From NCBI GenBank assembly GCA_025677815.1, contig JAIXMP010000006.1:1550001-1614000 (forward strand): a stretch of 64,000 nucleotides of DNA. Direction: 5' to 3'. A program made the position numbers and the translations under genes. Origin of the DNA: Phascolomyces articulosus (lineage: Eukaryota > Mucoromycota > Mucoromycetes > Mucorales > Lichtheimiaceae). Position 1 is the stretch's first letter. Each line of letters starts with the position of its first letter. Of this stretch, positions 1 to 64,000 are shown one piece after another. The notes beneath the pieces are model-generated. The model made no database searches. It was not told where the DNA came from and saw only the letters and a list, made by a program, of their open reading frames with translations.

Positions 1-437
1 AGTTTTTCTTATTAATTAATAATAATCATTTAAATGATTGCTTCTATATAGTTTATCATTATGGAGCATAGGTTAAATAAACTTTATATATAAGTTTGTC
101 TTTTTTGGGGCTAATAATAAGTGATTTTTTTTGTGTAGGGCTTTTTGTAGAGTATAGATTAATTATCTTTTTATTGGTTTTTCTAAATGTAAAACAATTA
201 TTGTAACAATCGTCTCTATTATAATTTTATACTAGTATATACAAGTATTTATACCTAAAGCTTTCAATATCGAGTTATTATATATATATACTATTCTCTA
301 CTTATATAATAGAATATCATTTATAAGATAAATTAAAAAAAACTACGTAAAGACTTAGTAATAAACATCAACAAACAAGTACGAGTAGTTATGTTGTAGC
401 GCTCCTTAGTCCGGTTAATATTGGATATTTTCTTTTT

Positions 438-440
<3 letters not shown>

Positions 441-509
<69 letters not shown>
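441..509. repeat. (ATT)n microsatellite
   Basis: An uninterrupted run of ATT trinucleotides, about 23 units, visible directly in the sequence. It lies outside any recognisable gene. Its minus-strand translation is poly-isoleucine and has no coding meaning. Confidence 0.95.
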
Positions 510-590
510 TTCATTATTGTTATTATTTCTTTATCAGTATCAATATTATTATCTTTAAAGTACATTATATTATACATCAACATAAAGCAC

Positions 591-1026
591 TGTTATTGGA
601 TGAAACTTATTCACATGTTACATTTGCTTTTGTAACAATTGCAATTGCTTTTGATAACATTTGCATTTGCTTTTGCAAATTATTGCAAAAGCAAATAGTA
701 TAAATAGAAGACTAATTTCGATTTCTTTAGTTCTTTAGCTCTTTACTCCTGAGTTCCTAACTCTCAGTTCTTTTATTTCCCAGTTTTCAGTACTTTACTT
801 TATTTTCTCAATAAAATATCTTAAACTTATCTTTTACTTTAAACTTTTGTCTTTTGAATAAGTGAGATAATATAACATTCACTATTCTTTCATAATAACA
901 AGGCTATTTCTCGTGTGGTTTCAGACGAATAATTCCTGAAAATAAGAACTCCCACACAACCTATCTTTATTTATTTTATTATTTGATCCATAAACTGATC
1001 ATTTCATACAACTTTTAGTGATAACA
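591..1026. mobile_element. possible solo LTR remnant
   Basis: The segment begins TGTTAT and ends ATAACA, giving short inverted termini. Inside are a TATA box (699-706), a pyrimidine-rich stretch and an AATAAA-like signal near 810, the order expected in an LTR. I find no matching target-site duplication (flanks AGCAC and TTATC), no primer-binding site after it, and no second copy in the window. The call rests on layout only and could be coincidence in AT-rich DNA. Confidence 0.25.
665..696. repeat. perfect palindrome upstream of a TATA box
   Basis: ATTTGCTTTTGCAA (665-678) is followed by the spacer ATTA and then its exact reverse complement (683-696). Two bases later comes TATAAATA (699-706). 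Degenerate copies of the TTTGC/ATTGC words extend upstream to about 615. This could be a cruciform or a binding site for a dimeric regulator in front of a promoter, possibly that of the LTR-like segment. Confidence 0.6.
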
Positions 1027-2369
1027 TTATCATTTATTTTACTCTATACAGAAGGCTCTTTACCACAAATAGAACACTTCAATGTCATTATTTGCAAGAA
1101 AAATACAGTCAAGTTACTGGTCATCCAATCAAAAAACCCCACAAAAAACCACCCACTGGGGTTTTTTTTTCACTATGATGAGATAAAATTTCCAATTGGT
1201 CGAAATCTATTCCGTCATCCTCATGAAAAATAACAATTTGTGGGGCACAGAACTTCTGCTTTTCTCCCTTTACTTTTTTACTTTCTTTTTGTACATGGTA
1301 AGCGCAATAGTAGTATATGTCTCATTCATAATCATTAATATTAATTGTAATAAAAGTTTATTTGGTTTTTTTTTTTGTTCAGGTTTTTGCTGTCTAGGTC
1401 TTTGTGCTATTGTGAGGGTAATGTTTGTTATTTCTGTATTTCTGTTATGGACAAGTGCAGACAGGGTCATTCGGTATTAGTAGTGAATCTATGCGTCTTT
1501 GAGCGTTGTAGCTCTCCTCTTTATGCTTGCCCAGCATTGTACGCAATTAAATTTGTCTGCATGTATGGTAGAGTGACGACCCATTTGTTATATAAAGAGC
1601 ATTCATGGTGTCTTTGAGCCCCATGCTCTCCTTTGTATGATTCCTGCTTAGGTACTTAGTAGACGGAAACTCTGTTGAACCCTGCCTATGTCAGAAAATG
1701 CCTGAGCATTTGTCCTTTGTGTCTGTGTGTGCGTATGTGTAAAGAAAATATAGGTTACTAATTTGTTTAATAATGTTTTTTGGCCAAGCAAAACGTACAG
1801 GAATGGATAAACAATGGTCGGTGCCAACTTTCATATTGTAACTTTGCTAATATTTGTTAATCCTTTCTTTCTTTTATCATATAAATAATAAAGTAACAGC
1901 ATTGTTTCTTTGCTTTTTTTTTTTATTAGGAGTGAGAGATTACTTTTTTTTATGAAAACTTGAAATGTGTTGCTGGTCTAAGCAATAGAAGGACGACAGC
2001 TTTATCACCATCAGTAAATATTGAGTTTATATTTCTAATGAAGAGAATTGCTTGTTAACTCTCTATTAACATTGACTATTCTGTAAAAGGATAACATGGA
2101 AAAAATAAGCCAACAGGATGCCATAACTCAAGCAGTATAAACCAGATCTTTTGCTCCACATTTTACACTTTCTCCTTCACTCAGCAAGCAAAACAAAACT
2201 TAAATCGCTGCTCTGCTCTTCCTTGTTGACATTTGGGAACCTGATCATCAGTAAACTATTAATGAGTAACAATTGGACTTGATTCTTATCAGCAAAGCAA
2301 ATACTCATTATTACCTTTCTATACATAGTGTGCAAAAACAAGAAGACCAGATCTTGCTTCTCCAAACAG

Positions 2370-4012
2370 TCATTGCGGGTCACCAAAATGAACTCAGCAA
2401 TACAGCTTAAACGCGAATACAAAGAAAATGCGCAGTTGCTCTACAGCGACTTCTTTTCCCATATAATCATGGCAACAGATTCCATCAACCCGAAATGTAT
2501 GTAGTATATGTCGACATAACAGGAGTCATATATTATATTAATATGAAAAAATTTGTACTATAGATATTCTCTTTGCCAAGTACATGACGGAATGTAACGA
2601 TTCAAACAAGATACCCACTTTGGAGGAATTATCTGAACGAATCACTGGTATACAGATCTACATCAAGATTTACATCGTATCTGGTCAAAAGCATTTTTTT
2701 TGGTGTATCAAACGCAGCAAAACTTGGACTAAACAAAGCTTTTTCTGTTTGCATTGTTCTCACTTTAACAAGGCCCTACAATATGAAGCTCGAGAACACC
2801 AATACATCATGATCATTTTTCATTACTTACATGCAAAGGTGTATCATCTTGATCTATGTGTTTCCAGCGCATTCTTATTATTTTTACATTACATATCATA
2901 TAAAATGTCTTTGTTACCGAACACAGGCAAGTCTTATTTCCAAACTCCTTCCTAACTTTTTCTTTTTATTCTTTTTTATTATTCAGGGAACAACTTACTG
3001 GCGTATCGACCCCCAGAAGACTCCCGAGTGGCTAATGAATGAGTTTCAAGGAGCGTATCGACCCCTCTAGTTGCTCATACATTAACTGCGCATCTTATTT
3101 TCATCAATATTTGATTCAGTGAAACAAGTGAACTAAAAGATTTTTTTTTCTTTGAAGAGATTACACCTGCTATAGGTTAAGGTCATTTGAAAAGCGCAAG
3201 CGAGGCTTCAATGGTTATGGGCTTGGACATGAATGTGTAGATGCATGTAGTTTATTAATTATGGGTGCTTTTATTAATAGTAGGCAACAAGGTACGTAGC
3301 CAGCCCATATAACGAATATGTATCGTTTAGTCGTACACACTTTGGATTGCTGACTTTTCGTTCTTTTGCTCTTCAACTAATGTCAAGCTAGTGAATAAAT
3401 TCGTATCAAGAGAGACATTTACAATGATTATTGACATTATCAAGGCTTTCTTTCTATTCGATAAGGTGCTGAAAAGGCGAAATAATCAACCATCTTTTGT
3501 TTTATGGATGTCTATTTAATTACTTTCCTTGGTGCGCCCCTACACAGGTCTCATGCTGGATATATATATCAGGTTGTTTGGTTCGATTTAAAAGGAGTGT
3601 CATGATTAGCACCTTGGAAAGTAAGTTAAAGAAAATATTACCTTACTTGTTTCATTATTTTATGTATTGTGCTTAATGACGATGATGCTAATTTGTTGTT
3701 GCTATGTAGCCCGGTTCATTCGATGATTATCAACCCGAATGATTCCATTTACGATAACAAATTGACCGAAGAGGATTTAAATGAAATCAATGATTTTAAT
3801 GCAGCTGAATTCGATGAGCCATTACCAAAAGAGCTTCATGAGTATTTGTACCCATTTGAAGGAAAGGCAAGATTAGTGCAACATTTACAATACCATTCGC
3901 ATACAAAGAAATAAAGATGAGACTTAACTTTTCAATATATATAATGCAGCTTATATACTGAACCATGCTCTTATGGAAAACTTTAACAAAGTTGCCAGAT
4001 TTGTTTTGTTAC
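2370..4012 (+). repeat. left arm of inverted gene duplication
   Basis: This arm is similar, in reverse orientation, to sequence between about 5125 and 6205. Matching blocks seen by eye are 2370-2620 against 6205-5930 (upstream region and first exon start), 3685-3905 against 5460-5240 (third exon) and 3963-4012 against 5185-5125 (start of the fourth exon). Roughly 0.6-0.9 kb in the middle of this arm (about 2700-3660) has no evident partner in the other arm, so one arm gained or the other lost DNA. Confidence 0.85.
2584..4012 (+). pseudogene. truncated copy of the 4223-5973 gene (unknown family)
   Basis: The first exon starts MTECNDSNK at 2584, as in the minus-strand gene, then loses homology after a deletion of about 30 bp and runs out of frame. 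A second block at about 3711-3880 encodes PVHSMIINPNDSIYDNKLTE and the following acidic stretch down to the KELHEYLY motif, almost identical to the minus copy. The splice donor after GGAAAG has changed from GTAAG to GCAAG. A trace of the next exon (CTCTTATGGAAAA at about 3968) remains, and everything downstream, including the conserved C-terminal half, is missing. It is a 5'-part duplicate and is unlikely to make a functional protein. Function of the family: not known to me. Confidence 0.75.
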
Positions 4013-4222
4013 AAACTTTATTTTTTAAGATTTACTACTTTCTTTATATTGGCATTTACAATAAAAATGAATTAAAAGATATGCAAGTTTTTGCTCTGTT
4101 TTGAGGGTTATTACTATAAAATAAGAATATCTAGAGACTTTTAGTATGGTTGAGAATACAGGGAATCAGTAAGGATAAAAATTTTGTGAAGGAAAAGTGT
4201 TCGATAGGTTGATGGGTAACAT

Positions 4223-5973
4223 CTAATTACTTGGTTTTAATTTTTTACCAGATGTGTTACTAGTTGTGGTGTTACCACTTGACGATGAAGATGGAGCCGA
4301 GGGGGAATTAATAGCTGGTGGGATTATGGATCTTTTTTTGCCTTTGCGGCCAACAGGGATGATTTTATTGCCTTTCAAAACTTCGACCGTCTCTAATAAG
4401 TAACCGCGCACTCGGTAAATCAACTCCATGATTGGTATCAATTGCATTACACACATATCGGGATCAGTAGGAAACTCTACTCTTTCTGAGTATGTCAATC
4501 GACATACAGATCCTTTGGGACTATCCAATATAATAACACTAATATGAAATCCTATAAATAGAAATTTGTCAATAAAATATAAATGTATGCATCATCACTC
4601 ACTCTCAGCAATATCTTACCAGATATAATAAACGCAGCTGTTTTGGCTTTGCGAATACACGAAGGAAATGCATTTGTTAAAGAAACAAAAAAGTCTTTTA
4701 ACATCTTTGGAGCTTTAAGTTTACTTTCGTGAAGCTCTTTCGTTCCGTTTTCCCCATCGTCTGCTAGACCAACTTCCGAGAATGCAATTTCATGATTGAG
4801 ATATACACATTTCAAGTCTGGTTGGCAGCCTGATACTTGTTTAGGGACGGCGTCTGTTGCAGCTAAAGCTCGGTTTTGGTTATGTCTCACTGTTGATGCC
4901 AAAGATTTTTTCTTTCCACTGAACATAGCAACCACAGTTAGATATTATGTTACATATGTTTACAAATGATGTAATAACTTACGAGCTTGCTCGGATTTTT
5001 GTAGGTAAAAAGCATTTGGCAATAAAAAACCAAATGCGATATTCGATGTCATCTTCGGTAAAGTCATCGGCAAGGACGTTGTAGTTGTATAAATTTACTG
5101 TTTCTTGAATTGTATTCCATGCCCAAAACAAGTCAGGCTGTTTTGCTGGATGAAAATGTTTTTCCATAAGGGCATCATTCAATGTATCGACCGTTTTCTA
5201 CATTTTTTTTCAGAAAAGATTTGTTTAACCTTCGATTATTTGTATGTATACGACATTGTAAATGTTGCACTGATCTTACCTTTCCTTCAAATGAGTATAA
5301 GTACTCATGAAGCTCTTTTGGTAATGGCTCATCGAATTCAGCTGCATTAAAATCATTGATTTCATTTAAATCCTCTTCGGTCAATTTGTTATCGTAAATG
5401 GAATCATTCGGGTTGATAATCATCGAATGAACTGGACTACATAGCAACAATAAATTAGCATAATCAAACATGAATACAACTTGTTATATTATAAACCTAC
5501 TGTTCAAAAGGTGTTTTCATGGCAATGTCTCGCATAACTTCTTCAAGAACTGCTCCGCTTGGTAACCGCCAAACTTTACCAGCCTTAATGGCATCATCAA
5601 ACTTCTTTCTCACCTCCACAAATGCTTCTTCTGTCATAACTTTCCTGAGTGATTGCTCTTGCTATTGGTAGTAGCAGTAGAAGTGGTAGCCTGTTTTTTC
5701 GCTTCTTGAATTGTACTTTTGATTGTGGGCCAGTCAATTTCCTGCGTGCAAATAGAAATCGTTAGTACGTTACAATAAAGAAAAAGGAACAAAAAAAATA
5801 CTTACTTCTTTATTTACATCAATTTTTTCTTGAATTGCTACTTCGTAAAAGCATTTTGACCATATACGACATAAGTCTTGGCGCAAATCAGTCAAACTGG
5901 CGATTTGCTCGAGATTTCTGTCAAAAAAATCCTTCAGCGTGGGTACCTTGTTGGAATCGTTGCATTCCGTCAT
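4223..5973 (-). pseudogene. six-exon hypothetical gene, one frameshift
   Basis: Read on the minus strand, the exons are 5973-5806, 5741-5501, 5436-5280, 5197-4983, 4918-4620 and 4551-4223, all with GT-AG introns of about 60-80 bp. The junctions restore one reading frame except for a 1-nt loss in exon 2 (around 5640, just before MTEEAFVEVRKKF). With that base the protein would be about 469 aa. Visible blocks are an N-terminal MTECNDSNK helix region, PVHSMIINPND, a KHFHPAKQPDLFWAW stretch, SEVGLADDGENGTKE and a C-terminal RLTYSERVEFPTD block, ending in a Ser/Thr/Lys-rich tail. From memory this architecture recurs in Mucoromycota hypothetical proteins of unknown function. It is either a recent pseudogene or a gene with one sequencing indel. 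Confidence 0.6.
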
Positions 5974-6205
5974 GTACTTGCCAACGAGAATATCTATAGT
6001 ACAAATTTTTACATATTAAAATTAATATGACTCCTGTTATATCGACATATACTACATACATTTTGGGTTGATGGAATTTGTTGCCATGATTATATGGTTG
6101 TCATGGGAACAAGAAGTCGCTATATAGCAACTGCGCATTTTCTTTGTATTCGCGTATAAGTCGTATTGCTGAGTTCCGTTTACCACCATTTTGGTGGCCT
6201 GCAAT
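5125..6205 (-). repeat. right arm of inverted gene duplication
   Basis: This is the partner of the arm at 2370-4012. The block around 5974-6205, upstream of the start codon, matches the left arm nearly base for base, including the runs CGCGAATACAAAGAAAATG and ATGTATGTAGTATATGTCGA when read on the minus strand. The duplication therefore carried the promoter region as well as the gene. Confidence 0.85.
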
Positions 6206-6744
6206 GACTACTGATATGGCAGTTTGAAACAAATTTAAAAACTATGTTTTTGATATGACTTTTTGAGTGCTTTTCGTCATATACATACTTTCGAGGGGTC
6301 AACATGGTTTTACAAATAAAAAGAAATAAAAATGGGAGTGCCAATAATACATAAAATGAGACTATGCTAAATACTGTTGACCGCTCTTCAACTTAATAAT
6401 TTTTGAGATTTATTTAATGTTAAATATTTAATTATGGAAAACTAATTCGACCTGTGCCTATAAGCATGCGGTCACTTCCTTGCGGTTCTTTGTGTTTAAG
6501 GGAGACTACATCATCAACTAAAAAACCCCATTTCTGGGGGAAAAGCTAAGGTGTTAGAATTGTGAGGGGCGTGGTATTTTATAGAAGTATATTATTCTTG
6601 TGTAGCGTCTATTCTTCCACTGCTGCTACTTACATTTTTAGTGGAAAGAAAATGTTCTTTACCATGGCTCATCACTCTGTACCACCATTATCATCGACAA
6701 CCAGCCTCCTCTTCCTCCTCAACTTGTCCCCGGCTCTATCATAA
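6206..6744. other. spacer between duplication and MULE
   Basis: No gene recognised. It holds a C/G-run hairpin (AAAAAACCCC then GGGGG at about 6520-6541) and a proline/serine-rich open stretch to 6744 that may be the degenerate N-terminus of the transposase gene. A weak resemblance between 6546-6570 and the reverse complement of 9195-9222 might be a terminal inverted repeat, but it is too short and imperfect to call. Confidence 0.4.
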
Positions 6745-8957
6745 ATGAATTCGGGTTCCAAAGCAAGGAAAAGCCGAATTATGCTGAACCAACTGTTACT
6801 TTTATTTTTGACACGGATGCATAGTGACGGTCATAGTTCAAAACAACTACTCAAAAGCATACAAACTTTATTAGTAATGGTTCTGTCAAGTATTCTTCTT
6901 TATCAACAGAAAATAAACGTACAACAGGTCGACCTCCAAAACATTTAGTTAAATATAGACATATCTGTGATCATGGAATAAAAACCAAGTACAGCCCATC
7001 ATCATCTACATCATCATCACCCAGAAAAAATCGAAAACGTATAGGAAACGATAAAACCAGAAAGGTCAACTGTCCTGCTAAATTTGATATATACCATCTT
7101 GTTAATGGAAAATTTGAAGTTGTTTATAATTGGGAATACCCTGACCATGATCCTACTTGTTCTGATGATATAATTATGTCTTGATTGCCTGAAGAAGCTC
7201 GTAATTGGATTGAAAAAAATGTTGACAGCTATATGGACTGGAATGCTATAAAAAGTTCTTTGCGTTTGACTCATAAAGATTTTGATTATGTATGTATAGA
7301 ATGTGCAAGTAACATATTATTATATTATATAAGAATAGATTATATTAATAAAGTAATGTATATAGATAGATACCAAGCTTGATCTTTTACATATTTGTCC
7401 GCTTATTCATGATCAAGATATACAAAACATAATTCAATCAAAAGTTTCTAAAAAGGCATATACCAACAAGGATAGTGTTAATGAATGGAGGAAATGTTTG
7501 GTTCAACAAAGATTTGATGCTTTATTTGATTCAAGTGACAAAGGGACAGAAAAGAGGTTTACATTGGCTTGGGTTTCGCCATGGCAGGTACCGGTAGGTA
7601 AAAAAAAATATTAATTGATTAGTGATATTCGTTGCTAACATTTTTTTTTATTTTACAAAAGATATTACAAAGACAAGATGAAGTTTGCATTGATTCCACT
7701 CATAAGATATGTGTTTCATTTATTGATAATCGTGATTGTTATTTTTTTTACTGTTATTTGTCTGATACAAACAAAGGATACCCAGTTGCTTATATGATTA
7801 CGAACAGTGAAACAAATGAACCAGTCTCTATTTGGTTTTCATGGTTAAAAAATACTGTGAAGTTCATTCCTGCAAAGATTATGATTGATTGTAGTCCAGT
7901 TAAAATAAAAGCTATTCCTGATGTATTTGGCTCTGAAGTGCAAGTACTATTGTGTCATTGGCACATTAAAAGAGCATGGAACAAAAATATTATCAAACTT
8001 GTAAGTTGGAAAATAGAGAAACACTGTATTACTTTTATATTTTGCTATATCTAACATTAACATTACAACAGTTAAAATAAGGTTAGGGTCAATAACTCTA
8101 CAAAAGAAACTAAACAACGACAACAAAATGAAGCCCATACTTTTTTAAACTTGTTACTCGAATGTAAAACAAGTGAAGAATTTGATGACCAATGGAAAAA
8201 CTTTGGTAATGTTTGGCGTAATCAAAAAGGTTCTGTTGGTTTTATGCATATATGTTGGATTCTTGGTACGAAAAACGCGATAAATGATGCAAAGCTTGGA
8301 GACAGGTATAGAATTAAAACATGTAACGCTATATAACATTCCCTTGAACAGTTCGTTAATTAATAACCTCTTTTAGGATACTTCTTACCATACTAATGAT
8401 CTCGTTGAAAGCTGGCATAACCGTTTGAAAGCTTTTTATCTTGGACATTCTCTAAATCTTCGTGTAGAGTGCATCATTTACATTTTAACAGACAAAGTCG
8501 AGGTATGTTTTCCTAAAGATGCATTATAAGTAAAATGTGGTATTGTTCCTAGGTGGCTCTCAACAAAAGAACTATTACGAAGATAAAGTCCACATGAAAT
8601 AGATTACGTAAAGGGATTGAGTATGATTGTAACTATTGACCTAAAGATTAGTGTCCTTTGTTGTTTGTTATTTATTTAGATGTATTAACATATAGATAAA
8701 TTATATATATGCTGTTACAACATTCATAGACTATTAAAGTTAATTCATTAACAAATCAAAACATCACTTATAATGTATCATTCGAAGAAAGCACTACTGA
8801 TCAGTTTACCATTATATCTTGTACTTGCCCCGATTTCCAACATTTATCCATTATCTGCAAACATATGTTTCTTGTCAATCGTATCAACGAAATTCGTATC
8901 CGTACACATCCATTAAAATATAACCCAAAGCAATCTCATGAATCACAAATAAACACT

Positions 8958-8993
<36 letters not shown>

Positions 8994-9005
8994 GCTTCAA
9001 CATAA
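6745..9005 (+). pseudogene. decayed Mutator-like (MULE) transposase with SWIM finger
   Basis: Pieces of a MULE transposase occur in the right order. There is a basic Cys-containing N-terminal region (about 6960-7180, with KVNCPAKFDIYH), the catalytic core with CIDSTHKIC (about 7685) and MIDCSPVKIKAIPDVFG followed by LLCHWHIKRAW (about 7885-7980), then DLVESWHNRLKAFYLG (about 8400) and a C-terminal SWIM zinc finger CTCPDFQHLSIICKH (8820-8873). Introns appear intact, for example from 7594 to about 7662. The frame is broken by TGA at 7182-7184, 8285-8287 and 8595-8597 and by a frameshift near 8249. Two of these stops replace an expected Trp. The reading ends in a (ATC)12 run (8958-8993). The element is probably dead; clear terminal inverted repeats were not found. 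Confidence 0.8.
8958..8993 (+). repeat. (ATC)12 microsatellite
   Basis: Twelve ATC units lie near the 3' end of the MULE reading frame, after the SWIM finger, and encode poly-Ile if translated. The tract probably expanded after the element lost function. Confidence 0.9.
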
Positions 9006-9649
9006 TTTAAAACAGCTGGTGTTTCAGTCACTTGAAATGCAATAATAGAACCAAAACCATCAACTCTTCTCTCGAAAATGAACAATCAGAACACATTCTT
9101 AGCATTTCAAATAATACAGATTCATTTTTTCTATTAAGTTGACATCAAATAAATTTTTGTAAGTTGAGCGCCTTATGAATTTTCGGAAGTTGGCCCTGAA
9201 AATCATCACCTAAGTCTATAAAAAATATATCAAAAAATCACCAGAAAGTATGAGACTGGTTTTCCATTTATTAAAGATGTAGTTTCTAGTGACAGATATT
9301 GGAGTTCCCCCAAAACGATCTTTCCAAAGCCATGCCAATGGCAATGCGGATAATCATCAACGTGGTTTAACTGTGTGGCTCGATGGCCCACTTTTCTTTT
9401 CATTCTCGGGACCCTGTCTGGCTATGCACGTATTTTTGCTATGCACAAATGGTATGGATTATAAATAATAGACGAATAAAAGTATAATAGCAGTTGCTGA
9501 TTATCTTTGTTATAGCATGGATATTGTTAGAACCGCCTCATGGGTAAGAGCTGTATCTTGTCGCATGACATCAAGAAGGGCGGTGTAAACCACTGTACCT
9601 TGTTTCTCCGTACGTTCTTATTGTATTGCTTTGCCTAGTAGTTGTTCGG

Positions 9650-9840
9650 CAACAGTGAATCAGACATTCACCGACATGATTAAAAATTTTCATATTATTC
9701 CAATCGATTCGATGAAAAAAAAAAAACGAATAGATAAAACTCTTTCTTTTTTTGGATCGCCTACATATAATAAACAAATATTACTCATTGTTTATTAATA
9801 GGATGCATTGATAGTGATCTTTAACGATTTGGCTTTACAT
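9650..9840. repeat. dispersed repeat, copy 1
   Basis: This segment resembles 32985-33150 in the same orientation. Shared words include CAGTGAATCA, TCATATTATTCCAAT, CATATAATAAACAAATAT and GTGATCTTTAA, in the same order and at similar spacing. It lies in gene-free DNA. No coding capacity or terminal repeat was recognised, so its class is unknown. Other decayed repeats may flank it. Confidence 0.8.
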
Positions 9841-12169
9841 ACAAAAACATTCTTAATTCAGTAAAAGTATCAATTTTCCAAAACCTTTTTAATAAATAGA
9901 TAGCATGATGTTTGCTTTTTATATAAATTTGTTATATATACAGTAGGTAATATTAGAAAAATAAAAAGTGAATTGAACCATCCTTCTTCAAATGTATATT
10001 TAGCAGAGACACAGTTCAATATGCTTGCTCTTTACCTGGTATCTTTCGTGATCTTTATGGACTTTTGAACTTCGTTAGTCTTTATGGGGTGGAGGAGGAA
10101 TTGGAAGCGGTGGTAATGGTTGCAGGAATAGGGTTGGATGGAATACTATTACTGCTCGGGACTTGGTTGGATAGATGCTATACACTGAAGTATTTGGATT
10201 TACGGTTATTTTTTTTTGGGGGGGGAGGTTTGGTTCCCTATTACAAAAGAAAAAGATATATCTTGAGTAAAACAACAAATAACAACTTCTACTACTTTTG
10301 AATGCATTATTATAAACAACTTACAATGCGGATGCTCTCAGAGGTTGTAAATACCCCAATGGCTTATCCATTGAATTCTCCATTGAGAAGAAGAGTGGAG
10401 GACAGTTCTTTTATTTCTTGATTTACAAACTTGGTCAAATCCAGCTCCTAAACAATAAACAGCTGAATCCCAGCGTTCATATACAAATGTGTAAGTTGGC
10501 TCGTAGTGTGTTTGGATTTCATGAAGAAAAAAAAATGAGTCGCCCTTCTCGTTGTTTCACTTTTCGATATATTTAAAAAAAAAAGTACATCTCCTTACTT
10601 TATTTTTTTTCTATTTTGAACGATATTCTTGTACCAGTAGTGTAGTACGAATGGTAAATGTTGGATTAAATATATCTGACACTTTTTGTTGTTATTATTG
10701 CAACGTGTGTTTTGATGATACGTAGGAGTGGAAACTCCAATCTTACAATGGAACAATGCTGAATAGTCCTTTTTTCGCAGTTACTCACAATGATCACAAG
10801 AGTATAACTTGATGACTATATAATAAACAAGTAGCAGGAGTCAATTTTTGTTCGATTTTTCCTTTGTATATATACCCATCATCTAGTCTACTATTTTAAT
10901 TGATATTCATTGTAATAGAAATAACAATTCATGTAGTAATACTACCTCAGTTCTTCTTAATACATTTGTCCTTCTGTACTTGTTATACTTTCATCGACAT
11001 CATGATGACCCTTTTGCACCATAAAGAGAAAAGAAAAAGAGTCTTGTACAACGCGTCCTTCAGTAATATTATGAGTATCATTATGTACTTGTAACATAAA
11101 AAAAAGTAGTACTGTAGATAGACTGTTGAAAAAACTTATCTGTGTATGTTCTCATCGGCTTAACCAACGGTAATAGTAAGAAAGACCAGCGTATGTTCTG
11201 GTGTTGTTTTGGTCTATATCTATTGTCTATAGAATAATAAAAAGGTAATAAATCGTATTCCCTATGTAGTAAATACTGATAGACTTGATAAATTGTTACA
11301 TAAAATGTGAGGCTTCTTCTCCAGAACATATGCTGGAGATAATTATAATAATAATGAGAATGGATTAGTAGATCAATTGAAACAACAATTTATACTGATA
11401 GTGATATTTTTTTGTGGTCATACATATACAAGCACTATCTTTCTTCCTGTGTTCGCGAAAGGGAACAGCTGTGGATGGGTTATTTTATTCGTCAATCTAT
11501 CAAAGTCTGTCATCACTCATGCATTCAACATGATGTGGGTACTTTATCATATATACTATAATTAAATACAACAGAAACAGTACTATAATAGACAATGTCA
11601 TAAAAAGGTTTAGACAAAGGAAGTTGCTTTTGATCGTCTATTTGCAGAGTTTACATATGTGTACTATGTCAAAACATTCAATCAAAAACATATTACATAT
11701 TAAAACAAAGAATGTATTCAACATATTCTTATACTAGGGTTGGTCTTATCATGTAAAAAAAAACAAGTGGTTATGTACGTAGAAATTCAATAACAATGTT
11801 CATCTGTTTCTTGTAATACTACGTTATTAATAATAGGATGCATCAGAGTTTTTTTCCCCTGTTGTCTTTATTAAATACTGATATAAAGAAAGAAAAAAGT
11901 ATTTATATTCAAGCCACCTGTGCGTGTACAATTTCATCATTTTCTGGGTCATACTACGTATGAGTTATAAATAATAGACTAAAAAAAAAGGAGAAAGCGA
12001 GTGTAAGAAAACACTTTCATAATTATTTTGACAGGTATCATTTCTTGCGTATTTTAATATGACACATGCTTATGATGATATTGTCAATAAAAGATAGCAA
12101 GTGGCGAGAAGCTTGATGATGGAAGGACTTTAGACAAGTAATTGTCGGGCAAGGTGCCGAAATTGGATT

Positions 12170-12188
12170 TGCGCACTAAATGTGCGCA
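12170..12188. repeat. TGCGCAC hairpin
   Basis: TGCGCAC and its exact reverse complement GTGCGCA are separated by TAAAT. This is an unusually GC-rich perfect inverted repeat in AT-rich spacer, about 1 kb upstream of the Whi3-like gene. It could be a binding site or a footprint of a small element. It is below the size where function can be argued. Confidence 0.5.
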
Positions 12189-13228
12189 CTACATTCCTTT
12201 GGGTTTATTATAGTATTGTTTTGAATCCTTTTCAATGACATATTATAAAAAGAATTGATAGTTAATGATAACTACAAATATTAGGTAGTATATACATATA
12301 CAAGTGTTATTATTTTCCATATAATACGTGTAAATGAAGAAGGATAATGATGTTGATGTTTGTAAACAAATCACACACAAAGAAAAAGAAAGAAATAACC
12401 AATCATGGACAACCCGATCGAAAGGTGTTACATAAAAACGTACTTTTGGTTACACAGTGGTTAGAGCGCCACACACGAAAAACCACACGAAAAAAGCAAC
12501 CAGATCATGCGTGTGTGTTTTAAAGTAATCCATCATCCGCTTGTTACTTAACTCTACACTTGAGATGAATTTCTCTCTCGTGATTAAGTTAATATAGGAT
12601 GATGATGATGATAATGATAATGAAGATGATAATGATAGTTTATAACTTGGTTTGAAACATCATTTAAATAAGTTATAGATGATTGGACAAGTGTGAGAGA
12701 TTATTTTTAGGAGAAAGAAGAACAAGACGCAGGAAAAATAATAATAAGGGGTTAATGTTTATATACTATTGATCTTACTTATTAGTCTAGTTGTCTAGTA
12801 ATAGTAGTAGTAATAGTCTGGTCTATTAGGCTAATGATGAAGATGATTCAATTCATTTTAGCTGAGCCCTTTTTTTTTATATAATGAAAAAAAAAAACTT
12901 GATTTCTTTTTTTTATTATTCTCCTTTTCTCTTTTACTTTTCTTATATTCTGACCTCCCTTTCTTACCCGTTTTTTTTTATTATAAAAAAACTATTAAGC
13001 ATAATAAGAAAGTTGGGTGCCTTTTTTCTTTTACTTTCTTTCTTTAAAAACCTCCCTTCACTTCTTTTTTTTTTTTACTCAAATATAACATATTATAAAA
13101 AAACTCTTCCTCTCCCCTCCCCTTTATTTTGGACCGTTCCTTCTCATTTCAACAAACAAACTTGTAAAAAAGACAACAGCCTTTTACTATTATTGGTACC
13201 GAATATCTTACTTTTAGAAATATAACAA

Positions 13229-15544
13229 ATGGTCTCAATGGGTGCATTACCACCACCAATAACTCAAACGTCATTACACCAACTACCACTTCAACCTTTT
13301 ATGCCAAATACAACGACACCAACACCACCTACCACTTCCACACTCAATAATAGCAATACAAATAGTACATTATATAATGCTCTGCTGACCAATGGTTCAA
13401 GTACCCCGACCAACAATAACACGTCTACTTTATTATGTAGTACGGGTGATTATATGATGAATACTCAAACGAATGAAGATATCTCAACCATTTTTGTCGT
13501 CGGGTTTCCAGAAGATATGCAAGAACGCGAGTTCCAAAACATGTTTATCTTTTCTCCCGGTTTTGAAGCGGCTACTCTCAAGATTCCAAGTAAAGATTTG
13601 GAGGATGATTTACCAACTACTACTACTACAACTACTACTACAACTACTTCGACATCGAATAATAATAATATGAATAGTGGTCGAAAACAAATCGTAAGTT
13701 TTTTATGACGATAAATGAAAATTTAGGATGATTGGAAGAGAGTTTTCTCTCCTTTTCTTTTTTATATACTGGGTGCAAAAAAAATTAATTGAATTGAATT
13801 GAATCATGCATTTTTTTTAAACGTGTGGTATGATCGGATTTCTTTTAATATAGATCGGTTTTGCAAAGTTTCATTCGCGATCAGAAGCTTTAGAAGCAAG
13901 AGATACACTAAGTGGTCGTAAAGTGGATGCGGAAAAAGGCTCAGTTTTGAAAGCAGAAATGGCGAAAAAGAACCTGCATACAAAACGGGGTCTTTCTAGT
14001 GAACAACAAAAACAACAGCAGCAACAACAACACGCAGGAGTTGTAGTACCAACACACACACCAGCAATCGTAGCAGCAGCAGCAGCCGCGGCAGCAGCAG
14101 CTTCAGTAGGAGGTGGAAATAATAATAATAATAATGGAGGAACGGGAGCTGGTATGGGAGGAGGAGGAATGGGAGGTAATAATAATAATGGAGGAGGTAT
14201 CGTAATACCTCCACCACCACCATCACAACAACAACAACAACAACAACAACCATCATCAGGAGTTGTACCTGTACCAACACAATCATATCCTCAACCGCAA
14301 CAAAAACGGTATCCTACAACACCCTATGAAGCCTTTTATTCAGTTCCTTTACCTGTCACTTCACCAGAACATCATCCCTTAGACTTTGGTTTTCCTGATA
14401 ATCCTCAACAACAACATCAACGCCCATCTTCAACAGACCGAGCTGCGTCTATGGGAGATATTTATAGTCTTACCAATAATACAACAAATGGAAATAATAA
14501 TAATGGTAATACGAACGGGAACCATATCAATGGTAACGGTAACGGCCGACCTAGTTTTTTTAATCATCGATACAGTTTATTTGACATGGATACCACGGCT
14601 ACTTCACCCCCTCTTCCTCCACTTCATATCGGTAATAATGGGAATAATATCATGGTAGAGAATATCATGTGTCAATCCATTTCATCGTCTCAACAACACT
14701 CGTTGGTAACTTCACCTACCACGGCACCTGCACCTTTATCCAGTGTTTTGGAAGAAGTCTATCAACAGCAGCCTTCCCCTCCTTTACCTCAACCTTCCCT
14801 TTCTGCTTCTTCTACTTCACATCATTTTCATTCCCATCATCCCAACTATCATCCAAACTATCATCATCACCCTTCGGATTTATCTGCGGCATTAAACGCC
14901 AGATTAAACGGACTTTCGATCAATACTACATCACCTGTCGTAAGCAATGGTGGACTTCCATCGCCGCCTGGTGTTACCTCACCTACTCATTATCGAAGCC
15001 TTTTTGGTACCATGGGTACAACGACGACGGCAAATACTATTAACAATAATAGTAATATTAGCCATTGTGTCAATGGAATCAATGGTAATGGTGGTGGACC
15101 CATCAGCACTTTGTCGACGACAACAACCATATCTTCTTCGATGGATCAAAATAATCCTCCTTGCAATACATTGTATGTAGGGAACTTGCCGCCCAATACC
15201 AATGAAGAAGAATTAAGAATGATGTTTGCTAAATGTATTGGTTTTAAACGATTATCATTTAAAAGTAAAGCCAATAATGGACCCATGTGTTTTGTCGAAT
15301 TTGAAGATGTGGCATGTGCAACCCAAGCCCTTCATGAGTTGTACGGGAACCCATTAAGTAATTCGGTCAAGGGCGGTATTCGTCTCTCGTTTAGCAAGAA
15401 TCCTCTTGTAAGTTTTTACTGATATAAATGGATCCTAAAAAAAGAAAAATATTCATTGTTTGTTGAATTATTATATAGGGTGTACGTCAACCCTCTTTCC
15501 CAGGAATGTATCGACGTGAAAGCTTATCCATGTTTGATGTTTAA
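13229..15544 (+). CDS. Whi3/Scw1-type two-RRM RNA-binding protein
   Basis: Three exons (13229-13693, 13854-15407, 15479-15544) encode 694 aa. RRM1 starts near residue 87 ([12 protein letters not shown] as RNP2, QIIGFAKF as RNP1); its loop holds a run of 11 threonines and an Asn tract. A long middle region has poly-Gln, poly-Ala, Gly/Asn and His tracts. RRM2 (about 593-673) has [27 protein letters not shown] and the hallmark ending [18 protein letters not shown], which is typical of yeast Whi3 and fission yeast Scw1. Those proteins bind mRNA, restrain G1 cyclin expression and affect cell wall or morphogenesis; the Gln-rich parts can drive condensation. The start is the first ATG after a pyrimidine-rich leader. 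The second intron lies inside the conserved SKNPLGVR motif. The exact biological role here is inferred from family membership. Confidence 0.9.
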
Positions 15545-17794
15545 TAATACATACACACACATACGACATATACGCAGTATAATGCATACACATAATATAC
15601 ACAAAACAACAACATAGTTTACACACAACACATTCATAAAAATCATCTGCATTTTTTTTTTTCAAAAAAAAAAAGACACATTTATTTTCATCAACCATTA
15701 ACAACAAATTTCACAACAAAAGGAAAAAAGAGACCGTATACTTTTTTTATATACAACTTAACCATTCTTATTCACATATATATATACACACATAACACAG
15801 CAAACAACATAACTCACAATTTCACACAACTTTGACATATTATTTTTTTTAAGAAAAAACAACAGTAACCACAAATGAATATTACACTCTCACACTACAT
15901 AACCATTATTTCAATCAAACTCTAAGAGGCATTTTTTCTTTTCTTTTTTTGCATGTACAGCTTCGATCAAATTCCTCTCTCTTTTTACCATATAACGCAA
16001 TCAACATAACAAACAGTTCTTATTCCTTCATCACCTTATTATTATACACTCACACTCACACACATACATTACATAACATGTTATAGTAGTTTTTTCCCAC
16101 TTTTTCACCTTTCATATATTTTATACATCATTACATATTATTATTATCATTACTATTATTTTATATTATTATACATATCAATATAACTCTTATTATTATT
16201 ATTATTCCATATTCTATATATATCTATTAACAACTATTATTATCGTCTTGTTTTTCAAGTGAGTGCTCGTGTTTATATTTGAATATGCAAAAAAAAGAGA
16301 GATAGATTATGCATTATCAATGGTGGGACAACAAAAAAAAGATGCATTCATTTCACATACACAAATATTATAATCACTGACTGATCGACACGCTGCTTCT
16401 TTTTTCCATTGGATGCATTTGAGATGTATACTTTAATTAAGTAGAATGATGGAATTTTGACAGAGATCCATATAATACCATATCAATGCACAGAAAGAAA
16501 AGGAAATTTTGTCTATTTTTTGGCCATGCCTTTATCCCAAAGATATGTATTCTGTATTGATGGATGGGGAAACAAGTAATCAACAACATGTATCAATTAG
16601 AGTATATTGTCATATGAATTCTTTGTGTTGCTTCAACCAAAAAAGAAGGTTTTTCAATTTGAATTTCGAGAGTGAAACGACCGGCAAGCAAATATAAACT
16701 TTAAATGTTGTTACTTGATAAAGAACGGACGATTTGATATAGAAGAATGAAGAAAATAACAGAAATAATTATAAGGCTGACTTCCACTTGTATAGTAGTA
16801 ACATTATAAAGATATAATTATTTGGTAGGATATAAATTCACCATGTCGTTTCGTTCGTTGCCTAACGTGGTACCACGTATCAACATGTGTGATGTGATGT
16901 TGTTCATCTCCGATCCAAGATGTGTTATAATAATGATGACCGAGAGAGAGGAGAAAACTTATGTAGGACAAGCAACAAATTCATGAATCTTGATATCATT
17001 ATTGAATAGAGTGACCGTTATTCTATTCCATTAGGATCATGGCAGCTAGTAAAAATAAGTTTAATTTGAATTGGAATGGAATGGAATGGGATAGGTTTTG
17101 AAGGGGGGGGTTGACATTGATGAAAATTACTCTGATGATAAGAAAAAAGAATAATGAAAGGTGAGACACTGGGCATTTTTTTTATATAACAATTTTTTGA
17201 CCTAGGGTAGTCAAAATCTACGGACTTTAGATAACAACCCTACTGGGGAAAACCTCAGTATTCCTCCTATATAATCAATAATAAATGAAACTTACCTTTT
17301 ACTCTCCCAATACTACATATGAGTCTATAAGGTTTTAATAGAAAATGATGAATTATGATGGATAAAAAAAGGGTCCCTGAAAAGAATTGGAATTGTCAAT
17401 CCAAAAGGAAAAATCTATTAAACGCTGGGATTTCTAAAATATAAAAGAATATGATGTTTTTTTGGGGTTACAAAAAAAGGTGGTAGTTAAGGTTTATGAG
17501 TTTAAAGACACTAATAAAAAAAAAGAAGGTTCGTGTGCTTTGTGATGTGCGTGGGCGGGGTAGAAAGGTTAAAGCAAATACCCCTTCTTGGGGTTTTTGC
17601 TGTCATTCGGTCCGGTACTTTTTCCCAAAAAGCCACTGTTTTCTATAAATTGGACAATCACTCGGCGGATTTCTGTTCTGCTTTTTTTTTTCTTCTTTTC
17701 TTTTTTATTTCTACAACTCATAAACCAAATCTTATTTTCGAGGCGCGTAATCTAAATCGATCGCCCCTCATTATTTCAAGAGACTAACAAAACG
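15545..17794. other. 3' flank of Whi3-like gene and INO1 promoter region
   Basis: No gene is supported in this 2.2 kb. The first part (15545-16260) is a G-poor, CA/TA-rich stretch that is probably a long 3' UTR. The rest is A/G-rich spacer. A C/G-run hairpin (TACCCCTTCTTGGGGTTTTT, 17579-17598) lies about 200 bp before the INO1 leader intron. A pyrimidine-rich block at 17680-17720 probably marks the INO1 transcription start region. Confidence 0.55.
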
Positions 17795-17967
17795 GTAAGT
17801 TGACATATATACTGGGGAATGGGAGAGGAGAGGAGGATTAAAAATGGCACACGCGTGTATGTGGCAAGCATTGGATAATGAACGTGTTTCAAAGAAAGGA
17901 AGGAAGGAGGGAGGACCAACGATGATCATTTGTTTTGAAAACTAAATGTTATTGATATACAATCTAG
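17795..17967 (+). other. 5' UTR intron of INO1
   Basis: A GTAAGT donor at 17795 (after AACAAAACG) and a TCTAG acceptor at 17966-17967 bound a 173 bp segment about 100 bp before the INO1 start codon. Leader introns are common in highly expressed fungal genes. The call depends on splice-site match and position; transcript data would settle it. Confidence 0.6.
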
Positions 17968-18067
17968 TTTGCCAATCTCTTATCTTCCAACCATAACCCG
18001 CACAGAGGACATCGGCGTTGCAGTGACAGACCTAAAAAGTTCAATTAAGAAAAACAGTAATACAATA

Positions 18068-19834
18068 ATGGCTCCTCCACACGCTGAAGATTTCACTGCT
18101 ACTCCTACTGCCTCTGCAAGCGCTCCCAAGCCTTTGTTCAAGGTAAACTCGGACCTCGTCGAGTACACTGATTCGCATATCTTATCCAAGTATGCCTATT
18201 CCAACACTATTGTCAACAAGCAAGCCGATGGTTCATTGGTCGTTGAGCCTGTTGAGCAAGTTTACCATTTCAAGACTGACCGTGTTGTTCCCCGCGTTGG
18301 GTAAGTTTTTTTTATATACATGTGTCCCCTCTCTCTATCTCTTGCAAACAGTATATATATATTGATTGGGAAAAGGAAGAAGAGAAGGGAATAGAAAGTG
18401 GTTTATAAAAAAAATAAAGATGAAATGATGACTCATCATCTTTTTTTTTTCCTCATTTATGAATTTCATAGTTTGATGATGGTCGGTTGGGGTGGTAACA
18501 ATGGTACCACATTGACTGCCTCCATTCTTGCTCACAAGCATGATTTGACCTGGCGTACCAAGAGCGGCGAACACAAGGCCAACTACTTTGGTTCTGTGAC
18601 GCAAGCTTCGACTGTTCGTTTGGGTGTGACCCCCGAAGGTGAAGATATCTATGTCCCCTTATCCAAGATGCTTCCTATGGTCGACCCCACCGATTTGGTG
18701 ATCAGCGGTTGGGATATCTCTGGCAAGAACTTGGGTGATTCCATGAACCGTGCTCAAGTCCTTGAATACGATTTGCAACGTCAAGTGTATGATGAAATGA
18801 GTAAGATGACTCCCTTGCCTTCCATCTATTATCCTGATTTTATTGCTGCCAATCAATCTGACCGTGCCGATAACTTGATCCCTGGTGATGATAAGCGCAA
18901 GCATGCTGATTTGATCCGTAAAGATATCCAAGAATTCAAGGCTGCCAACAATCTCGACAAGGTCGTGGTTGTCTGGACCGCCAACACTGAACGTTATGCT
19001 GAATTGATCCCTGGTGTCAATGATACAGCTGATAACTTTTTGAAGGCTGTGGCTGAATCCCATGACGAAGTTGCTCCTTCCTCCATCTTTGCTTTGGCTT
19101 GTATTGAAGAAGGTGTTCCTTTCATCAACGGTTCTCCTCAAAACACCTTTGTCCCTGGTTTGATTGAATTGGCTGAACGTGAACGTGCTTTCATTGGTGG
19201 TGATGATTTCAAGTCGGGTCAAACCAAATTCAAGTCCGCCATTGTCGACTTTTTGGTCAACGCCGGTATCAAGCCTGTTGCTATCACTTCTTACAACCAT
19301 CTTGGTAACAATGATGGTAAGAACTTGTCTTCTCACAAGCAATTCCGTAGTAAGGAAATTTCCAAGTCTACTGTGGTTGATGATATGGTCGCTGCCAATG
19401 ATATTCTTTACAAGCCTGGAGAACATCCTGATCACACCGTCGTTATCAAGTACGTTCCCTCTGTCGGTGATTCCAAGCGTGCTTTGGATGAATACGAATG
19501 TGATATCTTTATGGGTGGTCGTCAATCCATTTCCATTTACAACATTTGTGAAGATTCCTTCTTGGCTTCTCCTTTGATCATTGATCTTGTTGTTCTTGGT
19601 GAATTGCTTACTCGTATCCAATACAAGACTGGTGAAATGACCAAGTTCAGCTCTTTCCACAGTGTCATGTCTCTTTTGAGTTACATGTTGAAGGCCCCTA
19701 TGGTCTCTCCCAACACTCCCGTTGTCAATGCTCTTGGTAGACAACGCTCCGCTATTGAAAACATTATGCGTGCTTGTGTTGGTTTGGCTCCTAACAACGA
19801 AATGGGTCTTGAACACAAGATCTGGAAGCAATAA
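18068..19834 (+). CDS. INO1: inositol-3-phosphate synthase (myo-inositol-1-phosphate synthase)
   Basis: Two exons (18068-18300, 18472-19834) encode 531 aa, the usual size for fungal Ino1. The enzyme converts glucose-6-phosphate to 1L-myo-inositol-1-phosphate in an NAD-dependent reaction in the cytosol, the first step toward inositol, phosphatidylinositol and inositol phosphates. Visible signatures are the NAD-binding [10 protein letters not shown] (from about residue 83), [10 protein letters not shown], the [11 protein letters not shown] block, [14 protein letters not shown] with catalytic-region lysines, and the C-terminal NMRACVG-like segment ([19 protein letters not shown]). The start ATG follows an in-frame leader without other ATGs and is preceded by the probable leader intron. 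Codon choice is strongly biased (GGT, AAG, GTC, CTT), consistent with high expression. The gene converges on GET4 with only 271 bp between stop codons. Confidence 0.97.
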
Positions 19835-20105
19835 ATCCATTGCCCTTTATTTATTTTTATCTCCAATTTGAAATAAATTCATTTTGAAAAAGCAGAATTT
19901 TCGATTCTGTTTGTTATCTCTAAAACCATCTTCTTTTTTCATTTGTGTGTTTGTTTGCGTGTGCAGGTCTGTGATAATATGCAAGGTATAATCCTATGGA
20001 TTTGAAAGGAGTTTTTTTTTTTACAAAAAAGAAAGTTTTTCAATTTTTATTAACTATTATATTATTTTTTTAATTAAAAATGAATGAATTGAAAATGATA
20101 TATAA

Positions 20106-21631
20106 TTAATCTAATTCCATGCCTCCTTGCCTTGAACCACCCGTCACTTGACGTTGTTGAGGTTGTGGTGGACCACCAGCAAACAAACTACTCATCAAAT
20201 CTTGAAGCATATTGCCTTGTTTTCTGGGTCGAGGGATTTGGAAAAACACTTCACCAATATCATCCAATAATTCTTCAAATCCTTTTTGTTCCTGACTCAA
20301 AGGTTTATAAGATTCTCTCAATTGTTGGAAAAGAGGAGAAGCATCGCGTTGTACTGTCAATAATACAAGACGTGTAAAGTTGAGCCAGCTATCGGTGTAT
20401 ACAGGTTCGGTTTCAGGTTCATCTGCAGGAGCTCGACGTACTTTGGCTTCGGTATCTGCCTTTTCGGGTTGAGCGGATTCAATGAATTGTGTATAGGCCA
20501 AGGTAGCATGATGAATGTTCTTCATGGCCAATAATCTAATAAAAAAACATTGTGTGAATATTTCATCTCCCTTCAATATCCCTTGTCCTCTTTTCCTTCC
20601 AATCCCTTCCTGAAATTGTTGAAAACTAGATCACTTTACTGGAAAACAACGCGTGCAATATAAAGACCAGGAAGGGTATTATCACTTTCAGATTGAGACC
20701 AACTTGCTGCTACTTTACCCAAAGTGACAGCACTTTGATCTGTTCCCACTAACAAATGTTCTTCTGCTCGTGCATAACGTTGTTCTATTATATAATAAAT
20801 GAATCATCTTTCTTTCATTAACAGGGAGCCTCTTCTATCCATCAATTGACATTCATCGACCTTTAATTCCCTTTTGTTCCTTTTTTTCAAACTTACCATG
20901 ATAATACATGGTACCAACATAATCGTGCAATTCTGGATCACCTTCTCGATATTCACCATGTTTTTGTGTCCAGCTATATAACAGATTTATAAATATCAAT
21001 CATTCACATCCTCATCCTGTATACAGTCGCAATTATTGTTATTACCTGAAGGCATTATGAATAAAAGTCTTACGACCTGGTTCGTCTGATGGGTACAAAC
21101 TGAGTAACTCTACAACACGGTCTTTTTTTGGTTGTTTGTTCAATCCAATACACCAACGTTAATTCAATGAAGAATAAAGAGAGCATGAAGCCGTCAAATT
21201 AAAAAACAATAACCTTACCTAATGTTTTTTCATCGACAGCAATGTTACCAAGGTTATAGGTATCCAACATGTAGTTGGCCAAGTCGGATCCCGAAGCATA
21301 TTGTTTGTGTTGCATTAAAGACACAGCACCATCGTGTAAAAGGTGAATGGATTTGGTATATTTTTGTTGCTTATTATATCTATTATTGAGGAACAAAAGA
21401 TGGTCATAATAGAAGGGTTTATTTAATAAAAAAAACAAATTGTAATCAGGGACACGCGTTCACACTTTTTCATGGACGATCGGGAAAGGAACAAGAAAAT
21501 ATAAAATAATAATAATAATTACTGCACCTGCGAGCAACCGTGCGATACATTTGATGAGCTTCATAATAGTTCCCACCACTCACGGAATCTTTTAGCTTTT
21601 GTAACGTCTTTTCAGTACCTTTATGTGCCAT
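20106..21631 (-). CDS. GET4: Golgi-to-ER traffic protein 4 (Get4)
   Basis: Six exons on the minus strand (21631-21528, 21379-21219, 21121-21046, 20973-20897, 20784-20640, 20535-20106) join in one frame to give 330 aa, close to yeast (312) and human (327) Get4. The protein begins MAHKGTEKTLQKLKDSV and continues as an alpha-helical TPR-like solenoid with YEAHQMYRTVARRYNKQQKY, GSDLANYMLDTYN, LLSLYPSDEPGRKTFI and DPELHDYVGTMYYHE. It ends in a Gln/Gly-rich tail. In yeast Get4 binds Get5 and passes tail-anchored membrane proteins from Sgt2 to the Get3 ATPase for insertion into the ER. The third exon needs an acceptor within a short A-run (AAAAAAAG), chosen because it restores the conserved DRVVELLSLYP reading. 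Upstream sequence has no recognised regulatory site. Confidence 0.93.
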
Positions 21632-23093
21632 GATGAAAAGGTGGTGATTCTTTTTTCTCCAAAAAAAAAAAAAGGTTGTAGAAGAAAATCAGAAAATAAA
21701 AGAAAAGCTTGGGTTTGCGGTACTTTTTGCAAAAGAAAAAATCATCATCACGCACACACGTGCATAAGTCACCCTCACCCAAAATTAGTAACTCTATTAT
21801 TGTGCACAAAAACCACTTCAAGAAAAGATATACTAAGCTAGCGGATTAATTCCTTTAATCCTCATATAAGCTTATCAAAAAAAAGTAGGTACTATGTGAG
21901 AGAAGAAACCGTAAAAGAAGAATTCTTTGGTAGTAATATGACTGCACCATCCAGTAATAATTAAAGCTATTATTATCCATTTTTGTATATAAACAATCAC
22001 ATCTACTACTAAGCCAACTCACTTATAGCAACAACAATCGAGTGATCTTTAATTTTTTCAAACGTAAAATTTTAGTAAATAATGAATAAAATATATGTGT
22101 GTAGTATGGTTGGTTTATAAAACAGCCAAGAAAACCGAACATGGAGACAATGTTTTCGTCCATCAGATAAACCGCCCGTACCGGTTGAAAAAAGAACAAA
22201 CAAAAAGAAGACCCATATTTGCTCAAAATATGCTTGTGGCGCGATCCTTGGCATCATTGTTTTGCTTTTTTTCGGATAATGATGGTGAAATTCTCTCCAA
22301 CATCTGGTACTAGAACATGATACTAAGAAGAAAGAAAGATCTTTTCTTAAAAAACACAAATATTACACCTTTTCTTGCCCCGTTATTATTACTGACACTT
22401 ATACCAATTTCAGCAGGACATCTGGTAACATGTTTTCAAAAAAAAAACCAGTAATAATTATTTGAATCATAGATAGATTTTTTTTTTGTTATATGAATAA
22501 ACATAAACAATTGTGCCGACAATGACGAAAATAATGAAAAACTAGGTGTGCCTGGTTTTGTGTTTGACATGTCTCGGTTCTTTGATTGAAAAAGAAGTTG
22601 GATAGTAGAAAGAGAAGAATAAATGCTTCGATCGAACATGCGTCAAAATGACACATTGATAAAAAAACATGACATCAAAATGATGACACGTGATCAACGA
22701 CATTGCCATTCGTTTGTGTGTGTTATGTGCGCCTGTATGCGCCAAACCTAGAACTGGGAAAGTTACAATGGTCAATGGAGCATCCCGGAACTCTTATTCA
22801 CTTGGATCCTTGTTCAACAAATCCAATCACCAAATCTTGCTTAGCTTCCCCCCACTCTTTATCCACTTGTGTTTGTTAAAAATATGTCAACCTTTTCCTT
22901 TTTTATGCTTGGCAGGCTCGTTCTTCTTTCTTGTAAACAGTAATTGAATCCCTAATATGATACCATGTTTCCCGATCAAGTCTAAATGTTATTTTCCTAA
23001 GCTTTACTATCATTATGTCAATGTCTATTTTTTTTGCTGTAAAATTTCTTTTTGCGCCACTACTAATAGTCGCCAACAACGAGGCTCAAATGG
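21632..23093. other. intergenic, GET4 promoter side to first WWE unit
   Basis: No gene supported. Sequence is AT-rich with A/T homopolymers and several GCGC-containing words (GTGGCGCGATCC at about 22237, TGTGCGCCTGTATGCGCC at about 22727). The right end is the promoter of the first WWE-like gene. Confidence 0.5.
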
Positions 23094-23100
23094 TATAAAA
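23054..23100 (+). promoter_or_regulatory. promoter of WWE-like gene 1
   Basis: TATAAAA at 23094-23100 lies 140 bp before the ATG. Forty bases above the TATA box starts GCGCCA (23054), followed after 8 bases by AGTCG (23068-23072). The same two words at the same 40-bp distance occur before gene 3. The leader then runs to the ATG without an upstream start codon in a good context. Confidence 0.6.
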
Positions 23101-23233
23101 GGAGGGAAAAAAAAGAGTGATTTACGATCATTACAATATTATTTCTATTATAAACAACAAACAACAAGCAAATCCAACAAAACACATAACCTCTACTTCT
23201 CTTAATTTATCTTTCATCTTATTCATCATCCAC

Positions 23234-23440
23234 ATGGCAATCTGGGTCTACCAAGCAGGAAATCAATGGGTACCTCTCGATCGTGAAAGTAGTGATCGCG
23301 TTGAAAATTACTGGCGACATTATCAATCTGGACCTATCTTTGTTCATCGTCGTTACCCCGCCTATGTTTACCCTGCAGCTTTAACGCTTCAATTTAATGG
23401 AACTGGTGTTCGTGCAGCCATTGCAAGAAAAGGAATGTAG
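23234..23440 (+). CDS. small stand-alone WWE-like domain protein 1
   Basis: An intronless 68-aa ORF that is essentially one domain. It starts MAIWVYQAGNQWVPLDRES and has the WWE-type pattern: Trp-x-Tyr, Gly-Asn-x-x-Trp, an Asp and Ser pair, a short helix (RVENYW), two beta segments (PIFVHRR, PAYVYPAALTLQF) and a final AIARK. In WWE domains such as that of RNF146 the matching positions form the half-barrel that binds ADP-ribose units, and the terminal Ile-x-Arg is conserved. A Gln (LTLQF) aligns with a ligand-contacting Gln of RNF146, and it is kept only in this copy. No signal peptide or membrane segment. The family call is from pattern recognition and has not been tested against a profile. 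Confidence 0.72.
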   Translation: MAIWVYQAGNQWVPLDRESSDRVENYWRHYQSGPIFVHRRYPAYVYPAALTLQFNGTGVRAAIARKGM

Positions 23441-25996
23441 AAAATGTTATTATCACAACAAAATAATGACACGGAAACTTTGTTCTCTTCTATTGTCATT
23501 ACAATAATACCATATCATCTTACTATGTTTTTTATCGATATAAAACGACATTTCCTCCTCCTGGGCAACCAATAGATAGACATATGACCACTACATGGAT
23601 TTACTTACACCTTCTCCTAGATACATTTTTATGCATTCCATCATTTTCAATTTTCAAAAATTATATATACCTTCATTTCAAATGATCATTATGACCATCA
23701 TTAGACTAGATCACCCATTTGTATACTATGTCTTTCTTTTTTTATCATTTTCATTTCTTCATTTCAAATCCAATTCAATTAAAGTCTACAACAATTGCAT
23801 CTTTTTTAACATAATGATTTATTTTACTAAGAATGATATGTTTATTATTGTTTATGTCTTGTTGTGGTATCGTCACTTCTACTATAGTACCAGATCAAAT
23901 ATTATATAAGTAATGCAATGACTATTAATTTAAATCTATACATAATATGTTTATTTGTAAATTATCAGAAAGTTATTAATGAAATACTGAAAGAGAGGAA
24001 GAAAAAAAGTAGAGTGCTTATAGCACACCCATCATGTGCTGTATAAACTATACGTGCCACCAATCCACTTTTTTGGTCTTTAATATCTATAGGTGGTAAG
24101 AAAGCAGTATACATTGAGGAAGGTATTTATCACAATAAGATAGTATCTGGAAGTACCTTTTTTTTTTGCATTTTAGTAATATCTCGATAAACCATAATTT
24201 AAATGACATTTTTAATAAAAACAAGATCAATTGATGCTATCAAAAAACTTTATTTTTTGTCATTCATCTAACAGAAGAAATGAAATTACACAAAGGCAAA
24301 CATCAAGTAAAGGTCTAATGCTGTTCCTATATTTGAAACAATCATGGTGTAAATAAGGTATGTGAAGAATCTGAAATGAATGTGACATGTTGCGCAGTAT
24401 GGTAATAGAGTGAAAGAGCAATAATAACCATTGGCAATGGTATTACTCGGTACAAATGTCATATTTGCCCCATAATGACATAAACTATGTAATCTGCGTA
24501 GCAAGAAAGAAAATTTTAGATTGTTGTTACCTGAACCAGCCACTTTTTCATATTGTAATAAAGGAAAAAGACTTCTCCTCTTTTGTACAACAATTACCCC
24601 AATTCTTGTACCTTACATAATAATAACAAGAAGAAACGGGGCCATTATTTTCTTTCTCACCCTGTTTTTAGATCTTTTGTTTAGATCCACCGTGAGAAAA
24701 ACAATATCTCTTCATGGTAATAATACTTGAACAACGGACCTCGCTATGAATCTGGTAATGTATTCTCTTATTATGACTTTTTTTTTATCCCAAAAAATTA
24801 TCTTGTTATAAACCATGATCGTTGTATTTAATAGAAGGAGTAATCTATAAATGTTCGCGAGCCTTGAAAACGAGAAAAAAAAATGGTATTATAGTCTGGG
24901 AATTATAAAACTGCTAATATTTGTTCATTAGCTTCCTGTATATATACTGAATAAACATCCTTCAATCCACCAAGGATGAGGATGTAATAGTACATGTTAT
25001 TGCTTTTATTAACGTTAAGTAAACAATGAATTTAAAAAATGAAATGATTTAGACATGTACTACGAAGAATGCACTGACCAACGCCGCCACATTTAATCTC
25101 TTCGGTATTCCATCCGATAAAAAAAGTAAAACAATTGGTTTATCAAATTGATTATATCATCAAAAGGACGTGATCATATCCATATAAGTGTATATGGCGC
25201 AAAACACATGATCAAAAAACAAAAAAAGTGGCGGTGTAAAATGGGTTGTGTGGCTCTAAGCAACATGTAATTTTATCAATGGTCATCTTCTCTTAAACAA
25301 AATAAAGTATCAGCTTTTTTTATAATATAAGCTTTTTATATATATAGCAAGTAAATATGCAAACTGGGGTGGTGGGGAGATGAACGAGATCAAATGAAAA
25401 CGATTCGGATACAACGACTATATTATACTACTCAGCAATTTTTATAGCAGGGATAATTATAGATAAAAAAAAAACAAGACGACCCATTGTGTGAAAGAAA
25501 AATGAGCATACAAATAATAATAATCTTTTGATAATAGAGAAAGAAACATGAAATGGATGTATAGAATTTAAACCATGATGCCATTGAGAACAATGATGCA
25601 ACTTGACTTGGATACGGTGTAGTTTTTTCTTTCTGTACGACACTGCACATTATGACGTGATGACCTGCCTAAACTTGGCAATTTTGTATAACATGCTTGC
25701 TGATCACACATACTTCTTTGAAAGAAAAGCCCAGACCCAAAAACCCAACTGCGTAGCATTTGATCTATTAAAAACAACAATAGGATTAGTAGCCACTGCT
25801 AATCATATTTCAATATATGATTGAGAGCGCAATTATCGTATTTGTTCTTTAATTTTCATAAGGAAATTTAGGATCATCCCCACGTTCTTCCTTCCCCTAC
25901 CTTTGGCTTTTGGGATATTTTACTCAACGTCGTTTCTCTTTTTTACGATGCATTATCCCCAAAGGATGTCATACTATGATTTCGAAAATAAAAGAA
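23441..25996. other. WWE unit 1 downstream tract and spacer
   Basis: The first 450 bases after the stop are poor in G and rich in T/C on the plus strand, giving an open hydrophobic reading at 23595-23909 that I regard as a by-product of composition, probably 3' UTR. The rest is AT-rich spacer without a supported gene. Immediately upstream of unit 2 the sequence contains AACGTCGTTT (about 25927) and GATGTCAT (about 25965), the latter also found near the TATA box of unit 5. Confidence 0.45.
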
Positions 25997-26003
25997 TATA
26001 AAA
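25997..26003 (+). promoter_or_regulatory. TATA box of WWE-like gene 2
   Basis: TATAAAA 135 bp before the ATG at 26132, matching the placement seen in all five units (115-143 bp). The CGCCA word of units 1, 3 and 5 is not present here. Confidence 0.55.
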
Positions 26004-26131
26004 AGAAAAAGAAAATGGATGCGAAAAAAAATAATTACATCAATCAATAAAGTAACTTCAAGTTTCTATATCAAAACTACATTTATTATACATCTCCAGT
26101 AACAGCAATACTTATTCAGCATAAACAAAAA

Positions 26132-26329
26132 ATGCCTTGGTTATATCAAGCCGGAAATATGTGGGTCCCCCTCGATGCCAATAGCAGTGCTCAAATTGAT
26201 GGTTATTTCTCACGAAATATCATTGGTGATATTTATGTCAATCGTTTCGATCGTGCTTGGGTGAATCCATCCGAGTTGTATATATGTTTCTATCGAAATG
26301 GTGTTTATGCCAAAATTGCTAGAAACTAA
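26132..26329 (+). CDS. small stand-alone WWE-like domain protein 2
   Basis: An intronless 65-aa ORF beginning MPWLYQAGNMWVPLDANSS. It aligns along its whole length with gene 1 (AGNxWVPLD) and with gene 4 (DANxS, the NR-AWV-P core), then ends VYAKIARN. Helix QIDGYFS, strand DIYVNRFDRAWV and the closing Ile-Ala-Arg follow the WWE-like pattern. It lies 2.7 kb downstream of gene 1 on the same strand. The start is the first ATG after the leader, preceded by AAACAAAAA. No partner gene is adjacent. Function is unknown; ADP-ribose binding is an inference from fold similarity. Confidence 0.72.
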   Translation: MPWLYQAGNMWVPLDANSSAQIDGYFSRNIIGDIYVNRFDRAWVNPSELYICFYRNGVYAKIARN

Positions 26330-28440
26330 TAATCGTATGCAACACACCATATAGAAGGAATAACAAGATATCTACCTCCTTCTCATCGAAGGTGACAATC
26401 TACGTAATGCCATATAATAATTATATACAACAACAAGACTTGATTTCAAGAAAAGAAAGTTCAATACCTTAGACAACAGTCATAACACTTATGCATCACC
26501 ATCATCATCATTTATCAATGTATTATTTATCCTTACCTATCCTTTTCATTTTATTTGTATATTATTGCACACATTCATTTTCACCATCATTATCACCAAT
26601 AACTATTTGTTATTTTTACTTTCTTTCTTCCTTCCTTTTTATATATTATTTTCATCATCAATCATCACCACCTTGGTAAAATGTAATTACAACAATAATA
26701 TGAGTCCTCTTTTTTTTTAAAAAAAAAATAAACAACATTATTATATGCATCTTTTATTATAAAATATTTGTATATTGAGAATTGATATGGTTACAAAAAA
26801 AAATAGTTGCAGTGAAAAGCGTTCCTTGTAAAGAACATCTGTTAGATCTATTATCTGAATCTTTTTGATCAAAGTCGCACGAAAAAAAAACCATCATTTC
26901 TACATATGAAAATGTCTTTTTTTTTTTACTACGCACTGAATGATAAAGTAAGAACCCCATAATCTGGTGACGATTATGGCGCGATTACTATGTAATTCTT
27001 CACACCCTGCAATCTATGTGGTGGGTTATCTGGTCATCCGATCCGTTCCCGATGCTTCCAATAGAAAATCGTCACAGCCACACACACACAAGCTGAGCCA
27101 TCATTCAAAAATGCATGGACCTTAAAAAAACACTAATTTTTAGCTTTGAAAGAGTATAACCCCATTGTCTGGATTATTTAGAAAGATGGATCAATCGACG
27201 ATTACTCAATTCATAAAAAATGAAAGGACAATGTTGACTTGTCTTCTGCGACACAAGACTCCTTTTTCTTTATCGACTATGATGATGTATAATAAACGAC
27301 CTTGCTTGGTCGGTCTGAAATATTTACAAATAAAAAAGAATATTCATATTAAACATATTTGTTAATTTAATTAAAATGACGTGTTTGTGTACTATAATAT
27401 TTCTTTTATTTTTTTGGCGAGAGATAGAGCCACAATTGTTCCATATAATTAATATGCTCAACGCCACACAAATAAACCTAAAATGAAATAATACTGTCGC
27501 AACTGCTTTCTGTAATTAAGGGTACTAATCACAACCACCTGATAATACACCAATATAATGTTCTTATTTATGTGTATTTTTTATAATAAGATAAAGTACT
27601 TACCCGCCACCAAAAAATGTCACAAATACTTTTTTTTTTGGACGCCATCCATCCATCATCCATTGTAACAAGTGCTGTGCCACAATGTAGTACCATTATC
27701 ATGTTTAAACTCAATATCAACAATGGCAGATCCACATGTGATGCGACAGACAAATGTTAATTATCTTGGCATAATTCATCATTTCCAATCCGTGGATCCA
27801 GCTCACAAACGGATCTATTACATCCGATATTAATGCTAAGCTAAAAAGAATTGGCATATATGCGAATTGATCCCGATGGTTCCTGATTCTATTTTTATTA
27901 AACATGATCATATCATCACTATGGGCCACTTTCTTTACTGTCATGATACCAATGAAAAACAAGCAAGATCACAGTAGAAAAAAATGGCGCCAATTTATCG
28001 CCACTGACTATGTCCCCCCCCTTTATGATATATACATGGACATTACTTGGAAAGAAACACAATAGATAGTGAAGATTTTTTTTCTGCTATGTTGGACGAC
28101 TAAAAAAAGTGATAAAAGAGGATGATTAATAATGTAAAATGGACTATTGTTACAATGCAAGTAAGAGAAAAAACAAAGTAAATAATGTAGGGCATCAGCA
28201 ATAAAAAATAAGATTCTGTATGCCGATGATCGATAAAAAAAAAGCAAGAATTTAGGTGGCACACATTTCCTAATACCTTATGGTAATAAAGGGAAATATG
28301 ATGCAATTATTAGCATATAATATCAAAAAAATCGGATGCGCAACCACAATATCTAAAAAAAACCAGCTCCCGTAGTAGAAGGTGCTTCTACTGGCAACGT
28401 TGTGAAGTAGCTTGGCAGTAAGCGCCATTAGTCGAGTGAG
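26330..28440. other. WWE unit 2 downstream tract and spacer
   Basis: A G-poor, pyrimidine-rich stretch (26480-26680) follows the gene, as in the other units. Then comes AT-rich spacer in which I see no gene. ATGGCGCCAATTTATCGCCAC near 27984 is a further GCGCCA site outside the proximal promoter. Confidence 0.45.
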
Positions 28441-28468
28441 AATTCCTTTAAGGAATTTGTATATAAAT
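28422..28468 (+). promoter_or_regulatory. promoter of WWE-like gene 3
   Basis: TATAAAT at 28462-28468 lies 117 bp before the ATG. GCGCCA starts at 28422, exactly 40 bases above the TATA box as in unit 1, followed by AGTCG at 28430-28434. Between them and the TATA box is a perfect palindrome, AATTCCTT-T-AAGGAATT (28441-28457). Confidence 0.6.
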
Positions 28469-28578
28469 ATGAGGGATTGATATAAAAAAAAACATATACA
28501 ACTCAACAACAATAATAACAACTTTTATTAACAACTTATCAACTTAATACAAACTTATCAACTTGTCAATAATTATCT

Positions 28579-28851
28579 ATGGCGACACAAAACCCCATCA
28601 CCAACACTAATATCAATGGCAACTTGGTTCAAAATCTACCATACCAATGGATTTATGCAGCTGGCAACACATGGCGACCTTTCTCTGTTTCAGCCAATAT
28701 GACAATCGAGCGCCTTTTTTACCAAGGAATTACTGGTTATGTCCAAGTAGATGGGATGCAAGCCTTTGTTGATCCCATAGAAGGATGTCATATCATATTG
28801 AACCGAGAAGTACTTGCCATTGCTCGATCTTTTCCACAACCTTATTATTAA
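28579..28851 (+). CDS. small WWE-like domain protein 3 with N-terminal extension
   Basis: An intronless 90-aa ORF. Residues 1-22 form an Asn/Thr-rich extension absent from the other copies. The domain starts at YQWIYAAGNTWRPFS, with helix TIERLFYQG, strand GYVQVDGMQAFVDP and a closing VLAIARS. It pairs with gene 5 rather than genes 1, 2 and 4: both have AGNxWRPF, a Phe-centred helix and the QVDG turn. The tail FPQPYY is unique. This split into two subtypes suggests an old duplication within the array. Function unknown. Confidence 0.7.
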   Translation: MATQNPITNTNINGNLVQNLPYQWIYAAGNTWRPFSVSANMTIERLFYQGITGYVQVDGMQAFVDPIEGCHIILNREVLAIARSFPQPYY

Positions 28852-30430
28852 ATTTTCAGTATTTAGTGCACCGATAATAATTGGCTACTTGATATTTACA
28901 CCGAGATGTAATCCAATTTTGACTTTTTAACTTTTTTTTGACACCACCTACTTACGACTTCATCCTCCACAGGAAATATAACACTGACGACACTCTTTAT
29001 TTCTCTTAAACCATCCAGCATATACAGTAAATTCATCGTTTTTCATCATTGTTTATCATTGTTTCCAGTCATTTCACCTGCTTCTTTAACATTTTTTTCT
29101 ATCCAAGATTATATAACTCCTCCAACAAATGTATCTAGTCTCTTTTCTATCTGTATGCCCCACCCATTCTTTTTTTTTTTTTTGAATATGTTTATTTTTT
29201 TTCACATATTTTATCATTTTATTCTTTTTGTACAGCATCTTCAATCTTCCCCAATTGTAAATCCACCTACTATGTCTATATTTTTTCTTTCAAATTACGT
29301 AGAAAAATGAGTAAACTACAACAATTCCACTACTACCAAGGCTTCTTGTTTTCGTTGTATTCAAATAGTCACACTGCCATTTTACAAATATAAAATAAAC
29401 CAATTTATCATTTTTCAGTTTTTTTACTCATCATTTTGTATTATACTTTTTTTTAAGTTATAAAATATGTATCAACATCATATGGGAGCATGTCATTATG
29501 TGTAAATGACATAACATATTATTATCGTTGCTTCTGAGATGATGGAAGTGATAAAGATAAAGAGAAGGAAAAAGTATTCCATTTTTTTTTCTTTGCATAT
29601 ATATAGTAGTTGTGGCATCATCAGTATACCAACGAATTGTGGCACATCAACAATATACGTACATATGTGTTTTATTTTGTACATTTACCCGTTTCATCCG
29701 TAATAAAAATAGGTGGCACGTTATTATTTATCAAAATTCCTGAAGGATGTGATAAATGTTATGTAAGAGTATGTCATTATGGATGCATTATTATTACTTG
29801 TGTAATCCAAAAAAAAAAATACACACAAGCTAAAAGTGAGGGAATAATAAACCAAGAAATAATAAAACCACCAAGGCAATTACGTTTCTCAGCAATTAAA
29901 AAAAACAATATAATACATACAAAAAATAAAAGTAGTAATAGTACGCTGTTGTAAAGCTGATATGCTACTTTTAATATATATATATATACCATAGTCTATA
30001 CGTATATGTAGAATCAATGGAAACAGCAGTCGTACTGTTTGACACTTGCGCTTGATCATCTATCAAAATAATAAAGGTAATAAAACGATAAAACTGCTTG
30101 TTCTTGTTTAGCAATATTTATATTATGACGCGATGAAATCTGGACGAATAAGCTTTCGATGTAACTTTTGGTGGATTCGCTCGACGGCTTCTGTTAGTAG
30201 ACAGAGAATATGTATGATAAAAAAAACAAATAAACAAATAAAACAAACCTTAATGCGTATAGATTGATATTAATCCATACCGGATAGAGAATTAACGTTT
30301 ATTAATACCAGATAAAGAAATAAAAAGTGGCACAGTAACCCCATTACTTTCCGTCTCCCTAGAAGCATGGCTGTGTTTTTTTTTTTTTTTTTTTGTAGAA
30401 ACGCGTCTTGGCTTAAATCAAATAATTGTA
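28852..30430. other. WWE unit 3 downstream tract and spacer
   Basis: Pyrimidine-rich, G-poor DNA from about 28980 to 29310 with long T runs, then AT-rich spacer. No gene supported. ACGCGT occurs at 30401-30406, about 25 bases before the TATA box of unit 4. Confidence 0.45.
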
Positions 30431-30437
30431 TATAAAA
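30431..30437 (+). promoter_or_regulatory. TATA box of WWE-like gene 4
   Basis: TATAAAA 143 bp before the ATG at 30574. An ACGCGT palindrome at 30401-30406 precedes it; this is the MluI cell-cycle box core in ascomycete yeasts, but its meaning here is unproven. Confidence 0.55.
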
Positions 30438-30573
30438 GTACATCATGATGAATCATGGTATTTTATCATCCATTTTTTAATAGTACGTGCCAACAACAAT
30501 AGCAACACAGCTTTATTTACATGTATTAGTTTATCACTATAAACTAACTACAACAAGAAACCAAATAACAACA

Positions 30574-30774
30574 ATGTCGTGGGTATATCAGTCAGGAAGC
30601 GAATGGGTGACAATCGATGCCAACAATAGCGCAATAATAGACCGCCTTTTTTCTGAATCTCGGTGTGGTGAAGTTTATATTAATCGTGAACATGCTTGGG
30701 TCGATCCTATCAACTTGCAAATATATTTTCCTATCAATGGTGCTCGTGCCAAAATTGGAAGGACTGGATGGTAG
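30574..30774 (+). CDS. small stand-alone WWE-like domain protein 4
   Basis: An intronless 66-aa ORF starting MSWVYQSGSEWVTIDANNS. Helix IIDRLFSES, strand GEVYINREHAWVDPINLQIYF and the ending ARAKIGRTGW fit the same pattern. Among the five it gives the clearest full-length match to the WWE layout (W-x-Y, W, Asp/Ser, helix, strand pair, Lys-Ile-x-Arg). The start is supported by the ACAACAATG context and by alignment with genes 1 and 2. It is the last intact unit before the broken HET-domain gene. Confidence 0.73.
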   Translation: MSWVYQSGSEWVTIDANNSAIIDRLFSESRCGEVYINREHAWVDPINLQIYFPINGARAKIGRTGW

Positions 30775-33513
30775 TTGATTAATATAATTATATAATTATT
30801 CTCTTCCAGCAATAAAGAGAAGAGCAAGTAGAATGTTCGATGTAGAATCTTATCCAAATAGCTATCATTATTTTCAACGACAAAACAACAATCCAACAGT
30901 TTTATATTTTCCAACTTTATTATATATCTGATGATGACAATGATGATAATAGAATATCCCATTCCTTTCATTGCAACCTAATTACGCTTATGACTTTTAT
31001 TCATCTAATATATTCTATCCTATCGATGATATTATGCTATTTATCTAATCTCTCATTCATATTATGTATGTCTCATTACCTCCTCTTCTCATTTGTTTTT
31101 CTCTCCCACATAACAATTAAAAAGTCACTCCTCCTTCTTGATTTAATTTTGCAGAAACAACCTTTTAAGCGATTTTTCTTTTAATGATAAAAATAATCTA
31201 CTCTAGCAATAACAGTAATTATAATAAACGTTTTATATTTCCATGCTTGAGTTTATCTATTTCTGTGCAGTAGTGATCCCTGTAGTAACGTGGAAAAGAA
31301 ATGATACTTTCTCATACCAATATAAAGCATATTTTTATCACACTGCAACTGCGCCAGCGTTGTAGTACCAAAGGCGAACTATTAGTTTTTTTTGTTTCAG
31401 TGGAATATGGTTAGTCTTATTATCAGTTGATGGTAATCCATTATTATTTAACTAAGCCTACAACTTCATTTTTGTTACTTTAGCACCGACTAACTTCATA
31501 GTATATCTTGTATTATAAATATTTGGTCTCTTTCCAACGTGTTGCAAATGTCCCTATAATAAAAACCCATATAAATATATAACATGTTCTTCTATGACTT
31601 TTTTTCAATCGTTGATTTGATTTTTCATATAAAGCTGGCTATAAGGAATATATGCACCCAGGCACACAATGTATATCAGTACGTACATGGATCTCTCTAA
31701 AAACTCATCAGTCCAGATGAAAAATATACCAGTTGTTTACCAATTATCGTTGTTTGGTGAAGTTCACGTTTCATCATCATCATCGTCCATAAAAAAAGTT
31801 CATCCTCATCTAAATAAACTGGTCATCTCGTCATTGCGCATTATCTTCTAACATCACCACATCTTCTAACGTTTTTAACAATGTATAATTATTTAAAGAG
31901 GAAACGCGTTACCAGGTAAAAATTAGTATCTACCCCAAAACCTAAGCTTATGGATATGCTTTATATACGAAGAAAAGAAGTAAAATATATATATGCGTAG
32001 CAACACATAACTTATTCTAGACTCTAGCCAGTATGGAAACCTTTTTGAACTTGTGACGTAATATGGATTTTCTGAAGAAAAACGCATCGATAAACAATGA
32101 TACTGCATCATTTACATTTTAACAATAGCAATTCTACTGATGGATGTAATGGTCAGTGTATAATTAATAACATTTAATATCTTCTAAATGAATAGTATGT
32201 GTGATAGTGATATTCTCCCTTTTTTACTCGAAGAAGACATTGCAGCAAAGTTGATTTACATATGAACAACCAGAAAAAATATATTTGTTGTCATGTAGTA
32301 ATAAAACTTACATATTTTTCTGTTGTCACTGTGGGTGACACATTTTCTTTAAGTATCAATGTAATGCTTATTTTATTCAAATTACGTCATAAAACAAAAT
32401 CCCTTTCATTTTGCTTTTTAATAGCAGAATGAACATATCCATTGTTTGTATCTAAGTCTAACATAAAATAACAAAGATTCACTTACAATAAAGGTTATAT
32501 TCTATTATATATGCTCTTTATTGAACTGGTTTCGTTTTTGGGTTTAAACAATGGACAGGATTATAATGGTCCATTTTCAGTGTTTTAACCACACTGCATT
32601 TAAAAAGTATAAAAAGTCTCGAGTAGGATACCCACTAATAACAATATCTTTTGTCTGTTGCATAACTACTGCTGCACCAAATGTTTTCCACTTTATTGAT
32701 CTTTCTCTTTTTCCCTTTTTCAAGTTGAAAAAAATAATACAAATACCTAGCACAATCTGTTGTCTTTATGAATAATCACAAACGCTCATCAGATGAAATA
32801 CGATATCAATTATAAAGAGGTATCGAATAGCTATGTTTTCTTTTGGCTGTTTTAGAGTTTGGGCTTAGAATATTGTTTTGTGTAATCGTGTTTCTGTATC
32901 GCACAAAAACGTGGAGCTGAGCTTTTCCTTTCTTTTATTCTAACAACCTTTTACGCTCTTATAATGTTTCTTCCTAGTCATTCAGCAGCAGTGAATCAAA
33001 CATTCAACGGCATGATTAGAAGGATTCATATTATTCCAATTGATTTCTTTTATGAATCGTCTGCATATAATAAACAAATATAACTCGATAATATTTACAG
33101 TATTTATAGGATGCACTGACGGTGATCTTTAAAGTTTTGGCTTAGCTACTTGAAATATGTCACACACGTTTTATAGAGAAAAAGGTATATTTAAAAGCTT
33201 TACTTGATTTTTTTTTCTTTCTAGCTACTTTACTAAAAACACAGCAGTTTTATTTTTCATTTTCTATTTACTACTTCCATCACTACCCTTCATTTAACAG
33301 AAAATTCTTGGGGGAACGCGTGTCTACTACCACTAAAATTCATCATTACTGTATACTCTCTTGCAATTTTTCCAATAGTACCATTCATTTCTTCATTATC
33401 TCTGAGTCAACAACTTTTTAATTTCTATTATCTACGATTATATTGAACCTAACTTATCAAACTTATTTAATGTAGTCATAGAAATAATGTATATTACCTA
33501 CGAGACCGCATAA
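30775..33513. other. WWE unit 4 downstream tract and long spacer
   Basis: A G-poor pyrimidine-rich tract occupies about 30960-31190. The remaining 2.3 kb holds no supported gene, but includes the second copy of the dispersed repeat (32985-33150) and TGCGCCAGCG at about 31350. I found no additional intact or clearly decayed WWE-like unit, although a short remnant could have been missed. Confidence 0.45.
32985..33150. repeat. dispersed repeat, copy 2
   Basis: Second copy of the segment at 9650-9840, same orientation, about 23 kb apart. Conserved words include TCATATTATTCCAAT, CATATAATAAACAAATAT and ATAGGATGCA. Copy 1 has an insertion of an A-rich stretch (about 9713-9750) relative to this copy. 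Confidence 0.8.
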
Positions 33514-35176
33514 TACTCTGGACGTAACGGCAAAGAGAGAAAACACGCCAAACGTGTAAAGCCACCCATTACACTCCCCAATGATTTGCCCAAACCAGAC
33601 TTTATGCCTACGAAACTTGTTCGTATTTCTGACATGAAAGTAGTCGATGGACCTCAAGTGAACGAAGGTTACTGCGCATTATCATATTCATGGAATCAAT
33701 CTGGAGATATTTTACTTGATGAAGCCACTGGAAAATACAAACGAATTGATGAAGGCAAACACAAGATTATTTCTTATCACTATATATTTCCTGATATGGT
33801 TATTCCTGAATACAAGATACCTTATTATGACGATAAATATCGTCCTACTAGAATAAAGACTAAACTTTCAAAAATATATTATGTTTTGGAGATCATGGAG
33901 AATAATAATTATTACTTTACAAAAACAACCAAACACGTCAAATTAGAAGGCATTATTCAACGAATATGTCAGCAATTCAACATCAAATATATATGGTACG
34001 ACCAATTATGTATCAATCAAGATGATAAAGAAGAAAAGAAACGAAGAGATACGCAGCATGCATCATATATACGAAAATGCTTATTGCACCGTTGCACTCA
34101 TACCTGATTTCTCTCGTAAACTCTATTTATATAAAACCAAATAACAATATTTCAAACGTTTATGGACTTTAGAAGAATTAATAAAGTCAAGAAGATTATT
34201 ATTTGTCGGCAGAAATGAGCATGAATGGGGAGAAGTTATCAATTCTGATCACTATATGCATTCACTTCGCAAACCATTATCGCAACTACGTGTCAATGAA
34301 ATTCTCCACCATGCACATCAACGAACAAGCACCAAAGATCACGACCGTGTATTTGCTCTCATTCAACTTTTTCCAGAATTCATTGACCAAATCAACATTG
34401 ACTATGATCAACCATTCGAAGAATTGATGATTCGATTTTATGTCATTTTAGCAGAAAAAGATATTAGAATTTTGCTTTTCGAGAACGACGCTGAATATTA
34501 TGAACCAACAATTCAACAGTACAGATTTTTGCCATCATAGACTGGCGTTAATGGACTACATTTGGATGATGATTTAACAGCATCATTTCAAAATTACGAT
34601 ATAATTTGAAAAACCATGCATGTTACGACTACTTATGTTACAAACAACCAACCCATTGATAATGATAATTTAACTATACGAAAAGAAGATCTACCACCGA
34701 GTCCTGATGATACCAATGACGGTGATAATGAAGACAAATACTATTTGTGCATATTTGTTCAACAACCTGGAACAAGTGATATGAAAAGAATCCGTTTAAT
34801 AGAATTTAGTTGCAATGATCTTTTTGTAAAGGAAGAGGGCTTTGCTGAAATCTCTAAAGAGCTTAAACAGTTATCAAGATTTATGGAGATAAAAAAAGAA
34901 AACCTGTGCTGGTATCACAATGAAAGTGATGATTATGGTATGGATCCATATTTTATTTTTGATTACTTAACGGACAATTTGTATGACCCTTCTGCACAAT
35001 ATTTCATTCTCTCTGAGATCTTATTTGAAGGATATTCTTCGTTCCTTTATTATCCCGTAATCAATAAAAGGCAAGGAGAAGAATTCCACAAAGCTATTGG
35101 ATGCTGTTTCATAGACAGTAATAAATATTTTTTCTCTGACTGTAATTTACCCAACCAAATATTTTTGATTCAATAA
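33514..35176 (+). pseudogene. broken HET-domain protein gene
   Basis: The N-terminal part reads from an ATG at 33604 (frame open from 33514) and contains GYCALSYSWNQSGD, then KYIWYDQLCINQDDKEEKKR, both hallmarks of the HET (heterokaryon incompatibility) domain. Near 34000-34058 the frame shifts and continues in another frame: YENAYCTVALIPDF, LWTLEELIKSRRLLFVGR, RVFALIQLFPEFIDQ, and a C-terminal half ending PNQIFLIQ at 35173. In-frame stops occur at 34142-34144, 34538-34540 and 34607-34609. The second falls where Trp is expected (PS-stop-TGVNG). HET proteins trigger cell death on non-self recognition in ascomycetes; the C-terminal layout matches a type I recall from Mucoromycota. As it stands the gene cannot make a full-length product. 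Confidence 0.82.
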
Positions 35177-37058
35177 AAATTAACAATTTATATAAATAAT
35201 TTTGATACGTAAAGTTAATAAATAATTGTTCATCAATATCAGGCGGGATGATCCTTGATGAAAAACCTAAATAATTCAACAACTACACATTAGGAATAGT
35301 CGAATTTTGAGCTAGCATGGAAATGCCTGGTATTAGTTTATTCTTTGAATCATAGATGGACCGATTCAACAAACAACATTAACGCCAACTTTACAGCATA
35401 TTTGGTTAGCACAATGTCAAATAAATTTTCGCAAACCATTCCAAGAATTGCCTAAAGGCTTGCTCATCACCGTCATCATGCAAGTCGTATTACAATTAAA
35501 CAAGAAAGAAGGTAATTAAAAATCTAATGGTTGCAAATAACATCGTTGTGTTTCTCAATCATATAACCGAAGATATTTCAACAGTAGTACGCTAAAGCCT
35601 TAAGCTTTAAAAGTGCTACTAAGCGCACACTACTGAGAACAGTATTAAAAATGAATTATTATTAGAACTATAAAGATATTTCCACCTATTTTTCAAATTC
35701 TGAGCCTTCCAATAATAACTCACCAATAAGAATAATATGATTACCACTAGTATCCAAGTAACATGATGCTACCATTATGACAATAATCTTCATTTGCAAG
35801 CAGGCGTGAAATAATAAGAAACAAAGCTTTGAATAATAAAAAAAAGTTACTTAAGGCGTGTCGTTGGAAATGAATCTAATAAGGATCTCAAATCTATGTA
35901 GTAGTAGCAAAAAAGCATAGTAATCCTCCATGGATGCTACTCACCAGATAGCAAGCTGATAAACCTGCGTAGCTACATATTACTGAAATGTTGGAAAAAA
36001 GTAATTATTGTTGCTGTAGAATTCCAAATTGAAATTCGGTACAGGACGAATATTTGTGATGGTGCTTGTCATTTGATGGTTTTGAGCCATTGTCACGTGC
36101 TGACAAGTCGTTATTTTTTTCTTCCATAACATTTCAAGTAATATCATTGCAACTGATAAAAAAAAGGGATAACATGCTATTATATCACTTTTTTTTATTA
36201 TTATATAATAAAATGCTTCATATTTTGGAGAAATATAATATCTGCAATTAAGAATTAGTAGAACACTGTCTAGGTTATTTTTTCCATAATAATGTAATAA
36301 TTGTACAATGATTATGTAGTGCTACTATCCATTATTTTACATGGTACGGACTCCTCCTCCATCACAAGAAATAGTAAATATCTATTATATTAATTGAACA
36401 GATAAACATGATGGCTCTAGGTACATTTAGTCGCTTCTTGTTGAAAAGAAAGAGCAACTACACTTATACTTCTTTTATATATCACAAATTTCTTCCCTTC
36501 TACTAGTAAACCTGTGACTAACTATACCAACAAAATGACTGGCACAAATTTGTTTCCTGGGCAACACAAAAATTTTTATATATGACAATAGAAATATTCG
36601 CTCATATTCCAGTTTGCTTTGCCCAAAATACCATGTACCACTTTCCTTATGTTTTATAGGAACTACACCGATAGATGATGTAATGATCAATCAAGCTTTT
36701 GTTTTTCGTACAACACGATTACAACACGTGAAGGGGGGGGAAAAATCAGTGCTCACACCAACAAAAAAAAAAGGCACAAATGGCCACACTGTGGCAGGAC
36801 CTACACTGGCTTATAGTAATACTAAAGCAATCCCTCACTGTGCGCCAACGTTGCGCCATCATCGTTGACGTGCCAAGATATGATATTCCAATGGTTATAA
36901 CAAGATCATATAATAGAAACGATGAATTTAACGTTTGAATATGCTGAGTGCCTTGCAAAATAAAAAAAAGAACAAAGCAATGCGGCACTCACCAAGTTTT
37001 GGGTTTTTTTTTCAGTAAATCAAATAATATACGCCAGGTCGATGTCATCCAAAAATCA
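35177..37058. other. spacer between HET pseudogene and WWE unit 5
   Basis: No gene supported. Contains a small hairpin (AAAGC-CTTAA-GCTTT, 35594-35608, inside a longer imperfect stem) and a cluster TGCGCCAACGTTGCGCCATC near 36841-36860, about 200 bp above the TATA box of unit 5. Confidence 0.45.
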
Positions 37059-37065
37059 TATAAAA
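37032..37065 (+). promoter_or_regulatory. promoter of WWE-like gene 5
   Basis: TATAAAA at 37059-37065 lies 115 bp before the ATG. CGCCAGGTCG at 37032-37041 is a compact version of the CGCCA/AGTCG pair in units 1 and 3. GATGTCAT follows at 37041-37048. Confidence 0.55.
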
Positions 37066-37173
37066 GGACGAATAAAATAACAAGTATCAAATAAAATCAT
37101 CAAGGCAACCTGATACGACCATTTAGAAGACAAAGTATAATCATATTTACTTAGAACGATAATAATTACAACA

Positions 37174-37365
37174 ATGTTTCAGTGGTATTTTCAGGCTGGT
37201 AATTGGTGGCGACCTTTCGATCCATATAATAACGTACGTGTTGAACAAATATTTCGAGCAGGTGCACGAGATATTATCCAAGTGGACGGATTTAATGCTA
37301 TTGTAAACGGATTAAATTTGACAATTGAATTGAATGGAGCGATGTTGGCGATTGTTCGTCAATAA
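37174..37365 (+). CDS. small stand-alone WWE-like domain protein 5
   Basis: An intronless 63-aa ORF, the shortest of the five. It starts MFQWYFQAGNWWRPFDPYN, then has helix RVEQIFRAG, strand IIQVDGFNAIV and the ending MLAIVRQ. It shares AGNxWRPF and QVDG with gene 3, so these two form one subtype. It lies beyond the HET pseudogene, 6.6 kb from gene 4, on the same strand and with the same promoter spacing. Function unknown. Confidence 0.7.
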   Translation: MFQWYFQAGNWWRPFDPYNNVRVEQIFRAGARDIIQVDGFNAIVNGLNLTIELNGAMLAIVRQ

Positions 37366-38041
37366 TTATACCCAATGATTCATACAATTTTATAATGCAC
37401 TCCATTCTTGTTGTTTATATATTACGACAACTATGTTTCTATGATACTCTCAACATCCAAACCCCAAAACAAACACATCTAGACTTTTTCTGTATTTTTT
37501 ATATACCAGCTTATATACCTTTTTTCTCAGCAACACTATTCCACTCCTTTTACGGTTTCTTTCTGTGTTTTGTATTCATTCCCTTGTTTATAAAAAGCCT
37601 AAGCATCCTATGCATCTATGTATTATTATTTGCATCTAGAGTTTCTTTTTTGTCATCATTATTTTTTTCTCCCTACACCATATATCAATGCACATCTTCA
37701 GTTTACATTGTATCATCTTTTTTACACATTTATAATTATGTCTATAAAATTTTTCCTTGATTTAGAATTAACTTCCATAAGAAAAATTTTCTTTATTTTT
37801 CTACTTATAGTCTACTAAAGTAATCAAATATTATAATATATAATATATGGATTTTTTTTACAATGCTTGGATTCACTCGGATAAAACATGGGGGCCTGTA
37901 TATTTATTTCAAAAAAAAAGACATAATAACATAAGGCACTTAAAATATATAATATAAAAAAAAATGATATATAAAGAATTGGGAATTTTTTTGCAGATGG
38001 GTGAATGTGTGAGTAAGTGGGTATAAATAAATATATATAAA
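37366..38041. other. WWE unit 5 downstream tract
   Basis: From 37395 to 37760 the plus strand is strongly pyrimidine-rich and G-poor, leaving a 121-codon hydrophobic open frame. In view of similar tracts after the other four units I read it as 3' UTR rather than a gene, but a hydrophobic peptide cannot be excluded. It adjoins the 3' end of the minus-strand F-box gene. Confidence 0.45.
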
Positions 38042-40222
38042 TTAGTCCATAACAATCAATCGTCCGTTCCGTTCACAAAGTAATCTTTCGGTATAATCTA
38101 CATTTCCAACCGAATCGCAACCTATAATATGCAATTCCTTCATTTCCTTGGCTCGTTCTACTAGATCCAAAATATCTTTACTTGTCACATGACTACAATG
38201 TACAAGCTTTACACATTTTAATCGTTCCAATACCGACAGACCTATAATCCAATGTTTCACCATACTCGCCATAGAAGAAACCTGATGCTCTTGGAGCTTA
38301 TGGTTCATCATCCATGCATTTATCTTTTCATCATCAGCATGATTCCTTGGTGCCTGGATTGTCGATATAGTACAATCCGAGTTCATGACAGCGGAGGACA
38401 CTTGTTCATGATCTTGTAAATTAAGCCGTACGAAATGGACTTGTTCTAATAAACACATCGTATTCTGAAAAAGTAAACCTAAATTCAACGCGTCAAATTC
38501 TGGATAATTATCAATAAATAAAACACGCAGCGATTGAACTTTACTCAAATCATCCAGCCAATAACGATCAGCCACCCATTGTGAGTTTCGAATCGTAAGG
38601 TGGGTTACCGTAGGGCACTTGTGCTTGGACAAGATCGATGCAATGGTATGCATATCCGAATCTTGAAGTACAAGATGGCGCAAGGAAGCAATATCCGTTA
38701 CTGCTGGAATCAGTAATTCAGATGGTCGATAGTTGTATTTCCCAGAGATTCCTGACAATTCTACCATTGTCAAATTGGGTCGATCGCTCAAAAACTTGCG
38801 TACAGATCCAAGTGTAAATGGGAAAAACCTGTATCCAACGCGGGCAATATCAGTATCCACTGAAATAGAAAGCATTGTCCATGATGAATTCTTCATTCGT
38901 GGAGGTGGACATCCAACATAATACTCCAATGTTGCATATTTTCGTTTGACAATCATTTCATCCTCTTTCTTTTTTTTATCTTGTGTTCCATAGGAGGATA
39001 TCTTTAATCCCTGTACCATAATATCCTTTTGCTTTTGTTGCCTATTATACTTGTTCCTGAATATATCCCCTCTCTGTACTGACCCTTCTTCCACATATTG
39101 TTTTGATAGTATATAAAGATCCTGCAAAGATGCCGGTGATCCATGTGTAATATGAGCATGTTCCGTTACCGTCCAATAAGGTAAGCATGAAAATGTAAAT
39201 GATTCGAGTTTTTTGCATGATTGTTGAACAGTGTCATAAATGGCGTCAAATATAATTTCAGGTGGCGGTCTGTCAATTGCGTCCCTGACAATCCAATCCA
39301 CTTGACTATTCAATGTCAATGATTTTAACTGTGGACACTGTCGAAGGACTTGTCCGAGGTAGTCCGGTCCTGTGGATTCATCCACAACGATTTGCATCAT
39401 AACTAGATGTTGAAAAGACGGCATATCAATAGGAACTGGTTGTTTTGAAACCATACTGCTGACATATGGTGTGCAATCAGTACATTCTAGGCTGATGAGG
39501 TTCGGACATGCATGAAGGATTATACCGACGAGGCGCGGATCAATATATGAATTGCCAATTTCCATCCGACGTAATCTCTCTCCAGTAAATTGCATATATT
39601 GTAAAAATTCCATACAAGATAATGGGCAATCATGAAATTCTAACACGAGTTATATATATAAATTTATTTAGTTCCATCCAATCAGTGTATTTGAGCTTTT
39701 TATCATCTAATAATGAATCAAAATGTGTGTTTCGCGTCGGTAATAAAGATGGTATAAATTTACCATCCACTATGTATACATAAATATATGATTTTTACCT
39801 AGATGATCAAGAGAACTACAGTTGATTTTGATAAGTTGTTTAAGCATATCAGCCATTTCAATTTCCTTGATATTCTGATACGAACCGTGGATCACGGAAT
39901 GATCCAAGGACAAGGACCGAATATAGCGTGCTTTTTTGTTTTCTTCTGGTATCTCACTACTGAAAATAGGACACTTGAAAAAAGCTTGGATATTATGGAA
40001 TAAGACTGTTTTCCATTGAATATGAGGGTTCTCAATAAAAAATGTACGCCAACGTCGACACACAGACACGCATACAACGAGTTCGTGACTATTAAGTAAA
40101 GAAAATATGGCAGCAATAATATCATAAGGCATAAAGAGAAGAAAGTCTTGTCGATCCTTCACCAGGGTGCCATGTTGAATCTTGAATAGTAAATCTTTAG
40201 TTTTCTGATAAAAAGTAGTCAT
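38042..40222 (-). CDS. F-box and leucine-rich-repeat protein
   Basis: Two exons on the minus strand (40222-39799, 39639-38042) encode 673 aa. The F-box is at about residues 28-76 (FMPYDIIAAIFSLLNSHEL then VCRRWRTFF). It is followed by irregular leucine-rich repeats such as LISLECTDC, LKSLTLNSQ, LRHLVLQDS, VTHLTIRNS, LRVLFIDN and LKCVKLVHCSHVT. Such proteins link a substrate to Skp1-cullin ubiquitin ligases; the substrate cannot be read from sequence. A charged stretch (KRKYATLEY preceded by KKKKEDEMI) separates two repeat groups. The gene diverges from UBR1 with 665 bp between start codons, so the two ubiquitin-pathway genes may share a promoter region. Confidence 0.85.
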
Positions 40223-40887
40223 GGTGACAATTATGCATCAGTTGTTAAAAGGGCGAGAAAAAAAAATTGAATAAAGCGAAAAAAGAAGAAAAAAAAAGAA
40301 AAAGAAAAAGAGGTTAAATAAAGTTAAAATATAACTTTGCATATGATCCTATGACCTTTCTTTATCTCTCGAACTTGCAGATAATATATGCTTAGTCGTT
40401 AGTAAAATAATAATCAGAGTACCAACTTGATATATATAAAAGTGATATAGAGAAAGAACTATATATATACTTTTTCACGCTGTTTTATTCATTGCAAACA
40501 AACAAAAAAAAAAGAATAATAGTTGAAATGCAATTCAGTCATCGTTTCGTTGTTGATAATGGCAATACGTAGTAACGTTTCAAAAGTTGAAGGAACACGA
40601 AAAGGCCTTGGGGGAAGAAGGGGAGCATTTACGTTTGTGCTTTGCGGGAAATGAATCCTTTTACTTTACACGCGCAGTTATCCTGACGAGTTTTTCGACT
40701 TTTTGGCTTGAACATTCCTTGACAACCCTTTCTTATTCATCCAACAACAGGTCTTTTTTTTATACTTTTACTTATTTATTTCTTTAAAAAAAAAAGAGAG
40801 AGGAGAGCCTTTTTTTTTCTCGTTGTGTTGTTCTTTTTTTCCCTTCTTCTTATCCTATTGGGATTGTGTACTATTTTCGATAAATAA
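40223..40887. promoter_or_regulatory. divergent promoter region, F-box gene and UBR1
   Basis: This 665 bp lies between the start codons of two divergent genes. It contains A-rich tracts on the F-box side, TATATATAAAAG near 40430 and a pyrimidine-rich block at 40740-40855 just before the UBR1 start. No specific binding site is recognised. Confidence 0.5.
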
Positions 40888-43800
40888 ATGACAGCTCCTA
40901 ACTTCAAGGTACACGGCCAATCCTCCGATGACAATGGGAGTGGTTCCAACTTTACTCCAACAACTTATCCTTCGGGCTCAACTTGTTCTTATTCCTCTTC
41001 TTATACAACACTCGCCGAATATTTATGGAAAACACCATTCATTTTCAACGGTCGATTCAATGACGATACCCGAAAAGCCATCCTTACTGAATGTTACCAA
41101 TCCTTGTGGCAACACGATCCCACTTTAATGCAACACTATTTTTTTAACAATCAAAAAGAATTCCTAGATGCTATTCATGTTCAGTTACAAAATAGAAATG
41201 GCAAAGAATACCCTAAAACGACCATGGTGGACCCTTCTATTGTTTGGCACTCGAATGGAATAGTGCCACCTCCTGACCTTTCAAATGAATATGGACGGCA
41301 ATGTGGTTATGTTTTTCGAAAAGGGGAACCTATCTATCGATGCAGGAAAGAACAAAAATATCAATCAAATCATCTATCATGGATATGTAGATATATAAAA
41401 TAAGGAGCACGGGTTGGGGAATGAACAACAGAATTCAATGATTGAAATTTTGAAGAAAAAAAAAGCTTATACGTTTATTGCAATTTTTTTTCATATCAAC
41501 AGGACGTGTGGATTAGATGATTCCTCTGTATTTTGTTCTCGCTGTTTTCATGCAACAAACCATGATGGACACGATGTTTTATTTGCAGTGAGTCAAGGTT
41601 CTGGAGGTTGTTGCGATTGTGGTGATGCTGAAGCTTGGAAAATCCCATTACAATGCAACATTCATTTCTCTTCTTCCTCCGACAATAGCAACAACGAACT
41701 TCATGAAAGTGGCACTCTATCAGAACAAGTACCCAAAAAAGTAGCCGACGCAATTCGTACCAGCCTATCAGCTGTCTTGGACTTTATACTCGATACATTT
41801 GCATTAGGGCCCGAGGAAATGTCATTAACAGCATCCTCCAACGAATTGACAAATGAGGATGAAGGTAGCAATAAAATTTCAGTAAAATCACCAGACGATC
41901 CATTACTTGATCAAGACGATGATGTGGACATGGATCATGTGGGTTCATCCGATCCTTTATTCTCGAGTCCATCTCAACGATCTTCTGATACTACAAGTGG
42001 TGATCATTCAACAGTTGCAGAAGAGTATGTGTGTATTGCTTGGAATGATGAAGGTCACGCTTTTTCCCATGTTCTTGAATGTCTTCAAGCTGCCAAAGGA
42101 TGCAAATGGGAAGAAGCCAAGGAATTAGTTGAAGCCATCCATTTACACGTTAGTGATTACTTTATATATATGTGTTTCTTTTCAAAGCATGTGGGAATTC
42201 CCAATTTTTTCTTCATTGGGAGAAAACAAAACTAATGCATAAATTTTTAGGGTCGCAAAGTCATTGCAACGTCAACCAGCATTGAGCAACTTCGAAAAAT
42301 TGCAGCTCCACTTGCAGCAATTAATCTTGGAGTTTCTATTCGAACTGCGCGTGATGTTTATCGAGAAGATGTATGCAGCTTACTGATATTTTGGCTCAAA
42401 GAATTAGTCCATGGTCGCAGTCGTTTTTTTAAGGAGATCCCCAATGGAGATGCTATAGTGCGTACGATTTTATGTGAAGAATTATGTACGGATTGGAGAT
42501 TACGTGGATCATCCAATCAGGAACTAGGTTATACACGTACTGTAGATATCAGAGACGTAGATGATGAGGATATGAACGAAGATTTAATGGGTATAGCTTC
42601 AAGTACCATGATAACACCTGATATGCCCGAGGAAGAAGATATTGAAATGCTGGATCCAGATACTCTTTATATACAACAACCAAAAGAATCAAATCCAGGA
42701 AGAAGAGAAGAGGAAGGAGAAAAAATAACAAAAACAGATGTGGCAAGTATTGATTGGCATCCAGCAGATATGATGAATGAATTCCAATCATTACGCACCA
42801 AAGAACTTCTATTATGGGACGAATTAATGGCAAATGCCAATGGAAAAGGAAAAAGTGTGGGTGCATCCTCCACCGGGAAAAAAGTCACTCCAGAAATGAT
42901 GCCATCCGTCATTCAACGGGAATTTGAACGAAGATTTCGCCTGGATTATTTATTACTCGCAGATCTCAAACTTTGGAAAGAAATGCGTGTGGCACTACGA
43001 GAACTTTATATTACCTCATTGATAGCGGATACTGGGTTCCGAAAAGTATTAGGTTTGTTTTGTTTATTCTATAGGGTAAAATCGTGAGGGAATGGATGAT
43101 TATCCCAAAATACTTATTGTAACATTGTATATATGACAGGAAAACGATTGGCCAGAAATTATGCACGATTAGCCGAATCCTTCTTACTCAAAGATCGAGA
43201 GCCCGAAAGCTCCATCATTTTATTCTCTGTACAGCTATTAACTGTTCCCTCCGTGGCCGATTTACTTGTCAATCAATATGACTTTTTTGGACTCATTTGT
43301 TCATCTCTTACCGCCTTTTTCTTGACTGATCGCTTATACCTTGTTTTACCTTCTGAACGTGAACGATATCCTGCAAGAGTGAACTGTGAATCACGCGCTT
43401 TCCGTACTCGACGTTATTTTAATGCTTTCCACGATCTTCGTTATATCATGAACGTTGAAATGATCCAACCTGTCTTGGCTCAAGACCCGCTCTATTTGTC
43501 TCAGTTTCTTGATTTGATTAGCATGTTTCAATGCATGAATGCTCAAATATGTCAAAAGGATGCACATGTTGAATACGAATCTGAAATTTGGGTCAATGCA
43601 TTCAACGTCACATTACAAATTGGAAAATGTTGTCGACAATTTGCTGCCTGTTTTGGAAAATTATCTTATACAGCTTCATCCTCCTCTTCCGATCGGATAG
43701 CAGCAACTCGAACATTGGTGCGTGCCATTACACGTATTCTCAAAGCAATCGATACATGGGGAACTGAACCAGATGATATGCGATCTGTGGAAGATAAAGC

Positions 43801-46800
43801 TTCATCACGAAAAACACGACCAGCTACTCAACAACCAGGTGTTTGTGGACCTGGAGACCAAGCTTATCATACATTTCAACTTCCTTATATCGATCAACCT
43901 GTCAGTGTACTTCAATATGACATTACCTCTCAACCTGTATCATTCCATCATCCTTTACATTGGCTTCTTGCATTTGTTCTTGAACATACAGCAAACATAA
44001 ATGAAGAAATGCTTATCGAGGCTGGATTTCCCAATGGATTTGAACATATCTTTTCATTGTTCAAAAAAGCAGACGACAATGGCAAAGGAAAAAGTGGGAT
44101 ATTATCTGATGACCAATTATTACCCATCATTGAATATCCTATCCGTACAGTCGCCTTTTCAGCACAAATTCGAGCTGGTGTTTGGGTTCGCAATGGCTAT
44201 GGCATACGTAATCAAGTAAGGTAATCCCCCATCTCATTTTGCATGAACAAAAGAACTAACTATACTTATTATCTTCATCAAAATAACAATTCAGGCACTC
44301 CATTATCGTGATGTATCATTACGTGAAAACACATTTGATGCCGATTTGTTCCTTTTGCAGTTGGGTCTTGCCACAATTGAACCCAACAAATATCTTACCA
44401 CTTTAATGGATCGATTTGGCCTAGTGAATTGGTTCTTGGGAGATCGAGAACATTCATTATATGATTCAGGACAATCCATATTTATGGTAGAGGAATTATT
44501 AAATTTATTGGTTATATGTATTTGTGAACAAACCAATGTCATAGGCATGGATATTGAATCAAGAATCCGTCGAGAAATTATCCACAATCTTTGTTTGAAC
44601 CCCATCACCTATTCCGAATTGATCAAGAGAATACCTGATCGTTTGCATGAACATATCACCTTTGATCACTTACTATCCAAACTAGGTCAATTTAAACCAC
44701 CTGTGGGGGTGAATGATACTGGATCTTACAGTCTCAAGGATGAATACTATGACGAGATCGATCCTTACTTTTATCATTACAGTCGTAATAATCGAGAAGA
44801 AGCCATTGACATGTTGAATAAACGTTGGAAAGATGCTCATCCATCCAAGGAACCCCATCAATTCTTTTTACTTCCAAAATGTACAAAGATCACCAATGGT
44901 GCTTTCCGTTATTTAGGGGACTTTTTGCATAGTACGGTGTTTACACAAATGATGGCCTATGTCTTTTGGAATGTACGAATGAGCGATAATCATAAAAGTG
45001 ATACCAATCTTGAACAAGCCTTATACCTTATTTTATTGGCATTGACGGACGAAAATAATCGACAATGTAATAACAGCCATATGACTTTGGATCCTGAAAC
45101 TAATGTGGATGGCAATGGTGACGAGGACGAAGAAGGAGATGATGGTACCAAACTGGGTGGTTTCTATCGATTTGTATGTGATCATTACTTTGCCTTTACC
45201 AGCGATGACCATTCTCAAGACTTATCCTTATTTGATATTATGTCAATTTTCCGAGACGATGACAAATACCAAGAACTCCATGCTCAATTAGATTGGATTT
45301 TTGAACAACTCGTATCCCATGGTCCAGGGCGTACACGAAGAAAAGTTCAAAAATGGAAAGAAGGAAAGGCCTTAAAGATGGAAGGAGAGGATGGAGCCAG
45401 TATGAAATCTAGCATATCCGAATTAGAAGCAAAGAAACTGGCTGCCAAGGAACGACAAAAGAAAATCATGGCCCAGTTTGCTCAAGCTCAATCTCAGTTC
45501 ATTGAACAAAACGAAGGGCTCTATGATGAGGATGAGGATGAAGACAACGCCTTATTGAACAATAATAAAAAGGAAACGGATGCGAACGATACCCATGATA
45601 CCCCACAAAATGACGGTTCCGTCAGTAGACTCTGTGCTTATCCAACTGGCACATGTATTGTATGTCAAGAAGAAGTCAGTGATAAATCTGCTCCATATGG
45701 TATGCTTGCATTTATTCAAACATCCAATATTATTCGAGAAGCCCATGCCTCCCAAGAAGAGGATATTTTATCCAAGTTTAGCCAGAATAATGGAAGTTTG
45801 GATACCGAGTGGCTGGATGAACAACAATTACCATCGAACATTGATAACAATGGTAGTATGCCTGGATATCCTGCTCATATGAACAAAACTGGATTGTATA
45901 CCTCGACGTGTAGTCATTTAATGCATATCAAATGTTTTGAAGTCTATTGTGATTCGATTGATTCCAGACACACCACTCAATTAACACGCAATCATCCCGA
46001 AAATCGAGCACGCAATGAATTCATGTGTCCATTATGTAAATCGCTAGGCAACATCCTATTACCCGTATACTGGAAAGGTCGTAAAGAAATGTATCCAGGT
46101 CCAGTTTTACATAACGAAACGTTCAAGTATTACAACTTTTTACGAAGCAATATACAACCTGGTATTGATCGTCTTAAACAAGCCATCATCAATCGATCTC
46201 AACGACGACGTAGTAATGGTAGCAAATTGAAAGAGGCGTTTTCAACTTTTGTTCCTTCTCTTCGAACGACAGCACCTAGTGGATCCATCGCCTCCAGTTC
46301 AAGTACAAGCGCCAGTATAACATTGAGAAATGAGGATGAATGGCAAACGCTTCGACGACCTCCTATTACCAACATTGAATTACCCACATTATTTCAACCT
46401 GAGGGAAGTACATCAACGCCCATTATATCCTCCTCTACATCGGCTTCCTCATCATCAGCGTCTGCAACAGCATCTAGCAGTACGGGTGCCATGGGAAATA
46501 TTTATACCGATCGTCGTTTTGGTCCATTTGATAGTGATATCATGCATCCATCCACCTCCGCCAATTTACCCAGCGTCTCCAAAATGTATGTCCGTGTCTT
46601 TGAAGTCATTTCGACCATATATCAAGAGATTTGCAGCGACGATTCTATACGTGATATGTCCATCAATGTGAAAAATATTGATCTTTTATGGGGATTACTA
46701 GGCTATACCATTGCAGGCGTTGAGATAGCCACACGAGGTCAATCCAAACCTACTGAACAATCGCTTGAAGATGAAGAAAATACATTGACTGGATCCTTAT

Positions 46801-48473
46801 TTGATCAAATACCACCACAAACACGCATGCTGCTTCGTATTCTTTGTGATAGTATTTTGGCTTACACATGCATCATGTGTCACCAAGAACCTGGTGCAAG
46901 TCTTTCTTCACCTTCCACCAATCTAGGCCAAACATTAATACGTGTCCATCTATTGGCATTGGCACGTTTACGACAAGTGTTTGCGGATATCCAAGTAGGC
47001 GATTTTGCTCATCTTCAAGGACTTTGTTATGAACGTATGGTAGTGTATGATAACCTGCCATTGTTACAAGATGATCCATTCATGGTCTTGACCGAACTGA
47101 CATTCCATGGAATCCCTTTTGCTAAAATGAGTGTACATATATTGATGCGTGTTCTATTGCTTGCGGAGCTGACCAAAACAGTGGTATCGGTGGTACAAGA
47201 AACACTCCAATTACTTTTATCCAATAATACAACTTTACCACCACGAGGCAAGAAGAATAGGATGGAAGAGAATGCAATGAAGGATGGAGAAGGGATACTT
47301 TCGGATGAACAGATAGGATCCATCAAATCTTTTACCATGTTTATTATGGAACATCTCAAATTCACCCCTCAAGAAGCCATGGCTGTGTATGAAAAGATCG
47401 GAGCTATGAAATTATATGCATTGCTTCAATCATTCGGTTTACCCTTTTTACGCCGCACCATGATTCTCATGATTGTTCGTTATGGCTATATACCAAGCCC
47501 AAAGCAACAACGGCCCGATGCGAATGAATTTGAACGTATATTGGATTTGTTATGGCTTCCGGAACTACCCGAACTCATTGAATTGAAGCCTGAGAATGAA
47601 CAATTGATATCGACTTGGTGTAGTCATCATATCACTGAATCAGAACGTAATTTACGTATGCAACAACATCATGCCCACTATGAAGATCAAGTGGAAGTAT
47701 TCTCGAACAATAATACCAGCTTATTGCGATTTGAGAATATTGTACTGGATTTACCTACACCATTGCAATTAATTCCTCTACCCATGAAATTGGAACAATT
47801 GATAGATGAAAGTTTAAGACGCGTCTGTACCAAATGTAATTCAGTACCTACTGATCCTGCCATCTGTTTACTCTGTGGAACATTTGTGTGTGCCCAAAGT
47901 TTTTGCTGCGCAGAAGATGAGGAAGGGGAATGTAATTTACATCGACTAGAGTAAGTGATCGTGTAACAAACACCCTTTTTATTATCATTACCGAATATAT
48001 AAGTGAAAAAAAGATGCATGGAGATTGAATGGGGTAGTTAAGACGAATTTTGAATCGGGTTTTTCTTTTTTTGTAACAAAATTTCTAAACTGGGTCATAT
48101 TTATTTATCTTTACAATAGATGTGGAGGTGAGATTGGTCTTTACTTGTCTGTCAAACGGTGTGTTGTTATATTGCTTTATAACGGAAACGGCTGGTTCGT
48201 GAATGCACCGTATCTCGATCCACATGGCGAAGTGGGTCAAGGTTTTAGGTATTTAAGAAAAAAAATTGCTCCGCATAGCAATAAATAGAATCAATATACT
48301 TTTGGTTGACTCACATTTTCTCTCTTTTTTTATACAGGAGAGGAAAACCACAATATTTGAATCGAAAACGATATAATGAAATACGAAAATTATGGTTACA
48401 ACATAATATTCCTGTTTATATTGCAAGACAAATTGAAGCTAGTTATGATATTGGTGGTTGGATTTCCGTTTAA
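40888..48473 (+). CDS. UBR1: E3 ubiquitin ligase UBR1 (N-recognin)
   Basis: Seven exons (40888-41345, 41503-42148, 42251-43052, 43140-44215, 44295-47950, 48120-48248, 48338-48473) give 2300 aa; yeast Ubr1 has 1950. The UBR box (about 138-205) reads CGYVFRKGEPIYRC then CGLDDSSVFCSRCF, HDGHDV and GGCCDCGDAEAWK. It binds basic N-terminal residues (type 1 N-degrons). The middle holds the helical N-recognin core. A RING-H2 finger (about 1448-1575) has CIVCQEE, CSHLMHIKCF and CPLCKS, separated by a long insert. The C-terminal autoinhibitory UBR region has Cys-rich CTKCNSVP and ends PVYIARQIEASYDIGGWISV. With Rad6-type E2 it polyubiquitinates N-degron substrates. Intron 1 has a GA instead of GT donor: the UBR box requires joining 41345 to 41503, yet the intron starts GAAAGA. 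The other introns are GT-AG. Confidence 0.93.
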
Positions 48474-51400
48474 AAAAAAAAGAGAGAGAGAGATTTTTTG
48501 TAAGATAACAAAATAATAAAAAGCATGTTGTTTCCATTGTAATCCAGGAACATATTGCAAATTGGGACTATATATAGTTCTACTCTCCTCCCCCCCAAAA
48601 AAAAAACCAGCTGTATTTGATGGACGAATTAATTCGATAATATTAAATGTTTGATTGATATACACTGTTTAGAGACAAAGGATAAAAAGCAAACAATAAA
48701 ACATTTACATATAGGACCAGAGCTGTTTTGTATTTGCTCGAGAATCAAAGAGACATCAAGATAATTTAGATTGACTTCAGGAACGATTGAATGTACATAG
48801 TCTATTGATGAAATAAATAACTATTTTGATTCCTTGTTTTTTGTTTATAATCTTATCATCAATGATCAGCCAATTTTTTGAAACAAATAATTTATCGCCA
48901 TTTCTGTTTTTTTCAATTTGATCAATGTTATTTGATCTTTTGATCACGTTTACTGTTATTTTAATCGTAGCTTTAGAACCGTTATCTGAAGAATGGTACT
49001 AAAAAAAGACTCAAATGACTGCCCAGGTCGCCTTGAAGTTGATATTATTCTCAAAAGAGAAACTGGATCGATTATGCTTACTGCTTCAATGTACAGGACA
49101 ATGCACAATATATGTATTTCATTATGATCTCTACGTCCATATCGACCTCTGCTTTAATTATTGAATGCTATGTTCTGGATGCTTGTATTCTTTCTCATCA
49201 TGATATCCCTTTCTTCTTTGGTCACTGTGGTTTTACTCACCTACAATGATAAAAACACTTACATATTACAGGTACAGCACAAGTACCTCATATTACGTTT
49301 CTTATCCACTGATATTCAATTGTTGCAATAAGTTCAAGGTGATTCATTATCAACTTATTATATTGTATCCCAACCTTGGCAGAGAATACAAAAACATGGT
49401 GATGTAAATAATTGTGATTCGCTCCACATTTATCTATTTCTACGTATCACAAGGGTATTTTGTCTATTTGTGTTGGAAAGCTTCTCATTAGCTCTTAATA
49501 TATTGATTTCACCAAAGTAATAGCTTTAACTACAATATAGAATTTTCGTCCTTTTTCAACATTATAATGACACTGCTTACAGCTCATAGATTTACTGTCA
49601 AATCACTCTATCTTAAAGGTGAATGGAAAGTGATTCTTTTTTTTTTTTTTTGCTTTTTGTTTTATAATGATACCATGTTTTGGCACTTTTCAGCTGTCAA
49701 TTGTTATGCATAATCATGATAGCATACGTCGTGATGCCAACAAGTCGCATAATCTCGCTGTTACTTTTCAATCAAAAGGCTGTCCATGAGTTTCTTTGTA
49801 TTTGTCAGAAGTACGTAGTTCATGGATTATTTTTTTATATGATAAGCCAACAATGTGCTTGCTCCATATCTTTACATCTTGTTAGATAGATTCGAATATG
49901 GTTTTCTGGAACAAGATATTATTCCACAATTTGTTATTTACTTTTGAAAAGATGATTTTGCTTCGAACCATAGTTATTGCTGATTAGGATTGTATATGTC
50001 TTGGTATATGGCGAAATGTTGATTAGCAGTAGATCACTTTTTATATATTAGATTTTGTGTTCGATAACTGGTACATGTGGGCTAAAAGACGTACTGGCCA
50101 AATCAATTGTTCACTAGTTACGCAAAATGATGGCGACTTTTTTTTATATCAACGACCATTTATTATTGTAGATATATGACCTCTTTCAATCAAGTCATTT
50201 TCATTTCATTCACTTGAGTTTTTGAAATAAATCATTCAAAAAATGGTTGTCGGCAAAAACATTTTCCATGCCCTTACTGCTTTGCTATGAAGAATACTAA
50301 AATCAAAGCGTTGAATTTAGATTCTTATATGTAATTGGATGACTGTTTTAATATTGGTCACCCATGAAATGATAGCAACAATTTGCATCGTAGAAAGATG
50401 TAGCTAAAGTTTCTTTTATTACTATCTACATATATATACGACGATGGCGCGACATGTCAAGAAGGTATAGGATTATTTGCGATAAAGTGATGAAATTGTA
50501 TCTCCACAATACGAAATATGACCAGCAAATTTTCTTAAACAATTTTTTTTCTATTCACTCGAGAGTACGTGGAAAGTATATAGAAGGATGACGATCCTTA
50601 CTTTTGGTTCAATTGATAACATATAATCGGTGGGAATTTTCCTTTAGGAAATCTTAACCAATATTTTAGTATACATGTTCTTTCCCTCCAAAACACACAC
50701 ACACACACACACACATTTATTACCCCATCCCCTTTTTTAAAAAAATGAAATTGTGTGTTACAACATCATAGAAATAGCTATATCATTCTCTTTAAAAAAC
50801 AACCATTCTTCCTCTATGTTACTTTATAAAAAAAAGAACGTTTTTTAATCGTATCGATTTATATGGAAGATTTATTCTCATTATGTTCACACACAGCTTT
50901 TTGTTGTATCGATAGTAGAAATAAAAAAGGTGTTTCAAATAAGAACGCACAGATCCAATTTATAAAATTAGCAAAAAAGCATGGCAAAAAAAAAAGTCAA
51001 TTATTTCCGACAGGTCGTACGACATACTCTTTATAAATGGGAGACCAAAAGTTTGGGGAAAAAGGTTAAATCATCTGTGGCTCTCCCACTGGTGATATGC
51101 GGTATAAATGGATTGGCTTTTTATATATAGATAGATAGACAACCTATTACAACACACACACACACTGTTACTATTATTCCATTTGAAAGATTATATTATT
51201 GTGATACCTTTTGACTCTTTTTTTGTCATTATTTCAAATTACTTGATTTTTTATTATTTGAAATAAGAAGGTCTTTTGTATTAGAATATTGATCGATTGG
51301 AATTGTTAAAAAAAAAGTATTTATTAAAAAAAAAGACCTTTATTTATTTATTTTTTTCTACATCCGAGCTGTCAAATAAGTGCGCGCAGATACTTAATGG

Positions 51401-51795
51401 GAGGAGGTATAATATATCATTAACAATAATACCAAAAAATAGACCTTCTTTGGCTGGCAAGGGACCACGCCATTATTATTAGTATTTTAAACATTTAAAG
51501 CATATCACCATTACAATAAAAACCTAGAGTAGGTTACACCATTGTGCTTGAGTGTAACTCAGCCGTTTTCTTCTTGTTCATAACAGAAAAAAGAAAAATG
51601 TTAAAGGGCCTCGATCCATACAAACACATCTTCTTCTTCTTTTTTCCCTCTTTTTTCTTTCTCTTTTGTTTTCTGTTCATCTTTTATATTAAATTATATA
51701 TTTATATATATCTTTTTTTTTTCTATATATACCCCTTCAAACCAACCGAAAAAAATAAAAAGTGTTCTAAACACATACGCACACATGCATAAACG
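48474..51795. other. 3.3 kb gene-free region
   Basis: No gene supported by length, motif or composition. It holds an (AC)n tract (50693-50715), T/A homopolymers and, at 51110-51160, a TATATATAG-type stretch followed by a CA-rich leader. The last 250 bases are pyrimidine-rich and probably form the leader of the membrane protein at 51796. Some open stretches between 49000 and 49900 looked weakly protein-like but are interrupted by stops. Confidence 0.5.
50693..50715. repeat. (AC)n microsatellite
   Basis: Uninterrupted AC dinucleotides, about 11-12 units, in spacer DNA. Confidence 0.9.
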
Positions 51796-52462
51796 ATGGT
51801 AAACGCTGGATATATCTTTAGCAGTGCCTTTGGTTTCGTTACCACCATCATTACCATCATCCAAGCCATACGAAATCCAAAAAAGCTCAGATATATTATT
51901 GTATCTTTTGCTCTATTTACTTTACCAGCTGTCATTGTGAATAACTTGGCAGCGGAAGGGGTCCTTCGTGATCGATGGAATTCATTATGTTACTTGATAT
52001 CTACCTCATTGATGCTTACGTTAAATTATTATATGACCCTTGACATTGGTTTCAAAATGCAAGTGAGAAAAACATGGCTTCGTTATCTTGCCTTCTGCAG
52101 TGTGTTTTTCTTATTAGCTGTCGTTGCATTATTGATCGTTCAAATTGTTCTCTTATTAACCCATCAAGAAAGAGAACATACGGTACGATGGATGTTTATT
52201 TTAGGTGTCTGTTTAGCCATTGTTGGACAATTTGCTGCTTTTTTGCATGCTTTTTTACCTTTGATCCGTTGGAAACGACATCGAACACAAGAATCCCATT
52301 CACGAACAACAGCATATGGTGTAAGTTTATATATCTATATTTACATGTTTCTAATGATAAAAAAAGAGTGAGAAGAATCTTACGATGATGATGATGATAA
52401 AGAAAAGTTTTGTCGGCATTGTCGTGATTGGGTAAAGGAGTATGATTCAAGCAGTGATTGAC

Positions 52463-52495
<33 letters not shown>

Positions 52496-52972
52496 TGATG
52501 AATAACGCATAATTGATTTTTCGCGTTGTACTAGATTTGGTTCTTATCCATCCAAAGCTTGTGGTACTCACTTTATGGTATTCTATACTTTTGGTTCTTT
52601 GCCATCAATACGTGGGACCAATTTCAAAATATGCTTGCATGCGATTATCCAATGCGTTTTGTTTTATGTCTCATGTTCACTTTCTCACCTCCTGCTTGGA
52701 TCATTGATTGCATGTCATCTCATTTATCGTCACACCATCGAAGCAACCTCAATACTACTCATGGCGGTACTCTCAGTCAAAATATTCCAGATACTTATAT
52801 GCCCACTCTATTGACCGAGGAACGTTATACAACCTTTGGTGATGATGATGATGATGGAAAGATGAATAGTCGTATTGCCATGATTCATACCACAAATACC
52901 ATAACATCAAACAATTCAACGACCAACATGATGACTCAAAAACCAGAACCTGCTTATAATCCAATGCCTTAA
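51796..52972 (+). CDS. polytopic membrane protein, probably seven TM segments
   Basis: Two exons (51796-52320, 52535-52972) encode 320 aa. Hydrophobic segments are visible near IFSSAFGFVTTIITII, IIVSFALFTLPAVIV, LCYLISTSLMLTL, YLAFCSVFFLLAVVALLIV, WMFILGVCLAIVGQF, LWYSLYGILYFWFFAI and FVLCLMFTFSPPAWII. That is seven, with a short external N-terminus and a Ser/Thr/Asn-rich cytoplasmic C-terminal tail containing an Asp run. The layout resembles a G-protein-coupled receptor, but I recognise no receptor-class motif. The 214-bp intron contains GAT and AAT microsatellites. The family is unknown to me; a fungal-specific membrane protein is the safest description. Confidence 0.78.
52462..52495. repeat. 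(AAT)n microsatellite in an intron
   Basis: About 11 AAT units lie inside the single intron of the membrane protein gene, about 40 bp from the acceptor. A shorter GAT run precedes it at 52385-52399. Confidence 0.9.
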
Positions 52973-55900
52973 TAAGTGGATTATTACAACTATTATTAGA
53001 CAACAACGCACCCATACAAAAAGAAACCCACTTATTCATTATTTATTATTATTCCCCCTTTCTTTTTTTTTTTATTTTATGTCTTCTTCTTATTATTCTT
53101 ATGTAAATATTGTATTAGTAAATAATAATTATTATGCATTCAAAAAAAAACAACAACAGATCATATCATTATTACCATCAACCAACGAACCATCATTGAA
53201 AAAAAAAAGAGTACCAATAAAATACTACTAATCCAAAAATAATAATTTTCGTTCAGTGGGAACACCATTCACATATTTTGAGAAATCAAAGAATGTTTTT
53301 TTTATTTATTTTTGATGTGTAAATCATATGTTAAAATAGATGGGAATCAAATCAAGAAAAAAAAACAAAAATGCTTCAACGTTCTTGTTCCCCAAGAGTT
53401 GGGATAAAAAAAATGGGTCCTTATGACTTGACATATATTTTTTCTTGAATATAGTTTGACAGATCTGTTGTATCGTTAATATCTTGATGGGAAATCAACA
53501 ATTCAATTATTGTTTGTTTTTCATAAAATAAAAATAAACAATGGAGATGGAAAAACCTAACGTCACCTAAATGCAACCTAATAATAGATAATTTTATACC
53601 CGCTCTCAGTAGAGAAGAATCTTAATAATATTCTATGTAATGAATTTTACGCTGACATGGATCCATCGTTTTAGCTTACAAAAAGAGAACAAGAATTCCC
53701 ATTACAAAAAACATCTTTATCAACTGCCAAACCGCGTTAGCATTAAATAGTGATATTTTGATTTGTGTAATAAGCATGTATTCTTCTATTAATTATATAG
53801 ATGTTTATATTTCGGGCGTTTCCTCCTTTTAGGGTAAGAGCTAATGGAGGATGATGGCCATTAATAAAAGTTTCTTCACAAGGTAAATCAATATACACTT
53901 AACAAGTTGTTTATAGTAGAATATAACATATTTGTTCATGAAAGCCACACACCTTCATTTTCGTGGTACAAAAAAAAACCATCACACCTTGTGGAATTTC
54001 CATTAATTTTCGTGCTTCATTTGAATAATTAGATCAAAGTCATTGGTATATCCTCCCTCTCTTCCCATAAACAGCTCTTCTTTTTTTTACAAACCTTCCG
54101 CGCCACAATACAAATAGAAAAAAAAAGTCACATAACTTATTGAGAAGGGACGAATTCTGAAAATAAAGAAGCAATAAGAATAAATTTATTATTTGATGAT
54201 ATTAACCAGTGATGGTAAAGTCTATCCCCAATCGATGAGCCAACAACTTTTCAACAATAATAAATATGAACATTTGATCAAACATATGTCTTTTTATCAT
54301 GATCATTCAAATGATATTTAATTTATGGAAGAAAAAAAAAAGTATATAAATACCCCTACAACAAATGATGATTTTTCTTTTTGCTATTTTTTTTTTTTTA
54401 CTTGGGAAAAAAAGTGTTAATCCAATACTAGAAAAAGATAAATACTATGGAAATCGTGTTCTCTATCAGTAAGTCTCTTATTATATTATCATCATAACTA
54501 TGTACTAAAAGTGAATGGCTTTTCTTTGTAACACATATTAATAAATATATTTATTATAACTGAAGAAGAAAATGTTCATACAACGAATAATATTAGATAA
54601 AGAAAAAAAAACTTGGTGATTTTACAATTTGATATGATTGAAAAGATTTATTTTCTCATTTCTGTGCTACTTATATACATGATTATAATCTTTGTAAGAG
54701 TAGTTGTAGTAGTAGTAGTCCACATCATCATTATTATTTAAAAATATATTATATAACAATCAAAAAGTGGGGTCATCATCAAATCAGACCATTGTATAGT
54801 AAGTATGGCAAAGACAGCAATATTACCTTGATGTTGATATTTTTCTTATTAGTCAATTCATTTTTAACTTCATCAGATTATCCCACCCAAAAAAAATAGA
54901 GTTTCCAAGAATAACTTTAAAATTAATTATCATGCTGATTTATTGATTAAGATAGGCTCAAGACATTTAAAACAAATGGTAGATGTTCTACATACTGTGT
55001 ATTGTGGTAGGCTATTAGGATGAAGGCTATTCATTGTTCAACTTATTATTATTATTTAGCAGTAGGATATATAAAATAGAAAGTAACAGGATCACAACTG
55101 TACCTTTTATTTTTATGAACTCAAAATTCAACCATGGTAAAATAATATCTCTTTCCATAAAGGTATTTTCTTTCATCGTTAATGATTTATTTCTGTGAGA
55201 CTTTTACTAATTATAAAAAAAATGGACAGCATAAATACTGCTTCATACTATTAAGCAAGCACCCAACTTTTTTTTTCACTAACCTGTGTGGACTCTCTTA
55301 TTTAGTAAGAAGAGACCCTGGATCTGCAAAAAATTTGTTGTTTATGCAGAAAATATGTATATAAACAAACAATAAAAAAAAAGGAGACAAGGAAGGAAGA
55401 GGAGTCCGTGCGTTTTAAACCATATTGACTCAAGAAAGCCCATTTATGCAAAAAAGAAAACCGCATGCCATTATTAGGAGTGAGGTATTTTAAGCACATG
55501 TAAAAATATAAATACGCTAAAATCGAATAGTATCATGGTTACACTTGTAGACGATCCATTTCGATTTTTATTATCCCGCCAAGACTAAAGGCAACAATAA
55601 AATAATCACCATTCAACAATTATATAAAATAATATGCATTTTTTAACCCACCACGTTCTTGATTTCCAATATTTCCATTACTTAAGGATCGGACCTCTCT
55701 CTTTCTTTCTTTTTTTTTTGCCTCTCCGTAGTTCATGCAAGTTATTCATCATCTTATTCCTCACTTAATTCATTATATATTAAAACTAAAAGAATGATTC
55801 ATATAAAAGAATAGAGAGATTCAAGAGAAAAAAAAATAGATCGAAAAAAACACCATGTTTCTATAGCGGACTTTTTTTGTGATGGAGACAAAAACAAGAA

Positions 55901-56085
55901 AAAAAAAGATGACTTCTAGATGGACAGTCCCCAAAAATCATGTGCGTGTTGTTGTGCCTGGGAAACCATTTTAAAATAATTATCTTTTCTTGTTCTTTTA
56001 TTTCTTTTCACGCTACTTTATAGAATACCTTTTTCTCTTTTTCTTTTTCTCTCTCTCTTTTTTTTTGGTAACCTTCTTATTTCTA
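52973..56085. other. 3.1 kb gene-free region
   Basis: No gene supported. The first 200 bases are probably the 3' UTR of the membrane protein gene. The remainder is AT-rich with A/T runs and a short GTA repeat (about 54700-54717). The last 100 bases are a CT-rich leader before the secreted protein gene. Confidence 0.5.
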
Positions 56086-58253
56086 ATGCGTCGATCGTTA
56101 ATTACATGGACGGCATTGGCCTTTTTAACGACTCACGTTTACTCTCAAAACCCTGATTTCGATACGTCAGTGAATCAATACAGCAATGTCTCATTCACGT
56201 TAGCCAATGGTATGCAAAAAAAAATATAAAGGAGTTTTATGAGTGTTTTATTTTTGGATCCGAATAATAGGATCAAAAGATTAACTTCTATCATGATTGT
56301 ATTATATATTAGACGAAGCCAATGGATTTTCAGTAGAATATCACAACTGGTATAAAGTCGTAACAAATCATCAACTGAATGAACAATATGCTCTTGTCTG
56401 TTGTGGTCAACCTACAACCAACTTTACAAAATATCATGCGGCAGTCAATACACCAGTGACCAATGTTGGTGTTACCACCGTGCGCGATCTTCTACCCTAT
56501 ATGGAGGTAATCATCATCCACCATCATTATCACCAAAAAAAAAACCTCATGATATCTTTTTTTTTAAAAAAAAAAATAAGGAGGGATTATGGATACTAAA
56601 CAATAAGATTTTAGTTACTTGGATTACGTGATAGTGTCAAATCCATTGAAGGATATCAAAATGTTACTTCTCCTTGTTATGACGGCGTGACTGATTCTCC
56701 TGGTAACGGTACTGTGGATGTTATATTTTCAGATCATAGTATACCTAATTCGGGAGGTACCTCGTATGTTGGATTTTCTCCGGATACTGAACAGCTGACA
56801 CCAATGCAGGTATAACTATAATAGAAGGAAGGAAGGAGGAAAAATAGAAACTTTGTCTGTTTTTGGGGACTGGGGAGAAATGGGAGGATAGGTCATGGTG
56901 TATAGATAGATGGATAGATAGATAGATGGAGGGGATGACTTTGTGAGATGGAAGTTTTTTTTTTTCTTTGGATAGATGAAAATATGAATAGCTGATAGAA
57001 ACTTTTTTCTATTTTTACTTATCGTCTCTCTCTCTCTCTATTTCTCTCTTATGATCGATCAATCTCTGTCGCGAATATAGCAAGCATCTTGGCTCGTCTA
57101 TATTGCACTTTTCTTTGATAAAGAAGCCGAAGCAACTACCACTTATGGTAATCTTGGTACTTCTTATACTTGCCATAAAGATAATTTACAAGATGTCCCC
57201 GAAAAGAAACAATTGGCTTGGACTTCTTATGATGCTACTACACGTACTTGGACATTAGTGAATACACCCTTTTATAAGGCTTTGGCGCAAGATGCTGGTA
57301 TATATATATATAACTAGGATGGGATGAGGTTTTTTCTTTTTATTATTATGAAAAAAGAGAGATAGAAAGAGATCATAAAACTAAGGTTTTTTTTTTTGAA
57401 TTTTTTTTTGCATAAAAAAAATATAGGTGCCAAATTAGTTGAACCCAACAGTGCTCAATCCAGCAATTATACTCAAGTGAATGAATTCCATACTGCCATT
57501 CGTTATGCAGATTATGTGATTGATATTTCACCTATCAATAACTTGGGCAATCAATCGTATGATGATTGGCTTACCATTGGTGGATTTAATAATAATTTTG
57601 ATATTTATTCGGAACCTTTCGTCACAGAAAAAAATGTATTCCGAACGGATGGTCTTGTCAATAGCAATGGCTATTCAGGTACAGATTTCTTTTTTTTTTT
57701 TCTGTATAAAATTTTTCCTTTTATATCCATACAATATTTGATTTTCACACCTCTTTTTTTTTAATGATTAGATTGGTCTCAACGTTCGCCTGCTCGTCCA
57801 GATTTGGCACTTCGAGGTATAACATACTTTTTTTATAATAATTAAATTCTATAGGGTATACTTACATTCCCCATTTTTTTTAAAAAAAAAATAGACGTGA
57901 TTCATATGATGTATCCAACATATCAAAATGAATATAGTTTTACATGGTTAAGAAACTTTGCTAAATCAGATACACCACGGCAAATTGTGAATATTGGATA
58001 TCAATGCGATGCAACAGATATTCGAAATGAATTACAATGTGATCCTAATAAAATGGGTGTAGATCAAACACAAAGTGGAGGTGGCGGTGATATTCATCTT
58101 AGCACTGGTGGCAAGGCTGGTATTTCCGTAGGTGTGGTAGTAGCTGCTATTATTGCTGGTTTAGCTGCTTTCTTTTTCTGGCGTCGTCATCGTCAAGTCA
58201 AAGCAAGTCGTCCTTTCTATCGTATGAATGATGTGAATCATTCTAATCCTTAA
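56086..58253 (+). CDS. secreted, membrane-anchored protein resembling periplasmic binding proteins
   Basis: Seven exons (56086-56209, 56313-56506, 56615-56809, 57081-57297, 57427-57678, 57772-57816, 57895-58253) give 461 aa. A signal peptide (MRRSLITWTALAFLTTHVYS) is followed by an ectodomain with potential N-glycosylation sites (NVS, NFT, NVT, NGT), a Gly-rich linker, one TM helix (ISVGVVVAAIIAGLAAFFFW) and a short basic cytoplasmic tail. The ectodomain shows two-lobe features of metal- or cofactor-binding periplasmic proteins: VCCGQPTTNF, VTTVRDLLPYMELLGLRDSV, and later ARPDLALRDVIHMMYP. That suggests a surface receptor that captures a small ligand, but the ligand is unknown and the family call is tentative. 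All introns are GT-AG; intron 3 carries GATA repeats (about 56900-56930). One exon is only 45 bp. Confidence 0.8.
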
Positions 58254-59797
58254 GCTTCTTTTATATATATATAATTTATTTATTTATTTTATCATTACTT
58301 CTTTATCATTAAAACCATTTCCATCCAAAGCATGCTCTTGTAATTTTTATAATATCATTATTTCTATTTATATATATATATAATAAACTTTGTTGTTGAT
58401 CGATGATAACAAAATCAAAAAAAAAGGGAAAAAGAAAACCAACTCTAGTTTGAAAAAGGCACTCATCCCGAAACAATGGACTCGTTTATTATAAATTGAC
58501 ACTGGGGTATTTTTCTCACACTCTATTGAAAAGCAATGAAAATGCATGATCCCTATTCGTTTTATAATTCATTTTCCTCTTTTTACTCCTCTTCTGACTC
58601 CTCTCTCTCTCTCTTTCTCTCTCTTTCCCCACACAACACTTATTGCGCAATTAAAAAAAAAAAAACTTATATCAACTAATCAATCGCACATATACTTGTT
58701 ATTCCATATATGATCCGCGTGAGATAATCTTCTGATTGTCAAAGTTTTACATTTTCTTGACTTCAATTTTTTTTATGAACAATATGCATTAGAAAAAAAA
58801 AACATGTAAAAAATTATTAGAAATAATGGATCCGGTGATAAAAAAAAATGGTAATAATAATACTGATAATAATATACATGCTATAAAATGTTTCAATGTG
58901 GGTATGGTTTTTTTTTGTCGGGGCGATCCCGAATGAAGAAAAGAATATAAGTTTTGCTTTATCTTTTTTTTTATTATCATTATTATATCTTGTCTATTTT
59001 CTTCTGTGTAAACCGAGTCCCCGCAAATAAAAATCGAGTTTAATAATACAAACTAATAAAGCGACTTCGTATAAAGCTTAGTGAAGAGGAAATTGAATAC
59101 CATATGGTACAATTTCGGCTAAACCGGTGTAAAATGTGAACGGGTGTGGTTGTTTTTCCTTTTTTATTTTTTTTGCGTCACAGAAACCTTGTTTTTCTCC
59201 CAAACGTTTTAAAAACTAAAAAGCTTACAAAAAATCTGTTCCAAGCATATAAGTTGTGCAAGCCAGCCAATCACCTTGCGTTGTTATCTGAGTTACACTT
59301 TCCAAATCAGGTAACCCTGGCCAGCATAGGAGGGAAACACTTCCATGTTAAAGAAGTATGTCAACGAAGTAGCTGTTCAAAGAAGTTGCTTTTCACAAAA
59401 TTTACTTAAAGAATAGTCCTAGAATGACCGTTTTTACTTCTTTTCCCATCTTAAAACCACTCGGAAGACGTTAGATAGGCTTCTTATCGGCGGGAAATGA
59501 GTTAATAACTCCATTTTTTTTCAGATGCGATGTCTGCTAACCTCAGACCAGCAAACCTATATAACCTATATAACAAGGAAGGGTGCACCCAACACATGAC
59601 GAAAAACGACCGCTTCAGCCGAAAAACATATATAAGACCAAGCCCTTTCGATCGTTTTCTTTGCTTTTTTTCTTGTTCTTCATTTTTTTAGCTTTTGAAC
59701 GAATTTCATACGACCACTTTTACACTTACTATTCTATCAAACAAACAAACCCTTCTTTTCCTCCCCCTCTCTCCTACTTGCACTTTTATTATAAACA
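58254..59797. promoter_or_regulatory. intergenic and promoter region of the bZIP gene
   Basis: No gene supported. TATATAAG at 59629-59636 lies about 165 bp before the bZIP start. Upstream are two inverted repeats: GAGTTA-A-TAACTC (59499-59511) and GGGTGCACCC (59581-59590), and a tandem AACCTATAT pair near 59554. The first contains TTAATAA, close to but not identical with Yap1-type sites (TTACTAA/TTAGTAA), so autoregulation is only a possibility. Confidence 0.5.
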
Positions 59798-61405
59798 ATG
59801 GCTACTGCTACCAATACACACTCTGTAAGAACCGCAATGACTCCTTCTTCTTGTAAGGAGGGTCCTTCGTCACCTCTCTTTATTGCCTCAGTAGATGACC
59901 CGCGAGTCGCTCAACCCGTCATCTTGACTTCCTTTGATTCGTTACCTTCTCCTCCTATGGGAAGTAGTAGTACCACAAGTAGTACATCGCCCAACAGCTG
60001 TGCCTCTCCTACTTCTTCCATTTACTTTGGTGAACACGTTGAAACTCTTGGTGAAAAGAGAAAACGTCATGATGCAGATCATTTTTATCATCTTGGTATG
60101 AGTAAATCGGCTGCTGCTGCTGGTAAGTCTAACTCTACTACCTAGTACAACCAATGGTCACTTCTTTTCCTTGTTGACTAACAAAAATATACTTTTTCTT
60201 TTTCTAATAGCAGCTGAATATGGTTCTCCTCGAGATGGTGGTATGTATTTCTTTTCAATTACTCTCAATTAATATATATATTAATCTACAATGAATCGAA
60301 TAACTCATCATAATTATCAATTGATCCATTCTATTAGAAACAAGCGATGACTCAAGTCATTGGAGCCGTAAACCCGGTCCAAAGCCAATGTCAGATGGCG
60401 AAGACTTATCCATTGACGTAAGTATTTATAAAATAAATAAATAAAGCATCTACTATCTACTTGATAGGTCAAAAAAATAAAAGGTTTTACTATGCCTTTA
60501 CGCATTGACCTAGTGAGCTAGTAATTACTAGCTGACCACCCCTTCACATGTAGAGAGAGAGAAAAAAAAATACTAACGTCAATTGGGGGGCGGTGGAATT
60601 TCATTTTTCTTAGATTGACAACGAAGATCCTAAAGTCAAACGTAAAGTCCAAAACCGAGCAGCTCAACGTGCCTTTCGAGAACGAAAAGAACGTTATGTA
60701 AAAGAATTAGAATCGAAAATTAAACAAGTACAAGATAATCATTTACATGCTACAGCACAATTAATTCAAGAAAATCAACATTTAAGATCCATTGTGTATC
60801 GTTTGGAAGCCGAAAATTTTGCATTGAAAGGCATACATATCCAATTTCCTATTCATCCTAGTCCTTATCCATCAAATACTTCAACCACATCTACCAACAA
60901 TACAACTACACCTCATCATCCACATAGCATGCTTCCACCACCACCATCTACATCCCATCATCATACAACATCCCCTACTCGATCCTCTCGAGATGTTCAA
61001 TATACATTTTCCATAAGTACACCTGCCACACTTCGACCCAAGATGTTTAGTCATAAAGAAGATCGAGAACAAGAAGCACAATTTACTCGTTTACTTCAAG
61101 AACAAGTCTCCAATGACGCCATTGAACAATTATTATCTCAACCTTTATTTGACACTTGTGGCGGACTGATTGCACCCTATGTCACGAGTAAAGGAGAAGA
61201 GGAACCATCGAACAATAAGCTCTTAACCTGCCCAATTATTTGGCAGCGTCTATGCAAACATACTAGATTCTCTTATTTCACGATGGAAGAATTATGTCAG
61301 GAGGTGAGGAAGCACGCTAAATGTACCGAAGAAGGTCCTGCGGTAACAGAAGCGGAAATGAAAGAGATCTTACGCTTCATGGATACAAAGAATTACAAAA
61401 AGTAA
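59798..61405 (+). CDS. Yap1/Pap1-type bZIP transcription factor
   Basis: Four exons (59798-60122, 60211-60240, 60338-60417, 60614-61405) encode 408 aa. The basic region (about 153-176) has RKVQNRAAQRAFRERKERY, the NxxAQxxFR signature of the fungal AP-1 family, followed by a leucine zipper with heptads through QENQHLRSIVYRLEAENFAL. The C-terminus has a cysteine-rich domain: LLTCPIIWQRLCKH, EELCQEVRKHAKCTEEG. In Yap1 and Pap1 this domain forms disulfides under peroxide stress, masks the nuclear export signal and keeps the factor nuclear. The N-terminus is Ser/Pro-rich. The 30-bp second exon is unusually small but keeps the frame. Expected targets are thioredoxin, catalase and multidrug transporter genes, by family knowledge only. 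Confidence 0.93.
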
Positions 61406-62519
61406 ATAATTCTTTCTCACTCATTTTTATATATATATATACATATCTAACATCTACTTCTTCTTTCATTGTATTGTTCACCCTCCCAAAAAAAAAAAAA
61501 AAAAAAAAAAAAAGAATCCATATTGTAAATAACAAAGACAACATTTTATAACATCATTTTTATTATTAATATTATTTTTTTTATTACCAAAATTTCATTC
61601 CACTTAAGCATTTATATATTCCATTATCCAAAACAACTTATTCACTATTACTATGAGACACACACACACACACACTATGTAAAAATTTTTAAATAAAAAA
61701 AATTATCTTTTTTTCTTCTTTCCCCAAAATTATCAAAAAAAAATTGGCCGGGGTTGGCTTCGTAATTGGTGTAACAAATTGACTGGAGGGGTCAGTTTAG
61801 TAAAGAAATAAAGCTTTAAGATTGGTCAAGAGAGGTGTCACAGTAAAACCGTGTGAAGCTGTCTGAGTTTCTTTTTTAGATAGATTGAATAAATGAGAGA
61901 GCCCGCCAAGGATTATTTATAATAATAGTCTCTATACCTCGGAAGTGACAGGAAAAGGCGTGGGGACCTTAGGGTGGCTTATTCTTATTGGGTTTCATCC
62001 GTGGATTATGGAGAAAATGCGGAGAAACGTTTTTCTTGAACTTGATGTGGGGGAGAATTAAGAAAAATAGAAAAAATAATAATCCAATCTTTCCTTCGCT
62101 TCCCTTATAGGTCTATTGACTTTAGGTAATTTTTTTGACACAACCTATACACACTTATACTGTTGTTTACTTAAGGGTCCTTCCCTTTTGTATTATGTCA
62201 TTGACCCTACTCAGGGTTCTCTTTTCGTCCCTTTTCTTTCAACATAGTCCCTTATTCGTTCTTTATATAAAAAAAAAATTAAATAACGCAAACCTGGTTT
62301 CATCTGTCTGGGAGGTAAAAAAAAAAAAAAAAATAACATGTTTATTATTGCTTATTGCTTTTGCTTGTTTGCAGATAATATATAAATACCCCGAAGCTTT
62401 TTTTTTTCCCTTTTTCTTTTTTCTTATTTTCTTCACCTTTTTTTTTTTTTCTTTATTACTCCACATTTTTTCCTTAATAATAATAATCTTTACTATAAAA
62501 TAATATACAAATCACACAT
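61406..62519. other. intergenic between bZIP and UNC93-like genes
   Basis: No gene supported. Contains a 26-base poly-A run (61488-61513), an (AC)n tract near 61660-61675 and a very T-rich leader (62395-62470) before the transporter start. Long homopolymers here may be assembly-sensitive. Confidence 0.55.
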
Positions 62520-64000
62520 ATGACCAATCTTCGTACGATTCTTTTTCAAAGACTAGCATCACCTTTAGTCCAAGTCATTCTTTTGGGTTTTGTCTGTCTT
62601 TGTTGTCCAGGCATGTTTAATGCCCTGAATGGTCTTGGTGCTGGTGGTATGATGGCATCTGACATTCAGTTGACCAATTCTGCCAATAGTGCTTTGTATG
62701 CTTGTTTTGCTGTCGTCGGTTTCTTTGCTGGTACTGTCACCAATACATTAGGTGTCAAAACAACTTTGACAGTATGTATTACTTTCCCACATCCTCTCGA
62801 TTTGGAGAGAAATCTATTAATTTTTGTAACAAAAAAAATAAAATAAAATAAAAAAAAAACTCACTCCATATCATCATATGATTTTATAGATCGGTTCCGT
62901 CGGATATGCTGTTTATTCAGCTTCCTTATGGGTCTATGATAGAAAACAAGTATCTGGTTTTGTGATTGCTGCTGGTGCCATTTTGGGTTGTTGTGCTGGT
63001 GTCTTTTGGTCAGCCCAAGGAGCTATCATGATGTCTTATCCTGAAGAAAAAAATAAGGGCAAATATGTTGCCATTTTCTGGGCTCTTTTTAATATTGGTG
63101 GTATTCTTGGATCTGTCATTACTTTGGGTATTAATCTCCAAAGTGGTGGTTCAGGAGGTGTTTCTACCGGTACTTATACTGCCTTTGTCATTATCATGAT
63201 TGTTGGTATCTTTTCATCTTTATTACTTGCTCCTCCTTCTATGGTTGTGCGTAGTGATGGTTCACATGTCACTGTTCCCAAACATGCTCACTGGAAAGAA
63301 GAATTGAAAGGTGTTATTCATGTTTGGAAAGAATGGCGTATCATTTGTTTGGTAAGCTTTTTTTTTTTGATTTCTTGTTACATTTCTAAAAATATATAAT
63401 TTTCTCCATTACCACGTTCTTTCCATCCCCCTTTCTTTCCATGATTTGCTCCACATACATAATGCATTGCATTGCATCTGATGCTGAGTAATTAAAAATC
63501 AACTAATATAAAATATAATTAAATAGATTCCCGCATTTATTGCATCCAATTGGTTCTATGCCTATCAATTTCACGTTAACGCCGTCTATTTCGATGCTAC
63601 CACCCGTGCTTTGAATGGAACTATGTATTGGGGTATGCAAATCATTGGTTCCATGATTTTCGGTTTTATTCTTGATTATCAAGGCTTGACTCGACGTACC
63701 AGAGCGCTTATAGGTGCTGGTATTCTTTTTGTTGTCATGATGGCCATTTGGGCTGGTGGTTTTGTATTCCAACTTTCCTTTGAAAATGATTACGATGACC
63801 CAATCCATTGGGACGATTGGCGATTTGGTCGTCCTTTCCTTCTTTACATCATGTATGGTTTATCTGATGCTTTATATCAATCTTACATGTATTGGTTGAT
63901 GGGTGCCATGTCCAATGATCCTGCTTTGCTTGCTCGTTATGCTGGTTTTTACAAGGCCATGCAATCAGCTGGTGCTGCCATTTCCTTTGGTATTGATTCA
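62520..64000 (+). CDS. UNC93-like MFS transporter (5' part, runs off the window)
   Basis: Three exons are visible (62520-62771, 62890-63351, 63527 to the window end), all in phase 0, giving 396 aa so far; the 3' end is missing. Hydrophobic helices are evident: VQVILLGFVCLCCPGMFNAL, ALYACFAVVGFFAGTVTNTL, VIAAGAILGCCAGVFWSAQG, IFWALFNIGGILGSVITLG, FVIIMIVGIFSSLLLAPPS, and further ones after IPAFIASNWFYAYQFH. FNALNGLGAGG near the N-terminus and the CAGVFWSAQGAIMMSYPEE motif are typical of fungal UNC93-like (DUF895) MFS proteins. Their substrates are mostly unknown. It lies on the same strand as the bZIP gene, but no functional link is shown. Confidence 0.88.

What the first reader, a model, noticed from the sequence alone, without database searches (positions are those of the whole stretch)
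23094..37365. Array of five free-standing WWE-like mini-proteins
Five intronless ORFs of 63-90 codons on the same strand (23234, 26132, 28579, 30574, 37174) share W-x-[YF]-x-[AS]-G-[NS]-x-W-x-[PT], a short helix, a two-strand core and a closing I-x-R. This matches the layout of WWE domains, which in animals and plants bind ADP-ribose or poly-ADP-ribose within larger ubiquitin-ligase or PARP proteins. As single-domain proteins in a same-strand fungal array they would be an unusual gene family, possibly ADP-ribose readers, sinks or decoys, or self/non-self or stress factors. The similarity is seen by eye; the function is inference.
Basis: partly seen in the sequence, partly recalled or inferred. 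Interest (0 to 1): 0.85.

Follow-up and report, generated by a model that had tools for sequence, protein, structure and literature searches.

The report
Array of free-standing WWE-fold fungal proteins
A mucoralean fungus carries a row of tiny, real genes, each encoding one WWE-type binding domain and nothing else; they belong to a little-noticed fungal family whose binding pocket looks altered from the known ADP-ribose readers.

The parts
23234..23440 (+). W1: single-domain WWE ORF, 68 aa; keeps the Gln at the place of RNF146 Gln153
   Evidence: ORF; Pfam WWE 13.3 bits, below cut-off 21.1; AF2 pLDDT 93.3; WWE rows first in Foldseek and VIA-align; pocket table
26132..26329 (+). W2: single-domain WWE ORF, 65 aa; copy at G000:C67:1330998
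   Evidence: ORF; no Pfam hit of its own; W4 finds it at E 1e-14; coding 193/198 identical to its copy against 1106/1244 in the aligned flanks
28579..28851 (+). W3: single-domain WWE ORF, 90 aa with about 20 extra N-terminal residues
   Evidence: ORF; Pfam WWE 17.8 bits, below cut-off; W5 finds it at E 3e-9
30574..30774 (+). W4: single-domain WWE ORF, 66 aa; copy at G000:C67:1334353
37174..37365 (+). W5: single-domain WWE ORF, 63 aa
   Evidence: ORF; Pfam WWE 21.0 bits against cut-off 21.1
25355..26822 (+). Segmental duplication around W2, also present about 245 kb away on the same contig (with shorter matches at 26945-27081, 27678-27857 and 30553-30767)
   Evidence: blastn 86.6% over 1526 columns to G000:C67:1330191-1331689

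Best explanation
The five ORFs are genuine genes for free-standing WWE-fold proteins of 63-90 residues (shown by homology, predicted structure and selection on copies). They belong to a Mucorales family with two branches: a conserved core form and an array form, known from Lichtheimiaceae, that multiplies by tandem and segmental duplication; this window holds the largest cluster of it found here. Mechanism (inferred): each protein is a small soluble binding module without a fused catalytic domain that holds a ligand or peptide in the open half-barrel. The aromatic floor of the pocket (Tyr107 and Tyr144 places) is kept, but the residues that read adenine and the phosphate (Gln153 and Arg163 places) are mostly replaced, and in the array branch the Gln153 place is one of the most variable strand positions. 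So the members most likely recognise something other than, or less specific than, the iso-ADP-ribose unit, perhaps with different paralogues holding different ligands, and act by occupying or bridging that ligand rather than by steering a fused ubiquitin ligase or PARP domain.
For: Fold. Family: at least 14 ORFs in the genome; 31 proteins from outside or unnamed sources (28 of the 29, since P0001 is this genome's own C25; 3 new). Relatives above the Pfam WWE cut-off of 21.1: P0030 28.7 and P0031 23.3 bits. Two clades 95/95. Selection: W4 pair 13 amino-acid changes against 25.9 expected neutrally, 0 of 5000 simulations as low; C28 pair 23 against 37.5, 0 of 5000; W2 coding more alike than its flanks, p 3e-5. 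Orthologue of C28a in Circinella umbellata, 62/68 identical. Pocket table and column variability. Pocket roles: PMC11269756, passages read.
Against: No expression, binding or knock-out data. The W2 pair alone does not exclude neutrality at the amino-acid level (2 changes; 458 of 5000 simulations as low). Pocket places rest on a sequence alignment; a shift of one residue would give C2b, P0003 and P0032 a Gln as well as their Arg, that is, a near-canonical pocket. Gln is kept in W1, C28a, C28b and P0031. The Gln153 place is not the most variable strand position of the array clade: W1 positions 41 (3.18 bits) and 11 (3.04), each the first residue of a strand, exceed its 2.99. A varied pocket can also mean no ligand at all. 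None of the five window ORFs passes the Pfam cut-off, no Foldseek E-value is below 0.001, and the 38-row profile aligns to RNF146 (E 0.006-0.017) only over its first half.
Confidence: 0.57

Rival explanations
1. Canonical readers, sinks or decoys of ADP-ribose or poly-ADP-ribose: the small proteins bind PAR or mono-ADP-ribose marks made by the fungus's own PARP and shield them or compete with other readers.
For: WWE fold with ADP-ribose-, ADP- or ATP-bound structures among the nearest matches; the Tyr107 place is Tyr in 40 of 42 rows and the Tyr144 place aromatic in 41 of 42; the genome encodes a PARP catalytic domain (C15, pieces of 89.9 and 67.7 bits).
Against: Gln153 place is Gln in 4 of 42 rows and Arg163 place is Arg in 3 of 41, both in none; core rows have Tyr at the Arg place in 25 of 25. 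No PARG match over the cut-off in the genome (one at 19.1 bits against 26.3).
Confidence: 0.21
2. Protein-protein adaptors on a WWE scaffold whose small-molecule pocket has degenerated; the invariant W4, W12, I63 and R65 only hold the fold, and the partner binds elsewhere.
For: Loss of the Gln/Arg pair; the core branch has its own invariant set (among them D16, Q20, W34, F40, D46, Y61, T62, A64) that could be a partner surface; [quoted passage not shown]
Against: Pocket floor aromatics are kept, which a dead pocket would not require.
Confidence: 0.18
3. Exons of larger genes, not complete small genes.
For: Fungal genes often have short introns (recalled), and the five were not returned from the protein collection.
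Against: In each of the 14 ORFs the ATG lies within 23 residues before the first Trp and the stop within about 15 residues after the closing Arg; 29 of the 32 proteins found are 66-98 aa long; CAACA-like stretches stand before several of the ATGs (by eye).
Confidence: 0.03
4. Chance ORFs or decayed copies without function.
For: Short ORFs, not returned from the protein collection.
Against: Motif absent from 40 simulated windows; purifying selection in two pairs; 4340 and 4813 of 5000 neutral simulations of the W4 and C28 pairs gained a stop; cross-genus conservation.
Confidence: 0.01

Closest known systems
WWE domain of RNF146 (PDB 3v3l, iso-ADP-ribose bound)
   Different: RNF146 is a RING ligase; here the domain stands alone. 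Gln153 and Arg163 are not kept together in any row.
WWE domains of HUWE1 and TRIP12 (6pfl, 8rd7, 9bks, 9bkr)
   Different: Parts of large ligases; these have Trp at the 107 place where the minis have mostly Tyr, and the conserved Gln and Arg that are mostly missing here.
Mucorales small proteins named 'WWE domain-containing' in UniRef (P0001, P0012, P0017, P0026)
   Same: Single domain, same family; P0001 is the C25 member of this genome.
   Different: P0001 (as C25), P0012 and P0017 fall in the core clade, with Tyr at the Arg163 place and an invariant Trp/Phe pair; the window's array belongs to the other clade. P0026 (98 aa) was not placed in the tree.
Array-clade relatives in Lichtheimiaceae: P0031 Circinella umbellata, P0030 Lichtheimia hyalospora
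   Same: Same clade; P0031 is an orthologue of C28a; P0030 holds two units end to end.
   Different: P0030's first unit lacks its last strand, so it may be two neighbouring ORFs joined by a gene model (inference).

Membership tests
WWE domain (PF02825) | Pfam gathering score 21.1 bits | tested here: not met
   Window ORFs 13.3, no hit, 17.8, no hit, 21.0 bits. Other members of the same family meet it: P0031 23.3, P0030 28.7, and the C28a, C2a and C2b frames 22.4, 22.1, 21.9. At E up to 1, 27 of 38 aligned members match WWE. The window ORFs are filed as WWE by homology to these and by fold, not by this cut-off.
WWE domain (PF02825) | WWE half-barrel fold | tested here: met
WWE domain (PF02825) | Two conserved Trp and one Glu (the name-giving residues; which Glu is meant is recalled) | tested here: met
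   W4 and W12 in all 39 rows counted; the E24 place is E in 11 and D in 3 of 14 array rows, E in 25 of 25 core rows.
ADP-ribose/PAR-reading WWE | Gln for adenine and Tyr + Arg for the proximal phosphate (PMC11269756) | tested here: not met
   Gln 4 of 42, Arg 3 of 41, both 0; aromatic at the Tyr144 place 41 of 42. Depends on the alignment.
ADP-ribose/PAR-reading WWE | Measured binding of iso-ADP-ribose, ADP-ribose or PAR | not testable with these tools
   Needs purified protein.
PARP- or E3-fused WWE proteins | WWE within a larger protein with PARP, RING, HECT or Deltex domains | tested here: not met
   ORFs of 63-90 codons end soon after the domain; no other Pfam domain over its cut-off.

The most novel reading that the evidence does not exclude
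The Lichtheimiaceae arrays are a diversifying repertoire of free-standing WWE receptors or decoys, each paralogue tuned at the adenine-reading position to a different nucleotide-like or ADP-ribosyl-like ligand, possibly for conflict with viruses, bacteria or rival hyphae.
Probability: 0.11. Interest if true: 0.8.

Novelty: new variant of a known kind. Interest (0 to 1): 0.52.

Why it matters
WWE domains are known as ADP-ribose readers built into ligases and PARPs. An order of fungi keeping them as lone proteins of about 7-10 kDa, with the ligand-reading residues exchanged, gives a natural series for asking what else the fold can bind and what a reader does without an effector domain. It also shows how small ORFs escape annotation: none of the five was returned by three searches of a collection of 5.8 billion proteins.

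Tried and rejected
Profile of the five alone found no protein at E up to 0.01 among 51 candidates; the 13-member profile found 29. Weak Pfam alternative XPB_C (4 of 38 members at E up to 1, best 0.0011; below its cut-off of 27, though scoring above WWE for P0003, 19.3 against 17.3) was set aside because the fold comparisons put WWE entries first. In one search the 38-row profile gave RNF146 first (E 0.006-0.017), then nine PDCD6 sequences (E 0.1-0.19), Deltex (0.32) and a lysophospholipase (0.77); the PDCD6 match is local and was set aside. The HET gene inside the array was considered as a partner; among ORFs of 110 aa or more at the C67b, C28 and C2 groups I recognised no HET-like frame by eye (not scanned with Pfam), so the link is unsupported. 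Other WWE hits not counted as lone members: C24 (21.3 bits with its neighbours, over the cut-off; a piece of 65 codons that reads like an ordinary WWE domain), C78 (20.6) and C89 (20.0) in frames of 390 and 641 codons, and C37 (17.8, sequence not read); also C60 (15.3 bits). C23:397843 (41-codon frame, E 0.036) was not counted either. Site-wise positive selection was not tested: most paralogues are saturated at synonymous sites. The clustering of changes between W4 and its copy in residues 49-60 (6 of 13, p 0.0099) was chosen after looking and is only a hint.

On re-checking I withdrew an earlier wording that the Gln153 place is the most variable strand position of the array clade; two strand-start positions are higher. 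I lowered the best explanation from 0.60 to 0.57 and the novel case from 0.13 to 0.11 for that, and raised the two ligand rivals slightly.

Rows dropped: of the 29 hits, P0001 (identical to C25), P0009, P0011 and P0026 (longer versions) and P0029 (shortened, like P0002) were left out of alignment A3 (38 rows). The tree has these 38 plus P0031, P0032 and the two halves of P0030. The array column statistics leave out C67b2, P0031 and the first half of P0030; 14 of 17 array rows used.

Print: the listings showed no title or abstract start about single-domain WWE proteins in Mucorales (one search listed 20 of 35 papers, 20 of 76; one search found no paper naming Phascolomyces articulosus). Of the listed papers I read only passages of PMC11269756, PMC4245714 and PMC7613979. 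Most subscription journals are not in that library.
Full report
What is there. I call the ORFs W1 to W5 in order. W4 finds W2, W1 and W3 in the genome at E 1e-14, 4e-7 and 0.004, and W5 only at 0.3; W5 finds W3 at 3e-9 and W1 at 0.009.

The organism and the family. The window is C67:1550001-1614000 of a 47.4 Mb assembly. One family member in this genome (C25) is identical to P0001, which NCBI names from Phascolomyces articulosus, Mucorales, Lichtheimiaceae. Searches of the genome with nine family proteins converge on 14 single-domain ORFs: W1 to W5; copies of W2 and W4 at C67:1330998 and 1334353; pairs on C28 (359147, 367791) and C2 (333404, 336826); singles on C25, C40 and C55. The tool scores only its best candidates, so 14 is a lower bound. 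The genome also has WWE-like pieces in other frames: C24 over the cut-off (21.3 bits), C78 and C89 below it, C60 below it; these look like parts of other, larger genes and are not counted.

Relatives elsewhere. The 13-member profile finds 29 proteins at E 2e-22 to 5e-8, one of them this genome's own C25; those with a species name (14 of 29) come from Phascolomyces, Fennellomyces, Rhizopus, Sporodiniella, Mucor, Parasitella, Mycotypha, Cunninghamella, Chlamydoabsidia, Halteromyces and Circinella. That these are Mucorales was looked up for five genera and is recalled for the rest. At least four carry the automatic UniRef name 'WWE domain-containing'. A profile of the array kind finds four: P0003 again, P0030 of Lichtheimia hyalospora (119 aa, two units end to end), P0031 of Circinella umbellata and P0032. 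P0031 is 62/68 identical to the C28a ORF. None of the five window ORFs was returned, so they appear to be unannotated (inference).

Two clades. A tree of 42 rows splits with support 95/95 into a core clade of 25 rows (with C25 and C40 of this genome) and an array clade of 17 rows with all five window ORFs. The three named species of the array clade are Lichtheimiaceae. The tree rests on 67 columns, 12 of 39 inner branches are well supported, its root is the midpoint and several array branches are long, so details inside the array clade, and the place of C55, are unsure.

Origin and selection. The W2 region (25355-26822) matches C67:1330191-1331689 at 86.6%; shorter matches follow, and W4 again matches; W3 found no counterpart there. 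So the array has changed by segmental duplication and gain or loss. In the W2 pair the coding stretch is 193/198 identical against 1106/1244 in the aligned flanks (Fisher p 3e-5); its two amino-acid changes alone would not exclude drift (458 of 5000 neutral simulations as low). The W4 pair has dN/dS 0.19 to 0.21 and 13 amino-acid changes where a simple neutral simulation gives 25.9 on average, 0 of 5000 as low; the C28 pair 23 against 37.5, 0 of 5000. These are genes under constraint.

The pocket. In human WWE domains a Gln makes a double hydrogen bond to adenine, a Trp (Tyr107 in RNF146) stacks on it, and a Tyr and an Arg hold the proximal phosphate (PMC11269756, passages read). The passages name HUWE1 Trp1619, Tyr1658, Gln1667 and Arg1676 and RNF146 Tyr107; that RNF146 Tyr144, Gln153 and Arg163 are the counterparts is recalled and fitted to the alignment (the Tyr-to-Gln spacing of nine is the same in HUWE1, RNF146 and W1). 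In 42 rows the Tyr107 place is Tyr in 40, the Tyr144 place aromatic in 41, the Gln place Gln in 4 (W1, C28a, C28b, P0031), and the Arg place Arg in 3 of 41 (C2b, P0003, P0032); no row has both. All 25 core rows have Tyr at the Arg place and Met, Thr, Leu, His or Ile at the Gln place. In the array clade the Gln place has 2.99 bits of variability; among strand positions (model) only 41 (3.18) and 11 (3.04), both the first residue of a strand, are higher. Results against this reading: C2b, P0003 and P0032 carry a Gln one column later, so a one-residue shift would make them near-canonical; and the pocket floor is intact.

How it may work. Shown: real genes, WWE fold (predicted), family, duplication, constraint. 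Inferred: a module of about 7 to 10 kDa without a fused partner domain, and by eye without a hydrophobic leader (no signal-peptide program was run), can act only by holding, hiding or bridging something. With the aromatic floor kept and the two reading residues mostly exchanged, a changed ligand is more likely to me than unchanged ADP-ribose reading or no ligand, but all three remain open. The genome has a PARP catalytic domain and no PARG match over the cut-off; a survey likewise found no obvious PARG in Mucor circinelloides and Rhizopus delemar (PMC4245714, passage read).

Surroundings. Between W4 and W5 lies a HET-domain gene; beyond W5 an F-box gene and a UBR1-like ubiquitin ligase gene. 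The C67b pair sits among repeated Hsp70-like genes; the C28 and C2 pairs among genes that look like housekeeping genes by eye. I saw no neighbour shared by the groups, so context gives no partner.

Verdict. A true and little-noticed family; new variant of a known kind (stand-alone, lineage-expanded, pocket-altered WWE).

Noticed in passing
window 33604-35176 (+): HET-domain (heterokaryon incompatibility, PF06985, 35.5 bits on the first frame) gene in three exon-like frames inside the array, between W4 and W5; HET genes are known mainly from Dikarya (recalled).
   Followed up: partly
window 38042-40237 (-) and 40888-47954 (+): F-box/LRR-like gene and a UBR1-type N-recognin E3 ligase gene next to the array.
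   Followed up: partly
L032 and L033 (G000:C67:1322001-1342000): Five repeated, roughly 66-74% alike stretches in both orientations surround the W2/W4 copies; two of their ORFs hit Pfam HSP70 at 20.6 (the cut-off) and 16.0 bits.
   Followed up: partly
L034:7323-9102 and L035:655-5234: Blocks without long ORFs around the two C28 WWE ORFs are repeated at 71-77% identity, including stretches upstream of an ORF start that recur without a WWE ORF.
   Followed up: partly
G000:C24:489834-489974 (L039), C78:1237379 (L040), C89:1576407 (L041), C60:187661 (L038): WWE-like pieces in other frames, C24 over the Pfam cut-off, the others below; probably exons of larger, more ordinary WWE proteins.
   Followed up: partly
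window 7626-8054 (+): Piece of a MULE-like transposase (24.8 bits, below the cut-off 27.6).
   Followed up: no
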